Source: Onthophagus taurus
Lineage: Eukaryota > Arthropoda > Insecta > Coleoptera > Scarabaeidae
Direction of reading: 5' to 3'
DNA length: 64,000 nt
Assembly (NCBI RefSeq): GCF_036711975.1
Contig: NC_091976.1
Location: forward strand, 33,852,001-33,916,000
The translations under genes and the position numbers were made by a program. Below the pieces are notes generated by a model. The model saw only the letters and a program-made list of their open reading frames with translations, ran no database searches and was not told the origin of the DNA. This document shows, piece by piece, positions 1-64,000 of the stretch. How positions within the stretch are numbered: position 1 is the first letter of the stretch; every line of letters begins with the position of its first letter.

Positions 1-144
1 AACATGCACCAGCAATGCAACTTTCAAAGCGGATTTGGGTACGACGGGGGTGGATGGGGTTGCAGTTACGCCCGGGGTCCCTTATCTTCTGGATCCAGGA
101 TTGCCCAATCCGCTCAGGAAACTTACTCAACGGTTCGTAATTAA
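1..144 (+). CDS. possible partial coding exon at left edge
   Basis: The first 140 bases are much more GC-rich than what follows and stay open on the plus strand from the window edge to a TAA at 142-144. The reading is rich in Gly, Ser and Gln and ends in AQETYSTVRN. A second plus frame is also open to about base 160, so the frame is not certain. A possible splice donor (GTAATT) starts at 137. If used, its phase fits a 30-base stretch at 576-605 that has a strong acceptor and a GTAAGT donor. I do not recognise the protein. It could be the 3' end of a gene lying mostly to the left, or a non-coding GC-rich segment. Confidence 0.25.
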   Translation, partial: NMHQQCNFQSGFGYDGGGWGCSYARGPLSSGSRIAQSAQETYSTVRN

Positions 145-598
145 ATTCGAAATATAAGCTAGCAATTTGCATCGGTAATAATCTGCTTTGGGAACGTAAC
201 ATTAAATCGCCATTACCAATTTGGGACCCTTTGTGCTATTTATAGCTCGTTATCTCTAACGTGTCAACTCCCACCATTGAACGTGCGCTGAAAAGACCCC
301 TCTATCTATCAATTAAACCTACTCTACGCTTGAGGGACACCTGTTCCGAATTTTTTGTAAAATTATCTGAATAAAATTTGCGAGGAATCGTATCTCCCTC
401 AAATATCGATCTAGTTCGCGAACAACGAACAGCAATAAAAGGTTAAGTGTTCTCGCAACTACTTCAGTCTTTTTACAGCTCAACGGGGTTACAACCGTTC
501 ATCGGTTACTGAAAGAATAACTCTTACCACGTTTTATTATGCACATAATCTATTTTTTTTTTCTTTTTGTTGCAGGTACGTACACAATAGCGGTGTTA
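145..598. other. intergenic, no gene seen
   Basis: AT-rich sequence without a supported gene. It contains a long pyrimidine tract followed by a CAG at 551-575, which would serve as a plus-strand splice acceptor. Confidence 0.5.
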
Positions 599-2196
599 TT
601 AAAGCGTAAGTATAAAGTGCGAATAAGGGCAGTTCACTAACCCCTATAACCGAGATTATTAGAAATCCCTGAAAATGTGCATAAATTCGCCGGATTACAA
701 CGCGGCGTAATTAAAAGTTTTGAAAAGATTTTAAATATTTGCCACCATAATTCGAGTTCGTTGGAATTTCAGAAATTACGGCCGTTATTTCAGCGGAAAT
801 CTTGGAATTTCTCAACTAAAATCCGTTTGATGTCGCTTATTTCAAGTTGATATTCATGTTTCGAAGGACCATAAAATAAGAACCGGATCCACGAACTATC
901 TAAAAATTGCAAAAACAAACTAAATAATTTTTGTAATTTTAACTTACAGCCATAAATGTCTCCAATGACAAAAACGTAAATTTCCCCGCAGACATTTTTA
1001 TGGGGCGTTGAGCTCTCATCATCATTAATAATAAAGACTTTTGGCTAGAAGTGCTTACATTAATCCAATCCGATTCAAAAGCGGCATCGATTATTTCATT
1101 ACTAACCAGCATCACCTCATTTCCATGCCAGCAATAAATCAAGATTTGATACAACATCAAGAAAAGGTAACAAATCATACTGAAGAATCTAAAAGAACCC
1201 AATTCATACTACAAAAAAAATTAACTTAATAAATCTTATTTGACCCACCAAAGATAATTGAAACAACTGAAAACAAATCAAAAAGAGACTCCCCAAAAAC
1301 TGTATCAACATCAACAAACTAAAAGTTATTTCAGCACCATCAGCTAACTCAATAATCGCGTGATGATGTTTTATGCAATCACAAATACAGATATCGACAT
1401 ATTTTTGAAGGACGTGATTATTACTTTCGATTTGTTCAAATCCATCTTTTTGCATTAAATACACGCCTCTCTCAAAATAAGTTTTTAAACAATTCTTTAA
1501 TATTAAAAATTGCGCCTTAATATGCGATAAAATCCCGCAAATTAACGCATCAATTGCGCCGATTATAAACCCGAAGAAGCAGGCGCTTATCACTTGGTAA
1601 CTCACCCCCAATTCGTAATAAGGAGAATCTATCGGTTCAAATGGCAACCAACATGAATACGGTAAAGTTCTTATTAATTTCGGAAAGGTCGAATTTGTTT
1701 TTTCGTCGAAATAATTTTCGTATCTTCCCTTATCCAAAATGGCGTATAAAGCTCTTTGCCCCACAATTAAAATGACAAAAACGTGAAAAAAAGAACCTTG
1801 TAGATTGCACGTTTTTGTTGCGTTCGAAATGATCGTTTGTTCTTGAGGGCCACTTCTTAAAGGATTTGGTTTGAATACACCTTCGTTAAGATTTTTGCAG
1901 AATTTGTCGATGCTTTTTCGGAAGATTAACACAATCGATAGTTTGGAAATTCCCAAAATATGACTGGTTAAATAACTCATTGTAAACGTTGAAGTTTCTA
2001 AATTTTCCCAAGTTTGTAATAAATCAACTATTTCTGTTATTGCGTAAATATAAAAAAAGAGTGCTATCACCATTATCGCGTAAGTTTTGTAGATGATTTC
2101 AATGAAGGGGTTTTGAAAATCTTCGATTGATATACCAAAAATTTTTAAGACATCGTAATGGAATTTGAAGTAATTTTTTGGTTTCGAGTGATTCAT
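599..2196 (-). CDS. insect odorant receptor (7tm_6 family), three exons
   Basis: Predicted ligand-gated odorant receptor subunit of olfactory neuron membranes, working with the co-receptor Orco. Exons read on the minus strand: 2196-1249, 1208-948 and 643-599, giving about 417 residues, normal for the family. Exon 1 begins with an intracellular MNHSKPKNYF stretch and holds several hydrophobic segments. Exon 2 carries the family C-terminal signature with FFSMICYLFLMLYQ, YCWHGNEV and SLETFMA. Intron 1 is only 40 bases (1209-1248, GTGGGT...TGTAG), and both its borders are phase 0. The short last exon supplies YSHFILTL, matching the usual I-V-K-x-x-Y-S-Y-F-x-x-L ending. That exon is inferred from phase, acceptor and this match. 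The first two exons are secure. No frameshift or internal stop is seen. The exact subfamily cannot be told here. Confidence 0.85.
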
Positions 2197-2258
2197 TTTT
2201 GAGGTGTTACGAGAATAAACGTGTTGGGGCGCTAAAAATGGTTCTTATAGGTTGTTAA

Positions 2259-2267
2259 ATTATATAG
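2259..2267 (-). promoter_or_regulatory. possible TATA box of the odorant receptor
   Basis: On the minus strand CCTATATAA lies about 65 bases before the receptor start codon at 2196. The spacing would leave a short 5' leader. It is a sequence match only. Confidence 0.3.
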
Positions 2268-2347
2268 GATTTATTATTTATTATTGGTGGAAAAACGCAC
2301 CAGAAAAAGTGGATTAAGAAAAGTTGTATTCAAGACCTATAATTGGG

Positions 2348-5300
2348 GATGTATTACGAAGTTTTTGTTTGGAATATTCTTAATAATCTCATATTACCAA
2401 ATTTATTATTTATTTTTTAATAAAGATATGTAGATTTGTTAGGTAAAAGAGTTCCACGATTGACCTCGGCTTATTTTAAGACAGGCGCTCTGTAATTAAC
2501 GTCACATCAATCCAAATCTGTTAACACAAAGTTGAGCCTCGGCTTAACTTAAGGCAGAAAATCAAGTCAAGGTCACAAGTTTCGACCGCAAGCGACTTCG
2601 GCTTAATTTATGTGAAAGGATCAAGTTGAGGTCGCTATCCTCGGCCACAAGCAATCTCTGCTTAATTTATAGCAAAGGATCAAGTCGACGTTACTAGTTA
2701 AGTTAAGACAGAAGATCTGTGACTTCACCTGATTAAGCCGAGGTTGCTTGCGGCCGAGGTTCAGCATTGCGACGACTAGGTTTGGGTTGATATGCCGTTG
2801 ATTGCAGAGCCTCGGCCGCTAACAACCTCGTCGTAATCAAGTGTAGTCTAAAAGAACTCTACCCTAGGTTACGCCAAGGTTCAGCAATATGTTGACCAGA
2901 TTTGGGTGGATAAAATGTTATTTACAGAGTCTCGGTTTACCTGGTTGCCGAGGTCGCTTGCGGCTGAGGCTCATTATTGTGTTGTATTACGTGTTGTATT
3001 ATTATTGATGTATTACGAAGTTTTTGTTTGGAATATTCTTAATAATCTCATATTACCAAATTTATTATTTATTTTTTAATAAAGATATGTAGATCTGTTA
3101 GGTAAAAGAGTTCCACGATTGACCTCGGCTTATTTTAAGACAGGTGCTCTGTAATTAACGTCACATCAATCGAAATCTGTTAACACAAAGTTGAGCCTCG
3201 GCTTAACTTAAGGCAGAAAATCAAGTCAATGTCACAAGTTTCGACCGCAAGCGACTTCGGCTTAATTTATGCCAAAGGATCAAGTTGAGGTCGCTATCCT
3301 CGGCCACAAGCAATCTCTGCTTAATTTATAGCAAAGGATCAAGTCGAGGTTACTAGTTAAGTTAAGACAGAAGATCTGTGACTTCACCTGATTAAGTCGA
3401 GGTTGCTTGCGGCCGAGGTTCAGCATTGCGACGACTAGGTTTGGGTTGATTGCAGAGCCTCGGCCGCTAACAACCTCGTCGTAATCAAGTGTAGTCTAAA
3501 AAAACTCTACCCTAGGTTACGCCAAGGTTCAGCAATATGTTGACCAGATTTGGGTGGATAAAATGTTATTTACAGAGTCTCGGTTTACCTGGTTGCCGAG
3601 GTCGCTTGCGGCTGAGGCTCATTATTGTGTTGTATTATTATTGATGTATTACGAAGTTTTTGTTTGGAATATTCTTAATAATCTCATATTACCAAATTTA
3701 TTATTTATTTTTTAATAAAGATATGTAGATCTGTTAGGTAAAAGAGTTCCACGATTGACCTCGGCTTATTTTAAGACAGGCGCTCTGTAATTAACGTCAC
3801 ATCAATCCAAATCTGTTAACACAAAGTTGAGCCTCGGCTTAACTTAAGGCAGAAAATCAAGTCAAGGTCACAAGTTTCGACCGCAAGCGACTTCGGCTTA
3901 ATTTATGTGAAAGGATCAAGTTGAGGTCGCTATCCTCGGCCACAAGCAATCTCTGCTTAATTTATAGCAAAGGATCAAGTCGACGTTACTAGTTAAGTTA
4001 AGACAGAAGATCTGTGACTTCACCTGATTAAGCCGAGGTTGCTTGCGGCCGAGGTTCAGCATTGCGACGACTAGGTTTGGGTTGATATGCCGTTGATTGC
4101 AGAGCCTCGGCCGCTAACAACCTCGTCGTAATCAAGTGTAGTCTAAAAGAACTCTACCCTAGGTTACGCCAAGGTTCAGCAATATGTTGACCAGATTTGG
4201 GTGGATAAAATGTTATTTACAGAGTCTCGGTTTACCTGGTTGCCGAGGTCGCTTGCGGCTGAGGCTCATTATTGTGTTGTATTACGTGTTGTATTATTAT
4301 TGATGTATTACGAAGTTTTTGTTTGGAATATTCTTAATAATCTCATATTACCAAATTTATTATTTATTTTTTAGTAAAGATATGTAGATTTGTTAGGTAA
4401 AAGAGTTCCACGATTGACCTCGGCTTATTTTAAGACAGGCGCTCTGTAATTAACGTCACATCAATCCAAATCTGTTAACACAAAGTTGAGCCTCGGCTTA
4501 ACTTAAGGCAGAAAATCAAGTCAATGTCACAAGTTTCGACCGCAAGCGACTTCGGCTTAATTTATGCCAAAGGATCAAGTTGAGGTGGCTATCCTCGGCC
4601 ACAAGCAACCTCTGCTTAATTTATAGCAAAGGATCAAGTCGAGGTTACTAGTTAAGTTAAGACAGAAGATCTGTGACTTCACCTGATTAAGCCGAGGTTG
4701 CTTGCGGTCGAGGTTCAGCATTGCGATGACTAGGTTTGGGTTGATATGCCGTTGATTGCAGAGCCTCGGCAGCTAACAACCTCGTCGTAATCAAGTGTAG
4801 TCTAAAAAAACTCTACCCTAGGTTACGCCAAGGTTCAGGAATATGTTGACCAGATTTGGGTGGATAAAATGTTATTTACACAGTCTCGGTTTACCTGGTT
4901 GCCGAGGTCGCTTGCGGCTGAGGCTCATTATTGTGTTGTATTACGTGTTGTATTATTATTGATATATTACGAAGTTTTTGTTTGGAATATTCTTAATAAT
5001 CTCATATTACCAAATTTATTATTTATTTTTTAATAAAGATATGTAGATCTGTTAGGTAAAAGAGTTCCACGATTGACCTCGGCTTATTTTAAGACAGGCG
5101 CTCTGCAATTAACGTCACATCAATCCAAATCTGTTAACACAAAGTTGAGCCTCGGCTTAACTTAAGGCAGAAAATCAAGTCAAGGTCACAAGTCTCGACC
5201 GCAAGCAATTTCGGCTTAATTTATGTCAAAGGATCAAGTTGAAGTCGCTATCCTCGGCCACAAGCAACCTCTGCTTAATTTATAGCAAAGGATCAAGTCG

Positions 5301-5560
5301 AGGTTACTAGTTAAGACAGAAGATCTGTGACTTCACCTGATTAAGCCGAGGTTGCTTGGGGCCGAGGTTCAGCATTGCGACGACTAAGTTTGGGTTGATT
5401 GCAGAGCCTCCGCCGCAAACGAAAAAGACTCTACCCTAGGTTACGCCAAGGTTCAGCAATATGTTGACCAGATTTGGGTGGATAAAATGTTATTTACAGA
5501 GTCTCGGGTTACCTGGTTGCCGAGGTCGCTTGCGGCTGAGGCTCATTATTATGTTGATCA
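2348..5560. repeat. tandem repeat, five copies of about 636-659 bp
   Basis: Copies start at 2348, 3007, 3643, 4302 and 4961, each at the phrase GATGTATTACGAAG (GATATATTACGAAG in the last), and end near 5560 after TGCGGCTGAGGCTCATTATT. Copies are nearly identical. Length differences come from a few short deletions, for example loss of GATATGCCGTT in copy 2. Inside each unit, short GC-rich words such as GCCTCGGC, GCCGAGG and CGCAAGCGACTTCGG recur in both orientations, so each unit can fold on itself. The last copy is more divergent than the rest. No open reading frame of note. Confidence 0.95.
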
Positions 5561-6199
5561 AGTTTAATGTCGTGAAGTCATATCGTCGTCTGTGTAGCAA
5601 ATCCACTTTATAATACCCCATTTTTAGTTCTGTGACCTTTTCTATGATCTTGTCTATTATTGGATTAAATAAGAAAGGAGTCATATTTCCCTAGATATTT
5701 CGTTCTTTTAACTTTGATTTTGTAACAAAGTCACATTTTTGTAAGTTGATTTTAAACATTGCTGAATTTAATCCACTTTAATTAACTTCAATAAATGTTT
5801 TGAAGTGAAGAGAAAAAAGTTATTTCATCCGTCCGTTGGATAAAGTTGAAAGGAGAACATTTAATCTTTTAAATTTAACCCCATTCGGGATTAAAAGTTG
5901 TTTTTACCAATGTTTTCGAGGGCCATTTCAATTTGGTGGTACCTTTTCATTCATATTATGACGAAAATTAGCAATTTCGTGTCAATGCACTTCCGAGTAA
6001 GATAACTTATAGATGTAAGTGAGGTCAGAAATAATTAACTTGTAGAGTTTATAGCGATCTCCTAAAATACCATAACCATGTTTATAAGTTGCGGGGACGA
6101 GACGAATACGAGATGGCGCTATTTTTGGTTTTGTCGCAACGTTTCTCACATATGGCATATGCAGTCTGAGTTGGGCGTCCAACGCTCGAAGATCGTCAT
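5561..6199. other. intergenic region upstream of liprin-beta
   Basis: AT-rich, with no supported gene. The part from about 6080 is less AT-rich and probably includes the promoter and 5' leader of the gene starting at 6272. An open minus-strand frame at 5982-6218 has no recognisable content and is taken as chance. Confidence 0.5.
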
Positions 6200-6229
6200 G
6201 ATAACCGTCGATGACCACCGACGGTTATC
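6200..6229. promoter_or_regulatory. 11-bp perfect inverted repeat in liprin-beta 5' leader
   Basis: GATAACCGTCG at 6200-6210 and its exact reverse complement CGACGGTTATC at 6219-6229, with an 8-base spacer, end 42 bases before the start codon. It could be an operator-like dimer site or an RNA hairpin in the leader. Function is not shown. Confidence 0.35.
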
Positions 6230-6271
6230 TTTAATTTATCTTCAACGATGAGTGGTGATTAATAATCTACT

Positions 6272-9200
6272 ATGAGAGATTTAAAAGAAATAAAGAGTGG
6301 TTCGCTGGTGGCAACCGCGATAGCTATGCTGGAGAAGAGTAACCAGCGGCGAGAATCTGGTGCTTTTGGGAAGACTAGAGGTTTTCCCGAGGGAAAGGAC
6401 GTCGACGTTCGGAGGAAGCAGCGTCCCGACGGGCCGGCTAAAAATATTCGCCAGGCGTCTCAACGTCGGCGATCGGCGGGGGCTGCGGTAAAGTCCAAAG
6501 AGACGCCGTTCAAAGTGGATCTGCCGGAAGACGTCTTCGAACTGGCCGTTAAAGATTTCGACTTGACCGCTTTAGATGTGCAAAGGTTTGCCTCGAAAAG
6601 GGCGTTCGAATCGGTCGAAGATGATGAAATTTCCGACGATGAAGACGAAGATAGTGACGATCAAGACGTTGTGAGCAGTGATAGTGAATCCAACGGTGGA
6701 CTGGAAACTATCACCGAAGAGGATAGAGTTACCACAACCACCGCCAATAGTAGTTTCAGGTCGACGGAAGGTATCACAAACGTTTTTTTGAATTTCCTCC
6801 CTCTCTCTACACAAAAGCTCTCATTTGCGTTTATTCAGGAGGTGCATTCACGCCCTCTTCCGAGTTGCGCTAGTGCCCTGTATACGTGTCAGAGGTGAAC
6901 GAATCCTAAATGAACCGCGGCTTTTAAAGATGCACAATTAACCCACTCGAAATACGAAGTACTTCATACTAAATTCACAAATTAACCATTTATTTTTTTA
7001 TTTTAACTTACATTTCTTTTCAAACTCACATTTAAAAGCATAAACGGCGTATCTCAATTGGTTTCAATTGAAGAACCTGACGTCATTATAAACGTGTTTT
7101 TGCGGCCACGAAGGAAGTATGAAATCTTTGAGAAGATACCATAAAATCTTTAAAATAGATTTCAATTAGTAAATAATTTAGAACCCTCTTTCAGGGTGTT
7201 TACTTCAGGTGCACCCCTTCAAAAACCAACAAACTTGTGGTTTAAACATTCTACGAAAGTGTTTACGTCAAAGATATACAACTTTTAAATAACTTACTCC
7301 GTGTAAAACGGTAAAACGTTGTTTATTTTACTAACATAAGATGGAATCTTTCAACCAAAAATATCTAATTATTTCTTTTTTCGATTCCGTTTCTATCTCT
7401 AAAACGATATTAACTCCTAATGGACACTAAAACTTGAGTCAATTGTCCATAGTTAAACCAATTAAGCCGAAATTAATTTTCGAAACGAACCGACCGAATT
7501 CGTGCCTGCTCTAGTAAATTGGCAGGAGGCCAATTCGACCCCGAAATAAACGTCTAGTTTCCCGGTTTTCGTCTAGAAGCGCATTTCTGAAATGGTCTGC
7601 GTCGCGTCGTTGTAGTGGTCAACCTGTGCGAGCATGAGTTACAAAAACAATATAAACGGAGTAGAACATTCAACGTTTTCGGGTATAAAACTAGGTCTTT
7701 TTTCTTTTATTGCTCGCTTTGTTCTAATTCGAAAATACTTCCTCGTTTACACTACTGACACGATTCTTAAGTCGCTTCTAATCTCCCGAAATAACCGCTC
7801 GAGTTGAACTCAAAGTTCCGCGTTGGCGCCACGTGGCACTTAATGTTTATATTCATATTGACGTTTACTTCATTGCAATAACAATTCGAATAACAGCTTT
7901 AAATTAACAAAGCATTCTTGTGGCGAATCTATAAATTGACCTCGACGTTCCTTAAACGTGAATAACATATTTGATGAAAATTTAGTTTGTATCGATTTAA
8001 GAAAACGTTACGGTTTCAATTAATAAAGTAATTTGTGGAAGGTATGCGTGCTTTGATTAAAACCATACGGTCTTTATTAATAAGTGAGATGAGGACAAAG
8101 CGTTCAGTATATTCGTCGATATAAATAGAATGGAGCCTAGAATGTATAATCGAAATTCCAGACTAAATACAATGTTGTATTTAGATAAGTTTGTAGGAAT
8201 ATATTTTAATCGAATTAAAAAATTCGTAAAAGGTTACATTGAGGATGATTTGCTAAGACTCTACAATTAATATCATATTAATCCGAACTTATCAACACTT
8301 GCTTGACTTAGAGCAGACGATAACTTCTGTAGTTAACATGAACAGAAATGACACTGACGTCGATTCATTTGATGTTGGCGGCACTTCGTTTTGTGACCTT
8401 GATTTAAATCCTCCATCTTATCGCGAGTTATCAAAAGTACAGAATCAAGATCCGTTGAGTACACATACTATATAAGGTTATCCAACTCCTAGAGACGTGC
8501 GGCTAAACCAAAATGTTTCTAGGTCTAATGTTAGTTCTAGTGTTGACTGACAAAATTGAGTTGTCTGGTTTCAATATCCCCTAAATCCATTTTTGGGCAA
8601 AAATGAGATATATACGCCATCTGTTAGAAAAAGTTGTTTTCTATAAAATACTCAATGATTTGTATTAAAAAACGCGCGAATCCCTTAAAAATTCAAATCA
8701 AATAGACAGCCGTTAGATATTAAAGAGAGCTACTTTCGATTTATTTTTAATACTTCCTTCAACATCGGCTTTGGATCTCCTAGCACCGATGTTTGCTCTA
8801 AGTGTCTTGAACTCCGGGAAAAAATTAAAAATGAAAAGATTGCATCTATTAAAACAGTGCTAACTACAGAATACCGAATACATAAGCTCAGGGCCAAAGC
8901 ATTTTTTGAACAGCTAAAAGAGAAACGGGACGGCCTTCTGACAATTTCTTTTGATTGTCAGAAAAACTTGGTATTGCCCAAAATACCAGATCAAAGTACC
9001 TATTATTTATATATTTATTGATAATGGCCTTAAGCATATGTGATCAAATCAATTCAAGGCAGAACTCAAGCCGCTGCAACGAGATAATGTACATAAAATC
9101 ACACAACTGGTAGGGCGAGCACGGCATTACGAATAATTTGTTTGAAGTTGTGAGGCGTGACGGCGAATATGTCCAACCCAAGACGGTCCACTGTCCTCTC

Positions 9201-12200
9201 CATGCGAAGTATTGGGGAATTTCTATACGAGTTTCCGGGCAGTCGGCGCATAGAACAGAAAGTCATAGCGCAGCCGACGAGGGGGAACATGCAGATCAAT
9301 GCGTGAAAAAAGATAGAACGAATCACAGCAACCTCTGACCAACCTGAACAGAAAGCAGGCATCACTGCAAGTTCTGCGCTGCTGAAGTGTGGGCATATGA
9401 TACATTTGACAGGCAGATTCGTAATCTGTATAAGGATGCCGGAATTTATGCGAGAGATACTTCAGAAACCTTATCTGAATCCTCTCTATTCTGTTAATGT
9501 ATGCGTCGTACTGAGGGTTCCAAGCTGTACTGCCTATTAACGAAAGCATTGTATAAAGAAATAATAGGTCTAGGGCAGCAAAACGATTCAGAAGAGCGCA
9601 TTACAAATCCCAGCATCCTATTAGCTCTGGCCACCACTGCATCAACGTGTTGATCAAACAGTAGTTTGCTATCTAAAGTAATGCCCAGGTCTTTAATAGT
9701 GTCAACACGATCCAATAAGCATGCTCCGCACCGGTAATCAAATTTAAAGAACTGCTTTTTTTTCGTAAAAGTAACAGTCCGACACTTCGATACTTCGATA
9801 TGTTAATTATAGTAGACAACTGTATATTTACAACTTCACTACTGTAGTGCGGCACTCACATGCTCCGTTAACAAAAGATAATGTTAAAATTTTCACGTGG
9901 ACTGAAGATGAACATGCCAAGGGCGCCAACGAAATCGCAAGCTGCGTCTTTTACACTTTAAACAATAGTAACTTAGAGGGAATAGATACACTTCGATTGC
10001 TCGCCGATGGATGCGGCGGCCAAAATAAAAATACCATTATGATATGTATGTTGTTCAAATGGCTAAGCAGTATAAGCAGTTCTATTAGAACAATCGAGCT
10101 GGTATTCCCAGTGGTTGGGCACTCCTACATTCCACCTGACAGGGTTTTTGCTACTATTGAAAAAGAAATAAGAAAGAAAGAAGAAATTGTAATGCCAGAA
10201 GAATACATAAATATTTTTCAAGAACATGCTACTGTTTTTAAACTTGGAAAAGATGTTACCGATAGTGATTGGAAAGGTGCTGGTCAAAATGTAAGAGATA
10301 TATTATACGACGTGGCAAAAAAAACGCCATCACCATTCGAAGTGAGTTATCTTACCGTTCAGACACCGGAACATTCAAAGGAGTTTTTAGGAAAAACCAA
10401 ACCGCCATGAATACCGCCAAAAGAAATTCCTACCGGAGTGAAACCAAAAGATCTGAAAATGAGAGATATAAATAACTTGTTAAGCAAACATTATGGAAAG
10501 AACTGGAGAGCGGTAGAAAATTTGGCTTATTATAGAGATGTGTTGGGAAAATTTCAGAACAATAATATTCCTGGCGATTCTCGAGAAGACAGTGGGGACG
10601 AAGAGCCTAGTTTATGCGAATCAACCGAAAATATACCTGATGTTACAGTTTAAGAGTTTTTTAAGTACAGTTTTTAAATAACATATCTTTCAAAAAATAA
10701 AGTTTCCTGTTATTAGCTACAAAGAGATTTGATTCACTTTCAATTCATGCCTAATCCATTTTGTTCAGATTCAAATGAGCCTTAATCCACAGTTTGGTAG
10801 CAAACGCAAAAAAACACCATTTTTAAATCCACTTTGTGATTTTTATATCTATTTCAAAAGACGTGCTTATAGAATTTTTGAAACTTCAGTAAGTCTTCTA
10901 ATAACAAATAAATTATGTTTGCCAAAATCATCCCAAAATACTTTTTTGCCGTTTTCTCAAAATCGAAAAATTTGGACTTAAGGGTATTTGAAACCAAACA
11001 ACTCAATTAACTTAATTCTTTCACTCAATGGTTCTAGTAACAGTTCTAGTTTTAATTGTTATGCAGCGCTAGACCAAGAAATACAATCATTCGGGTTTAG
11101 CCGTCTTAACAAAAGTACGGCCAAATCCAACTGTTTCTACTTCTAGGTCTAATGTTAGTTATAGTGACAGTGCAAGTGTAAAACTAGAACTAACACTATA
11201 CCTAGAACTAGAATCATTTGGGTTCAGCCGCACGTCTCTAAAGACGGCTGAACCCAAATGATTCTAGTTTTAGATATAGTGTTAGTTCTACATAGTAACA
11301 GTCCTAGTATAAAACTAGAACTAACACTAGACCTAGAACTAGAAACATTCGGATTTAGCCGTCTTTAGAGACGCATGGCTAAACCCGAAACTTTCTAGTT
11401 CTAGGTCTAGTGTGGGTTCTAGTTTTTATTGTTATGCAGCGCTAGAGCCAGAACTAGAATCATTCGGGTTTAGCCGTCTTAACAAAAGTACGGCTAAATC
11501 CAACTGCTTCTAATTCTAGGTCTAGTGTTAGTTCTACATAGTAACAGTGCAAGTGTAAAACTAGAACTAACGCTATACCTGGAACTAGAATCATTCGGGT
11601 TTAGCCGTCTTTAGACACGCACGGCTAAATCCGAATGTTTCTAGTTCTAGGTATAGTGTTAGATCTACATAGTAACAGTGCTAGTGTAAAACTAGAACTG
11701 ACACTAGACCTAGAACTAGAAAGTTTCGGGTTTATCAGTACGTCTCTAAAGACGGCTAAATCCGAATGTTTCTAGTTCTAGGTCTAGTGTTAGTTCTAGT
11801 TTTAATTGTTATGCAGCGCTAGACCAAGAACTACAATCATTCGGGTTTAGCCGTCTTAACAAAAATACGGCTAAATCCAACTGCTTCTAATTCTAGGTCT
11901 AGTGTTAGTTCTAGTGGCAGTGCAAGTGTAAAACTAGAACTAATACTATACCTAGAACTAGAATCATTCGGGTTTAGCCGTCTTTAGACACGCACGGCTA
12001 AATCCGAATGTTTCTAGTTCTAGGTATAGTGTTAGTTCTACATAGTAACAGTGCTAGTGTAAAACTAGAACTGACACTAGACCTAGAACTAGAAAGTTTC
12101 GGGTTTAGCCGTGCGTCTCTGAAAGACGGCTAAATCCGAATGTTTCTAGTTCTAGGTCTGGTGTTAGTTCGATAATAGTATATTAAAAAACAAGTTTCGT

Positions 12201-15200
12201 AAGACACGCTTGAAATGCACGAATTCAAGTTGAAAAACGAGTGGCGAAGCCACGAGTTTTTTAATGAATGAGTGCTTTAAGTCTTATGAAACGTGTTTTT
12301 TATGCTATTTTTTGTAATTCGCGTTTTTATCCTTTTTTTTAACAAAAATAAAATAAATTTTGACAATGTAGGGAAATAGGTATGCAGCAGTTGGTAACAC
12401 CGTAACGCTTGAAAATAGAAATTTGAATTGACAATTAGAAACTGTCAAAACACAAAATGTAGTCACCTGAAAAAAATGTTTCATGTACACCTCCCAAAAT
12501 AAGAGAAATTGCTCAGTGTTCAATGTCCTCATCATTGTGGACCTTGTATTCGATGCTAAGAACGTGTTTAAACATCCATAGACAAAAATTGTCACATTGA
12601 CAACTAGAAAAATTAATGACCCAATGTCACCAACTTGAACTGCTTCCATAAAATGTTACTAAAATCTCATTACAGCATCGGATGCTGTAAGGAGTCTCAT
12701 TACAGCACTCGTTTGAGTACTGTTAGAGCTTTCGTTACCGTCGCGAATTACAAAAAAATATACAACAACACAATTAAAACTTACCTTGGTAACTCGCTAT
12801 GATATGGCGTCAGATTTGGCGAGACACTGCCACTGTTCTGTCTGGTTATTCTGTTGTAGAGCCTCGGCCGCAATCGACCTCGGCTTAACTTAGGGTGGAG
12901 AATTAAGGTGTTCACTTGATTAAGGCGAGGTCATTTGCGACCGAGGTTCTGCAATTAACATTATAGCAATCGAATCCTCGTAATCATAATGCTAAACCTC
13001 GGCCGCAAGCGATTTGACTTGATAGAAGCATGATCAAGACAATTAAATTTTAACATCAATAACTGAATTAAAACTACACTATTGAATGTGCTGATTAAAA
13101 GTTATATTAATATAGATTTTTTAATGCTACATAAAATCAATTATCAGAATAGCCAGTCCGTCAAGTACATCAAATTACTGTTGGTTTACGCTTATAAGAA
13201 GAACCTGTCCTTCAATTACTAATCTATTAGATAATGACTGATTATATCTTTTGACAAAAGAATAGGTAAAACGGTTATCGATGTTGATCTAAAAAAAAAA
13301 TATCATTATAATATTTATTATGTTTACCTTTAAATTACATGATAGCCATCAGGTTCATATAGGATTGAAGCCATAAATCGCTCATTGGGTGTCAGAAGAT
13401 TAATATTTCTGAAAGCCACTTCGTTGTCCCATCCGAATTCGCCGGAAGTGTTAAGAATTATAGTGGTATCATCGAATGAGTACCAAAGGGCCATATGAAA
13501 AATGTGGTGTCCAGTTGAATTATTCTTAAGACTTATTGACACTCTAAAATGTTATAAATTAATGTTTATATAACAATCAACGAAGATGTGGTACCTATTC
13601 CCATCGGTTTGCGGTATTCCAAGTACTGAGATAATTCTATTTGGACTCGGCGCGTGCAAAAACGGAGCATAAACATCTGTCTATAATCCCGTTGTAATTT
13701 TATATAGTAATAAAATAAATAAAAACTTACATGAGTATTCGCCATGGATGTAATCACAATGAACTTGAAGTTACCGTTAATAATTTTGAGTGGTTATGGA
13801 TAAATGGTGTTGGTTTATATATTAATAGCTTATCGCTATAAGTTAACATTAATGGAGATTAAAATTTATAATAAACTTTGGTACATTTATCAATTTATTT
13901 CTTTGCAACAAAGAAACCGAAATCTTGGAATATTTTTTATGACCTATTTGTAAAACAATAGTTTCTTTAAATTGCGTAACATGACTCCAAAAGGTCAATT
14001 CATGTTAATCTGTCGTTTACAGATGGCAATAACTACCAGGTATTGTGTTTCTGACAGGTAGAAACCCTTATAAGAAAATTAATTTTAGAAAATACGCTTC
14101 CCCGACTACAAACAATTGTTCCTTTCGGATCGCTTTCGTATCTCATATCGATTGAAACCCCCAAAATGTCCTCCTAAATCTTAACAAATTCTTTCAACGC
14201 AGGCGGCGATTCTAGTTTAGAAGATGAATCCACCGTGAAGGGTCACGAAAGATGGTCGGGGAGTCTCCAAGATTCCACTTCCGACTTGTCTACTTCCTCA
14301 TCGTCGGACAGGCAAAAGCTAAAAGGTTTATTTCCGTTTGAATCTTGCTTTGTCGCAAACAAAAACTTGGTCGTTTGTTCTCGTTGGTTGTTTAGATAGC
14401 TCGACCAGGTGCGACGAGTTCCAATGGATCCAGAGGGAAAGTGACAAATCCTCCTCGCCGAAAATGGAGGAGCACCTCCAGGGGAAGCCCCCGATAAGTA
14501 GATCCGGCAGCAGGGAGAAATCCCAACGGAAATCCCAGGAACGAGAACATCCTGGCAGTTTAGGCCGGAGAAGGCATCTCCAAAATCGACAAGAACGCGA
14601 CCAAAAATCGCGATCAAGTCATATTATTAAAAGCCCTCCGAGATTCGACGATTATCAAATGTGCCAAAGTTGGTGTTGTAATCCCCACCAAGAAAATATT
14701 TATTACGATAATTTTCATAAAAGGCACGAGAGGATGGATCCTCAAAGATACGGAAGTAGCCCAATGTTGATGGAACAACGTTACGGGGAAAGAGGAAGTC
14801 ATCCCGATATTTACGGCGATTGTGGGAGGTTTCGTTACGATGCACCTCCGATGGGGTGCTGTTCTTATCATATGGCACCTCCTTGCTGTTTTTTTGGAGA
14901 TAGTAGAAGTTATCATTGGACTCCACCACCTTATATTAATAAGGTAGAAAAAATTAAAGAAAAATAACGAGTGAATTGTCCTTATATCCCACTTTTTTTT
15001 AATAATGACATAAAATAATAATTTCTTTTTAACATTTACAGCCTCACGAACAAGATGATAGATACAGAAAATTACAAAGCGAAAAAGATAATTTACAATT
15101 ACAGGTGCAAGTGCTTTCAGAACAAATTGAAGCTCAAAGTGAAAAGATAACCGATTTAGAAAAATCGTTGCAAGAGAAAAAACAACAATTGATTAGTACT

Positions 15201-18200
15201 GAAGATGTTCTTCAAAGAGTATTTTTTTTACTTATTCTATTTAATTCTTGAAAATTAATTTAATGTTGTTGTAGGAAATGTTATCAAGATCTTCGTTAGA
15301 AACTCAAAAGTTAGAATTAATGTCAGCTATGAGTGAATTAAAACTACAACATGCGGAGTTAGAAAGGGAATTGGTTCAATTGAGAAGTACTCAATATAAT
15401 AATAATTCCACCGTGGATTTGAATAAGAAATATCCGAGAGCTTCACCTCAACCTCAACAAACTTCCACTCCTATTCATCATTCGAGTCATCAAGTAAGAA
15501 ATGTTAATTTTTAATTTTTTAAATATTAAATTAATTTTTTTTTGAAAGAATTTAAGAACTTCACCATCTCCAAGTCAACTTTCCAGTTCGTTATCTTCAT
15601 CTCCTAGAAAAACGGATTCATCCAGCCAACAAGATGTTCAACAACCACCAAAGGTTTGTTTGTTTTTTTATGGTGATTTTGTGATGATTTTTGGAAATTT
15701 TTAGACGCCACCATCTAATTATCGGAGACAAATTGATTTGCAGTATTCAAGCTTGCCGCGTCAACAGTTTTTAAGTAATGGCGGCGCCTTGGGGGTGGTG
15801 GATTCGAATGCAAATCCCACGGACGGGGCCAGGAAAGGCGTGGCCTTTGGTAGGGGGTTTTCTTCACTTCTTGGGGGTCGGTCCAGGGGACATTCCGTTC
15901 CCAATCTAGGTGATAGCTCCAGTCTGTGGCATGCTCCGTCTTCGTCAATGTTTTTTTTTTTTTGTATATTTACCCGCTTTTTTCCGCTTAATGTATTATT
16001 CGTGCCTTTGACTTGAGCTATCTAACAAAATCTTATCTTCAATGATTATTTATTTAAAAAGAAGACGAAAATTATGTAAATAACGTTCAGCACCTTTCCT
16101 GGCTCTTTAGAATTATTTTAATCACCAAGCATGAAACTTTAAAAATTGTCTTTTTTGTTTTCTAATTAACTTTAAAATTAATTTAATAATTTCTATAAAC
16201 CAAATTTTTATAGCTGAAACTGAGAAGATTGTGATTGAAGATCTTGGGGATAACCCCCAATCGCCTTCGTTGCAATTTAATAAGAACAAGACTGGGATTA
16301 AAAAGATTATTGGGAAATTAAAACGATCCGGATCTGGAAATTTGGAGGATCTTCCTGGACTTGGGGAGTTTCAACGTGGAGGTGTTAGAGCAACAGCCGC
16401 GGCCAGGTTAGGTTGGAGCGAACCGCAGGCCTCGCAAAAGTAATTCATTTAATTTCATATGTTTATATATCATTACTTTTTTTTTAAGAAATCAAGTTTA
16501 CAATCGAAAATCGATTAACATCAAAAAATCTATTACTCAAATTAGAATGATATGGCACAATTTAGGTTGATACACTGAATTTCATTTAAGATGCAATATA
16601 CAAATAGTTATTTTTGATACAAAATAGCGAAATGACACTTTTACATTTTACAAGTTTCTTTTGCGAGCTTTAACGAACAAAAAAATCGTCCGAGCCTGAA
16701 GACGCACGGCTAAACCCGATACTTTCTAGGTCTAGTGTTAGTTCCAGTTTTATGCTAGCACTATCATTAGAACTAACACTAGACCTAAAACTAGAAACTT
16801 TTAGCCGTGCGTCTCTTAAGATGGCTAAATCTGAATGTTTCTACTTCTAGGTCTAACGTTAGTTCTAATGCGGTGGTTCCCAAAGTTTCTTTTATCACGC
16901 CTCCCTACTACCTAAAATCACAATACGACGCCCTCCTCACCGTAAAAGTTTTATTACAAAAGAATAAAATATAGTTTTCACACACATGCGTTAAGAAAGA
17001 ACAAATCAATTAACGAAATGGATGAGTTTGCATACTTCTGACAAGATTTCAAGAAGAGATTTTGTTGATATTTCAATTTTATTGCTACAACTGTAAATAC
17101 AGTTGCAGTGCTAATTCTGCTATGCTGAGATAAAGTTTGAGATATTTTACCCAAAATAGTGACTTAGGTATTCTCAAAATCATATTTAGCAGCAGAATCA
17201 TTTTTAATTACCATAACTTGCTCTTGGAGTGTTTCTGGTAGATCATCTATTTTAAAAAGGAAGTTGGATGTGGCCAACTTATAAATGTTGTTATCACACG
17301 AGTTAGAGAAGTAACGCTTGAATTTATGGCTGATGTGCTGCAAATGTTTTAATATTTTATTCTTCATATTATCAGTGCCCCAAAAAGCAGGAATAATTGC
17401 ATGCTAAAATTTTGCAATTCCAGACTTGCAATTTTTCAATGTACGTCGTGATGGCACCTCGATGATAAATTATGTTCTATTGCAATTTCAAGTTTAGTGA
17501 ATTCAAGGAATCAAGAATATCCGATAGATAAGGCAATACTACTAGGACAGTTGGTTTTCTGACATCAACATACTGTCATTATAGCTGTCATTGTATCATC
17601 TGCTTTTGAAGTTGTCGTTAACTCAGTAGAAAACAGCATTTCGTCTTTAGCTTTGTTCGTTGGGACTGCACTACTTGCACTCACTTGCACTAAGCAGTTT
17701 AGTGCAGATGTTGTGTGTTCGTTGGGGATAGTGCCGAGTATTTCGCTGACAATCTCCTGTTCGTCCATTTCAAATATTATACACTTTTTTTATAAAAATC
17801 TGTTCGTTGGGACCACGGTTTATACACTTTTCTGACCTGCACTAAGTTGACATGACATTGCACTGACTTACACTTCATTGCACTATGACGTCATACGAGT
17901 GCCATGTCGTGCAGAGTAGTGCAGTCCCAACGAACAAAGTTTTGATTGTTTCGTTATTATATCAAACAAAAACTAGCAATTAGTAACAATGTGCAACATG
18001 CGTAGTCTTGCCTAACTGCATTGCGAAAAACTTTGATTCTTTCACGTCTCTACTACCTGAATTTTCATGTCTGCGGCCATATCATCAATTTTTGTTTACT
18101 TTCTGGTTCAAGAAGAATATCAGCGGTTTCTAACAGGCAAGGTTTGATAAGAGTTTCACCGGTAATGTTGCTTTTCTTGGTCTTTGCGATGAGTCACTTA

Positions 18201-21200
18201 ATTGAGTAATGCCGGGTTTATACAGAATTTAGCTGTAAATTTAAAGATTTAGATTTAAGGATTTTATTTAGCTTTAAGAAAAAAATTGATTTATACAGAA
18301 TTTAAGATTTACAGAATCGCAACCTCAAGAAACAAAATATTACTGGTACTGGCCTTAAGGCCGGGTTTATACAGACGATTTAGCTGTAAATTTAAATTTA
18401 AAAATTTAACTGTAAGAGTTAAATGTATTGAAACCCCATGTATCGTTTATACAAGGCTGTAAGATTTAGCTGTAAACATAAAGTTGGTTAACTTTTCTAA
18501 ATTTACAACGTCACACATGTGCAAGACGACCTCAATCAGCTGTATCCAATGATCGAACGGTGTAAATCAAGGTTTATAGAACATAAGGTTATCTCATTCC
18601 CTATGCCTCTGTAGTATCGATTATTACCCCGCAAATTGACGTCACTGGTTCGATACAGTCAGAATAAAAGATAGCCATACGTGCCTATACTGTGGTACAG
18701 TCTATATAAAATATTTAAACCTCGCATCGTGTTGTGTTGTTCATAGAACCAGCTACGTCACTGACCCACCTTGCCTCTCAGAGGAGGAGAATCGGTATTG
18801 GGTAACCTTATGTTCTATAGACCTTGGGTGTAAATAGTGTGTTCTAACCGTTCTAACCTAACCTCAACTGTTGTTTATTTCTGTGCCAACAAAATGACTG
18901 AATTCGATGGAAAATTAATTAAAATTGTTGAGAACTACCGATATATTTACTATAAAAAATGTTCTGAACATAAACATAAGATATTGGTAGAAAATGACAA
19001 CACAAAAACCAGTAATATTTTGTTTCTTGAGGTTGCGATTTTGTAAATCTTAAATTCTGTATAAATCAATTTTTTTCTTAAAGCTAAATAAAATCCTTAA
19101 ATCTAAATCTTTAAATTTAAATTTACAACTAAATTCTGTATAAACCCGGCATAAAGGATCCAGTACAATCCAATTTTATGCGTTTCAAACTTCTAGAGCA
19201 GTGTTCTTCAACCTTTGTCATTGCGCGGAACCCTTTTTCGAGATAATTTTTTTATGGAACATCATATTATAATTAATTACATATTACATGTTGTGAACAA
19301 GATGCGTCTCTGCTTTCTTTGTAAAAACTCTATACAAGAGTAACTAACTTGTGTTTATTCAAACAAAAAGATAAATATTCCTTATAAAATATAAATATGT
19401 CATAAGCATAGTAATAGATAAATACTTACAAGTAGATAAAGACTTTGTTGTGCTTATTTATTACTGCACAATTTATCAATATCTGGATGAATCGATGTTA
19501 ATTGGAGACGCATATCATTTTCATCATCAAGTCGATTTCTGTACTTCGTTTTTGTACCGACGTATGTGGAAAAGGATTTCTCACAGAGATAGGTTGTTAC
19601 GATTCTTTTACGGCATTCTTTCACGGCTAAATCCGAATCATTCTAATTCTAGGTCTTGTGTTAGTTCTAATGATATGTTATTTAGCGTTAGATTGTGGTA
19701 TAGTTTTATTGAACGAAAAGTGACATAGGTATGAGAGCTAGAACCAAACATTTGGGTTGAGCCGTGCGTCTCTTAAGACGGAAACTCAGAGCTATCATAA
19801 GGACGTCACCTTTTCCAAGCAAAACTTTTCCTTTGCAAAACTACCCAATGCTTGTACTATAAGCTATATTGAATTTTATGTGGGACAGTGCAAGTGCATA
19901 GTAGTTTCGTAACTATGGTTATTGCATTCCCATATTGCAAGTTATATGAAATTCCCGGTATATAATAGTTATTTATATTACATGTAATCACACGAGTACT
20001 GCAATTATGCTCTAGCCCACGTGTGATATACAGCATTTTATCTACGACTGCTAAAAATCAATTTCTTTAAAAAAGTCTATTTGACATTTATAAAAATATT
20101 TTGAAATGATTGTTGACAATTTTGAATTGTCAGTTTCAACAACATGTTTACTCATCTGGAATAAGTGTTTTGAAATGTAAAAACATAACAATTAATGTTT
20201 ATAATAAATAGTATTGTTTCTCTGTAAATAATAGCACTTTTTCTTTTGTATTGTTGCTCGTTTCAATAAATTAAGTCTGTTCTGATTAGGCTAAAAATGC
20301 GTTACGTAATGAAACCAGTGCGGTAATGAACGTCATTACGTAACTCAAATTACCTCAAATGAGTGCGGTAATGATGACTTATCCAAGCAGTCGTAGATAA
20401 TAGTATATTAAAAAACAAGTTTCGTAAGACACGTTTGAAATGCACGAACTCAAGTTGAAAATCGAGTGGCGAAGCCACGAGTTTTTTAATGAATGAGTGC
20501 TTTAAGTCTTATGAAACGTGTTTTTTATGCTATTTTTTGTAATTCGCATTTTTACCCTTTTTTTTCCCTAAATAAAAATAAATGTTGACAATGTAGGGAA
20601 ATAGGTATGTAGCAATTGGTAACACTTGAAAATAGAAATTTGAATTGACAATTAGAAACTGTCAAAACACAAAATGTATTTACCTGACAAAAATGTTTTA
20701 TGTACACCTCCCAAAATAAGATAAATTGCTCAGAGTTCAATGTCCTCATCATTGTGGACTTCGTATTCGATGCTAAGAACGTGTTTAAATGTCACCAACT
20801 TGAACTGGTTCCTAAAATAAAATGTTACTAAAATCTCATTACAGCATCGGATGCTGTAAGGAGTCTCATTACAGCACCCGTTTGAGTACTGTTATAGCTT
20901 TCATTACCGTCGCGAATTACAAAAAGTATATTTCAAATGTTGATGTTGTGCTTTAAGCCCTTCTCTAACAATAAGATCTAGCGTAGAATAAATATTTGGT
21001 AAAAATAATTAAGATAATTCTATTATCTTTGCATCTTTCATGCGCTTTGCGCCACTTCACCAAAATTTAGTACCCTTGAATATATTAATTTCGGTTAATA
21101 TTTTAATAAATAACTTTTCGAATGTAAACTTAAAATTTTTCCATTACTATTAATTTAGCGCATTGCTTTTAGCAAGCTTGACTCTAAAACAAAAATAATT

Positions 21201-22798
21201 CCCTCCTTTTCAAATATTTCTTATATAATTTATATAGGCCAGATAAACCGTTTGAAGATTGGGATGCTGATGAAGTTTGTACTTGGCTTCAAGATTTAGG
21301 TTTAGATCAATATCAACCGGACGCGAAACGTTGGATAAAATCGGGCAAACAATTACAAGAAGCTTCAATAAACGAAATCGAGAAAGAATTAGCGATTAAA
21401 AATCCCCTTCATAAAAAGAAATTACAACTAGCTATAATCGATAACCAAGCGAACGGTTCAAGCGATTCTTTATTAAATAAAGCTGGTAAATTGGACACCG
21501 CTTGGGTTTTAAGATGGTTGGATGATACCGGGTTGCCACAATACAAAGAATCGTTTCTTATCAACCGTATCGATGGTCGAGTTCTTCATCGATTAACAAT
21601 GGATGATTTAGCTTTACTTCATATAACTTCACTTCTTCACGTTGCTAGTTTAAAGCGGGGTATTCAAGTTTTAAGGGAAAATAATTACGAAGCCGGGTGT
21701 TTACAAAGGAGATCGCTTCCCGATGACCCTGAACAACCAAATTCGAAAAGTATCGCGTTATGGACCACACACCGAGTTATGGAGTGGCTTAAAGCGGTAG
21801 ATTTAGCTGAATACGCACCAAATTTACGAGGTTCTGGAGTACACGGTGGTTTAATGGTTCTTGAAAATAAATTTACAGCCGAGTTATTAGCAACGTTGCT
21901 ATCGATACCTCCCGGAAAAACTTTGTTGAGGCGCCATTTAAATACGCATTTTAAAGAATTATTAGGGAAGGATGTTATTCAAGGTAAAAGGGAAGCTGAA
22001 GGTACTTTGGGGTACATCCCGCTCACTCCCTCATCTAAAGTTAAAGTAAATTTAATTAATTTCTTTTATTTTGTTACTTTTTGATTTAATTTTTTAGGTT
22101 ACCAAGAAATCGCATTTTTCGTTGAAAAGAAATAAGAGTAAATCGGAAGCCGATTACGGCGATTTAGTTTGCCCGATGAGTTCCGGTTTTCAATCAGGTG
22201 ATCATTCCGGTTCCTCCTTTAACATCTCTTTGGGTGTAAGTTACTAACATTTCTAATAAATTAATCTTTTTTTTGTATTAAAAAAAATCGTCCAAGTGAA
22301 ATTAATTTTTTATGAAAAAGATTTACAGCTTCAACTCTTTTTCATGCTGTCCTACGGACTTAGGTACCCGAAATTTTAATCATTGAGTGTTAATTGAGAT
22401 ATTTTAATGAGTTAAAACGGTGCGTTAAAAAATAATTTTATCGAAAATTTTTTGGTAGAATTTAGCTGAATGAAACTAGATTAATTAAAATAAAAAGAAC
22501 GTTTTATACTAATATTTTATGTAGATAATCTTCTTTTCTATCGTATCTAAACGTCTATATTGTAGAAATAGATACAAAAACACTTTCTTCTTAACACAAA
22601 TAACACAATTTTTTAGTGTGTTTAATTTAATGTAATTTAATTTATTGAGATTAATTAATGTAATTAATGTTTTAATAGATGAGGAAGAAAGCAGAGGAAA
22701 GGGAAGAGGATGTTTATCTTCTGCGCGCTGATGAATTAAAAGAATCGAGCACACCCTCATCGTCGAATTCGCCGATTCCCGATCGGAGAACCGTTTAA
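6272..22798 (+). CDS. Liprin-beta: liprin-beta (PPFIBP1/2 orthologue), 11 coding exons
   Basis: Scaffold protein of the liprin family, which binds liprin-alpha and LAR-type phosphatases at synapses and cell edges. Coding exons: 6272-6770, 14203-14325, 14396-14943, 15042-15218, 15275-15493, 15549-15653, 15705-15909, 16214-16439, 21238-22045, 22098-22235 and 22679-22798. All phases join, giving about 1055 residues. Residues 116-132 are acidic, and 208-390 are low complexity with Cys, His and Pro. The liprin-beta coiled coil is about 391-500 (KLQSEKDNLQLQVQVLSEQ, then EMLSRSSLETQKLELM). Family blocks FGRGF...SVPNLAETEK and RGGVRATAAARLGWS follow. Three SAM domains lie near 704-768, 785-848 and 875-945, the last with VDLAEYAPNLRGSGVHGG. 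The tail has YGDLVCPMSSG. The N-terminal three exons are linked by phase only and resemble nothing I know, so another first exon may exist. Confidence 0.92.
6771..8330 (+). other. liprin-beta intron 1, left part, no gene seen
   Basis: Start of the 7.4 kb first intron (donor GTATCA at 6771). Moderately AT-rich, single-copy-looking sequence without a supported gene or repeat. Parts near 7440-7860 are less AT-rich and could be regulatory. Confidence 0.5.
8338..8475 (+). pseudogene. possible first exon of the decayed element at 8725
   Basis: An ATG at 8338 opens a 45-codon frame (MNRNDTDVDSFDVGG...) that stops at a TAA ending at 8475. It lies about 250 bases before the recognisable part of the decayed element. 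It may be the element's own N-terminal exon or chance. No independent support. Confidence 0.2.
8725..10652 (+). pseudogene. decayed DUF7869-type (GGQNKN) gene, interrupted
   Basis: Two halves of one protein separated by an inserted LINE fragment. The 5' half (about 8728-9021) reads CSKCLELREKIK, HKLRAKAFFEQLKE and TISFDCQKNLVLPKIPDQS, then stops inside the insertion. The 3' half (9847-10652) continues with SLTKDN-like TKDNVKIFTWTEDE, LLADGCGGQNKN and GHSYIPPDRVF. An in-frame TGA at 10408-10410 breaks the remainder, which goes on to KPKDLKMRDINNLLSKHYG and ends at a TAA. An AATAAA follows at about 10699. This family is multi-copy in insect genomes and probably transposon-derived. Its activity is unknown. 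The copy is dead three ways: missing start, insertion and stop codon. The DUF name is from memory of the GGQNKN motif. Confidence 0.7.
9050..9846 (-). pseudogene. 5'-truncated non-LTR retrotransposon, reverse transcriptase C-terminus
   Basis: Minus-strand fragment of a LINE of the Jockey/CR1-like kind. Successive frames read RCGACLLDRVDTIKDLGI, TLDSKLLFDQHVD, ANRMLGFVMRS, then IERIQIRFLKYLSHKFR and finally RMERTVDRLGLDIF, which is the order found after the catalytic domain of such reverse transcriptases. Several frameshifts separate the pieces and the catalytic YADD region is absent, so the copy is 5'-truncated and dead. It sits inside the element at 8725-10652, so it inserted later. An AT-rich stretch of TATTTA repeats near 9000-9020 may be its 3' tail. 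Confidence 0.75.
10653..11035. other. intronic, no gene seen
   Basis: Includes the AATAAA at about 10699 belonging to the decayed element. The open frame at 10775-10981 has no recognisable content. Confidence 0.45.
11040..12172. repeat. array of the CTAG-rich palindromic repeat
   Basis: About nine copies of a palindromic unit. Each has two self-complementary parts. The first is a CTAGTTCTAGGTCTAGTGTT arm facing its complement across a short loop. The second is CATTCGGGTTTAGCCG facing CGGCTAAACCCGAATG across a loop close to GTCTCTAAAGAC. Copies are imperfect, and some spacers differ (GTTATGCAGCGCTAGA versus TAGTAACAGTGC). The array lies in the first intron of liprin-beta. Confidence 0.9.
12172..12757. 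repeat. interspersed element, copy A (second copy at 20396)
   Basis: Shares near-identity with 20396-20925. The left 130 bases carry an imperfect hairpin (ACAAGTTTCGTAAGAC against GTCTTATGAAACGTGT). The rest is bounded by exact 16-bp inverted repeats TTTTTTGTAATTCGCG (12308-12323) and its complement (12742-12757). A minus-strand frame within it (12649 down) is open for 114 codons and is followed internally by CAG|GTGACT, so it may contain a captured exon. The second copy lacks about 40 bases of it. Confidence 0.75.
12845..13020. repeat. divergent fragment related to the 2.3-5.6 kb tandem repeat
   Basis: Words GAGCCTCGGCCGCAA, GACCTCGGCTTAACTTA and CCTCGGCCGCAAGCGA match the unit at 2348-5560, but the order is shortened and rearranged. 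A single old copy. Confidence 0.6.
13175..13745 (-). CDS. galectin-like single-domain protein, four exons, nested in liprin-beta intron 1
   Basis: Minus-strand exons 13745-13731, 13680-13595, 13543-13339 and 13288-13175 join in phase across three introns of 50, 51 and 50 bases with GT/AG ends, giving 139 residues. The reading follows the galectin beta-sandwich: PNRIISVLGIPQTDGNRVSI, FHMALWYSFDDTTIILNTS, GWDNEV, NERFMASILYEPDGYH, then NIDNRFTYSFVKRYNQ and LVIEGQVLLISV. Galectins bind beta-galactosides through an H-x-N-x-R, N and W-x-x-E-x-R set. Here the first His, the Asn and the Trp are kept, but the N-x-R after the His and the E-E-R after the Trp are not. Sugar binding is therefore likely changed or lost. 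There is no signal peptide, as usual for galectins. It lies inside and antisense to liprin-beta. Family call is by eye. Confidence 0.75.
13746..14202 (+). other. end of liprin-beta intron 1
   Basis: Contains the upstream region of the nested galectin-like gene on the minus strand and the pyrimidine-rich acceptor (TTCAACGCAG) of liprin-beta exon 2 at 14202. Confidence 0.5.
16690..16868. repeat. palindromic CTAG-rich repeat, one unit
   Basis: One and a half units of the family, with GACGCACGGCTAAACCCG, TCTAGTGTTAGTTCCAG and its facing arm. It directly abuts the hAT remnant at 16870. Confidence 0.8.
16870..17400 (-). pseudogene. hAT-family transposase remnant (ZBED5-like type)
   Basis: Minus-strand frame reads FKIDDLPETLQEQVMVIKND and SAAKYDFENT, then, after a frame change, LGKISQTLSQHSRI and KLKYQQNLFL. 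This is the order of the C-terminal half of hAT transposases close to vertebrate ZBED5/FAM200 proteins. The plus-strand edge at 16870 has GTGGTTCCCAAAGTTT, a typical hAT terminal sequence. Several stops and shifts make it non-functional. Confidence 0.6.
17651..17939. mobile_element. 289-bp MITE with perfect 25-bp terminal inverted repeats
   Basis: CTTTGTTCGTTGGGACTGCA and five more bases at 17651-17675 are repeated exactly, inverted, at 17915-17939. The interior repeats parts of the arm (GTTCGTTGGGGATAGTGC, GTTCGTTGGGACCACGG). No clear target-site duplication could be assigned. Family unknown. Confidence 0.75.
18568..18826. mobile_element. inverted-repeat element nested in the Harbinger-type element
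   Basis: A 24-base arm (CAAGGTTTATAGAACATAAG GTTA) at 18568-18591 and its complement at 18803-18826, one mismatch. Probably a separate small foldback insertion. Confidence 0.5.
18894..19046 (+). pseudogene. MADF-domain N-terminal fragment
   Basis: Reads MTEFDGKLIKIVENYRYIYY followed by KKCSEHKHKILVEN, which fits the first helix and turn of a MADF DNA-binding domain (usually ...LI.LV..HP.LYD...). MADF proteins are encoded by many PIF/Harbinger transposons beside their transposase, which agrees with the surrounding element. The frame then runs into the inverted repeat, so only about 45 codons remain. Confidence 0.5.
19200..19620. mobile_element. possible hAT remnant
   Basis: GTGTTCTTCAACCTTTGTCA followed by GCGCGGAACCCTTTTT resembles a hAT terminal sequence. 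The adjacent plus-strand sequence has no intact frame. Weak call. Confidence 0.25.
19625..19775. repeat. fragments of the palindromic CTAG-rich repeat
   Basis: CGGCTAAATCCGAATC with TCTAATTCTAGGTCTTGTG at 19625-19670, and GAGCCGTGCGTCTCTTAAGA at 19759-19778. Decayed. Confidence 0.6.
20038..20400. mobile_element. 363-bp inverted-repeat element
   Basis: TTATCTACGACTGCT at 20038-20052 and its exact complement at 20386-20400. TA lies just inside both ends and may be the target duplication of a Tc1/mariner-type MITE. The interior contains GTAATGAACGTCATTACGTA and related short palindromes. Confidence 0.55.
20396..20925. repeat. interspersed element, copy B (first copy at 12172)
   Basis: Same order as 12172-12757, about 90% alike by eye, with deletions. 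The inner inverted repeats are present at 20533-20547 and 20911-20925. The minus-strand frame is shortened, and its splice-like site here reads CAG|GTAAAT. Confidence 0.75.
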
Positions 22799-23315
22799 TT
22801 TTTTTTATTTTATCCGCATTTATTAATTTGTGTACCTTAAAAAAGAATTAAGATTAGAATTTAAGGTTAATTAAAGAAAATCGACCACTGTGTATGTTTG
22901 TGCGAATGAATGAAATGAAAAAGTCGTTTTTAATTATTTTTTCTTGGTAAAGTTGATTTATGCTTAATACATATCACAAATTTGACTTGATTCATTAATT
23001 TTTTTTTAACATACTTTGTTTAAATAAAAAATAAGAGTGAATTAATTTATTTTAAAAAATGAATCAACTTTACTCAAGTTAAAGCGTTTTTAATCGAAAG
23101 TCTTCCCCAGTAATGCCTTAACGATTCACCAAATTTGATATAATTCGTTATCAATGACTATTTTGGAATTTGGAACAAAAATGAATTTGTTCGTGTCTCC
23201 CCTTTAAACTTTACGACATGTTAAAATAAATTTGTTAAGGACTACGACGTAGTTTTTATATAAGTATTTTCTAAGAGCAGTATTTATTACTATTGTTACC
23301 AATGATATAACATAT
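22799..23315. other. liprin-beta 3' flank
   Basis: AT-rich, no gene. An AATAAA at 23023-23028, 225 bases after the stop codon, is a candidate poly(A) signal for liprin-beta. Confidence 0.4.
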
Positions 23316-23665
23316 TATAATGTTAAGCGGATTTTAAAAACGATGTAGCGATAACATTTACCCTTAGGTTTTAGAGATATTTACAAGAATGAAAACGACC
23401 AAGTTAACCTATAAAAAAATTAAATAAATCGATTCAAATTTGTATTCGTATTGAATGTAAAATTAACTTTTTTTTTAAGTAAAGAAAAATTATTTAATCC
23501 CAATTTAAATATTTAATTATTTCCCAGTTAATAATTGTTTAGTACTCGTTTTTCTGATATCCTACTAATTTCCTCGATAGATCCCGATTTTCCTTTCTTA
23601 TTTTTTGATAAAGATGATTATGCTTTAACCCCGGATTCTTGGTGTTTCTTTCTTTCACCATGTTG
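23316..23665 (-). pseudogene. duplicated 3' end of the TSSK kinase gene
   Basis: About 350 bases match 27738-28096, same orientation. They cover the kinase gene's 3' flank, 3' UTR and the last 45 or so codons (AAAGAAAGAAACACCAAGAA region). Relative to the source, the copy has lost the 16 bases that encode part of the C-terminus, so it could not encode the same ending. It begins at AATGTTAAGCGGATTT and stops abruptly at 23665, beside the repeat block. Confidence 0.85.
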
Positions 23666-23686
23666 CATATTTTTATTGCATAAAAA

Positions 23687-23785
23687 CTAGAACAAACACT
23701 AAACTTAGAATTAGAAACATTCGGGTTTAGTCGTACGTCTCTTAAGACGGCTAATTCTAGGTTTAGTGTTAGTTTTAGTTTAATA
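23687..23785. repeat. palindromic CTAG-rich repeat, one unit
   Basis: CATTCGGGTTTAGTCGTACG TCTCTTAAGACGGCTAA flanked by CTAGAACAAACACTAAACTT and its facing arm. It lies just outside the left inverted end of the transposon at 23825. Confidence 0.8.
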
Positions 23786-24029
23786 TAAATATGCAACAAC
23801 ATAGCGACTAAAAGTAGAACTAAACTAACACTATGCCTTTTCAAGCACAAATTGGCACTAATCAGAATCAAAATGACATTAGTCAAAATCATATTGGCAA
23901 TGTCAATTTCAAATTGGCATTAGTCAAAATCAAATTGACAATAATCAAAATTAAAATGGCATTAGTCAATATCAAATTGGTAATAAACAATATCATATTG
24001 GCATTAATCAACAAATTAACATGGTTTCT

Positions 24030-25770
24030 AAGAATTTTTAAATTAGCATCTTTTTTGACTCTTTTAAATGTAAGTGTTGTTTCAACATTTTTTTTCTTAA
24101 TATTTTTCCAATCCAACCCAACAATTATTATACATCATTTTAAAGAGAAAGCTTTGAGCGTTAATTTAAAATAAGTTTCATTCCTTAATTTCAATAAATA
24201 CGGCTTACAGGAATTTTTAAATTAGCATCTTTTTAACATTTTAGGTTATTCGAAAATGTAAGTTTTATTTCAACTTTTTTTTCTCTATATTTTTCCAATC
24301 CAACCCAACAATTATTATACATCATTTTAAAGAGAAAGCTTTCAGCTTTAATTTAAAATAAGTTTCATTCCTTAATTTCAATAAATACGGCTTACAGGAA
24401 TTTTTAAATTAGCATATTTTTAACATTTTTAGGTTATTCGAAAATGTAAGTTTTATTTCAACTTTTTTTTTCTCTATATTTTTCCAATCCAACCCAACAA
24501 TTATTATACATCATTTTAAAGAGCAAGCTTTGAGTTTTAATTTAAAATAAGTTTCATTCCTTAATTTCAATAAATACGGCTTACAGGAATTTTTAAATTA
24601 GCATCTTTTTAACATTTTAGGTTATTCGAAAATGTAAGTTTTATTTCAACTTTTTTTTCTCTATATTTTTCCAATCCAACCCAACAATTATTATACATCA
24701 TTTTAAAGAGAAAGCTTTCAGCTTTAATTTAAAATAAGTTTCATTCCTTAATTTCAATAAATACGGCTTACAGGAATTTTTAAATTAGCATATTTTTAAC
24801 ATTTTTAGGTTATTCGAAAATGTAAGTTTTATTTCAACTTTTTTTTTCTCTATATTTTTCCAATCCAACCCAACAATTATTATACATCATTTTAAAGAGC
24901 AAGCTTTGAGTTTTAATTTAAAATAAGTTTCATTCCTTAATTTCAATAAATACGGCTTACAGGAATTTTTAAATTAGCATCTTTTTAACATTTTTAGGTT
25001 ATTCGAAAATGTAAGTTTTATTTCAACTTTTTTTTTCTCTATATTTTTCCAATCCAACCCAACAATTATTATACATCATTTTAAAGAGAAAGCTTTGAGC
25101 TTTAATTTAAAATAAGTTTCATTCCTTAATTTCAATAAATACGGCTTACAGGAATTTTTAAATTAGCATATTTTTAACATTTTTAGGTTATTCGAAAATG
25201 TAAGTTTTGTTTCAAAATTTTTTTTCTCTATATTTTTCCAATCCAACCCAACAATTATTATACATCATTTTAAAGAGCAAGCTTTGAGCTTTAATTTAAA
25301 ATAAGTTTCATTCCTTAATTTCAATAAATACAGCTTCCAGGAGTTTTTAAATTAGCATCTTTTTTGGCACTCTTAGGTTATACGAAAATGTAAGTTTTGT
25401 TTCAACATGTTTTTTGTCAATATTTTTCCAATCCAACCCAACAATTATTATACATCATTTTAAAAAGAAAGCTTTGAGCTTTAATTTAGAATAAGTCTCA
25501 TTCTTTAATTTCAATAAATACGGCTTCCAGGAATTTTTAAATTAGCATCTTTTTTGACACTTTTAGGTTATACGAAAATGTTAGTTTTAACTCAATACTC
25601 TTTTTCTCAATATTTTTTTAATTCAACACATCGATTGTTATACATCGGTTTAAACAGAAAGCTTCAAGCTTCAATTTAAAATAAGTTTTATTTCTCAATT
25701 TCAATAAACACGGTTTCCAGGAATTTTTGAATTAGCATCTTTTTTGACACTTAGACTATGCGAAAATAGG
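24030..25770. repeat. tandem array, unit 187-190 bp, nine to ten copies
   Basis: The phrase CGGCTTACAGGAATTTTTAA and its variants begin at 24201, 24388, 24577, 24764, 24953, 25142, 25331, 25521 and 25711. Middle copies are almost identical, and those at the right end are increasingly diverged. Each unit carries the constant blocks CCAATCCAACCCAACAATTA and TTCAATAAATACGG. No coding capacity. Confidence 0.95.
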
Positions 25771-26042
25771 GGGATTGCATATTTTGCTAAAATTTTATTC
25801 CAAAGGCCTTTACTGAGTGTATTTTGATAGCGTTTTAATTCTGTCTGATTCTGTCACAAACTTTCAAAATGTTTGACTTCTTGGGACACAAAGGGTTAAA
25901 TAAGTTTTATTTAAACAGTGGTTCATAATTTATTCATTAATTATTAATTTATTTCATTTTCGGCTTGTGAAAACACTAACAGATTCATGACAACGCTCAC
26001 AAGACATTTCGATTTCAGGTTATAATTATAGAGTTACATCCC
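25771..26042. other. no gene seen
   Basis: Unclassified sequence between the 189-bp array and the MITE at 26046, part of the composite transposon. Confidence 0.4.
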
Positions 26043-26045
26043 TTA

Positions 26046-26182
26046 GGCCCACTTTTACCACCTCTTGATAAATTTAACCGATAGATAAATTGGCGCTCTT
26101 AGCCAATGAGAGCGCTTAAAACCGCTGTAACCATGGTAATTATCTATCGGTTAAATTTATCAAGAGGTGGTAAAAGTGGGCC
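26046..26182. mobile_element. 137-bp MITE, nearly all inverted repeat, TTA target duplication
   Basis: Arms of about 41 bases (GGCCCACTTTTACCACCTCT through GATAGATAA) face each other across a loop of about 55 bases. TTA at 26043-26045 and 26183-26185 is a 3-bp duplication as made by PIF/Harbinger elements. The arms match almost perfectly, so the insertion is recent. Confidence 0.85.
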
Positions 26183-26276
26183 TTAGAAGAACAGACGTAC
26201 TTTTTCGACGTGGCTATTTGAATTGTACAGCAGACATATTAAACTAATGCTATCTTTTTCTAACACACATTACTCT

Positions 26277-27367
26277 CTAGCGGTTTGTGAATTTTAATTT
26301 ACTACGTATGGCATTTGTAAGAGCGGAAAACGATGATTTACTGCCAGCTCTCGTGGCGTCTACTATATCTTGCATATTTAATGCAGAAGGGATAAATCGT
26401 TGGATGTGGGCAATAAACATTGCGCAATTGGCAACAGTAATCTTGTCCATATTATTATGAACGGTGTTCTCTAATTTCTGCATTCGATATTCTGTTTGAG
26501 CCAGATGATCCCGGTCAGCACCAGCCAAGATGTTATTTAGCTGTACGGCCATATCTGCTTTTAATGCAGACCACGCTTGTTCAATAGGATTAAACATAGG
26601 GTTGTACGGACTTAGTCGTAAAAGTGTGTGGTGTTCAAATTCGTTTTCTGCAAAAACCTCTTCAATAGTAGAGTCGCAAGGAGCATTATCAATAACTAAT
26701 GCAACTCCAGTTTGGTAAAGGCCTTGCGCTCTTCATAGGCATTGCCTCACAAATTCATTTGCTTCCGGCTTCTTGAAAGAGCCCCGACGTAGTTCGGAAT
26801 GAATTAGCCCCATGTTTCCAATGCATCCTATTAGACACTGTTGTGCAGCGAGTCCCTTTTTTTGAACGACCCTGAGTCCGCGATATGAACAAATTAAAGT
26901 TTGTCTCCTCCATGTATATGATAGGTATATGTTGTGCTTGAAGATCCAATAAATTTTCTACATAAATACTCCTGCCTGTTTTCGTTTGAATACTATTCGC
27001 GTTCTCTGGTTCTCTACGAGCAGTCTTCAAAGTAAACATCAATCCATTGAGATGCTGTCGAACGCATTCGTTGGAGACATTGAGTGCAAAATCTTCACGG
27101 ATTTTTTTCACTCAGTCCTTTAAGAGTAATTTTAGGATTTTCTTCGACTGAACGTTCCATGAATTGACGGTGCTCATCAGTTATTTTAGCTCTACGTTTA
27201 CCCCCTCGCTGCTTTTCCGGTTGTTCTTGGTTGTTAACCCATCGATACGCGGTTCTTTTTGGCACCTGTAGTACGTTTGCAAGATTACGCCAGTCACGAT
27301 TGGCATTATACAAAGCGCAAATCTGTGTCCTCAGATTTGCAGCAGCATTTTTCTTTAAATAAGGCAT
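26277..27367 (-). pseudogene. IS630/Tc1/mariner-superfamily transposase (DD35E type), broken
   Basis: Reads from 27367 leftwards: a helix-turn-helix part (WRNLANVLQVPKRTAYRWVN), a linker, then the DDE_3 fold. The second catalytic Asp is in ALVIDNAPCDS, and the Glu, 35 residues on, is in PMFNPIEQAWSALK. The first catalytic position reads IIYMEETNFNLF, so Glu stands where Asp is expected. The gene is interrupted by a one-base shift near 27105, another near 26850 and a TGA at about 26738. It was the probable mover of the element at 23825-27670. Confidence 0.8.
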
Positions 27368-27663
27368 CTCGTGTGAATATAATAGTTTAAATCTCGCAAT
27401 AAATTACCATAAACTTGACAACAACCGATAAGTTAACAATTGTTTGACACCGATTTATACATTTATTTTTCATGCCATCTTGATATTGTTTGGTGCCAAT
27501 ATGATATGGCCTAATGTCATTTTGATTTTGTTTAATGCCAATTTGCTTTTGATTAGTGCTAAATTTGTTGATTAATGCCAATATGATATTGTTTATTGCC
27601 AATTTGATTTTGACTAATGTCATTTTGATTCTGATTAGTGCCAATTTGAGCTTGAAAAGGTAT

Positions 27664-27735
27664 AGAACTAACACAAGATCTAAAACTAGAATCATTCGGG
27701 TTTAGCCACCTTGAAAGACATGCGGCTACATCTCA
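27664..27735. repeat. palindromic CTAG-rich repeat, half unit
   Basis: AGAACTAACACAAGATCTAA and ATTCGGGTTTAGCCACC directly outside the right inverted end of the transposon. Confidence 0.7.
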
Positions 27736-27934
27736 TAATGTTAAGCGGATTTAAAAAATGATGTAGCCATAATTTACCCTTAGGTTTTCGAGATATTTAC
27801 AAAAATGAAAACGACCAAGTTAACCAATAAAAAAATTAAATAAATCGATTCAAATTTGTATTCGTATTAAATGTAAAATTAACATTTTTTTTTTAAGTAA
27901 AGAAAAATTATTTAATCCCAATTTAAATATTTAA

Positions 27935-29014
27935 TTATTCCCCAGTTAATAATTGTTTATCAGTTAATCCGTAAGTACTCGTTTTTCTTACATCCCCCCC
28001 AATACTAATTTCCTCAATAGATCCTGGTTTTCCTTTTTTAGTTTTCGGTAAAGATGATAATGCTTTAACGCCGGATTCTTGGTGCTTCTTTCTTTCTTCT
28101 TGCGCTGCTTGTAACGCTTGCTGTTCGGGGGATGATAACTCCAATAATCTTGGATCCATAGCGATCCACTCGGATGTTAAAACCTGATCAACTCGATATC
28201 GTTTATTTATATCGGGCTCGAGTAAACAAGCAGTTAACTTTTTAACTTGATCGCTTAATAAATCAACGACTTTAGCGCGAAATCTCCACCTTTTATTTGT
28301 TTGTTGTTCGTATAATCTCTTAATATTTCCGTCATCAAACGGCATTGCTTTATTAAGCATGATATAAAGAATAACCCCCACAGACCATAAATCAGCTATT
28401 TTAGGGTGATATGGGATACCACGAAGGATTTCGGGGGCTGCGTAAGATAACGAACCACAATAAGTATCGCTGGTTATTTTTTTACCACTCCCATCAACTA
28501 CATATCTCGCAAAACCAAAGTCTGCAATTTTAACGTTGTAATTCGATGTAATCAAAGCATTCTCGCATTTTAAATCGCGATGTGCCACATCCATTTCGTG
28601 TAAATATTGAATACCCAACGCTAATTGTCTTAGCCATACCCTAGCTTGAGCTTCGGAAATGGCACCCTTCTTTAAAATAAATTCTAATAAATCACCATTT
28701 TCCGCAAAACGCATAAAAACGAAATATTTCGATCGACGTTGAAAAATATTTTGTATGTGCACTATATGGGGGTGATTCAATTTTATTAAAATATCTAACT
28801 CTCGAGGAAGAAATTTTTTGACAAAATCTTTCGGGGCAACCGATGTATCAACCACTTTACAAGCCAATTGTAAACTTTTATTTTCCTTGGGATTTCTAAA
28901 ATCGGTCAAATACACTTTTGCGTACGACCCTTCACCTAGTTTTTTTAAAAGCTTGTAACCTTTCGAGGCGAGTGCTAATTCTTCTGATGGGGTGGTGTCT
29001 ATGTCTTTGGACAT
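27935..29014 (-). CDS. testis-specific serine/threonine kinase (TSSK family), single exon
   Basis: Serine/threonine kinase of 359 residues, close to the TSSK group, which acts in sperm development. The kinase domain spans about residues 20-275. It has the glycine loop GEGSYAKVYL (27-36), catalytic Lys53 in LACKVVD, HRDLKCEN (His145-Asp147), DFG 165-167, activation segment CGSLSYAAPE and WSVGVILY. All catalytic residues are present. The intronless structure is typical of TSSK genes, which often arose by retroposition. The start is the first Met, 104 bases after the EDEM2 stop on the same strand. The C-terminal tail (from about 285) is Lys- and Ser-rich. A piece of its 3' end is duplicated at 23316-23665. 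The exact TSSK number cannot be assigned. Confidence 0.92.
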   Translation of the reverse strand: MSKDIDTTPSEELALASKGYKLLKKLGEGSYAKVYLTDFRNPKENKSLQLACKVVDTSVAPKDFVKKFLPRELDILIKLNHPHIVHIQNIFQRRSKYFVFMRFAENGDLLEFILKKGAISEAQARVWLRQLALGIQYLHEMDVAHRDLKCENALITSNYNVKIADFGFARYVVDGSGKKITSDTYCGSLSYAAPEILRGIPYHPKIADLWSVGVILYIMLNKAMPFDDGNIKRLYEQQTNKRWRFRAKVVDLLSDQVKKLTACLLEPDINKRYRVDQVLTSEWIAMDPRLLELSSPEQQALQAAQEERKKHQESGVKALSSLPKTKKGKPGSIEEISIGGDVRKTSTYGLTDKQLLTGE

Positions 29015-29118
29015 GTTTAAATTGAGATTTTACCATAATTTTTCGATTAAAACGTTTTTATTTTCACTGGAATTTTGAGTTGGAATAAATTAAATTTTTA
29101 TGACAAATATGTCAAAAA

Positions 29119-32100
29119 TTATTTATTAAAAAATTCACCATACAAAGACATTTTTTGGATAAACGGTTGAGCGTTACAACTTAATATTTCATATCTTTCA
29201 CTCCAAGTGGAGTTAATTGGAAATTTATTATCTTGACGAAATCTCTCCAACATCTTTTGCGGATCAAATTTTTCTTTGAATAAAGGACCAAGTTTTTTTG
29301 ATTTTTTTTCCTGTAAAGTTTTCGAGACATTTTCTTTTTCAATTAAAACACTATTATTATCCTCAGTTTTTAAAGTAACAATTTCATAACTCCCTACTCC
29401 AGTATTTTTTAAATCATCTTCATCTCGATTATTTTCTTTTTTATCAACATTTTCAGGAAATTTTGTTGATCGTCTTTTAACATCCGAGATTGATTCACCA
29501 CGGAACACATTTCTCTTTGATTTTAACTCGGAGAAATCATAAAGTTTCAATTTGGGGATATCATAACAACAATGCAAAGCGCTCGGATCAATCGGATGAG
29601 CTTCCGTGTTAAAGATATAACCCCCGGCGTAAATCACACATTCACCGTTTGGTGTATCGATAATTGTCCCGGATTGGCCTTGATTATGAATGAAATTATC
29701 TGGGTCAAAAAGGAGATATAAGTACTTAGTTGTTTCCGCTAAAAAGAAAGATTCCATTCTATCTTCTTTCCGATGATCTCTAACATCTTTAATCTAAAAA
29801 AAAATTATTTAAATATACAGCGTAAGCCGGTTATAACGAACTTCCGGTTATAACGAACGAACGAACGTAATAGTCCCGAAAAAATCTTTATTTAACACAA
29901 TCTAAATAAATTTGACTATAACGAACTAATTATTATTGAAGTGGTTCCGGTTTTAACAAATTACCTGATCGAGTGAATTTATATACGTTGAACTTATATA
30001 CAATTTGATTCTGCTATTTTTTGAAAGATGGCGCCATAATATTTTTCTTATCTATCGGGGAATCACAGAAAATACTCGAACGTAAGTGTTAAAAAAAATC
30101 TGAAAATGTAATCACGATGTAGATAAAGCTTTTAAAATTTTAAACTTAAAAGCAACGGAATTCGGTCAAAAGTTACAAGATGACTTGGAATGTACTCAAA
30201 GCTGGACAGAACGATGGAAAGCACGTCATAACGTTTGTAGCGGTATAATAGTTGAGAAATCAGCAGCAGTAGATCCAAAAATCGTCGACAATTGGATACC
30301 CTGAAGGTTCCAAACACCATCAAACCTAAATCCAAATTCAAACCAAATTTTTATTCAATTAATCAGTCAATAATGTTCAACTCCTTTTGCCACACAACTA
30401 AACAACATGCTTATCTCCAATCCTAAATAACATTTCTGCAATACACAACCCAACCCATCCCTCAACTCTATCTAATCTTAATCCATTCAACTAAATTCCA
30501 AGCTTATCATCAATAATAATTTTCTGCCTCACCACAAATCTGAATATAAATGTAGGTCCAATTTACATACAGTTAACCAAATCTTCATCGTACCCTACTC
30601 TACTCAGCTTAACACAAACAAAACCTCGTCTCCATTCAAGTCAAATCTCTGTCCAACTTCAATAAAGCTTATTTTCATCTACCTCGACCTCAACCTAATC
30701 AAATCCAATCGCAATCTTGGCTAACTCCAAGACAACCCAACATCAAATCTAACTAACCCAACTCAAACCTCATCTCCATCCAACTCTATTTCATCTTAAG
30801 TCAATCCATCTCAATCTTTATCCAACTTAATTCCAAGGTCGTCTTCAACAAACCGAACGTATCACAAATAAAACATAGTCTCAATTCAAGTCAATTCAAA
30901 CAAATATATCAATCGAACACAATTTTAAGTTCATCTCTGTCCAACTCAAAATAAATCTTATCTTCATCTAGTTTGACCTCAACCTTATCCAACCCAATCG
31001 CATCTCCAATAACCCTAACACAACTCAACTTCCCCTCAAACTAAGTTAACCGCAAATTCATACCCATCCAATCTAACTCAACCTTAGCATTAAGTACAGT
31101 GTGTTAATTAATTATCGTAATCCACGTGACTTGTGTGATATTGGCTGCATATCTCAATATGTTGACAGCTGATCGAACGTTATTGTTGCGATTGTCATAC
31201 GCTTTGTGAGTTTCCGTATTTTCTTTGTTCTTTAACCGTCTTTTACTTCAACTATCGTTGTGTCTAGTAGTTACTTTCAACATTAATTTCAATCTATGGG
31301 TACACTAAAAATTATTTTAAATAAAAGGACAGAAAGTTAGACCTTTTTTGTATTCAAAATATTTTTTTAATTATTAAAATATATCTAAATATATTTTAAA
31401 CGGCTTTTAAAGTTAATGAATTGTCGCCATCGTTTTTAGGAACTTTCGTCGCGTTGCAATACCAATCTGTGATATTGGTTGCATACTTTATCGGGTACGA
31501 TAATTAATTAACTGTACATCCACTTCAGCTTACATCAAATTCCAAACTTAAAATCACATGAACTTGCAATTAATCAATAATTTTCGATTAAACAATATCC
31601 TTATCAACCTCATTATCATCCAACATCTCTTATATCCAATCCAACTCAACGCATACATCAAGATAGTGCATTACATCGTCTGAAGACGCATGGCTAATCC
31701 CAAAAGTTTCTAATTCTAGGTCTAGTGTTAGTTCTAGTTTTGCACTAATAGTATCACTAGACCTAACACAAGATCTAGAACTAGAAACATTCAGGTTTAG
31801 CCGTCTTGAGAGACGTGCTGCTAAATCCGAATGTTTCTAGTTCTAGGTCTAGTGTTAGTTCTAGTTTTGCACTAGCACTGTCGCTAGAACTAACACAAGA
31901 CCTACAACTAGCAACATTGAGGTTTAGCTGACTAAAGAGATGCATAGCTAACCCGAATATTTCTAGTTCTAGGTCTAGTGTTAGTTCTACTTTTGCACTA
32001 GCACTGTCACTAGAACTAACACAAGACCTACAACTAGCAACATTGAGGTTTAGCTGTCTTCAGAGATGCATAGCTAAACCCGAATGTTTCTAGTTCTAGG

Positions 32101-34748
32101 TCTAGTGTTAGTTCTAGTTTTGCACTAGCACTGTCACTAGAACTAACACAAGACCTACAACTAGCAACATTGAGGTTAAGCTGTCTTAAGCGATGCATAG
32201 CTAAACCCGAATGTTTCTAGTTCTAGGTCTAGTGTTAGTTCTAGTTTTGCACTATACTTCGTTTTTTTTCTATAATACTTGTCAATGTAAATTTTTTAGG
32301 GTTTCTGTTGGTATTATCTTGGACCCTTATAAAATTTACGTTATTTTCCTGATTTTTAGTAACATTTTCAGTAACTAAATAGTTGAGGTTAAAATACTAA
32401 TAAATTTGTAGATAAATACAATTTTAACGAAGTACATATTTATTGTAAAAACGTGCTAAAAAGTAGTAAATGGCAAACAAACACCCTACAACATTTTTGA
32501 TGCACCTTTTCTTTTGGAATAACCAAGGAATAACAAAAGCTCAAACGTCAGTGTGACATATCTATTTCAAAACATGATAAAACAAAACTCCCTGTTAATT
32601 TTGCCAACTTTACAACAATTTGACAGGTATTATAGAAAAAAAATGCTAAACCCGAATGCTTCTAGGTCTAGTGATAGTGCTAGTGCAAAACTAGAACTAA
32701 CACCATACCTAGAACTAGATTAGAACTAAATTTTTCGTGGAGTGAATAATAGCGGTGAATAATCATTATTCACGGGTAAACAATTTGACAGGCTAATAAC
32801 CTTCCGATAATAATTATTTGAAACGTCAAAATTTCAAAAAACCTCAATTTTATTTAATTTTTTAGGACTTTCTAAAGGTTTGACATTAAAAAACCTAAAC
32901 AAATTTTTGTTCTACTAATTTAAGCATAAATTAATTAATTTTCGTAAAAAAAACATTAAGACATTTAATTTTGACAAATTGTTGTGAAGTTGGTTATAGT
33001 TGGTATCATTGAATATGTGTCACATTGACGTTTAAACTTCATTCAAAAACGTATTTAAAAAATAAATTTATGGAATTTATTAAATAATTTTGTTAATGTG
33101 TATATTGAAAGGATGGTTTGCAACAAATCCTCAAATTCAAACCAAAATTACCAAGTTTTTTAAATAACTTGTTACCTTTATTTCTTTTAATTTCCTCCCA
33201 AATTGTTTAATTTTATTCAATTTAATAACGATTATTGTCAATTTAATTTAAATAAATTTAATTAATGATTTTTTAAATTATTGCCTATAACGAACCGATT
33301 TTGAGATTCATTGAGGGTTCGTTATATCCGGACTATACTGTATTTAAATATATTAACATCAATAAAAATTTTCTTACCGTCGCATATCCACAAGGAGTTT
33401 TAGCACTATACTGAATACTTCTCAAAATATCAACCCCAACCTCAAGAAGATAAGGATCTCCTGTTGCTCTATAAAGATACATAACAGATTCAATTAATTC
33501 AGGCCTTAATGGGTAATTTTCCCGATTAGCGCCCGCTTCCATTTGCAAAATGTTATAAAATTCAGGTGTGAACCCATATTGTTGCCAAACTTGATGATAA
33601 TTATGCAAAGTTCTCATCGCAGAGGACGTCTCCCCTATTAAACTAAGCACCCCGGGCCAATAAGCCTCCAAAGATTGAAAAACGGGTATAGTAACCTGCC
33701 CCTTTGTCATCGACACCCACAAATACCAATCATCCCGTTTTAAATATTTATCGATTCCTTTTCGTGCTTCATAAAACATCTCTAATAATTCGGGTTTTTG
33801 CAACAAAATCGATCCTTTAACTAAATATTCAAAATATGAATCCACCCCAGAACCTATCCCAGAATCTTGAGCCGTCCAGCGACCAGTTGCCACATCAATA
33901 TGATTTCCAAACAAACCTAATTGCGATTGATGATGATATAAAGCGTTTAAAGCGTTTGTTGCGACCTAAATCTTAGTTATTAAAACAATATCTAATATAA
34001 ATCATTAATTTTACTTCTTCGTAAAGCGGATCTCCCGTTAATCGACTCAAAGTACCAAATTCCAAAATAAACGTCCCAATTCCAGCAGTACAAGTAACCG
34101 TTGTTTCCCCGGGTGGAATTCCACTTCTCAAATTAATTGTACCGTAAGGCATTCCTGTTGGTGTATCAAACGCTACAATAAGCCTTTTTGCAACATCTTC
34201 GGCTAATCGCAAAAGGGGACCATTACAAGGCCATCCAGGTTCAAGTTTAGCACCTGCTCTATTTAAAACGATTTTAGAAAGTATTTAATTTAAAACCGTT
34301 GATCATACTTATGTGATAATAAATGGGCGCTGAGTAATCCTCCAATTATACGTATATTTGTCTCAAAAACCGAGACGTTTATGTTTGAATCAAAGTTTTC
34401 TTTAGCTGTTAAGATTTCAGCAACACGTTGAAATTCCGTATAATTACCCATAATTGCTAAAGTATCTAATGCGTCTATTAACGTTAAAGAGTAACTGCCG
34501 TACGTATCTATTCCATCACACGATAAAGGTCTTAATTCATCGTATGGATAAGCATATTTTAAATAACTATCGTAAGCGTGGTAAAACATACCTCTTACTT
34601 CTTCTCTAAAATAAAGGAAGATAATTAAACAGGGTTTAAACAAGACTTTAATTTACCTAAACTTTATAATATCTTCTTTGGTGTAGCTATTTAATCCATT
34701 ACAATAATTACAAAGAGTTAATAAAATGATTGTTAACCACATTTTCAT
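29119..34748 (-). CDS. Edem2: EDEM2, ER degradation-enhancing alpha-mannosidase-like protein, five exons
   Basis: Glycoside hydrolase family 47 protein that helps mark misfolded glycoproteins for ER-associated degradation. Exons: 34748-34657, 34605-34309, 34258-34015, 33965-33378 and 29793-29119. Phases join to 631 residues. Residues 1-18 ([17 protein letters not shown]) are a signal peptide. Family blocks follow: [121 protein letters not shown] and [10 protein letters not shown]. The last is the conserved C-terminal Thr site. The exon 4-5 intron is 3.6 kb and filled by a pogo-like element. After about residue 480 the tail is charged and family-specific. The last two sense codons and the stop form AATAAATAA. 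Confidence 0.95.
30130..30305 (+). pseudogene. pogo/Tigger transposase DNA-binding fragment
   Basis: Plus-strand frame reads [20 protein letters not shown], then [12 protein letters not shown], the second half of a CENP-B-type helix-turn-helix as found in pogo transposases. Only about 55 codons survive, and the catalytic part is gone. Confidence 0.55.
30345..31090. repeat. G-depleted, strand-asymmetric degenerate repeat
   Basis: About 750 bases whose plus strand has very little G and is dominated by words such as CCAACTCAACC, CATCTCCATCC and CAATCCAATC. It looks like an old minisatellite with a unit of roughly 20-30 bases. No coding capacity. Confidence 0.6.
31097..31514. mobile_element. 418-bp MITE with TA target duplication
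   Basis: Ends CAGTGTGTTAATTAATTATC and, inverted, CAGTTAATTAATTATCGTA. The similarity then continues through GATATTGGTTGCATA-type sequence. TA at 31095-31096 and 31515-31516. Tc1/mariner-like and non-autonomous, inserted in the pogo-like element. Confidence 0.65.
31680..32262. repeat. array of the palindromic CTAG-rich repeat, about four to five units
   Basis: Units repeat every 120-130 bases with TTTTGCACTAGCACTGTCAC as the loop of the first palindrome. The second palindrome is degenerate here (GGTTTAGCTGTCTTCAGAGA TGCATAGCTAAACCCGAA). A further half unit lies at 32640-32720. Confidence 0.9.
32730..33290. other. intronic, no gene seen
   Basis: AT-rich remainder of the pogo-like element inside the EDEM2 intron. 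No coding signal. Confidence 0.4.
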
Positions 34749-35231
34749 AATTGTGACACATAAACGTCAAAATTGAGGTTATGTAAAATTAATGATTATG
34801 TTTAAATAACTCGATTAATTATATTTTATACATATAATAACTATTTTTGTAATGTTTTGATGAAGTTGATCAAATAATAAAGTTGATTAAATAAAATAAA
34901 AAATATGTTAAGTTAGGTTAGGTTTATATTTGACGTGTCAAAACTTTATTAAAAGAATTTAATATAAAAATTATCTTATAAATTAAACAATTCTTGTTTA
35001 TTTTTTATTTTAAATAATTATCTTTCTAATTTTATAGTTTAATTAAATATTTAATTGTAAATGTATTTTTTTCATAACAAAAATTAAAAATACCTTTGAT
35101 GTTAAGTTAGTCACATTAGTTTTAAAAGTTTAGGTTGGTAGGAAGGAGAGGTTAGGTCAGAGAAAAATGACATGTAAGAAGTAATGAATGTTGTTTATTT
35201 AATAAAAGTATATTTTAATATTAAACGGAGT
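34749..35231. other. intergenic between EDEM2 and aspartylglucosaminidase
   Basis: 483 AT-rich bases, expected to hold the EDEM2 promoter and the poly(A) region of the upstream minus-strand gene. No distinct motif recognised. Confidence 0.4.
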
Positions 35232-36527
35232 TTAATATAACAATTTATTTAAGTTATTAACACAAGCAACTTTAAATATTTGTGGTTTTTTCAAAGATTC
35301 GCTCATAACCGCAAAAGGAAACTCATCCATCCCATTACAAGAAGCCCCAAATTCTCCGTTTTTATTCACCGCTATTACTGCACCCGAAAAACTGGGGTAA
35401 TGCTTAGTCATTCTTAATATAGCTTGATTTGAAGCATCTTCCGGGGTTGCTCCACGTCTCATCGCTTCAACTGCCAAAAGACTACCAAAAAAAATTTTAT
35501 TAACATAAAAATAATTTATTATTTAATATACCTTGGTAAAAATCGAATCATCGTGTCCCCATCTCCAGTTGCAGCAGCCCCACCCACTTCGCTATCAGCG
35601 TAAGCCCCAGCGCCAGGAATTGGCGAATCCCCAACTCTCCTAAAACCACACAAAATTTGTTTTTGTTTATATTAATGAATTATTTTACCCTGCTATTTTA
35701 TGTCTTAACCCATTTGTAGAAGTTCCTGCAATTATATCACCATTATGGTCAACAAGAACCATCCCAATTGTATCATGAGTTAACCGCACATCAATTTCAG
35801 AGTTTCCTATGTGACTTTCATAATTAACATTATTTTCATTAATGGGATTATATGGCCCACAAGAACTTGATGGATTTGGCTCAACATTCTTTTAAAAAGA
35901 ATTAAATTAATTTAAATCTAATCAATTTTAGCTAAATTATTACAATCCAATAATTTGGTTGGCAATTCCCATTTTTCCAATCATCCCACACTCCAATCGA
36001 AGTATTAGTAGATAAACTTTCTTCTTTAAACCCCATGGCTTTTGCAAATTCCGTAGCTTGGTCGCCAACTAACATTGAGTGTTTGGTGTGTTTTAAGACA
36101 TGTTTAGCTACGGAAACGACGTTTTTTATGCGTCTAAGCCCCGCGACAGCTCCAACGTTCATTGTACGCCTAAAATTAATACAATCGCAGCCTTATAAGT
36201 GATTATTTCACCAAGTTACCCATCAAAAATTAACGCATCTAAAGTGGTTTCACCGTTCTCATCAGGACTCCCACCGAATCCAACGGTAGAGTCGCATTGT
36301 TCACGTTCGCAATATGAACAACCGGCTTCTAAAGCTTCGATACCATCGTAGCCTTTATTTAATAAATCCCAAGCTGAAATTAAAAGATATAAATAAAAAA
36401 TATTTTTTTTTAAATTAAACTAACCTATTTGACATGGCTCTAAAGAAAATCCCCAAGTTCCAATCACAATGGGATATTCGCTTAAAGAAACTTTAATTAT
36501 ACACAAAAGAATCAAAAATTTAAACAT
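35232..36527 (-). CDS. AGA: aspartylglucosaminidase, N4-(beta-N-acetylglucosaminyl)-L-asparaginase, six exons
   Basis: Lysosomal hydrolase that splits the GlcNAc-Asn bond left after glycoprotein breakdown. Exons: 36527-36425, 36373-36220, 36169-35944, 35888-35689, 35639-35532 and 35481-35232. Phases join to 346 residues, the same length as the human enzyme. Residues 1-16 ([16 protein letters not shown]) are a signal peptide. Family blocks: [69 protein letters not shown] and [15 protein letters not shown]. Autoproteolysis before Thr201 in HDTIG releases the N-terminal nucleophile. That Thr and the TSTNG and [14 protein letters not shown] substrate loops are intact. Introns are 46-100 bases. 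The downstream neighbour EDEM2 acts on glycoproteins in the ER. Confidence 0.95.
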
Positions 36528-38375
36528 TTTTGTTGTTAAATTTAAATCTATCGCGTAATAAAAGTTAATATTATCAATTTAATTTTATTTTAGGTTATGT
36601 GAGGTTATGTTAACATAATAAAATTATTATTTTCACCCGCACAACTTTCGAAGATCTAATAAAGGAGCATCAAAGATAGGTTAATGTTCACTATTATAGA
36701 TAAAGCTGAGGAAAATAACGACGAAGTCGTTAAGATAAACGATTCCTGATTATACGATGATAAGGAAGCAATCGGAGAATTTTTATTTAGTACTTAGCAG
36801 GTATTATCAATTGTGAATTAACGAATTTCAATGTTATATTATAATTTTAGACAATGCAGTTAAAAAGATATAATTATAACATTTAATAAATATTTATGAA
36901 TTATACTGTAGGATAAAATTTGCAAAATCTCTAAGAAAACATATAATAAGGTTTTTAAGATGAAGAAATTAGAGTAATCTTCATTTCTAAGCGAAATATG
37001 TACTATTAATTCCTTTAGAAGTCTTTTGAAAATATAGCACTACATTTTTTCGGCGCTTTGTTGCTAAAATAAAGAAATGAGTCAACTTAACCCAACCCCC
37101 AAACAACTCAGCTTGAACTAATCGTTATTAAAGTAGATATGTGGCCAGATTGGGGCATAACTACATAGAAATTTAATCCCAAACAAGTTAATGAATCCCT
37201 AAAGCGACTCGAGTACAGAATAACAACCACCAAGTAACTCAACTCTAAAGCAAATTTATATAACTAAGATTACAAAGTAAGCTGAATGAACCTCAATGAT
37301 TCTCAAGTTAAAAGTAACTCGCAAAGTAATCCAACTTTAAAGCAAGGCTAAAAACAGGTCAATACAACCACAAAATAGCTTAACCCCAAAGCAAGTAAGT
37401 CAATGATTTAATATCAAAACAAAAGGATGTAAAGTTTAGGAGTCTGATGATCTATATCCGATAAAGCTAAAGTGGGCAAAGAGAGATTGGAAGACAATTT
37501 TTGATTTTCAATTTATGTTTTTAACAATTAAAGCAGTTTCATCATTGATTATACTACTCCAGATTGCTAACTATATGTATAAAATCGGCAACTGTATATG
37601 TTGGGTTGCATCACGCACTGTTTATTCTCAAAAAGAGAATAAATGTAGATAAGTGAGATAGAGTCATAATAAGAAAAGAGACGATCTGAAAAAGTTTTCT
37701 TCATCTCTCTCATTATCCGAGGAATAAAATGCTTTCACTTTGCTCAAGGGTTTAATGTTTAAGGATCGATAGCTAACAATCGTTACTATTTAAAATTCTC
37801 CTAAGAAAGAATCTTAAAAACGCACCAAAATGAAGTAGGACTAATAAACATTTTACTGAAGGAAATAATAACAATCTTTAAATGTGGAAATGTCTGTTAG
37901 TGTATCTTGTTTAGTGATTTGATGGCGTGAATTGGCGCACGCATCTATTAAAGAAAAAAAAATTAAATAAAATAAAAGTTATGTAAAGCAAACGCTAGGG
38001 CCTCCGTGCCTAACCGTGGGATCAACTATTGAAACAAATTATGAAAGAAATAAATAAATATAATCTATTTAAATAAATTAAAGAAAAAATACAATATTTA
38101 ATGCATATATTCGAACATAGACGCTACAATACTAATTATTATAAATTATCTTATCGCATATACTCTAATAACGACTACTTACATAAACTAATTTAGGTAC
38201 TAAAAAAAATATGTCAATGGTTGAACAAATGGTTAAACATTGACATGTTTTTCCAATTTAATGTTTGAATTCAATTTGTATTATATCACAATGTAATTAT
38301 TGTTAAATTGACGCACTCTATGCTTTTTTGTAAAATGGAGAAATAAAATATTATTATTAAAATATTAAAAATATT
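36528..38375. other. intergenic, no gene seen
   Basis: AT-rich. The part at about 37080-37430 is a degenerate A/C-rich repeat (AACTCAACCCCAAAGCAAGT-type words every 20-30 bases), resembling 30345-31090 in strand bias. Nothing else is supported. Confidence 0.5.
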
Positions 38376-38464
38376 ATTCCTTGTGGAAAATATATTGAAT
38401 ACTTCCATATCTTGCGCTAGTGTAGCATATGTACATATGAATAGAACATTCGTGCAAAATTATT

Positions 38465-38837
38465 TAATATTAAAATAGTATTATTTAAGTGTTTGCCGAA
38501 CCTATCCTTTGATATCGACTCCTTCCGCTGACAGAATGAGAGTCATTCGGCTTGGGCATACAGCATATCAATCCTATTATTCCACGTGGAAAATAATCAT
38601 GATGCAGATATACCCACTTCATAGGCATGCTGGAGGGTTTGTAAGCCTCGCTAACGACAATGCCTCCATGAAAGTACTTCCTCTCATTGAGATCAGAGAT
38701 CATGGTTATTTTCCACGTGGAATAATAGGATTGATATGTAGTATGCGCAAGCTGAATGAGTCTCATTCTATCAGCAGAGGGAGTCTGTACCAAAGGATAG
38801 GTTAGGCATACACTTAAATAATACTATTTTAATATCA
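38465..38837. repeat. foldback core, copy 1
   Basis: Two inverted arms of about 145 bases start at TAATATTAAAATAGTATTAT and meet around TTCCACGTGGAAAATAATCA. Each arm contains the perfect palindrome TTCCACGTGGAA with an E-box (CACGTG). Confidence 0.9.
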
Positions 38838-39244
38838 AATTATTTTGCATGATTATTTTATTTACATATACATATGGAAAACTAGCAGATTCAGATATGG
38901 AAGTGTTCAATATACTTTACACATAATTATTCAGCCAGGCGCAAGCTTTCGTTTGAGATATAGAACATTAAAATCGGTCAAACCGTTCTTTAGTTATACC
39001 GAATTTAATCAAAATTATTTTTGTTCTAACTAGGGGCCAGACTTCCAGTCGATAGATATGTGGAGTCATTTAAATAGTAGGTTAGGCAAACACTTAAATA
39101 ATAGTATTTTAATATCTATATAATATATATATATATATATGCAATTTTTATTATAATTCCTCGTGGAAAATATATTGAATAATTCTATATCTTGAGCCAG
39201 TGTACCATATGTACATATAAATAGAAAATTCGTGCAAAATAACT

Positions 39245-39617
39245 TAATATTAAAATAGTATTATTTAAGTGTTTGCCGAACCCATCCTTTGATATCGACT
39301 CCTTCCGCTGACAGAATGAGAGTCATTCAGCTTGGGCATACAGCATATCAATCCTATTATTCCACGTGGAAAATAACCATGATGCAACTATACCCACTTC
39401 ATAGGCATGCTGGAGGGTTTGTAAGCCTCGCTAACGACAATGCCTCCATGAAAGTACTTACTCTCATTGAGATCAGAGCATTATGGTTATTTTCCACGTG
39501 GAATAATAGGATTGATATGTAGTATGCGCAAGCTGAATGAGTCTCATTCTATCAGCGGGGGAGTCCATATCAAAGGATAGGTTAGGCAAACACTTAAATA
39601 ATACTATTTTAATATCA
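39245..39617. repeat. foldback core, copy 2
   Basis: Nearly identical to copy 1, 373 bases, with the same CACGTG-centred palindrome in both arms. Confidence 0.9.
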
Positions 39618-39742
39618 AATTATTTTGCATGATTATTCTATTTACATATACATATGGAAAACTAGCAGATTCAGATATGGAAGTGTTCAATATGCTTTAC
39701 ACATAATTATTCAGCCAGACGCAAGCTTTCGTTTGAGATATA

Positions 39743-40498
39743 CAGGGTGTTTCGGTGACTCGGGGAACAAATGTAACCACATGTACTAGAGTGAAAATGA
39801 TGACAATTCATGTAAAAAAAAATTAGTAAAAGTCCTCAAATTGCAAAGATACAGGCCATCAAAGTAAGGAAATTTTAACACATTTTTCTAAATATCTTAA
39901 ACACTATTTATGGTAAAGTGTTGAAATTTGGTACAGTGTGAACTAATACCACGTAAAATCGTTAGGCAATTTTTGAGTTGCATTGGTAGGCGGGAACAAT
40001 GCTATACAGGTGTTCCTAAAGATTGTTTGCTCAGAACTTTTTTATTCTATCATAACCCTACATTTATTTTTGCAGTTTCTAATAGTAAATTTAGTTTAGA
40101 AACTTTTATCACTCTTAGAGAATATTGATAAAAACCACCGTTTTCGTTTTAAATGCAAAAATGTTAGGCTCCGAATTCAATAACACTAAAAAAAATAAAT
40201 AAATAAATAATCTGAATTGGCAATGACAAGTGAAAATCGAACTGAACAGTCATAACTATTATGTATGCAACATGTCCAAGTGTAGATTTAGCTAAATCTT
40301 TAACAACATTTATTTTAGTTGGTTTAATAAAAGAATCCAAAAACAATAAATTTAAAAATGTGTTAAAATTTCTTAACTTTGATGGCCTGTATCTTTGAAA
40401 TTTGAAGACTTTTACTAATTTTTTTTTACATGAATCGTCGTCATTTTCACTGTAGTATATGTGGTTAACTTTGTTCCCCGAGTCACCGAAACACCCTG
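39743..40498. mobile_element. 756-bp Tc1/mariner-type MITE, TA duplication, known empty site
   Basis: Ends CAGGGTGTTTCGGTGACTCG and its complement, with arms of about 150 bases each. TA at 39741-39742 and 40499-40500. The parallel repeat unit has the uninterrupted site GAGATATAGAACATT near 38955-38970, which confirms the borders. No transposase frame. Confidence 0.92.
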
Positions 40499-40766
40499 TA
40501 GAACATTGAAATCGGTCAAACCGTTCTTTTTTTATAGCGAATTTAATCAAAATTATTTTTTTTCTAACTAGGGGCCAGACTTCCAGTCGATAGATACGTG
40601 GAGTCATTTAAATGGTAGGTTAGGCAAACACTTAAATAATAGTATTTTAATATCAAATTATTTTGCACGAATATTTTAGTTATACGTATATATGCAATTT
40701 TTATTATAATTCCTCGTGGAAAATATATTGAATAATTCTATATCTTGAGCCAGTGTACCATATGTA

Positions 40767-41689
40767 CAGCTCTGTTCAGATTTAATGCGAATCGTCCGCT
40801 GTTAGCTCCGACATGACGCTGGTACTGGAAGAAGTTACCCTCTTCCTTAACCCAGGTAAAACCGTCCCAGTTTGATGTGGGCGGAAGAATGGATCACCCT
40901 TTTTTTAAATGCGTTAATTTTATTTTATTTTAAATCTTTTTTGATATTTTTGAGAACAACAAATACACGATTTTTTATATGATCCTCTAAGAAATGATTT
41001 TAGAGTATTTCTATAAACACAACGTCAGATAAAAATCTCAGTAATATAATGAATATAATACAAAACTTATAAATAAAGCTTTATGAAACTCTCCTTCAAA
41101 TGACATACAAGGATGCATGCGAAAGAGCAGTAAATTCGATGTCTAGCAGATTGCAATGTTGCATGGAGAACAATGGGTATTATACAAAATACTGATAATA
41201 TTTGATGGTATAATGGACCTTATAAAATTCTCCCCAATTAAATTATTATAATATTTATTATATTTTATATGTATAATAATATATTATATTTTTTGTTATA
41301 CTATAGGAGCATTATATTTTATTATATTGATTTTTGATTTTATTATTTTAAAATGGTTATCGATATATTTCAATATATAGTTTATATATAACTTACTATC
41401 AATATATAATTTTTATTCTTTATGAGGTTCGACTTATCGTTCCACTATATTACCAAAGTTGTGTAAAGTAAATGGATTGTTTATACTTATTTATTTTCTT
41501 AATTTTTCTTTGTGATTCAGTCATCTTGACCATAAATCACATCACCCCGCTTGCCTGTTCGGAACTTTTACAACTTTCACTACAGAGCAGGTAAAACTTG
41601 GATTGCATGCCTCGTGAACGTAGGTCGTTTCTAGTACAATTTTATGTCTCTACGAGCGGCTCTTTTCGCATTATATCTGAACAGAACTG
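40767..41689. mobile_element. 923-bp Tc1/mariner-type MITE, TA duplication, known empty site
   Basis: Ends CAGCTCTGTTCAGATTTAAT and, inverted, CAGTTCTGTTCAGATATAAT. TA at 40765-40766 and 41690-41691. The empty site CATATGTACATATAAATAG is preserved in the neighbouring unit at about 39208. Interior AT-rich without an open frame. Confidence 0.9.
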
Positions 41690-41722
41690 TACATATAAAT
41701 AGAAAATTAGTGCAAAATAACT

Positions 41723-42096
41723 TAATATTAAAATAGTATTATTTAAGTGTTTGCCGAACCTATCCTTTGATATCGACTCCTTCCGCTGACAGAATAAGAG
41801 TCATTCGGCTTGGGCATACAGCATATCAATCCTATTATTCCACGTGGAAAATAACCATGATGCAACTATACCCACTTCATAGGCATGCTGGAGGGTTTGT
41901 AAGCCTCGCTAACGACAATGCCTCCATGAAAGTACTAACTCTCATTGAGATCAGAGGATCATGGTTATTTTCCACGTGGAATAATAGGATTGATATGTAG
42001 TATGCGCAAGGTGAATGACTCTCATTCTATCAGCAGAGGGAGTCCGTACCAAAGGATAGGTTAGGCATACACTTAAATAATACTATTTTAATATCA
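41723..42096. repeat. foldback core, copy 3
   Basis: Third copy of the 373-base foldback, 374 bases here, with the same CACGTG palindromes. Confidence 0.9.
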
Positions 42097-42164
42097 AATT
42101 ATTTTGCATGATTATTCTATGTATATGTATATATGGAAAACTAGCAGCTTCAGATATGGAAATA

Positions 42165-42350
42165 GCCAATGTTCCACATTGGAGCACCAGACTCATCCGC
42201 GAGTCCATCGAAATAGAGAAGAACGGTACCTTCAACAAGAGAGATGATGTCAGCCACTGGGAAAACGGTCCTACACCGTCCCCGATCCGGAGCAGCCTTC
42301 CTGAGGGAGGGGATTTTGGGCAGACCATAGAGTTTGGGGCACCTGCTTGA
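42165..42350 (+). pseudogene. Penelope-like element, GIY-YIG endonuclease C-terminal fragment
   Basis: Open frame reading WSTRLIRESIEIEKN and FNKRDDVSHWENG, the closing part of the GIY-YIG domain of Penelope-like retroelements (compare LTREAIEIHRHKNNVNREDG in the copy at 47320). Begins where the tandem repeat unit 3 breaks off and ends in a Pro/Gly-rich tail with a TGA. Confidence 0.6.
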
Positions 42351-42359
42351 TTTTTCCCG

Positions 42360-43300
42360 AGGGATTAAGGTTTTCTTGATCTCGGGGCCTATTGGAGATG
42401 CCTCTATTATCGATTTGGTAGTTTTTTTCCAGGTAGGTTGTATGGTTTTTTACTGCTAACAAAAATTCTTCTTCAGTTCTTCTTCAGGCAGGACTAAGGA
42501 ACATTCAGATATAACAAAAACACAGATAAAAAATATATATAATTACCGTTGGTGTAGGAGCATCGAGAGTGATTGTTTCAGAGTATTTCTTCAAAAAGAT
42601 TCCGTTTACGAAAAATTCAAATGTAAAAAAACTTGAAGAGTAAATTGAAAAATCCAAAAAAATTAAAATGGCGTTTTTCTATTCATCGTAAATCTCGTTT
42701 TTCAAAGTGTTTAAAAATAAATGTTAAAAATTAACGACAAAACAAATTACCAAACCTGTAGAGAAAGAACCATAATAACTAAATATAAGAAATCAAAAAA
42801 GAAAGAAAATTTTTAAACTTACAATTAACACGTTAAAATTTCCTTTAAAATTAAATAACTTGAGTCAACATGATGAGGGATGAAATTGGACTGAAGGTCA
42901 TAAGGAACGTTCGCCAGATGATAAAGGTGAAAGTGTGAGGGAAAACGAGTGGGAATAAGAACGTCAACATAAAATCTTTCCATACTAAATTAATTCTTCG
43001 CATCATTAAAAATCTGAAACATAAAATTAAAATAGAAAATCGTATTGTTACCATGGGAGACAAAAATGCGAAAGACATTAACTTTTTTCAAAGAAAATAA
43101 CATTTTAAAAATTAAGAATAATTTTATCTTTGTTTGTTTATTTATTTATCTTTATCTCTCTAGCTCGACCTCTAGCTCTTCCAGGGATGCGTTCTTCTTC
43201 CGAAAGGTTTTCTTCTTAGAAGAAACAACATATGCTTGTATAAAGCTAGATCTACACGATACGCGAACTGGTTCGCCACTTCATTGAAGTATCTCTAGCC
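42360..43300. other. no supported gene
   Basis: Includes two short open minus-strand frames (42851-43078 and near 42540-42640) with splice-like borders but no recognisable content. Left unassigned. Confidence 0.4.
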
Positions 43301-43305
43301 AAGTA

Positions 43306-43375
43306 CCCCTACCTCAAGTACCTTTATCACTACCTCAAGTATCTCTATCTGAAGTACCTCTACCTCAAGTACTAT
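43306..43375. repeat. short tandem repeat, about 18 bp
   Basis: Variants of CTACCTCAAGTACCTCTA repeated about four times. Confidence 0.8.
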
Positions 43376-45200
43376 AATAAATGTTTCAATATTTTATTTA
43401 GGAATGACTTTAATGGAAATTCTCTACTCTCCGCTCAAGCTCTACTTTTTAATATATTTTGTTTCCATGCCTTTTAACCCCTTGTCTAATTACTATATTA
43501 TTTCAAAATATTAATAAAAGATAAAGCTTGTTTACAATTAAAGACCAATAATTTTAGGTTTAATAACTAGTTTTAAATAATAATTATAGATATTTAAAGC
43601 AAATAAACTAAAATAAACTCTACATAACTTAAAACCAGATAGAACAACTCTTAAAATTGTTCAAAGTATTGAAAAAATTTCTCTAAAAATTAATATTATT
43701 TTTTAATGAAAATAAACTGGTAGAAACAACCGGTTTTTACGGAAAACGTATAATGTTTTCATACAATAAAATTTTATTTATTAATTAAAAAAGAAATACT
43801 AAACAATTTTTATTATTAGTACAAGAAAATATAAGAGGGGGAATATAAATCAAAAATAGTGCTGCCATCTCTTAATCATATCCATTATTATTATAAAATC
43901 CACCAGCGCCCCCATAGCGGACAAATCCAAAAATAACACTTTATGCGTTACCAATTTTTACGTAGCGATTAGCAGTCTGATATAAAATAGTCAATGATAT
44001 AGGTATTAATAAAATGATAAAAAGGCACGAAAAGTAGAAAATCAAACGTTAAATCATCACAATACAGGCAACCAATCTAACAAATGATATGAACGCCGAA
44101 ATTTGTTGGAATTTTTACTTTACCCTTATCCCGTTATTAACAATATTATGTTTATTAGGAATTTTTAAATAAATTTATTAATTTGTTAATATAAGTATCA
44201 ATTTAATTGTAAAAAAGCATGAAAAGTAAATAATCAAACGCTAAATCTTCACAATATAGGCAACCACTTTAATAAGTAATATAACTTAAATTTGTTTGAA
44301 TTTTTACTTCATCTTATATACATACAATATATAGTGTTTTATATAATAATATATATAACTTTAAAGTAGTGCTAAAATCTATTTTATATTATCTAGACCA
44401 TTAAAACATTTAAAATTATTTTGATTTTTCAAGGTCACGTATGGAATGTGAAGTCATAACTGTCACTCTTTGTTCGGTTATTAACAATATTATATTTACA
44501 ATAAACTAAGTAAGTACTAATATTTAAATAAACTTATTAATTTGTTAATATAGGTACTAATAAAATGGTAAAAAGGTATGAAAAGTAGAAAATCAAACGT
44601 TAAATCTTTGCAGTATAGGCAACCAACCTAACAAGTGATGTGACAACTTAAATGTTTAACAATTTTTTAACAACTAGAAAGAAAAGTTAATTTCCGACTT
44701 AAAAATGAATTAGATAGCACAAAGAACAGTCACAAAATGGTTTTGATGAATACTAAATTATCATTAATACAAAGTCTTGTAAAGCAATTTATTTGGAACA
44801 AGGTCTGGGTTTCATGTATATGCGCGCCATCTAAAATTAAACGGTTGAACTATATAAGTAGTTTGAAATAACTTTTAATATTATTTTTAAAAAATTTCTC
44901 CGTTAATAACTAATAAATTAATTAATGACAATTACACAATTTGTAAATATAAAAGTGATTATTTATTATTTTTGTTGAAATAGAAGAATTTACTAACTAT
45001 TTTTACAAATTCAATTTAGAGATGGCGCTCGTTAACTTAAAATTGAAAGTTTATCAAAGCGCCAAAATTCAAGCTTTTTAAATTTGAGGTACTTTTTAAA
45101 GTTGTATTAAGTTAATTGTTTGTGTAATGTATTGAAATATGATTTTGCTTCGACTTCTATTAAATTATTTGTTTAAGTATGAATAATGTATTTGTTTTAA
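43376..45200. repeat. AT-rich stretch with three spaced copies of a diverged repeat
   Basis: The motif AATCAAACGTTAAATC followed by ACAATATAGGCAACCA and a (C)TAACAAGTGAT-like end occurs at about 44040, 44231 and 44590, each preceded by a GGTACTAATAAAATG-like stretch. Otherwise featureless. Confidence 0.55.
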
Positions 45201-45204
45201 AACG

Positions 45205-45480
45205 TTCTTAAGTACACAAAAAGGGGTATAATTTAGTTCGTGGGGGTTCTCGTGCGGTGTAATAACGGCGGACAGAAATTATATGCTGGCAAACGTGGAC
45301 CGGATCGGTCTCGTCTATCAAATTATCATATCGGAGCCATAAATAATTTCGATAGCATCGGCAGTAGGCCGGCGGATGTCTGCTTTCATGACAAATGATG
45401 GTGGTCCGGCTGATGATATGGAAAATAAAAGCCTCTGTTTTGTTCGAATAAATCCTCTCCACTCTATACGCCTATAGACA
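45205..45480. promoter_or_regulatory. GC-richer single-copy island
   Basis: Sharp rise in GC over the flanking AT-rich DNA, with no repeat match in the window. An open minus-strand frame of 84 codons is present, but I recognise no protein. Candidate conserved non-coding element. Confidence 0.3.
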
Positions 45481-45743
45481 TCACAAATCATTTATTAGAT
45501 ATGGATTTATTACTTTAAAATTTATGTTTATTTTGAAAGGGAAGTTTAAAAAGTAATTTTGGCGGAGGAGCCGGGTTTTAAATAAAAATTATTTAAAAGT
45601 TTTATTAAAATTGTTTCAAAACTTATTAAATATTCATTAAATTTGTAACATGTATAGTTTTTCTTCGTAAATTTTCGGTTGAGCGTCGTCGGTTCTCGGC
45701 AAAATAGCGCGCCCTTCAAATCGAGGCAATGCACAACGCTTGC

Positions 45744-45962
45744 TCAGTTTTCAACTACCACCAGGAGTCGCGGCATCAGCATCGTTCCTAAACCGACAAA
45801 ACGGCACCCCATACGCGTGTCCCTCGACGCGAACGAATTGTTATCTACCTTGTTTCTGATACTTTTTGTTCGGACGCAGTGACACGCGAGTGAACAATAC
45901 AATTTTTCTTGTTTTCTTTTGCTTGCTTCTCGGCAATCCAAACCGAAAAAAATGAGAAACAC
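45744..45962 (+). promoter_or_regulatory. candidate promoter and first exon ending in a strong splice donor
   Basis: A CpG-containing island begins at about 45660. TCAGTT at about 45744 fits an insect initiator. The exon-like part runs to ATGAGAAACAC followed by GTAAGTAAA (donor at 45963), which would put the start codon (MRN...) eleven bases before the splice. No coding exon in the right phase was identified downstream inside the window. Candidate 5' end of a large plus-strand gene. Confidence 0.35.
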
Positions 45963-46389
45963 GTAAGTAAAAAAAACCAAAAAAAATAAATTAAAAAGTG
46001 AGTTTTTAACGATTATTTATGTGTTCGGTGTTAAACAAGTCGGAAAGATTTATTATTGCAACTTTATTTTTGATGGGGGGTAAAATATTAATCGAATTTG
46101 TGTAATGTTTATGTTATGTGTCTATTAATTTGATTATTTATAAATTTATGGTACAGGATTTATTTACATACAAAACGAATTAATTGCGCCGTTTTGGATA
46201 TAACGTTGTGGTTTAATTTATCAATTAAACTACAAACACTAATTTATTTATTACTACGAATTTCGCCGATTAAAAAAAATCAATCCAACATTAAACTGAT
46301 TATTTTTTTATTTTAATTCATTAATTCAAAATTGATTTTTTTTTAATTCTAAAAATATATATAAATATATATGTATATAAGGCTTCTTT

Positions 46390-46760
46390 ATAAGCGCATT
46401 TAGTGCGCCCTTAATACGACTTAATACTAACGAGATCCAAAACAAAGTGAATTTAACGGACGAACGAGTGCCCCCTCGAGGGGAGGTAACTGTATCTGCA
46501 CCCCGGGTGTACTCCCCCGGAATTGGCTGACGGCAAATTGAATAACAATCGGCGAAATCGTTGAACGTCGATCTCGTTGATTGCGATCCGCCGACTCGGA
46601 TACAAACAGACGTGATTGCTGCCGCTTCTAGTGAATGGGGCGCCCTTCTCTTTCACTCTCTCCCCGTTTAGAGTTTCCTTTTAATCGGTGCTCTTCACGA
46701 AACCACCAGCATCCCGCTAAAAACGAATGCTAAGACTTTAATGTCCGAGGCCATACCAAC
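46390..46760. promoter_or_regulatory. GC-richer single-copy island
   Basis: Repeat-free stretch with CCCCGGGTGTACTCCCCCGG and CTCTTTCACTCTCTCCCCG. It would lie in the first intron of the gene suggested at 45744. Candidate regulatory element. Confidence 0.3.
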
Positions 46761-47508
46761 ACTTTAAGGGTTCTTTTTTTCGAGCGCTTCTTTTTTTTTT
46801 GTTTTTGGAAAAGAAAAAGAGGAAAGATGAGGTTATTCTTTAAAGTGGAAGAGTTTCTTTAGCACGATTTTACCCGCTTCTTTTTGTTTGTGAGATCGTT
46901 TAAACGTAGAATAAAACGTTTATATTTTATTTTCAACTTGTTTGAATGTTTTCGATTTTGTTTTTATTATTCATTGTTCATTTTTTACATCAGGTGTTCT
47001 AAGAACAGTTTATGTTAACAATAAGTTTTATTTCCTTCGAGTTTTTGCAGTTACAAATAAAACAAAATCATTTGACAGAGATTCTATGCATTTTGTGCAA
47101 TCAATCAAAATTATGAAGCTAATCTACCTGGGGATCACTGGGACCATACAAGAAATTAGTTCATCCACGACGACCGTCCATTAGAACTTTACAGGGTTCT
47201 GGCCAATACAAAAATTTGAAAATTCAGATTTAAATATTATTAATTGCGTTCTCTTCGACTAAAATATTTTCAGATTTCTAGCACTTCTTTATTTTTTTAA
47301 ATGGAACACCCTATATATTAAACTAAGATTAGAACTAAAACTAGAAACTTTCGGGTTTTGCCGTGCGTCTTTTAATAAAAGGTTTGACGTTTCGGATGCC
47401 ATGTTGCAACCTTCTTCAGAAACTGGTTCGAAGTGACGAGATCAAAAAATCGGTAACTATATATAAGTCGGAAAAACTAATTAATAATCAGTTAACGCTA
47501 ATTACAAA

Positions 47509-47946
47509 CTAATTAATAACTAATTGCGTCGCGTCCGGTGTGAGGCGGGAAGAGGTCTTCGTGTTCACCACCATCTTCCATGTTCTGCTAAGCTCCCAGC
47601 CATCCTCTCTGTTGACGTTATTTTTATGTCGGTGAATCTCTATGGCTTCTCTTGTCAGTCTTTGGTAGTATCTGTTGTCCCTAGCCAGCACCTTTGTTTG
47701 TTCGAAGTTTATTCGGTGCCCCTCTGCATGGCAATGTTCCGCAACCGCCGACTGCTGGATCTTCTTCAGCCTTACATCCTTCTCATGCTCCTTGATGCGG
47801 CACTCGACATTGCGCCCAGTTTGGCCAACATAAACCTTCCCACAACTACACGATATTCGATAGACTCCCGCTCCTTTTAATGGAGTTAGTTTGTCCTTGG
47901 CTATCGGGAGTGTGTTCCGAATTTTGCTGACCATGCCGTACCGCAC
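47509..47946 (-). pseudogene. Penelope-like GIY-YIG endonuclease domain
   Basis: The open frame contains GVYRISCSCGKVYVGQTGRN, the GIY-YIG core, then RIKEHEKDVR, AEHCHAEGH and LTREAIEIHRHKNNVNREDG. This is the endonuclease that nicks the target in Penelope-like elements. The domain is intact as far as can be seen, but it is separated from the reverse transcriptase by frame breaks near 47950-48200. Confidence 0.85.
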
Positions 47947-48201
47947 TACGATGTCGTTCTTCTTGAGGTGCCTAGCAATTCGTTCCGTTACACCTGAAAC
48001 ATAGGGAAGACAGATAAATCCAAGTGGTTTTTGTACTTACCGTGTCCTCTTTCTGTTTTCGCTGCTTGATGGCCTGGTTGATGTCCCTCGAAGTATATCA
48101 ATTCTTCTGCAGCACGCCTCGTAGAAAGTGTTGCTCCTCCTTCAAGTTCTCTCCTTCACATAGCCTCGCTGAAATAATGTACGGATCACGGACCTCTTCT
48201 G

Positions 48202-49020
48202 CTAGGGATGATGATGTGAACATGCCTGTAAATACCTGTTGGTATGGGTCTTCTTTCGGTATACACCAAGTTCTATATCTCCATTTGTCGTCCTGGTGAC
48301 CAACACACCTAGGAAAGGTAGTTTTTTGGCAGTTTCTGTTTCCATGGTGAACTTAATCATAGGATGTTGAGAGTTCAAGTGATCCAAGAACTCTTGGTGC
48401 CGTTTTTGACCATGTTGCCATACACAAACGTGTCATCCACATATCGGAGCCATAGTTTTGGTTTCCACTGGCTCTTCTTCAAAGCGTCCTCTTCGAATAA
48501 TTCCATGTAGAAATTAGCTATAACTGGCGATAGTGGAGATCCCATGGCTGCCCCTTCGGACTGCTCGTAAAATTCTCCTTTCCAGCTGAAATACGTCGAC
48601 GATACCAGATCTGGCACGTATCCTGGTAAACCCTCCGGAATGAGTTTTCGGCGAAGACCCTCTACAGCATCCTTAACTGGTACCCTAGTAAAAAGGGATT
48701 CCACATCGAAACTTACCAACATATCCCCAGCATCCAGCTTTACACCTTTTACCGATTCCACAAAATGTGTAGAATCCCTGACATACGATTCCGTGTTACC
48801 TGTAAAGGGGGACAGAATCTTTGCAAGATGTTTAGCCAGCTGGTATGTTGGGGAGTTGATGGCGCTGACGATAGGGCGGAGGGGGACGTCTGGTTTGTGA
48901 ACGTGGTTTGCGCCTGCACAAACAAACTTTTCTGCTGTTCTGCTGGAATTCCTGTGGATTTTATCAGTTCCTTCATTTTTCTAACGATTTTGTCTGTGGG
49001 GTCCTTCTTTAATTCATTAG
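48202..49020 (-). pseudogene. Penelope-like reverse transcriptase, broken
   Basis: Reads KKDPTDKIVRKMKELIKSTG at the right, then LVSFDVESLFTRVPV, AAMGSPLSPVIANFYMELFE and the catalytic LRYVDDTFVYG. A frame shift near 48400 leads to FLGVLVTRTTNGDIELGVYR. The order (RT finger, palm with YVDD, then GIY-YIG) is that of Penelope-like elements. The 5' part of the RT is missing, so the copy is truncated and inactive. Confidence 0.85.
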
Positions 49021-50721
49021 TTTAATTCACATCGGTCGTGAAAGCCTTCGTACTTATACCCTATATATTTTTACATATTTGGATTTGTCTGTTTTCAGGG
49101 TTTATAAATAAGTTTACTTTTTGCAATTTGATTCGGCCGTTCTCGAGTTATTCGAATTTTTCTAGAAAAATCTGCTCCAGCAGACATTTGTTAAAAAAAT
49201 CAGAGAACACTCGATTTTTGGGATATCAATTTAGGATGCAGAACATGCATAAGCAACATGATGGAGTGTGTTTTGGTGCCGAGTACGGCTGTCTAGATCG
49301 TTTGGTTACTTTACTACGGCACGTTAACTTTTCGAAATTTGGAAATACCATAACTTCATTTTTTTAAATCGCAGCCCCCATATTTTATTACTTAGTCGTC
49401 TTCGGTGTCTCATTTTACATCTTTTATATCCCATATGTCCTATACCTAACATTTATAGTTTGGGAGATAATTAGGGTTTTTTGAAAAATGCACACATATA
49501 TCGATATTTAACCTAGTGTGCCATGAATACCTGGTGTGACCTAGGGTATAACCATATGAACTGGCCTTTTGAAAATTTGCAGACTTCTGTGTTTGATGCC
49601 AGCTTTTTACTAAAATATTTTCAGGTTCATTTTCAGGGTGCTTGAGGTGACAATTTTCATATTTCAAATGGAACACCCTGTATTTCATTACATTTTTGAA
49701 ATTTTTGTTCAATTTTAGGCCCCTGTATGTTGCAGCCGACACGTACGCGCAATTATTTGGTTGCACTCTCCATAAATTATTATCAAATTCAAATAATCCT
49801 CATTACTAAATTCCAAACGTGGCATTTCTTGAGAACAGATCACTACAAAAAGTAACCTAGTCATCACACCAACAGAAATAAATCATAGCTTTAGCAAATG
49901 TCAAACTGTCTCTGATAATACATAATCACAAAGGCGGTCAAAGTAGATGACTTATAAATAAAAAAAAGTAACGTTGTAGTTGACATTTTTGATTGAAAAA
50001 TGTTATAAAACTCAGGGTGTTCCATTTAAAATATGAAAATTGCGACCTCTTCCGGTGTAACCACAAGTACCCGGAACCTGAAAATACTTTAATATCGATA
50101 TTTGTGTGCATTTTTCAATAAACCCTAATTATTTCCCAAACTATAAATGTTAGGTATAGGACATATCGGATATAAAAGATGTAAAATGAGACATCGAAGA
50201 CGACTAAGTAATAAAATATGGGGGGTGCCATTTAAAGAAATGAAGTTATAGTACTTCCAAGTTTCGAAAAGGTAATGTGCCATAGTAAAGTGACCAAACG
50301 TTCTAGACAGCCATACTCGGCACCAAAACATACTCCATCATGTTGCTTAAGCATGTTCTCAATCCTAAATTGATACCCAAAAAATCGAGTGTTCTCCGAT
50401 TTTTTGAACAAATGTCTGCTGGAGCAGATTTTTCTAGAAAAATTCGAATAACTCGAGAACGACCGAATGAAATTGCAAAAAGTAAAGTCATTCATAAATC
50501 TTGAAAACAATTCCAAATATGTAAAAATATACAGGGTGTTCCATTTAAAAAAATAAAGTAGGTGGCGACTTCCGGTATAACCGGAAGTATTAGATATTTG
50601 AAAATATTTTAGTCGAAGTCGATAATACTTAAATCTGAATTTTCAAATTTGTATTTTGGCCACAACCCTGTAAAGTTCTAATGGTCGTCGTGGATGACCC
50701 TGTATAAATGGTGGCATACAC

Positions 50722-50962
50722 ATTAAAAGTATGCAACTCCAAAAACGTACACCCTCTGTAGGTGTAATTCCAAACCTAGGGCTTAATCACAGCGTGTCAG
50801 AATGAATTACGTTTACATCTTATACGATTATCTCCAATCAAGCACTTACACAGATATCATCTTGCTGTACGAGTGTTTATCCGCATTAACAAAAGTTCTG
50901 TATTATGAGAAATCAAATTACTTAAACAAATATGTTTAAATTTCTTTACTGTAGATGATATT
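50722..50962. repeat. inverted partner of 59727-59999
   Basis: ATGCAACTCCAAAAACGTAC through GATTATCTCCAATCAAGCAC matches the complement of 59727-59999 at roughly 75%. The pair brackets about 8.8 kb. Confidence 0.7.
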
Positions 50963-51099
50963 CGAGCTAACAGGCTGAATTATTGACCGAATATGATACT
51001 GGTTGTGACAAAGTTATGAAATTATCGTAAACGATAAAAATGGCGGAGGAGCCGGTAAATATTTCGATAAATACTTTTTAGGTTTTAATAAGAAAGTTG

Positions 51100-53300
51100 A
51101 AAGAGCACGAAAGGGGTAAGGTTTAGGTAAAGGTACCGTTCGTCTCCATTAACGTTCGCAGCTAATTCCCGTAGGCGGCCAGGTTAGAATTAATTCGGGA
51201 TAGAGACCGGCCCCAGCAGCTACTTCCAATTAACACCGAGGTCGAAAAGGAAGGTATTTCACCGTAATTGGACAGAGTTATTGGCCGATGTAGCGGTCGC
51301 ACGACTTGCGGTTTAATTTGAAACACACTCTCGCTCTCTTATAACGGCCGATCCACCCCCTTCGACTACATTATTAATCCGAACGCGAATTGTGTATACC
51401 TTTCGCGGTGAATTTCGAATGGTTTCCTTAGTTCTTTGTAGGTTGGGCGCTGCGAGATCGAAGAAAAGCCGCGGAGTTATTTGAAATTCAAAGCACGCGC
51501 GCTCAGATCCGAGCTTTTTTATCGTTAAAAAATAAAAGTGGGCAGAGGGCGAAGTAATCACGCGAGGTTGGGGTTAAGTCCCTTATCGCAGTAAGCGTCG
51601 CGACGCTGCTTGCATACCGAGCGATGTCCTTTGCATCGGGATCTATTAAGTTAAGAGCGCTTCCTGAACAAGATTGAATGGGAAAATTACATAAAATTTT
51701 TACTAAAAATAACCCGATTACTAATTCAAATACATTATCGAATCAAAGCTAGTATTTGCTTAATTGGAATCGAGCGCTTAATAGATCTTGGTTTGGGCGT
51801 CGGCGGGCATCCGTTGACAGTAATGAAGAATTATTAAGCGTCAGCCGGCGTCGAGATACCAAACTACATCGCATCGACACTATCCGACAGAATGGCGCAG
51901 TAGACAACGTAGCCATTAACATAAATTGTTATCGATTAGGGAACATTGTAGATGGAACGCTGAGAGAACATTTCAGATTGTTATGACGTAACGGTTATTT
52001 CCTGCAGCGAGGAAATATCGCGGAAAATCTCGAAAAATAGGAGATCGATCGAGAACCCTGCTGGATTGTCCATCAACTAAACTGCACACCTCGTCGATGT
52101 CGATTTCGAGCGTTTCTCCAGCACAACCGCCCCCTTTCGCTGTGTTTGCGCCGATTTACCCGCAGGTACAATATCTTTGATCTTTCAGGCGCGAGTGTAT
52201 TACCACCATGCTGTGTGGCGTTTTCCTGTGAAAACCCCTGGCGTCTACCCAACCGAGTTTTACATCACGCGAACACAACTTGACGATGTAAGGACCCGTG
52301 TATATATACCTATATATATTTACGTTTTCCCCAAAACCGTTTTTAACCCGACCTCAATTAAAGTATTTTTCAACTACTTAAATTTTGACTTTAACTCAAA
52401 GTGTTTTCTCTAAGGATCGTTTAATTTTCTATCGTAAAATGTCAGATTAAAGCTTCGGACGTCAATACCTCGCGAAAGAGTTGACTTTTAAAGTTCTACA
52501 CTCGGGGGCGTAAATTCGCTGCAAGTAGTCAGCGCGCTATCGGGTGAGGTAAATGTGCGTCTGGCAAATTCGCCTAAAAGGTTTATAGTTTAATGCGACC
52601 CTTAAGGCCTTCAGTATTGACCGAACCCCCGCCTTAAATCGCGAGCTTTACCACCTCGACCCACGATAGCGCCATATCGGTCGGGAATTTACGAACGTAG
52701 ACGCGAAAAGCATCCGGTGATATATCGTTTTGAAAGAAAAGAATCAAAAAGAAAGAAACAAAAACTAGAAATGGGGGACCAAAATCAAATAGGGGGTCCT
52801 AAGCATACACTTTGCATGCATCTGCATGACGATGACGTTTCGAATATGAGCCAAGTTGTAATTTTCGTTTCGAAATTATTGTGCGAGGGGGAAACGTCTG
52901 CATACAGCACGTTGCATAAATACATACATGAATACCATATAAGGTAAAGTTTAAATTAAAATTGAATACGGTTAGTTTTGAGCGTATTTAGTAAATGTTG
53001 TAGCGCGTCGAGTTTAATAAACTTGTTTTGCTTTTTGGGGTTATTTTTAATAGCGACGCGAACTTTCGGGACACCTGTACCTTTTTAAATATTCATTTAC
53101 CGTAGAGCGACCTATAACGATATGCATCGCGGGAGAAAGCTCCTAATTACCATCCCAAATGCGATAGTTGTGTATACAACAAATTGAAATCGGAAATTAC
53201 CGCATTTAGTACAGTATTTAGCTGATACATTAATATGCAAACGAGGTTCCGTGCATTGGTAACGTGTACCGCACGTTTCGTGTAAACGCCTTGTGCCGAA
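51100..53300. promoter_or_regulatory. GC-richer single-copy region
   Basis: About 2.2 kb free of the local repeats, with much higher GC. Open frames at 51756-51986 and 52717-52947 are unrecognised. Possibly introns, regulatory DNA and exons of a large gene (see 45744 and 52190). Confidence 0.35.
52190..52288 (+). CDS. possible isolated coding exon, unknown protein
   Basis: 33 codons between a good acceptor (TTTGATCTTTCAG) and donor (GAT|GTAAGG), phase 0 at both ends. The reading includes VYYHHAVWRFPVKTPGVYPT. I recognise no family. The phase does not fit the exon proposed at 45744 directly, so another exon or another gene would be needed. Confidence 0.25.
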
Positions 53301-53450
53301 ATATTACTTGGTACGTTCAAGGAAACTTCAATTAAATCTATATTTAGTATGCTACGGAATAATTTAAGACCACATATCAATTAATTCTTAAAAATACAGT
53401 TATAACGCTTTAATATATCTTACTTAATATAATTATTACCTTAATTTATA

Positions 53451-54115
53451 CAGGGTGTTTTATAATATATGCGCAGGACTTGAGGATGTGATAGCTTGTT
53501 CAAAAATTTATAACAAAAGCTACCTCCTGTCAAAATAACAATTAGTTTGTACCTGCAAAAAGTAAACTTGTATTACAAAATTAAAAATGAATTACACAAA
53601 CGCTGAAATGTGCGAAATGCACTACCTTTACGGAATGGCGTGCGGTAATTCGGCAGAAGTAAGGCGGTTGTATCAAGAAAGACATCTTGATCGACCAGTA
53701 CCACACCATAACTTGTTTCTACGCATTCACCAACGACTATGGGAAAATGGAAGTTTTAAAAGGAATACTGCTGATAATGGGCGGCCTATGGACGTTGCAA
53801 ATCCCCAAATAGAAGAGGCTGTCCTCAACGAAATTGATGAAAATCCCACCACAAGTACCAGAAAAATTGCTCACAACTTAAACCTATCTCACTCGACGGT
53901 TTGGAGAATTTTGAAAAAGCATCTTTTGTATCCCTACCATATCCAAAGGGTACAAGCCTTATTACCAAGAGATTTTCCGCCAAAATTGGCCTTGTGTACA
54001 CATTTGCACTCGAAAATAGTGCATTTTAGAGTATAAGTTGATAGAAACTCTTTTTCAAATTTTTGGAGAAGCTATCACATCCTGAAGACCTGCGCATATG
54101 TTATGAAACACCCTG
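53451..54115. mobile_element. 665-bp internally deleted mariner-type element
   Basis: Ends CAGGGTGTTTTATAATATAT and, inverted, CAGGGTGTTTCATAACATAT, similar for about 50 bases. TA at 53449-53450 and 54116-54117. It carries only the start of a transposase (53587-54036). Confidence 0.9.
53587..54036 (+). pseudogene. mariner transposase N-terminal DNA-binding part (DUF4817-type)
   Basis: An uninterrupted frame of 149 codons starting MNYTNAEMCEMHYLYGMACG, then FLRIHQRLWENGSFKR and NPTTSTRKIAHNLNLSHSTV with WRILKKHLLYPYHIQRVQAL. These are the two helix-turn-helix motifs that bind the inverted repeats. The DDE catalytic domain is missing, and the frame runs into the element's right end. Such a truncated protein could still bind the ends and act as a competitor, but that is inference. 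Confidence 0.75.
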
Positions 54116-54299
54116 TATAATAATCTTATCAGCACTGACAAGGATTTAAATAGCTCACTTATTCAGGAAGTTATCAAAAGCAGCGATGTCACAACACTAC
54201 GAGTTTTGCAGAATTTTGCACCATGTTATAGCATTTAAAATTTGAATAAAATTGTTCGCTCTACATTAATCGCGTTTTATCCTTAACTCTATAAAAGTT

Positions 54300-54560
54300 T
54301 GAAGACGTACGTAGTGTTAGTTCTACTTTTAGTTCAACAAGGATATACAACAATCTAGCGCTGAATAACAATTAAAACTAGAAGTAACACTAGACTTAAA
54401 ACTAGAAACATTCGGGTTTAGCCCCACGTCTCTCAAGACGGCTAAACCCGAATGACTATAGTTCTAGGTCTTGTTTTAGTTCTAGTTTTAGTTCAACAAG
54501 TATATACAACAATCTAACGCTTAATAACAACTAAAACTAGAGCAAACACTAGCTATAGAA
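54300..54560. repeat. palindromic CTAG-rich repeat, about two units
   Basis: ATTCGGGTTTAGCCCCACGT CTCTCAAGACGGCTAAACCC is flanked by arms whose loop reads CAACAAGTATATACAACAAT, unlike the loop in other arrays. Confidence 0.85.
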
Positions 54561-54675
54561 CACTATTCCAATCTGGGTCTGCTGACCAATAAGTAAGTTT
54601 GCGTGTTGACAGAAGACATATTTTTGCCAGTTGTAAAACACTAAAACTGAGGCTCTACCATTGAGGTCTTATATA

Positions 54676-57024
54676 CAGTGCTAGCGTAAAGTAACCCCCC
54701 CCTTCTTAACCTCCGAACAGATTGAGATATCAATACGAACAAAAAAACGTCAGTTTTTATATTTTATCAGCACAAATATTTTCTTACGGAAAATTTTGCT
54801 ATCACTTTTAGTTTTTCCGGAAAATGGATCAACTTCGTTTTTTTTAATGGAACACCTAGTATATTATGGTATCTTCAGAAAGATGAAAACGATACGAATC
54901 CAACGGTACCTCACAATCAAATATCGATTTATTAGTTTTTCGAATAAAAATTAAACAAAATGCGGAATTTCGCCGGAAAAACCAACGTATCTTCGTCGAC
55001 TACCTGTCGAAATGCAATCGACCAGGTAAATGGTGGACGGTAGGTTAATGGTCGGTATACGCTCGAGCTAAGACGGATTTAAAATTGCTAGTTCAATTAC
55101 TTATCTTTTTTAGAAATAAAATAAACGTTGGGTGGAAGTACCTATATTAAATTTATGAATTAATCATATTTAATCAAAAAGTATTTATAAAGAAAAAATC
55201 AAAGTAAATATAAGAAATGATAAGATAAAAAAAAATTTATCAAAGATTTTGCTAGTATACATAACGGTTGAAAAATTGGCTTAGTGTTGTTATTGAATAT
55301 GTTATTTATTAAGAACAAACTATTAAATAAATTGTTCGATATGATTACCCTGAACTTCTTGGCAGTGGTACCATCTTTGCAGTGTTTCCTCTCTCACACG
55401 GCTTAACATGTGATGATCAATATTTTGGCAGACGTCAATAATTTTTTGTTTTAAATCCTCAATACTGTCTAGCGGACTTTCATATACCTTGGATTTTAAA
55501 TAACCCCATAAAAAGAAATCTAAAGGTGTCAGATCTGCTGATCTTGTTGACCATTCAATCGGCCCACGTCGACCGATCCACCGTCCATTAAAATTTGTAT
55601 CAAAATAATTTCGTACCATTGCCGCATAATGTGGAGATGCTCCGTCTTGATGAAACACTAATTCCATTTCAAAATCGTCAGGATTCTGTTGCACAATTTG
55701 CAAAAGTCGTGGATTAATATCTTCTTCTTATAATCTTAAATACAATGTTCCGGTCAACTTTTCGGTTAGGAATATTGGTCCCACGATGTGATTTCCTAAT
55801 ATGCCTGCCCAAACATTTATTTTCTTGGGAAATGGAGTGTAACTTCGCGATATTCATGTAGATTAACATCACTCCAGTAACGTACATTTTGCCGATGCAA
55901 TTTTCCATCCAAAAAGAAAGTACATTCATCACTGAAACAAATATGTTTCAAGTATGATGGATTTCGTTCAACCATATTTGTCATTAGCTTACAAAATTCT
56001 GTTCTTCTATCAGGGTCATCTTCTGTTAATTCATGAAGCATTTTAATTTTATATGGATGATATTTATTCTTCTTTAAATATTTCCGTGCCGTTGTTGGAC
56101 TCACATCACACGTTGATGCGATAGCAGCAGACGACATCATGTTCGCATTAACTACTTCTGTTAATATCTGCACTTGTGTGTCTTCAGAAATCGAACGACG
56201 ACCAGTTCTTTTGCGGTCCTCGACGCTTCCAGTTTCCAAAAACTTATTTACAAGTTCTCTTAAATATTTTCGACTAATTGGATGATCAGGAAATCGTTCA
56301 TTAAATTGTCGCTCTGTTTCATGTAGATTTGTGTCAGCACGAGCGAATATTAAAATTGCTTCGATTTTATGCTCTAAACTCCTTCTAGCCTTTTTGATCT
56401 CGCCTTTCTTTGGTTATACTTGGTCGGGTAGAATTCAAAGATAGAAATGAAGAAAATATTTGCATGCCGACTTAAATACAAAATTTCAAGGTACCTACAA
56501 ACTTTAAAATTGTTGTTATGACAATTTTTTCTTACAAGTTTTAAGAAGAACTTTCTTTTCATTCTTTTCTTACATTGATTCTTTCATAAAAAGATTTCTA
56601 AAAAAATTGCCGACTTTAACCCTGCTTAACCCGAGCGTAGACCGACATTTAACTGACCGTCCACCATTTACCTGGTCCATTGTATCTCGACAGGTAGTCA
56701 ACGAAGATACGTTGGTTTTTCCGGCGAAATTCCGCATTTTGTTTAATTTTTATGCAAAAAACTAATAAATCGTTATTTGATTGTGGGGTATTGTTGGATT
56801 CGTATTGTTTTATTCTTTCGGAAGGTACCATAATATACTGGGTGTTCCATTTAGAAAAACAAAGTTGTTCCACTTTCCGGAAAAACTAAAAGTGACAGCA
56901 AAATTTTCCATAAGAAAATATTTGTGCTGATAAAGTATAGAAATTGACGTGTTTTTGTTCATATTGATATCTCAATCCGTTCAGAAGTTAAAAGGGGGGG
57001 GGGGGTTACTTTACGCTAGCACTG
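54676..57024. mobile_element. 2.35-kb mariner-type element with inverted repeats of about 390 bp
   Basis: Ends CAGTGCTAGCGTAAAGTAAC and its complement. The similarity persists from 54676 to about 55077 and from 56632 to 57024. TA at 54674-54675 and 57025-57026. Encodes a broken transposase on the minus strand. Poly-G/C runs just inside both ends (CCCCCC and a 15-base G run) differ in length. Confidence 0.88.
55323..56400 (-). pseudogene. mariner-superfamily transposase, frameshifted
   Basis: From the right: KIEAILIFARADTNLHETER, the HTH region TGSVEDRKRTGRRSISED and TTARKYLKKNKYHPYKIKML. Then the catalytic motifs ICFSDECTFFLDG, ELVFHQDGASPHYA and DLTPLDFFLWGYLKSKVYES. All three acidic positions are visible (Asp in FSDE, Asp in HQDG, Asp in TPLDFF). 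At least two frame shifts (near 55720-55830 and 56380) disable it. It belongs to the family with the TPLDFFLWG third motif. Confidence 0.85.
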
Positions 57025-57284
57025 TATAATCTAGAGAGCGTATGTGATGGTGGTGCTGATAATCAGAAAGTCAGACATGTTGGATGTACCGACCTGAACT
57101 TAGCTATAGTTTCAAGTCTCTATTGTACCTACAATTATAACCTCACAATTCTCATAAACATATTGTTATTTTTATTAAAATTTGATTTTTGCTGAAAGTT
57201 TTCGAATTCTTTTCGTTTCACATATGTTTTTTATAATTTGATAGGTTGGACGATTATTTACAACCGTCCATAAAATGTTTCTGG

Positions 57285-57400
57285 TTACTTGACTTGGAAT
57301 TAACAATTGAAGACCTCGGTATAAGAAGGGGACAACTTCTCTTGATAAATGGAGCTACTCCCTTCTTGCACCGAGGTCTTCAATTGAAGTTCAAGTAAAG
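57285..57400. repeat. 116-bp hairpin
   Basis: CAATTGAAGACCTCGGTATA AGAAGGG at 57304-57330 faces CCCTTCTTGCACCGAGGTCT TCAATTG at 57360-57386 with two mismatches. A weaker extension runs to 57285 and 57400. Origin unclear. Confidence 0.6.
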
Positions 57401-57705
57401 TTTATTATTAAGGACTGTTCAGTTTTTTTAAATAAACTAACAATTATTTATAAGCAAAGGTTAACGTGATCAATCGGAATTGCTTTAAATATTTTCTTCT
57501 TAGTTTATGTTAAGTATAAGGGGTATGGCTAAAAATTATTAAGTTATTATTTTCTGTCTTTCCAGTTTATAATAATGTAAATTCTTGCGTAAGTATATAT
57601 AAGAATTTCGAATTTCCCGCTGAGTTGGTACATCTAACATGGCGACCTTTCTGGCTTCATTTTAGGCGTGGTGGGGGTAACAGCATACGCACTCTAGATG
57701 ATATA

Positions 57706-59504
57706 CAGGGTGTCCCGTTAAGCGTACGGAGCGGCTGTATCTCAACAACGGTAAGGCCTAGAGGTTTGGGAAAAAAATCTTTATAAGCAAAGTGGGCAAG
57801 AGAAATAGCTGGAAATTATTTTGAAGTTCGTAATTCGACCGCTAGGGGGCGTAACTGCCATTGAGAAACATAAAATTCCCGCTATCTCAGAAAGTTAGAC
57901 GATGAGCTATAACTTTGACAACATCATTTAGTAGCTTGGATAATACCGCATCGCTTTTGTTTTGCAATATTTTTCATATCTGTCATAATAAGGGAGGGGG
58001 AGGCCAATGCGTTTTCAAATGTTTACATTTTAATATCTCCTGGACCATTCAACCGATTTGAATATTTTCGGTCTTGTTTGAAAGAGCATTTCATGCTCTT
58101 TTAAAAGATATTTTCAGTAAGACCGCTTGGTTTAAAACAAATAAGCTAGAGGGCGTTATCTGCAGCGGTTACATATTTTTGTGATTTTTGAAAAAAAGTT
58201 AAATGGAACGGTACTATTTACTTCACAGACCGTTAATCACCATAAAATTTGCTAAATATTAGTGAAAACCGCATCTCGATATCTCCATCCATTCTCGAAT
58301 TATAAAAGAAAATGTTAAAAATTCGTATATCTTAATCGGATCAAGTTACCTTAAGAAACAAATAAGAGATAACAAAAATTTTATTATCTAGAACCTTCCT
58401 TCACACTTTATCCAAGCTTAGAACTGCTTCAAAACTACTTTTGAGGCGTGTTAAAAAGCCAACGGATCAATGAAACATCAACAATGATAATAAAACAAAA
58501 TAAACCGAAACACTTAGAATAACTTAAATTTTTGGCAAAAATAGCTCACTAATGTTCGAATTTTCTTACATAAACCTCGATGCATTTATTTAATTTAGTT
58601 TCGACGAAAAAAAAAGCGCTGCTAAGTCTCTTCCCTGGACACTTTTTATTGGTATTTAGTGTTTTGTCATATTTTCCCTGGTTATTGGTTTTTCTTGAAA
58701 AGTCAGGTCGTTTAGTCTACCCAATAGATAAAGGGGTGAAAGCAATGTGGGTTTTGCTCGAACCAAGAATGCATATTATGCAAGTTTACATCAGCTTGTG
58801 GACAGATGCTCCATGCATCCATAGCATTTGTGATAAAAGGTTTGGATTTGCCCAAATCATATTTAAAAGTCAATGGTAATAGTTCAGTCTGTTATCATAA
58901 TCGGTATCTGTTAAGGCCTGATGTAAAACAACGTGGTGGAGATATTATTCTCTTAAGAACTCTTGTGGACAATTGTTTTCGGAGTTCCCAGATTATGTGG
59001 GATCACATTGCGCACCAATATGATTTACGAATTCATAGAGATGTCTGAATGGGCTACACGTTGCCAGTTTTCCGTAATCGCTAAGTCAATCTTAAAAACA
59101 CTTCTAGAGAAAAATGTCTTTCTTTGTCGTAATTGCATTGCACATTTTTGCCATGCAGTTGGATCGTATTCGAAACATTGAAAATAAATCATCATACGCT
59201 CTATCATACGCTTCTGCGTTAGTAAATGACATGTTTACAGTTACCATGGTAATGTGATTTGTTTTTCTCGATGAGTTAACTGGATCCGATTGATGGCACT
59301 CGAGTTTTTAACATTTTGACTGAGATAGCGGCAACATTATGTTTCTCAATGGCAGTTACGCCCTCTAGCGGTCGAATTACGAACTTCAAAATAATTTCCA
59401 GCTATTTCTCTTGGTCACTTTGCTTATAAGGATTTTTTTCCCAAACCTCTTGGCCTTACCGTTCTAGAGATACAGCCGCTTCGTACGCTTAACGCAACAC
59501 CCTG
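57706..59504. mobile_element. 1.8-kb mariner-type element with inverted repeats of about 190 bp
   Basis: Ends CAGGGTGTCCCGTTAAGCGT and, inverted, CAGGGTGTTGCGTTAAGCGT. Arms are similar from 57706 to about 57895 and from 59320 to 59504. TA at 57704-57705 and 59505-59506. Carries a badly decayed transposase on the minus strand. Confidence 0.88.
58560..59210 (-). pseudogene. decayed mariner transposase
   Basis: Pieces in several minus frames read SVFKIDLAITENWQRVAHSD, then VVLHQALTDTDYDNRLNYYH, ANPNLLSQMLWMHGASVHK and VNLHNMHSWFEQNPHCF. The order matches mariner transposases around the first catalytic Asp (usually ...LFTDEATFHK), which is lost here. The rest is missing. Confidence 0.65.
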
Positions 59505-59726
59505 TATAAGACTTCAATGGGCTCTACAATCGAGCAAAATCAAGTTAAAATTGAAGCTGCTGGAGGCCGAGGCGCTACAATATATACAGTTGCGGATAAA
59601 ACGCGATTAATGTACCGCATCAGCCGCAAGCGACTTCGGTTGAGTTCCATCAGATAAAGAAAACTTGCTTTCTTCTACAATTTTATTTAAATTTTAAATG
59701 CGGAATAAATGAATATGATTTTCGTC
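59505..59726. other. no gene seen
   Basis: Contains GGATAAAACGCGATTAAT at 59594-59611, the exact complement of 54265-54282, and AGCCGCAAGCGACTTCGG, a word of the 2.3-5.6 kb tandem repeat. Confidence 0.4.
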
Positions 59727-59999
59727 TGCAGTAGAAAAATTTTAATATATTTGTTTAAATAATTTGATTTCTCATAACACAGAACTTTTTTTAATAATTA
59801 ATGTGAATAAACACTCGTAGAGCGGGATGATGTCTGTGTAAGTGTTTGATTGGAGATAATCGTATACGATATATACGTCAGACAAGATTTACGTTGTAAC
59901 GTATCTTATTAATTATTAAGAAAGGGAGTAATTCTGACATGGGTTTCGAATTACGTCTACAAAGAGTACGTTTTTGGGGTTGCAAACTTTTAATTGTTC
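59727..59999. repeat. inverted partner of 50722-50962
   Basis: GATTGGAGATAATCGTATAC and AGTACGTTTTTGGGGTTGCA match the other arm in reverse complement. Slightly longer than its partner owing to small insertions. Confidence 0.7.
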
Positions 60000-60349
60000 A
60001 GTGTTAAAGTGTCAAGTTACCAATGTATTTATGTTACCATTTATAGATAATTTTTTTTATTAATAAAAATCATTTTGTAGTTTATAATAAACAAGAATTG
60101 GAAACAATTCTGTGCATATTGTACAATCGGGTTGAAATTAATATTATGGTAATGCATGTGCACTAATCAGCATAATGTTAATAGCAATTATTATAGTAAT
60201 AGTAATGGGTGGGTTGTATGTAAAAGTTTGTTCGGCAATTAAACCAATTAAACGTTTGAATTTGTATCGAACGGTCGTAATTTAAATGTCCAGGTGGAAT
60301 ACAACAAATTTATGATTGCGACAAACGACTTTTAAATGATATTTCTGCA

Positions 60350-62250
60350 GGGTTTGAATTGAATTGAATTGAATCTATTTTCTATTGGTTAGCAAATTTG
60401 TCGACGACAAAGAACTTTACTACAGTGTATTTAATTAAAAGTTCGTCTCAACTCCTTTATTGTCCCGTACCGGAACACTTCTAATCGCAAAACTTGCCGC
60501 ACTCCTTTTATTAAAACTTGCTCCCGTTGTTTCCGTCCAGATATGGACGTCTAAAGGACACCCTCAAGGGGAGCACTCAGGGTATTTACCCGCCTTTTTC
60601 TTTGTCCCCATTACCCCCAATTTTACCCCCGAGGTCTGAAACGTTTCTCTCTCACATCGGTACCAAGAATCATTTACTTTTATCCCCCTTCCCTTGAAGC
60701 CCGACGGCAACTCTGAATCTCCCGTGCCAAGTTCCTTTTTCTCTTCTTATGAACGGCAACGTTTAACCTTCAACTACAACCGAGTTGAGTTGAGCTTCGG
60801 TAGTATTTCCCTAGATTACTCTCCCGTCGCGTTGCGTCTACAACGCGACGTTATACCTCTAGGTAAAGAGGTGCAGGAAGCCGGGACAATTCAACAGGCA
60901 CACCGACGGAACACAATGGCTCGGAAGGATGGCGTAAACAAAAGCCGAGACGCGCACGTGAGACGCAATTGTAATTTCAACGTGATAGGAGCTCCGCGAC
61001 GCCGCCACCCGCACAACTCTTCTTGTTCTACTCCCTTAGGATCGTAAATTACACCAAGGATAATTGTGGAACGTCAGGATTTCGTAAAATTTTTAAATTT
61101 TAATTCGCTATTAATTATTTTTCGGAATTATTAATTGATTCGTTCCCGTTAGAAATAAATGGAACATTTAAAATGGAAACGTCCGAATATGACATGACAG
61201 AGTATAACAAGCGCCGAACTAATAGGTTTCGCAGTGCGAATGGGGACGATTCGCTACGCGTTTAGTAAAAACGTGAAATTTCGAGTCAAATATTAATTTG
61301 ATTTCTCTGGTGCGCAATTACGAGGGGTTTGATTGAATTTGATTGCTGTCGCCGTTTTGACTTGTACCGAGTTGAGAGCGATTTTCGATGTGGGAAAATT
61401 GTTCGGAGGCGCGCCTGGATCAATAAATATTTAGCGGTGGTCACCTGCGCCCGAACGTGCGGTCCGCCGCAGGCCGCACACCCGTTTCCGGAATAAAAGC
61501 TCACGCGAGCTCTAAAAGCGCGAGCTTCCGATTTACGCGTACTTAAACAAACGCTGTTTATACAATAGAGTGCCGTAGGTTCCCGATTAACCGATTTAGC
61601 GCTATTAAATAACTAAAATGGAATAGAGAAAACGTTGATAATTAGAAAATATAATTGGAGACGCGTCGCGACGAAGAAAGTCTTCGAAGAAATTAAAAGG
61701 GTACCGAAGCGAGAGCAAGCACAATTAGCAGTAGTAGAACTTTGTTCCGCTTGGCTCGTTTACAAATTATATCAGAAACGCGTTCAGACATTAGCCTCTT
61801 TTTCCGGGATGTTCTAATTACTGCAGGGTGTAAATTTCGCGCTCTGACTATTTTCGCAAGCGTAAAAGTTTTGAACACGCTCGCATTTATGTTTAAATTG
61901 TATTCTTAAACATTGCATTGTTTTTTTTTCGGTGTTTTTTAATGGGGTCCGCCTTAATTAACCCATTAATTAAGGGCGAATTAACGCAGAAAAACCGACT
62001 CGAAGGGGGAAGAAAGGCTAGTCGATAACTCATTCGCGACGAGCCTTTGGGCGGTTCCATTGTGGGATGGAAAAACAAAAGAACAATGGGGGGGTCTTGT
62101 CGGGCGGCGGACCGCCGGATTACGAACTATTGGCTGCCTGTTGAATCGATCCCGAAATCCGGGCCACTTTACGGGCTTCCGCGACTAGACGACACAATTA
62201 ATAATCTGAACCGAAGATATTCCGATATTCTAGATATTATTTTGTGATAA
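60350..62250. promoter_or_regulatory. GC-richer single-copy region
   Basis: About 1.9 kb with raised GC and CpG and no local repeats. Open frames (60694-61047 plus, 61286-61504 minus) are unrecognised, and their codon patterns are not convincing. Likely regulatory or intronic sequence of a gene extending outside the window. Confidence 0.3.
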
Positions 62251-62344
62251 CATTCCACTTAACTATAATATTAATTCTATTTATTCTTTATATACCGGGA
62301 ATTTCATATAATTCACAATATATAAATGCAGTAACCATAAATGT

Positions 62345-64000
62345 TACGAATGTTTCTAGTTCTAGATGTTAGTTCTAGTGTTAGTTCTAGTGTTAGTTCT
62401 AGTGTTAGTTCTAGTTTTACACTAGCACGGTTACTATGTAGAACTAACACTATACCAAGAACTAGACCCATTTGGGTTTAGCCGTACGTCTCTAAAGACG
62501 GCTAAATCCGAAAGTTTCTAGTTCTATGTCAAGTGTTAGTTCTAGTTTTACACTTACACTGTTACTAGAACTAATATTAGACTTAGAACTAGAAACATTT
62601 GGGTTTAGCCGTACGTCTCTTAAGACGGCTAAACCCGAATGATTCTAGTTCTTGGTCTAGCGCTGCATAACAATTAAAACTAGAACTAATACTGGACGGC
62701 TAAACCCGAATGATTCTAATTCTCGGTCTAGTATTAGTTCTAGTTGTACACTAGCACTGTTACTATGTAGAACTAACACTATACCTAGAACTAGAATCAT
62801 TTGGGTTTAGCCATACGTCTTTAAAGACGGCTAAACCCGAATGATTCTAGTTCTAGGTATAGTGTTAGTTCTAGTTTAACACTAACACTGTTACTATGCA
62901 AAACTAACACTATACCTAGAACTAGAATCATTTGGGTTTAGCCGCACGCCTCTAAAGACTGCTAAACCCGAATGATTCTAGTTTTCGGTCTAGTGTTAGT
63001 TCTAGTTTAACACTAACACTGTTACTATGCAAAACTAACACTATACCTAGAACTAGAATCATTTGGGTTTAGCCGCACGTCTCTAAAGACTGCTAAACCC
63101 GAATGACTCTAGTTTTCGGTCTAGTGTTAGTTCTGGTTTAACACTAACACTGTTACTATGCAAAACTAACACTATACCTAGAACTAGAATCATTTGGGTT
63201 TAGCCGCACGTCTCTAAAGACTGCTAAATCCGAATGATTCTAGTTTTCGGTCTAGTGTTAGTTCTAGTTTAACACTAACACTGTTACTATGCAAAACTAA
63301 CACTATACCTGGAACTAGAATCATTTGGGTTTAGCCGCACATCTCTAAAGACGGCTAAACCCGAATGATTCTAGTTCTAGGTATAGTGTTTGTTCTAGTT
63401 TAACACTAACACTGTTACTATGCAAAACTAACACTATACCTGGAACTAGAATCATTTGAGTTTAGCCATACGTCTTTAAAGACGGCAAAACCCGAATGAT
63501 TCTAGTTCTAGGTATAGTGTTAGTTCTAGTTTAACACTAACACTGTTACTATGCAAAACTAACACTATACCTAGAACTAGAATCATTTGGGTTTAGCCGC
63601 ACGTCTCTAAAGACGGCTAAACCCGAATGATTCTAGTTCTAGGTATAGTGTTAGTTCTAGTTTAACACTAACACTGTTACTATGCAAAACTAACACTATA
63701 CCTAGAACTAGAATCATTTGGGTTTAGCCACAGGTCTCTAAAGACTGCTAAACCCGAATGATTCTAGTTTTCGGTCTAGTGTTAGTTCTAGTTTAACACT
63801 AACACTGTTACTATGCAAAACTAACACTATACCTAGAACTAGAATCATTTGGGTTTAGCCACAGGTCTCTAAAGACTGCTAAACCCGAATGATTCTAGTT
63901 TTCGGTCTAGTGTTAGTTCTAGTTTAACACTAACACTGTTACTATGCAAAACTAACACTATACCTAGAACTAGAATCATTTGAGTTTAGCCGCACGTCTC
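62345..64000. repeat. palindromic satellite array, 131-bp unit, continuing past the window
   Basis: From about 62935 the phrase TTTAGCC(G/A)(C/T)A recurs at 62941, 63072, 63203, 63334, 63465, 63596, 63727, 63858 and 63989, exactly 131 bases apart. The leftmost 600 bases hold more divergent, irregular units. Each unit contains the two palindromes described for 11040-12172, here with loop TTTAACACTAACACTGTTAC. Constant spacing shows recent amplification at this end. Confidence 0.97.

Follow-up and report, generated by a model that had tools for sequence, protein, structure and literature searches.

Non-autonomous DNA transposons that hold internal tandem repeats and seed satellites are already known, namely miDNA4, Xstir, Tetris, Cg_HINE and TCAST, and the first three are the closest precedents for the repeat described here. 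As outlined in a review, miDNA4 of Xenopus is a Tc1/mariner MITE that holds a satellite, and its longer arrays are thought to outlive its ends (PMC12628747). The same overview presents Xstir, also from Xenopus, as occurring in MITE, tandem array and composite forms, with a stem-loop model for its growth (PMC12628747). For the foldback transposon Tetris / DAIBAM of Drosophila virilis and its TIR-220 satellite, 395 of 610 repeats were reported in repeat-only contigs (PMC4079207).

We analyzed a window of 64,000 nucleotides from the beetle Onthophagus taurus (C11:33852001-33916000) and searched the genome it belongs to (290.8 Mb in 33 contigs) for a palindromic repeat, part of whose islands lie inside a transposon, here called the carrier. 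Like miDNA4, the carrier is a non-autonomous element with terminal inverted repeats (TIRs) and one to many copies of a satellite-like repeat, but in contrast to miDNA4 as the review portrays it, the repeat forms a complete hairpin with a match to a retroelement end (PMC12628747). Its MITE, array and composite forms recall the description of Xstir (PMC12628747). Tetris, too, is a non-autonomous DNA transposon with internal tandem repeats that are also arrayed outside it. In the published account the Tetris repeats lie within long TIRs and target duplications measure 8-10 bp, whereas the tips found here are flanked by TA; Tetris arrays grew in beta-heterochromatin, and here exact left-end (LE) tips on C1-C3 crowd near contig ends with few mid-contig (n = 63 among the matches listed) (PMC4079207). 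TCAST elements of Tribolium castaneum similarly comprise satellite segments in TIR elements across beetle euchromatin, but they are reported as the major pericentromeric satellite of that species, a role not seen here (PMC3411249). Cg_HINE elements of Crassostrea gigas likewise disperse satellite-like central repeats by way of non-autonomous elements, yet they are classified as Helentrons, while the carrier has TIRs and TA-flanked tips (PMC7492417). Literature titles and abstracts, most subscription journals being outside the search, yielded no palindromic satellite that stems from Penelope-like ends and is carried by a DNA transposon, and strings of the repeat sequence returned nothing relevant.

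The palindromic unit and its local growth

The unit alternates palindrome A, with CTAG-rich arms and a variable loop, with palindrome B (CGGGTTTAGCCG … CGGCTAAACCCG). With up to 2 mismatches, the core CGGGTTTAGCCG has 55 matches in the window against 1.95 expected from shuffles (largest shuffle, 8), and the 11 islands sum to 4416 bp. An initial annotation of the window had placed the two-palindrome unit at a series of sites, every one of which was recovered together with a fragment absent from its list (32644-32728). It had also described a fixed core with loops that change from site to site. All four of its loop strings were found in islands, with TATGTAG 15 times more outside them, but only 13 of the 55 core matches were exact, so that the core is conserved and not invariant. 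A small number of loop classes can be told apart by eye: a short one (TTTTACACTAGCACTATCACTAG), a short one containing TATGTAG, a truncated one (TTATGCAGCGC) and a long one (…AATAAAAATATACAACAATCTAGCGCTGAATAACAATT…). They recur in blocks and resemble deletion derivatives of a long loop. When folded from one B centre to the next, the 131-nt unit forms a single hairpin of -46.5 kcal/mol, compared with a mean of -9.4 kcal/mol for shuffled units (z -16), in agreement with the hairpins that had been proposed. The over-representation of CTAG holds inside islands, where 170 copies occur in 4416 bp instead of the 15 expected (an elevenfold enrichment), and fails elsewhere, the motif being depleted in the other 59584 bp (101 copies vs 189 expected).

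Genome-wide, exact cores numbered 7573 + 7677 against 5 + 1 for the backwards pattern, and half-units with up to 3 mismatches numbered 21158 + 21054 (42,212) against 0 + 1 for the same control. Loci bearing arrays were obtained from eight contigs between C1 and C11 (C1, C2, C3, C5, C6, C7, C10 and C11), and the repeat is therefore not confined to this scaffold. Classical satellite DNA forms long arrays in heterochromatin or at centromeres. All sampled islands were shorter than 3 kb, but the sample consists mostly of isolated cores, and denser core clusters exist in the genome.

The focal array (62347-64000, running past the window end; as for the other islands below, no strand is assigned) contains 12-bp sub-repeats, irregular 127- and 202-bp units and ten 131-bp units with a 95% match, which bears out the 131-bp satellite first described. 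One 131-bp unit, at 62828-62958 (no strand assigned), is a single hairpin that reaches from one palindrome centre to the next. A terminal sequence of the carrier right end (RE), with a tip of TA followed by CCGGGAATTTCATATAA, adjoins the array at 62291-62350 on the minus strand (88% match to RE positions 124-180). Traced by eye in locus L064, the array reaches about C11:33916965, is interrupted by a foreign element of about 515 bp, and stops on its far side near a B centre without LE. The interrupting element (L064, about 125-640) shows inverted ends CACTGAGTGAAAT...ATTTCTCTCAGTG by eye.

Elsewhere in the window, the core search gave a fragment at 8490-8545, and tandem-repeat and core analysis delimited a second array with 115-, 127- and 131-bp units at 11031-12180. 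The dispersed island at 16699-16870 has an edge-type half-unit (GAAGACGCACGGCTAAACCC), and another at 19622-19781 is directly followed by a carrier right end. Flanks of the island at 23661-23833 recur around the island fragment at 27663-27732. A third array, with 126- and 127-bp units (31683-32254), has a palindrome centre as its left edge (GTCTGAAGACGCATGG), the island at 47314-47375 overlaps a retroelement terminus, and the one at 54300-54561 belongs to the long loop class (ATATACAACAAT).

To compare units, we took 128 of them from 40 arrays in loci L001-L028 and the window. Median identity was 0.886 within arrays (402 pairs) and 0.739 between arrays (1500 sampled pairs), which indicates that arrays grew locally, as the initial annotation had supposed. 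The two arms of one unit had a median identity of 0.822, equal to that of arms from different arrays (0.822) and below that of arms from other units of the same array (0.867). Own-unit arms are thus no more alike than foreign arms, and hairpin pairing does not appear to be specially maintained.

Several further features were recorded in passing. An ORF with a winged-helix match (53587-54036) lies close to the 54.3-kb island and also has weak, below-cut-off matches to Tc3-type transposase DNA-binding domains. A tandem duplication of about 1295 bp with 59-bp repeats inside occupies 2537-4645, where TRF scores are equal at 2537 and 3832 and again at 3196 and 4491. The two array fragments with matching flanks in 23661-27732 surround a block of about 3.8 kb, which carries 21-bp sub-repeats at either end and, at 24066-25752, a tandem array of 189/376 bp; it resembles a further foldback-type element or an inverted duplication. 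The window also holds an odorant-receptor ORF (7tm_6, E 6.3e-19), a mark of insect DNA. A ribozyme or structured RNA in the unit was considered and rejected, Rfam matches being sub-threshold only and mostly to miRNA-precursor hairpins; a sub-threshold twister-P1 ribozyme match was seen at L064:3961-4020 (46.9 bits, gathering score 67.2, E 5.7e-8). Viral spread was likewise rejected, with 0 exact matches to a degenerate palindrome B pattern in IMG/VR. The only perfect six-fold TTAGG/TCAGG run of the assembly is internal (C3:12202483-12202517), and the backwards control for (TTAGG)6 gave 10 matches.

A carrier transposon around part of the islands

We clustered the 114 flanks of 59 islands from 28 C1 loci and the window, loci that had been chosen for the core (mostly isolated cores) and not for ends. 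One large cluster of 23 related flanks was obtained, and these resolve into two ends, LE (TA followed by CAGTGAATTTCACTTAAGATGCAATATAC…) and RE (TA followed by CCGGGAATTTCATATAACTCGCAATATATGAATGCAGTAACC…). The ends carry imperfect TIRs of about 100 bp (CAGTGAATTTCAC… and CCGGGAATTTCAT…), and those of L065 align as inverted repeats with a score of 69 (highest of 1000 shuffles, 44). Allowing up to 2 mismatches, the genome contains 304 + 345 copies of the LE tip and 281 + 276 copies of the RE tip, with 0 for each control. Among ends aligning within 3 bases of the query end, TA, which may belong to the tip itself, stood before 10 of 10 LE tips and at 14 of 15 RE tips (TT in L033). Seven two-tipped copies measure 371-734 bp; the search strings for these included TA, and its presence in 7/7 is no test. 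For 7 joined flank pairs no empty site was found, no match spanning the join beyond a few A/T bases, and a TA duplication is therefore not proven; the flanks of these pairs are single-copy sequence, except for L039, where the flank is the tip of another repeat. No longer duplication was seen at carrier tips in the flanks inspected.

The number of internal repeats varies from a half-unit (L065) through one to several units (L029, L031, L066-L068) up to arrays of more than 1 kb (L023, L041). All seven loci picked by their tips (L065-L068, L070-L072) contained array units; the choice was not random, having fallen on tips paired at short distance, on a tandem and on tips with a transposase nearby, and no right end was seen in L070. 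In the window, an LE tip (16570-16613, plus strand, 86% match) stands about 90 bp before the island at 16699-16870, and a complete carrier right end (19783-19962, plus strand, 93% identity to the query) ends at TA. For part of the islands, the carrier is a non-autonomous TIR (MITE-like) transposon with internal tandem repeats. Its CAG ends and TA presumably fit, by analogy, the Tc1/mariner-pogo superfamily; no DDE transposase belonging to a carrier was seen. The suggestion that the palindromic unit had spread as a mobile unit is thereby upheld in respect of dispersal, with copies genome-wide and boundaries shared by some of them in the form of carrier ends, but not in respect of the palindrome as a proven mobile unit: for part of the islands that unit is the TIR transposon around the array, and most sampled islands are without a carrier boundary.

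A limited search, covering the PF03184 transposase family only, found no autonomous partner with the same ends. Transposases of this family lay at most 3.3 kb inside three LE tips against about 0.17 expected (an estimate, among the matches listed). Those of L070 and L071 were rejected as unrelated neighbours and that of L072 as a nested pogo/Tigger-like element with its own ends. Among relatives of this nested element, L074, L076 and L077 end in ...GGGGTATTACTGTA, L073 shows TATTACTGTA about 0.5 kb further on, and L075 and L078 are without that end sequence. Helitrons and Helentrons have no TIRs and possess a 3' hairpin with a CTRR end. A Helitron reading, based on a hairpin followed by CTAG, was dropped because the carrier has TIRs and TA-flanked tips. 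Assignment to Foldback elements of the Tetris type was rejected as well, the array sitting between the TIRs and the tips being TA-flanked.

Carrier tips in the correct orientation were found within 600 bp of 14 of the 59 islands, on both sides in 2, compared with 2 of 59 for the reversed-tip control. Longer end pieces placed a carrier end at 17 of the 59 islands, or 18 with one marginal case, and a clear majority of sampled islands have non-carrier edges. Some were split by later insertions (L016, L027). Others lie in macro-tandems: in L068 carrier RE, host flank and array repeat together with a period of 704-710 bp, and the 674-bp macro-tandem of L069 (C2:4844700-4846200), which combines an array piece with a palindrome-centre edge and unrelated DNA, is a chimeric satellite. 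By eye, the element of about 1.7 kb at L016:5018-6747 has ends CAGGGTGGTTC...GAACCATCCT and splits an array unit at TA.

A Penelope-like terminus resembling the array half-unit

The terminus overlapped by the 47.3-kb island (47316-47463, plus strand) is that of a Penelope-like element, and its outer part matches the array half-unit. A near-identical 148 bp occurs at L064:3177-3323; the shared 148 bp begin within a half-unit like those of the arrays and continue into a different element. Further on in the window lie an ORF with a GIY-YIG-like motif recognized by eye (GVYR..VYVGQTGR; 47509-47946, minus strand), for which Pfam, NCBIfam and PDB searches gave nothing relevant, and a reverse transcriptase fragment of this element (48375-48761, minus strand; RVT_1, E 4.6e-11). 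Locus L084 holds a 435-aa reverse-transcriptase ORF (RVT_1, E 9.1e-14) together with an ORF of 145 aa in which a GIY-YIG-like motif was recognized by eye and confirmed by no profile. A hammerhead-like CTGAAGA...CGAAAC was also noted by eye, with no Rfam hammerhead match at 47250-47560.

Penelope-like elements make target duplications of roughly 10-15 bp and have inverted or partial-tandem ends, and the tail CCGGCCGTGAAAGCCTTCG is a hallmark of theirs; as a text string, this tail returned nothing in a literature search. Genome-wide, the element-end junction was found in 460 + 413 copies with up to 2 mismatches (control, 0), and among 100 matches listed, junction pairs within 8 kb were facing in 16 cases and back-to-back in 3. 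Loci L079-L085 comprise six facing pairs and one single. The loci chosen as facing pairs (L079-L084) contain, by eye, insertions with inverted ends and direct duplications of 11-13 bp, for example TATTCCTGGTG in L082 and TAAAATAAGTC in L081. With this architecture and these duplications, the element of the window and L084 fits a Penelope-like assignment. A published account gives Penelope-like retroelements a reverse transcriptase, a terminal pseudo-LTR sequence and a tail, all of which find a counterpart here, while with the arrays only the terminus is common (PMC11167929).

When the element end was aligned to 128 array contexts, the median score was 51 and the best 79, the latter from an ungapped alignment with 53 of 62 bp identical. 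None of 2560 shuffles exceeded 35 and reversed contexts reached 25; the best shuffle was surpassed by 114 of the 128 contexts. Homology runs from near the B centre on one side to inside the A loop on the other, which makes one array half-unit the counterpart of one retroelement end, and two facing ends the counterpart of one array hairpin. Judged by these alignments, the array half-unit is homologous to the Penelope-like terminus, and we infer the direction of descent below.

Origin and dispersal of the repeat

We favour, with a probability of roughly 0.6, the reading that the repeat is a transposon-borne palindromic minisatellite built in three layers, those of building block, growth and dispersal. 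The half-unit, an arm plus half of palindrome B, is homologous to about 60 bp near the Penelope-like end and would derive from it, and an inverted retroelement pair with a shortened centre would give the hairpin of the array design. Hairpin units would then have multiplied head to tail at individual sites, which accounts for the pattern of unit identities, probably by unequal exchange or replication slippage, to give units of about 115-131 bp with a likeness to their neighbours in the array. Arrays from a half-unit to many units, found for part of the islands as the interior of non-autonomous TIR transposons at TA, would have been dispersed with these carriers, presumably moved by cut and paste through a transposase of Tc1/mariner-pogo type encoded elsewhere. 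The other islands, which make up most of the sample, would be end-less carriers, fragments split by insertions, joins at palindrome centres, parts of larger tandem duplications, and ends that belong to the retroelement itself. Nothing points to a host function of the repeat. Several observations count against this model: carrier tips occur at only 14 of 59 islands, neither an empty site nor an autonomous partner was found in the searches above, and retroelement copies look younger than arrays. Since these copies look younger, the segment could instead come from an array, but its embedding in other retroelement sequence speaks for the direction from retroelement to array.

That most islands spread without transposition, from broken or circular array DNA cut at the centre of an extruded palindrome and inserted by end joining or microhomology, seems to us somewhat unlikely. 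For some islands, the edge does fall at the centre of palindrome B (CGGGTTTAGCCG). Among 29 occurrences of the half-unit variant GAA-ACT-TTC, 18 were unpaired (limit for a partner half, 45 bp), compared with 29 of 238 for the common variants GAA-TGA/TGT-TTC (Fisher p 1e-8, on related copies that are not independent cases). The variant GAA-ACT-TTC marks a free edge at the palindrome centre, partly next to unique flanks, and occurs genome-wide in 1182 + 1163 (2345) copies with up to 2 mismatches; at 20 loci around exact edge variants some edges were free, in unique DNA or within other units, and others were joined. Junctions within a palindrome, reported for the phBglII400 satellite, offer a precedent (PMC5139131). 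However, the edge-specific variant is common to many islands, which argues for common descent of the terminal unit and not for independent breaks, and part of the islands are clearly inside carriers. For the palindrome-centre edges we favour, without proof, loss of carrier ends combined with break-and-join at the palindrome. We also regard it as unlikely that the retroelement took the half-unit over from an older array, in which case the palindrome would have another origin and the Penelope-like element would be a third vehicle. At least 100 of the 873 retroelement-end junctions are exact over 28 bp, whereas the arrays have diverged, and the retroelement hairpin of L082, with its duplication, stands beside an array unit, which shows that the element can insert into or beside arrays. 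Capture is at odds with the context of the common segment in L079-L084, which is flanked by retroelement sequence on at least one side of each insertion (the CCGGCCGTGAAAGCCTTCG tail outside, the CGAAACGTC region inside). Related elements of other animals share this tail and, at the corresponding position, possess a comparable segment, which also speaks against it.

An improbable reading makes the hairpin unit, or a short run of units, a miniature inverted-repeat transposon in its own right, independent of the carrier and terminating at the palindrome centre (GTCTGAAGACGCACGG). In its favour, a unit makes one hairpin between successive centres, the edge variant exists, and two edge variants facing each other form the borders of at least 6 stretches (330-859 bp), of which three lie in L050, L052 and L054 among the 20 edge-picked loci. 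Yet no single unit bounded on both sides by a palindrome centre was noticed among the window and C1 islands or the 20 edge loci, and no target duplication was noticed by eye around such units or at palindrome-centre edges in general. Maintenance of the hairpins for a function, as a source of small RNA or as a chromatin or recombination signal, is very improbable: the hairpins are strong and receive miRNA-precursor scores, but these are below curated thresholds, Rfam gives no match at the gathering score in the window, and the own-unit arm identity of 0.822 does not rise above that of arms from different arrays or from other units of the same array.

Within the preferred three-layer reading, the full course of events would be a relay, from inverted Penelope-like ends to hairpins, from hairpins to arrays, and from arrays to spread by a TA-inserting DNA transposon, with the palindrome centre as a recurrent point of break and join; we hold this tentatively, at a little short of even odds. 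The evidence hints at an unusual relay between two kinds of mobile DNA, although precedents are known for each step. The origin of dispersed satellites is a long-standing question, and this one genome holds the repeat as fragments, as arrays, inside carriers and in macro-tandems, together with a related retroelement end, so that the order of events is testable across related species. If the relay is true, DNA transposons can distribute repeats that were seeded by retroelement ends, and foldback hairpins, palindrome breakage and satellite birth would become linked.
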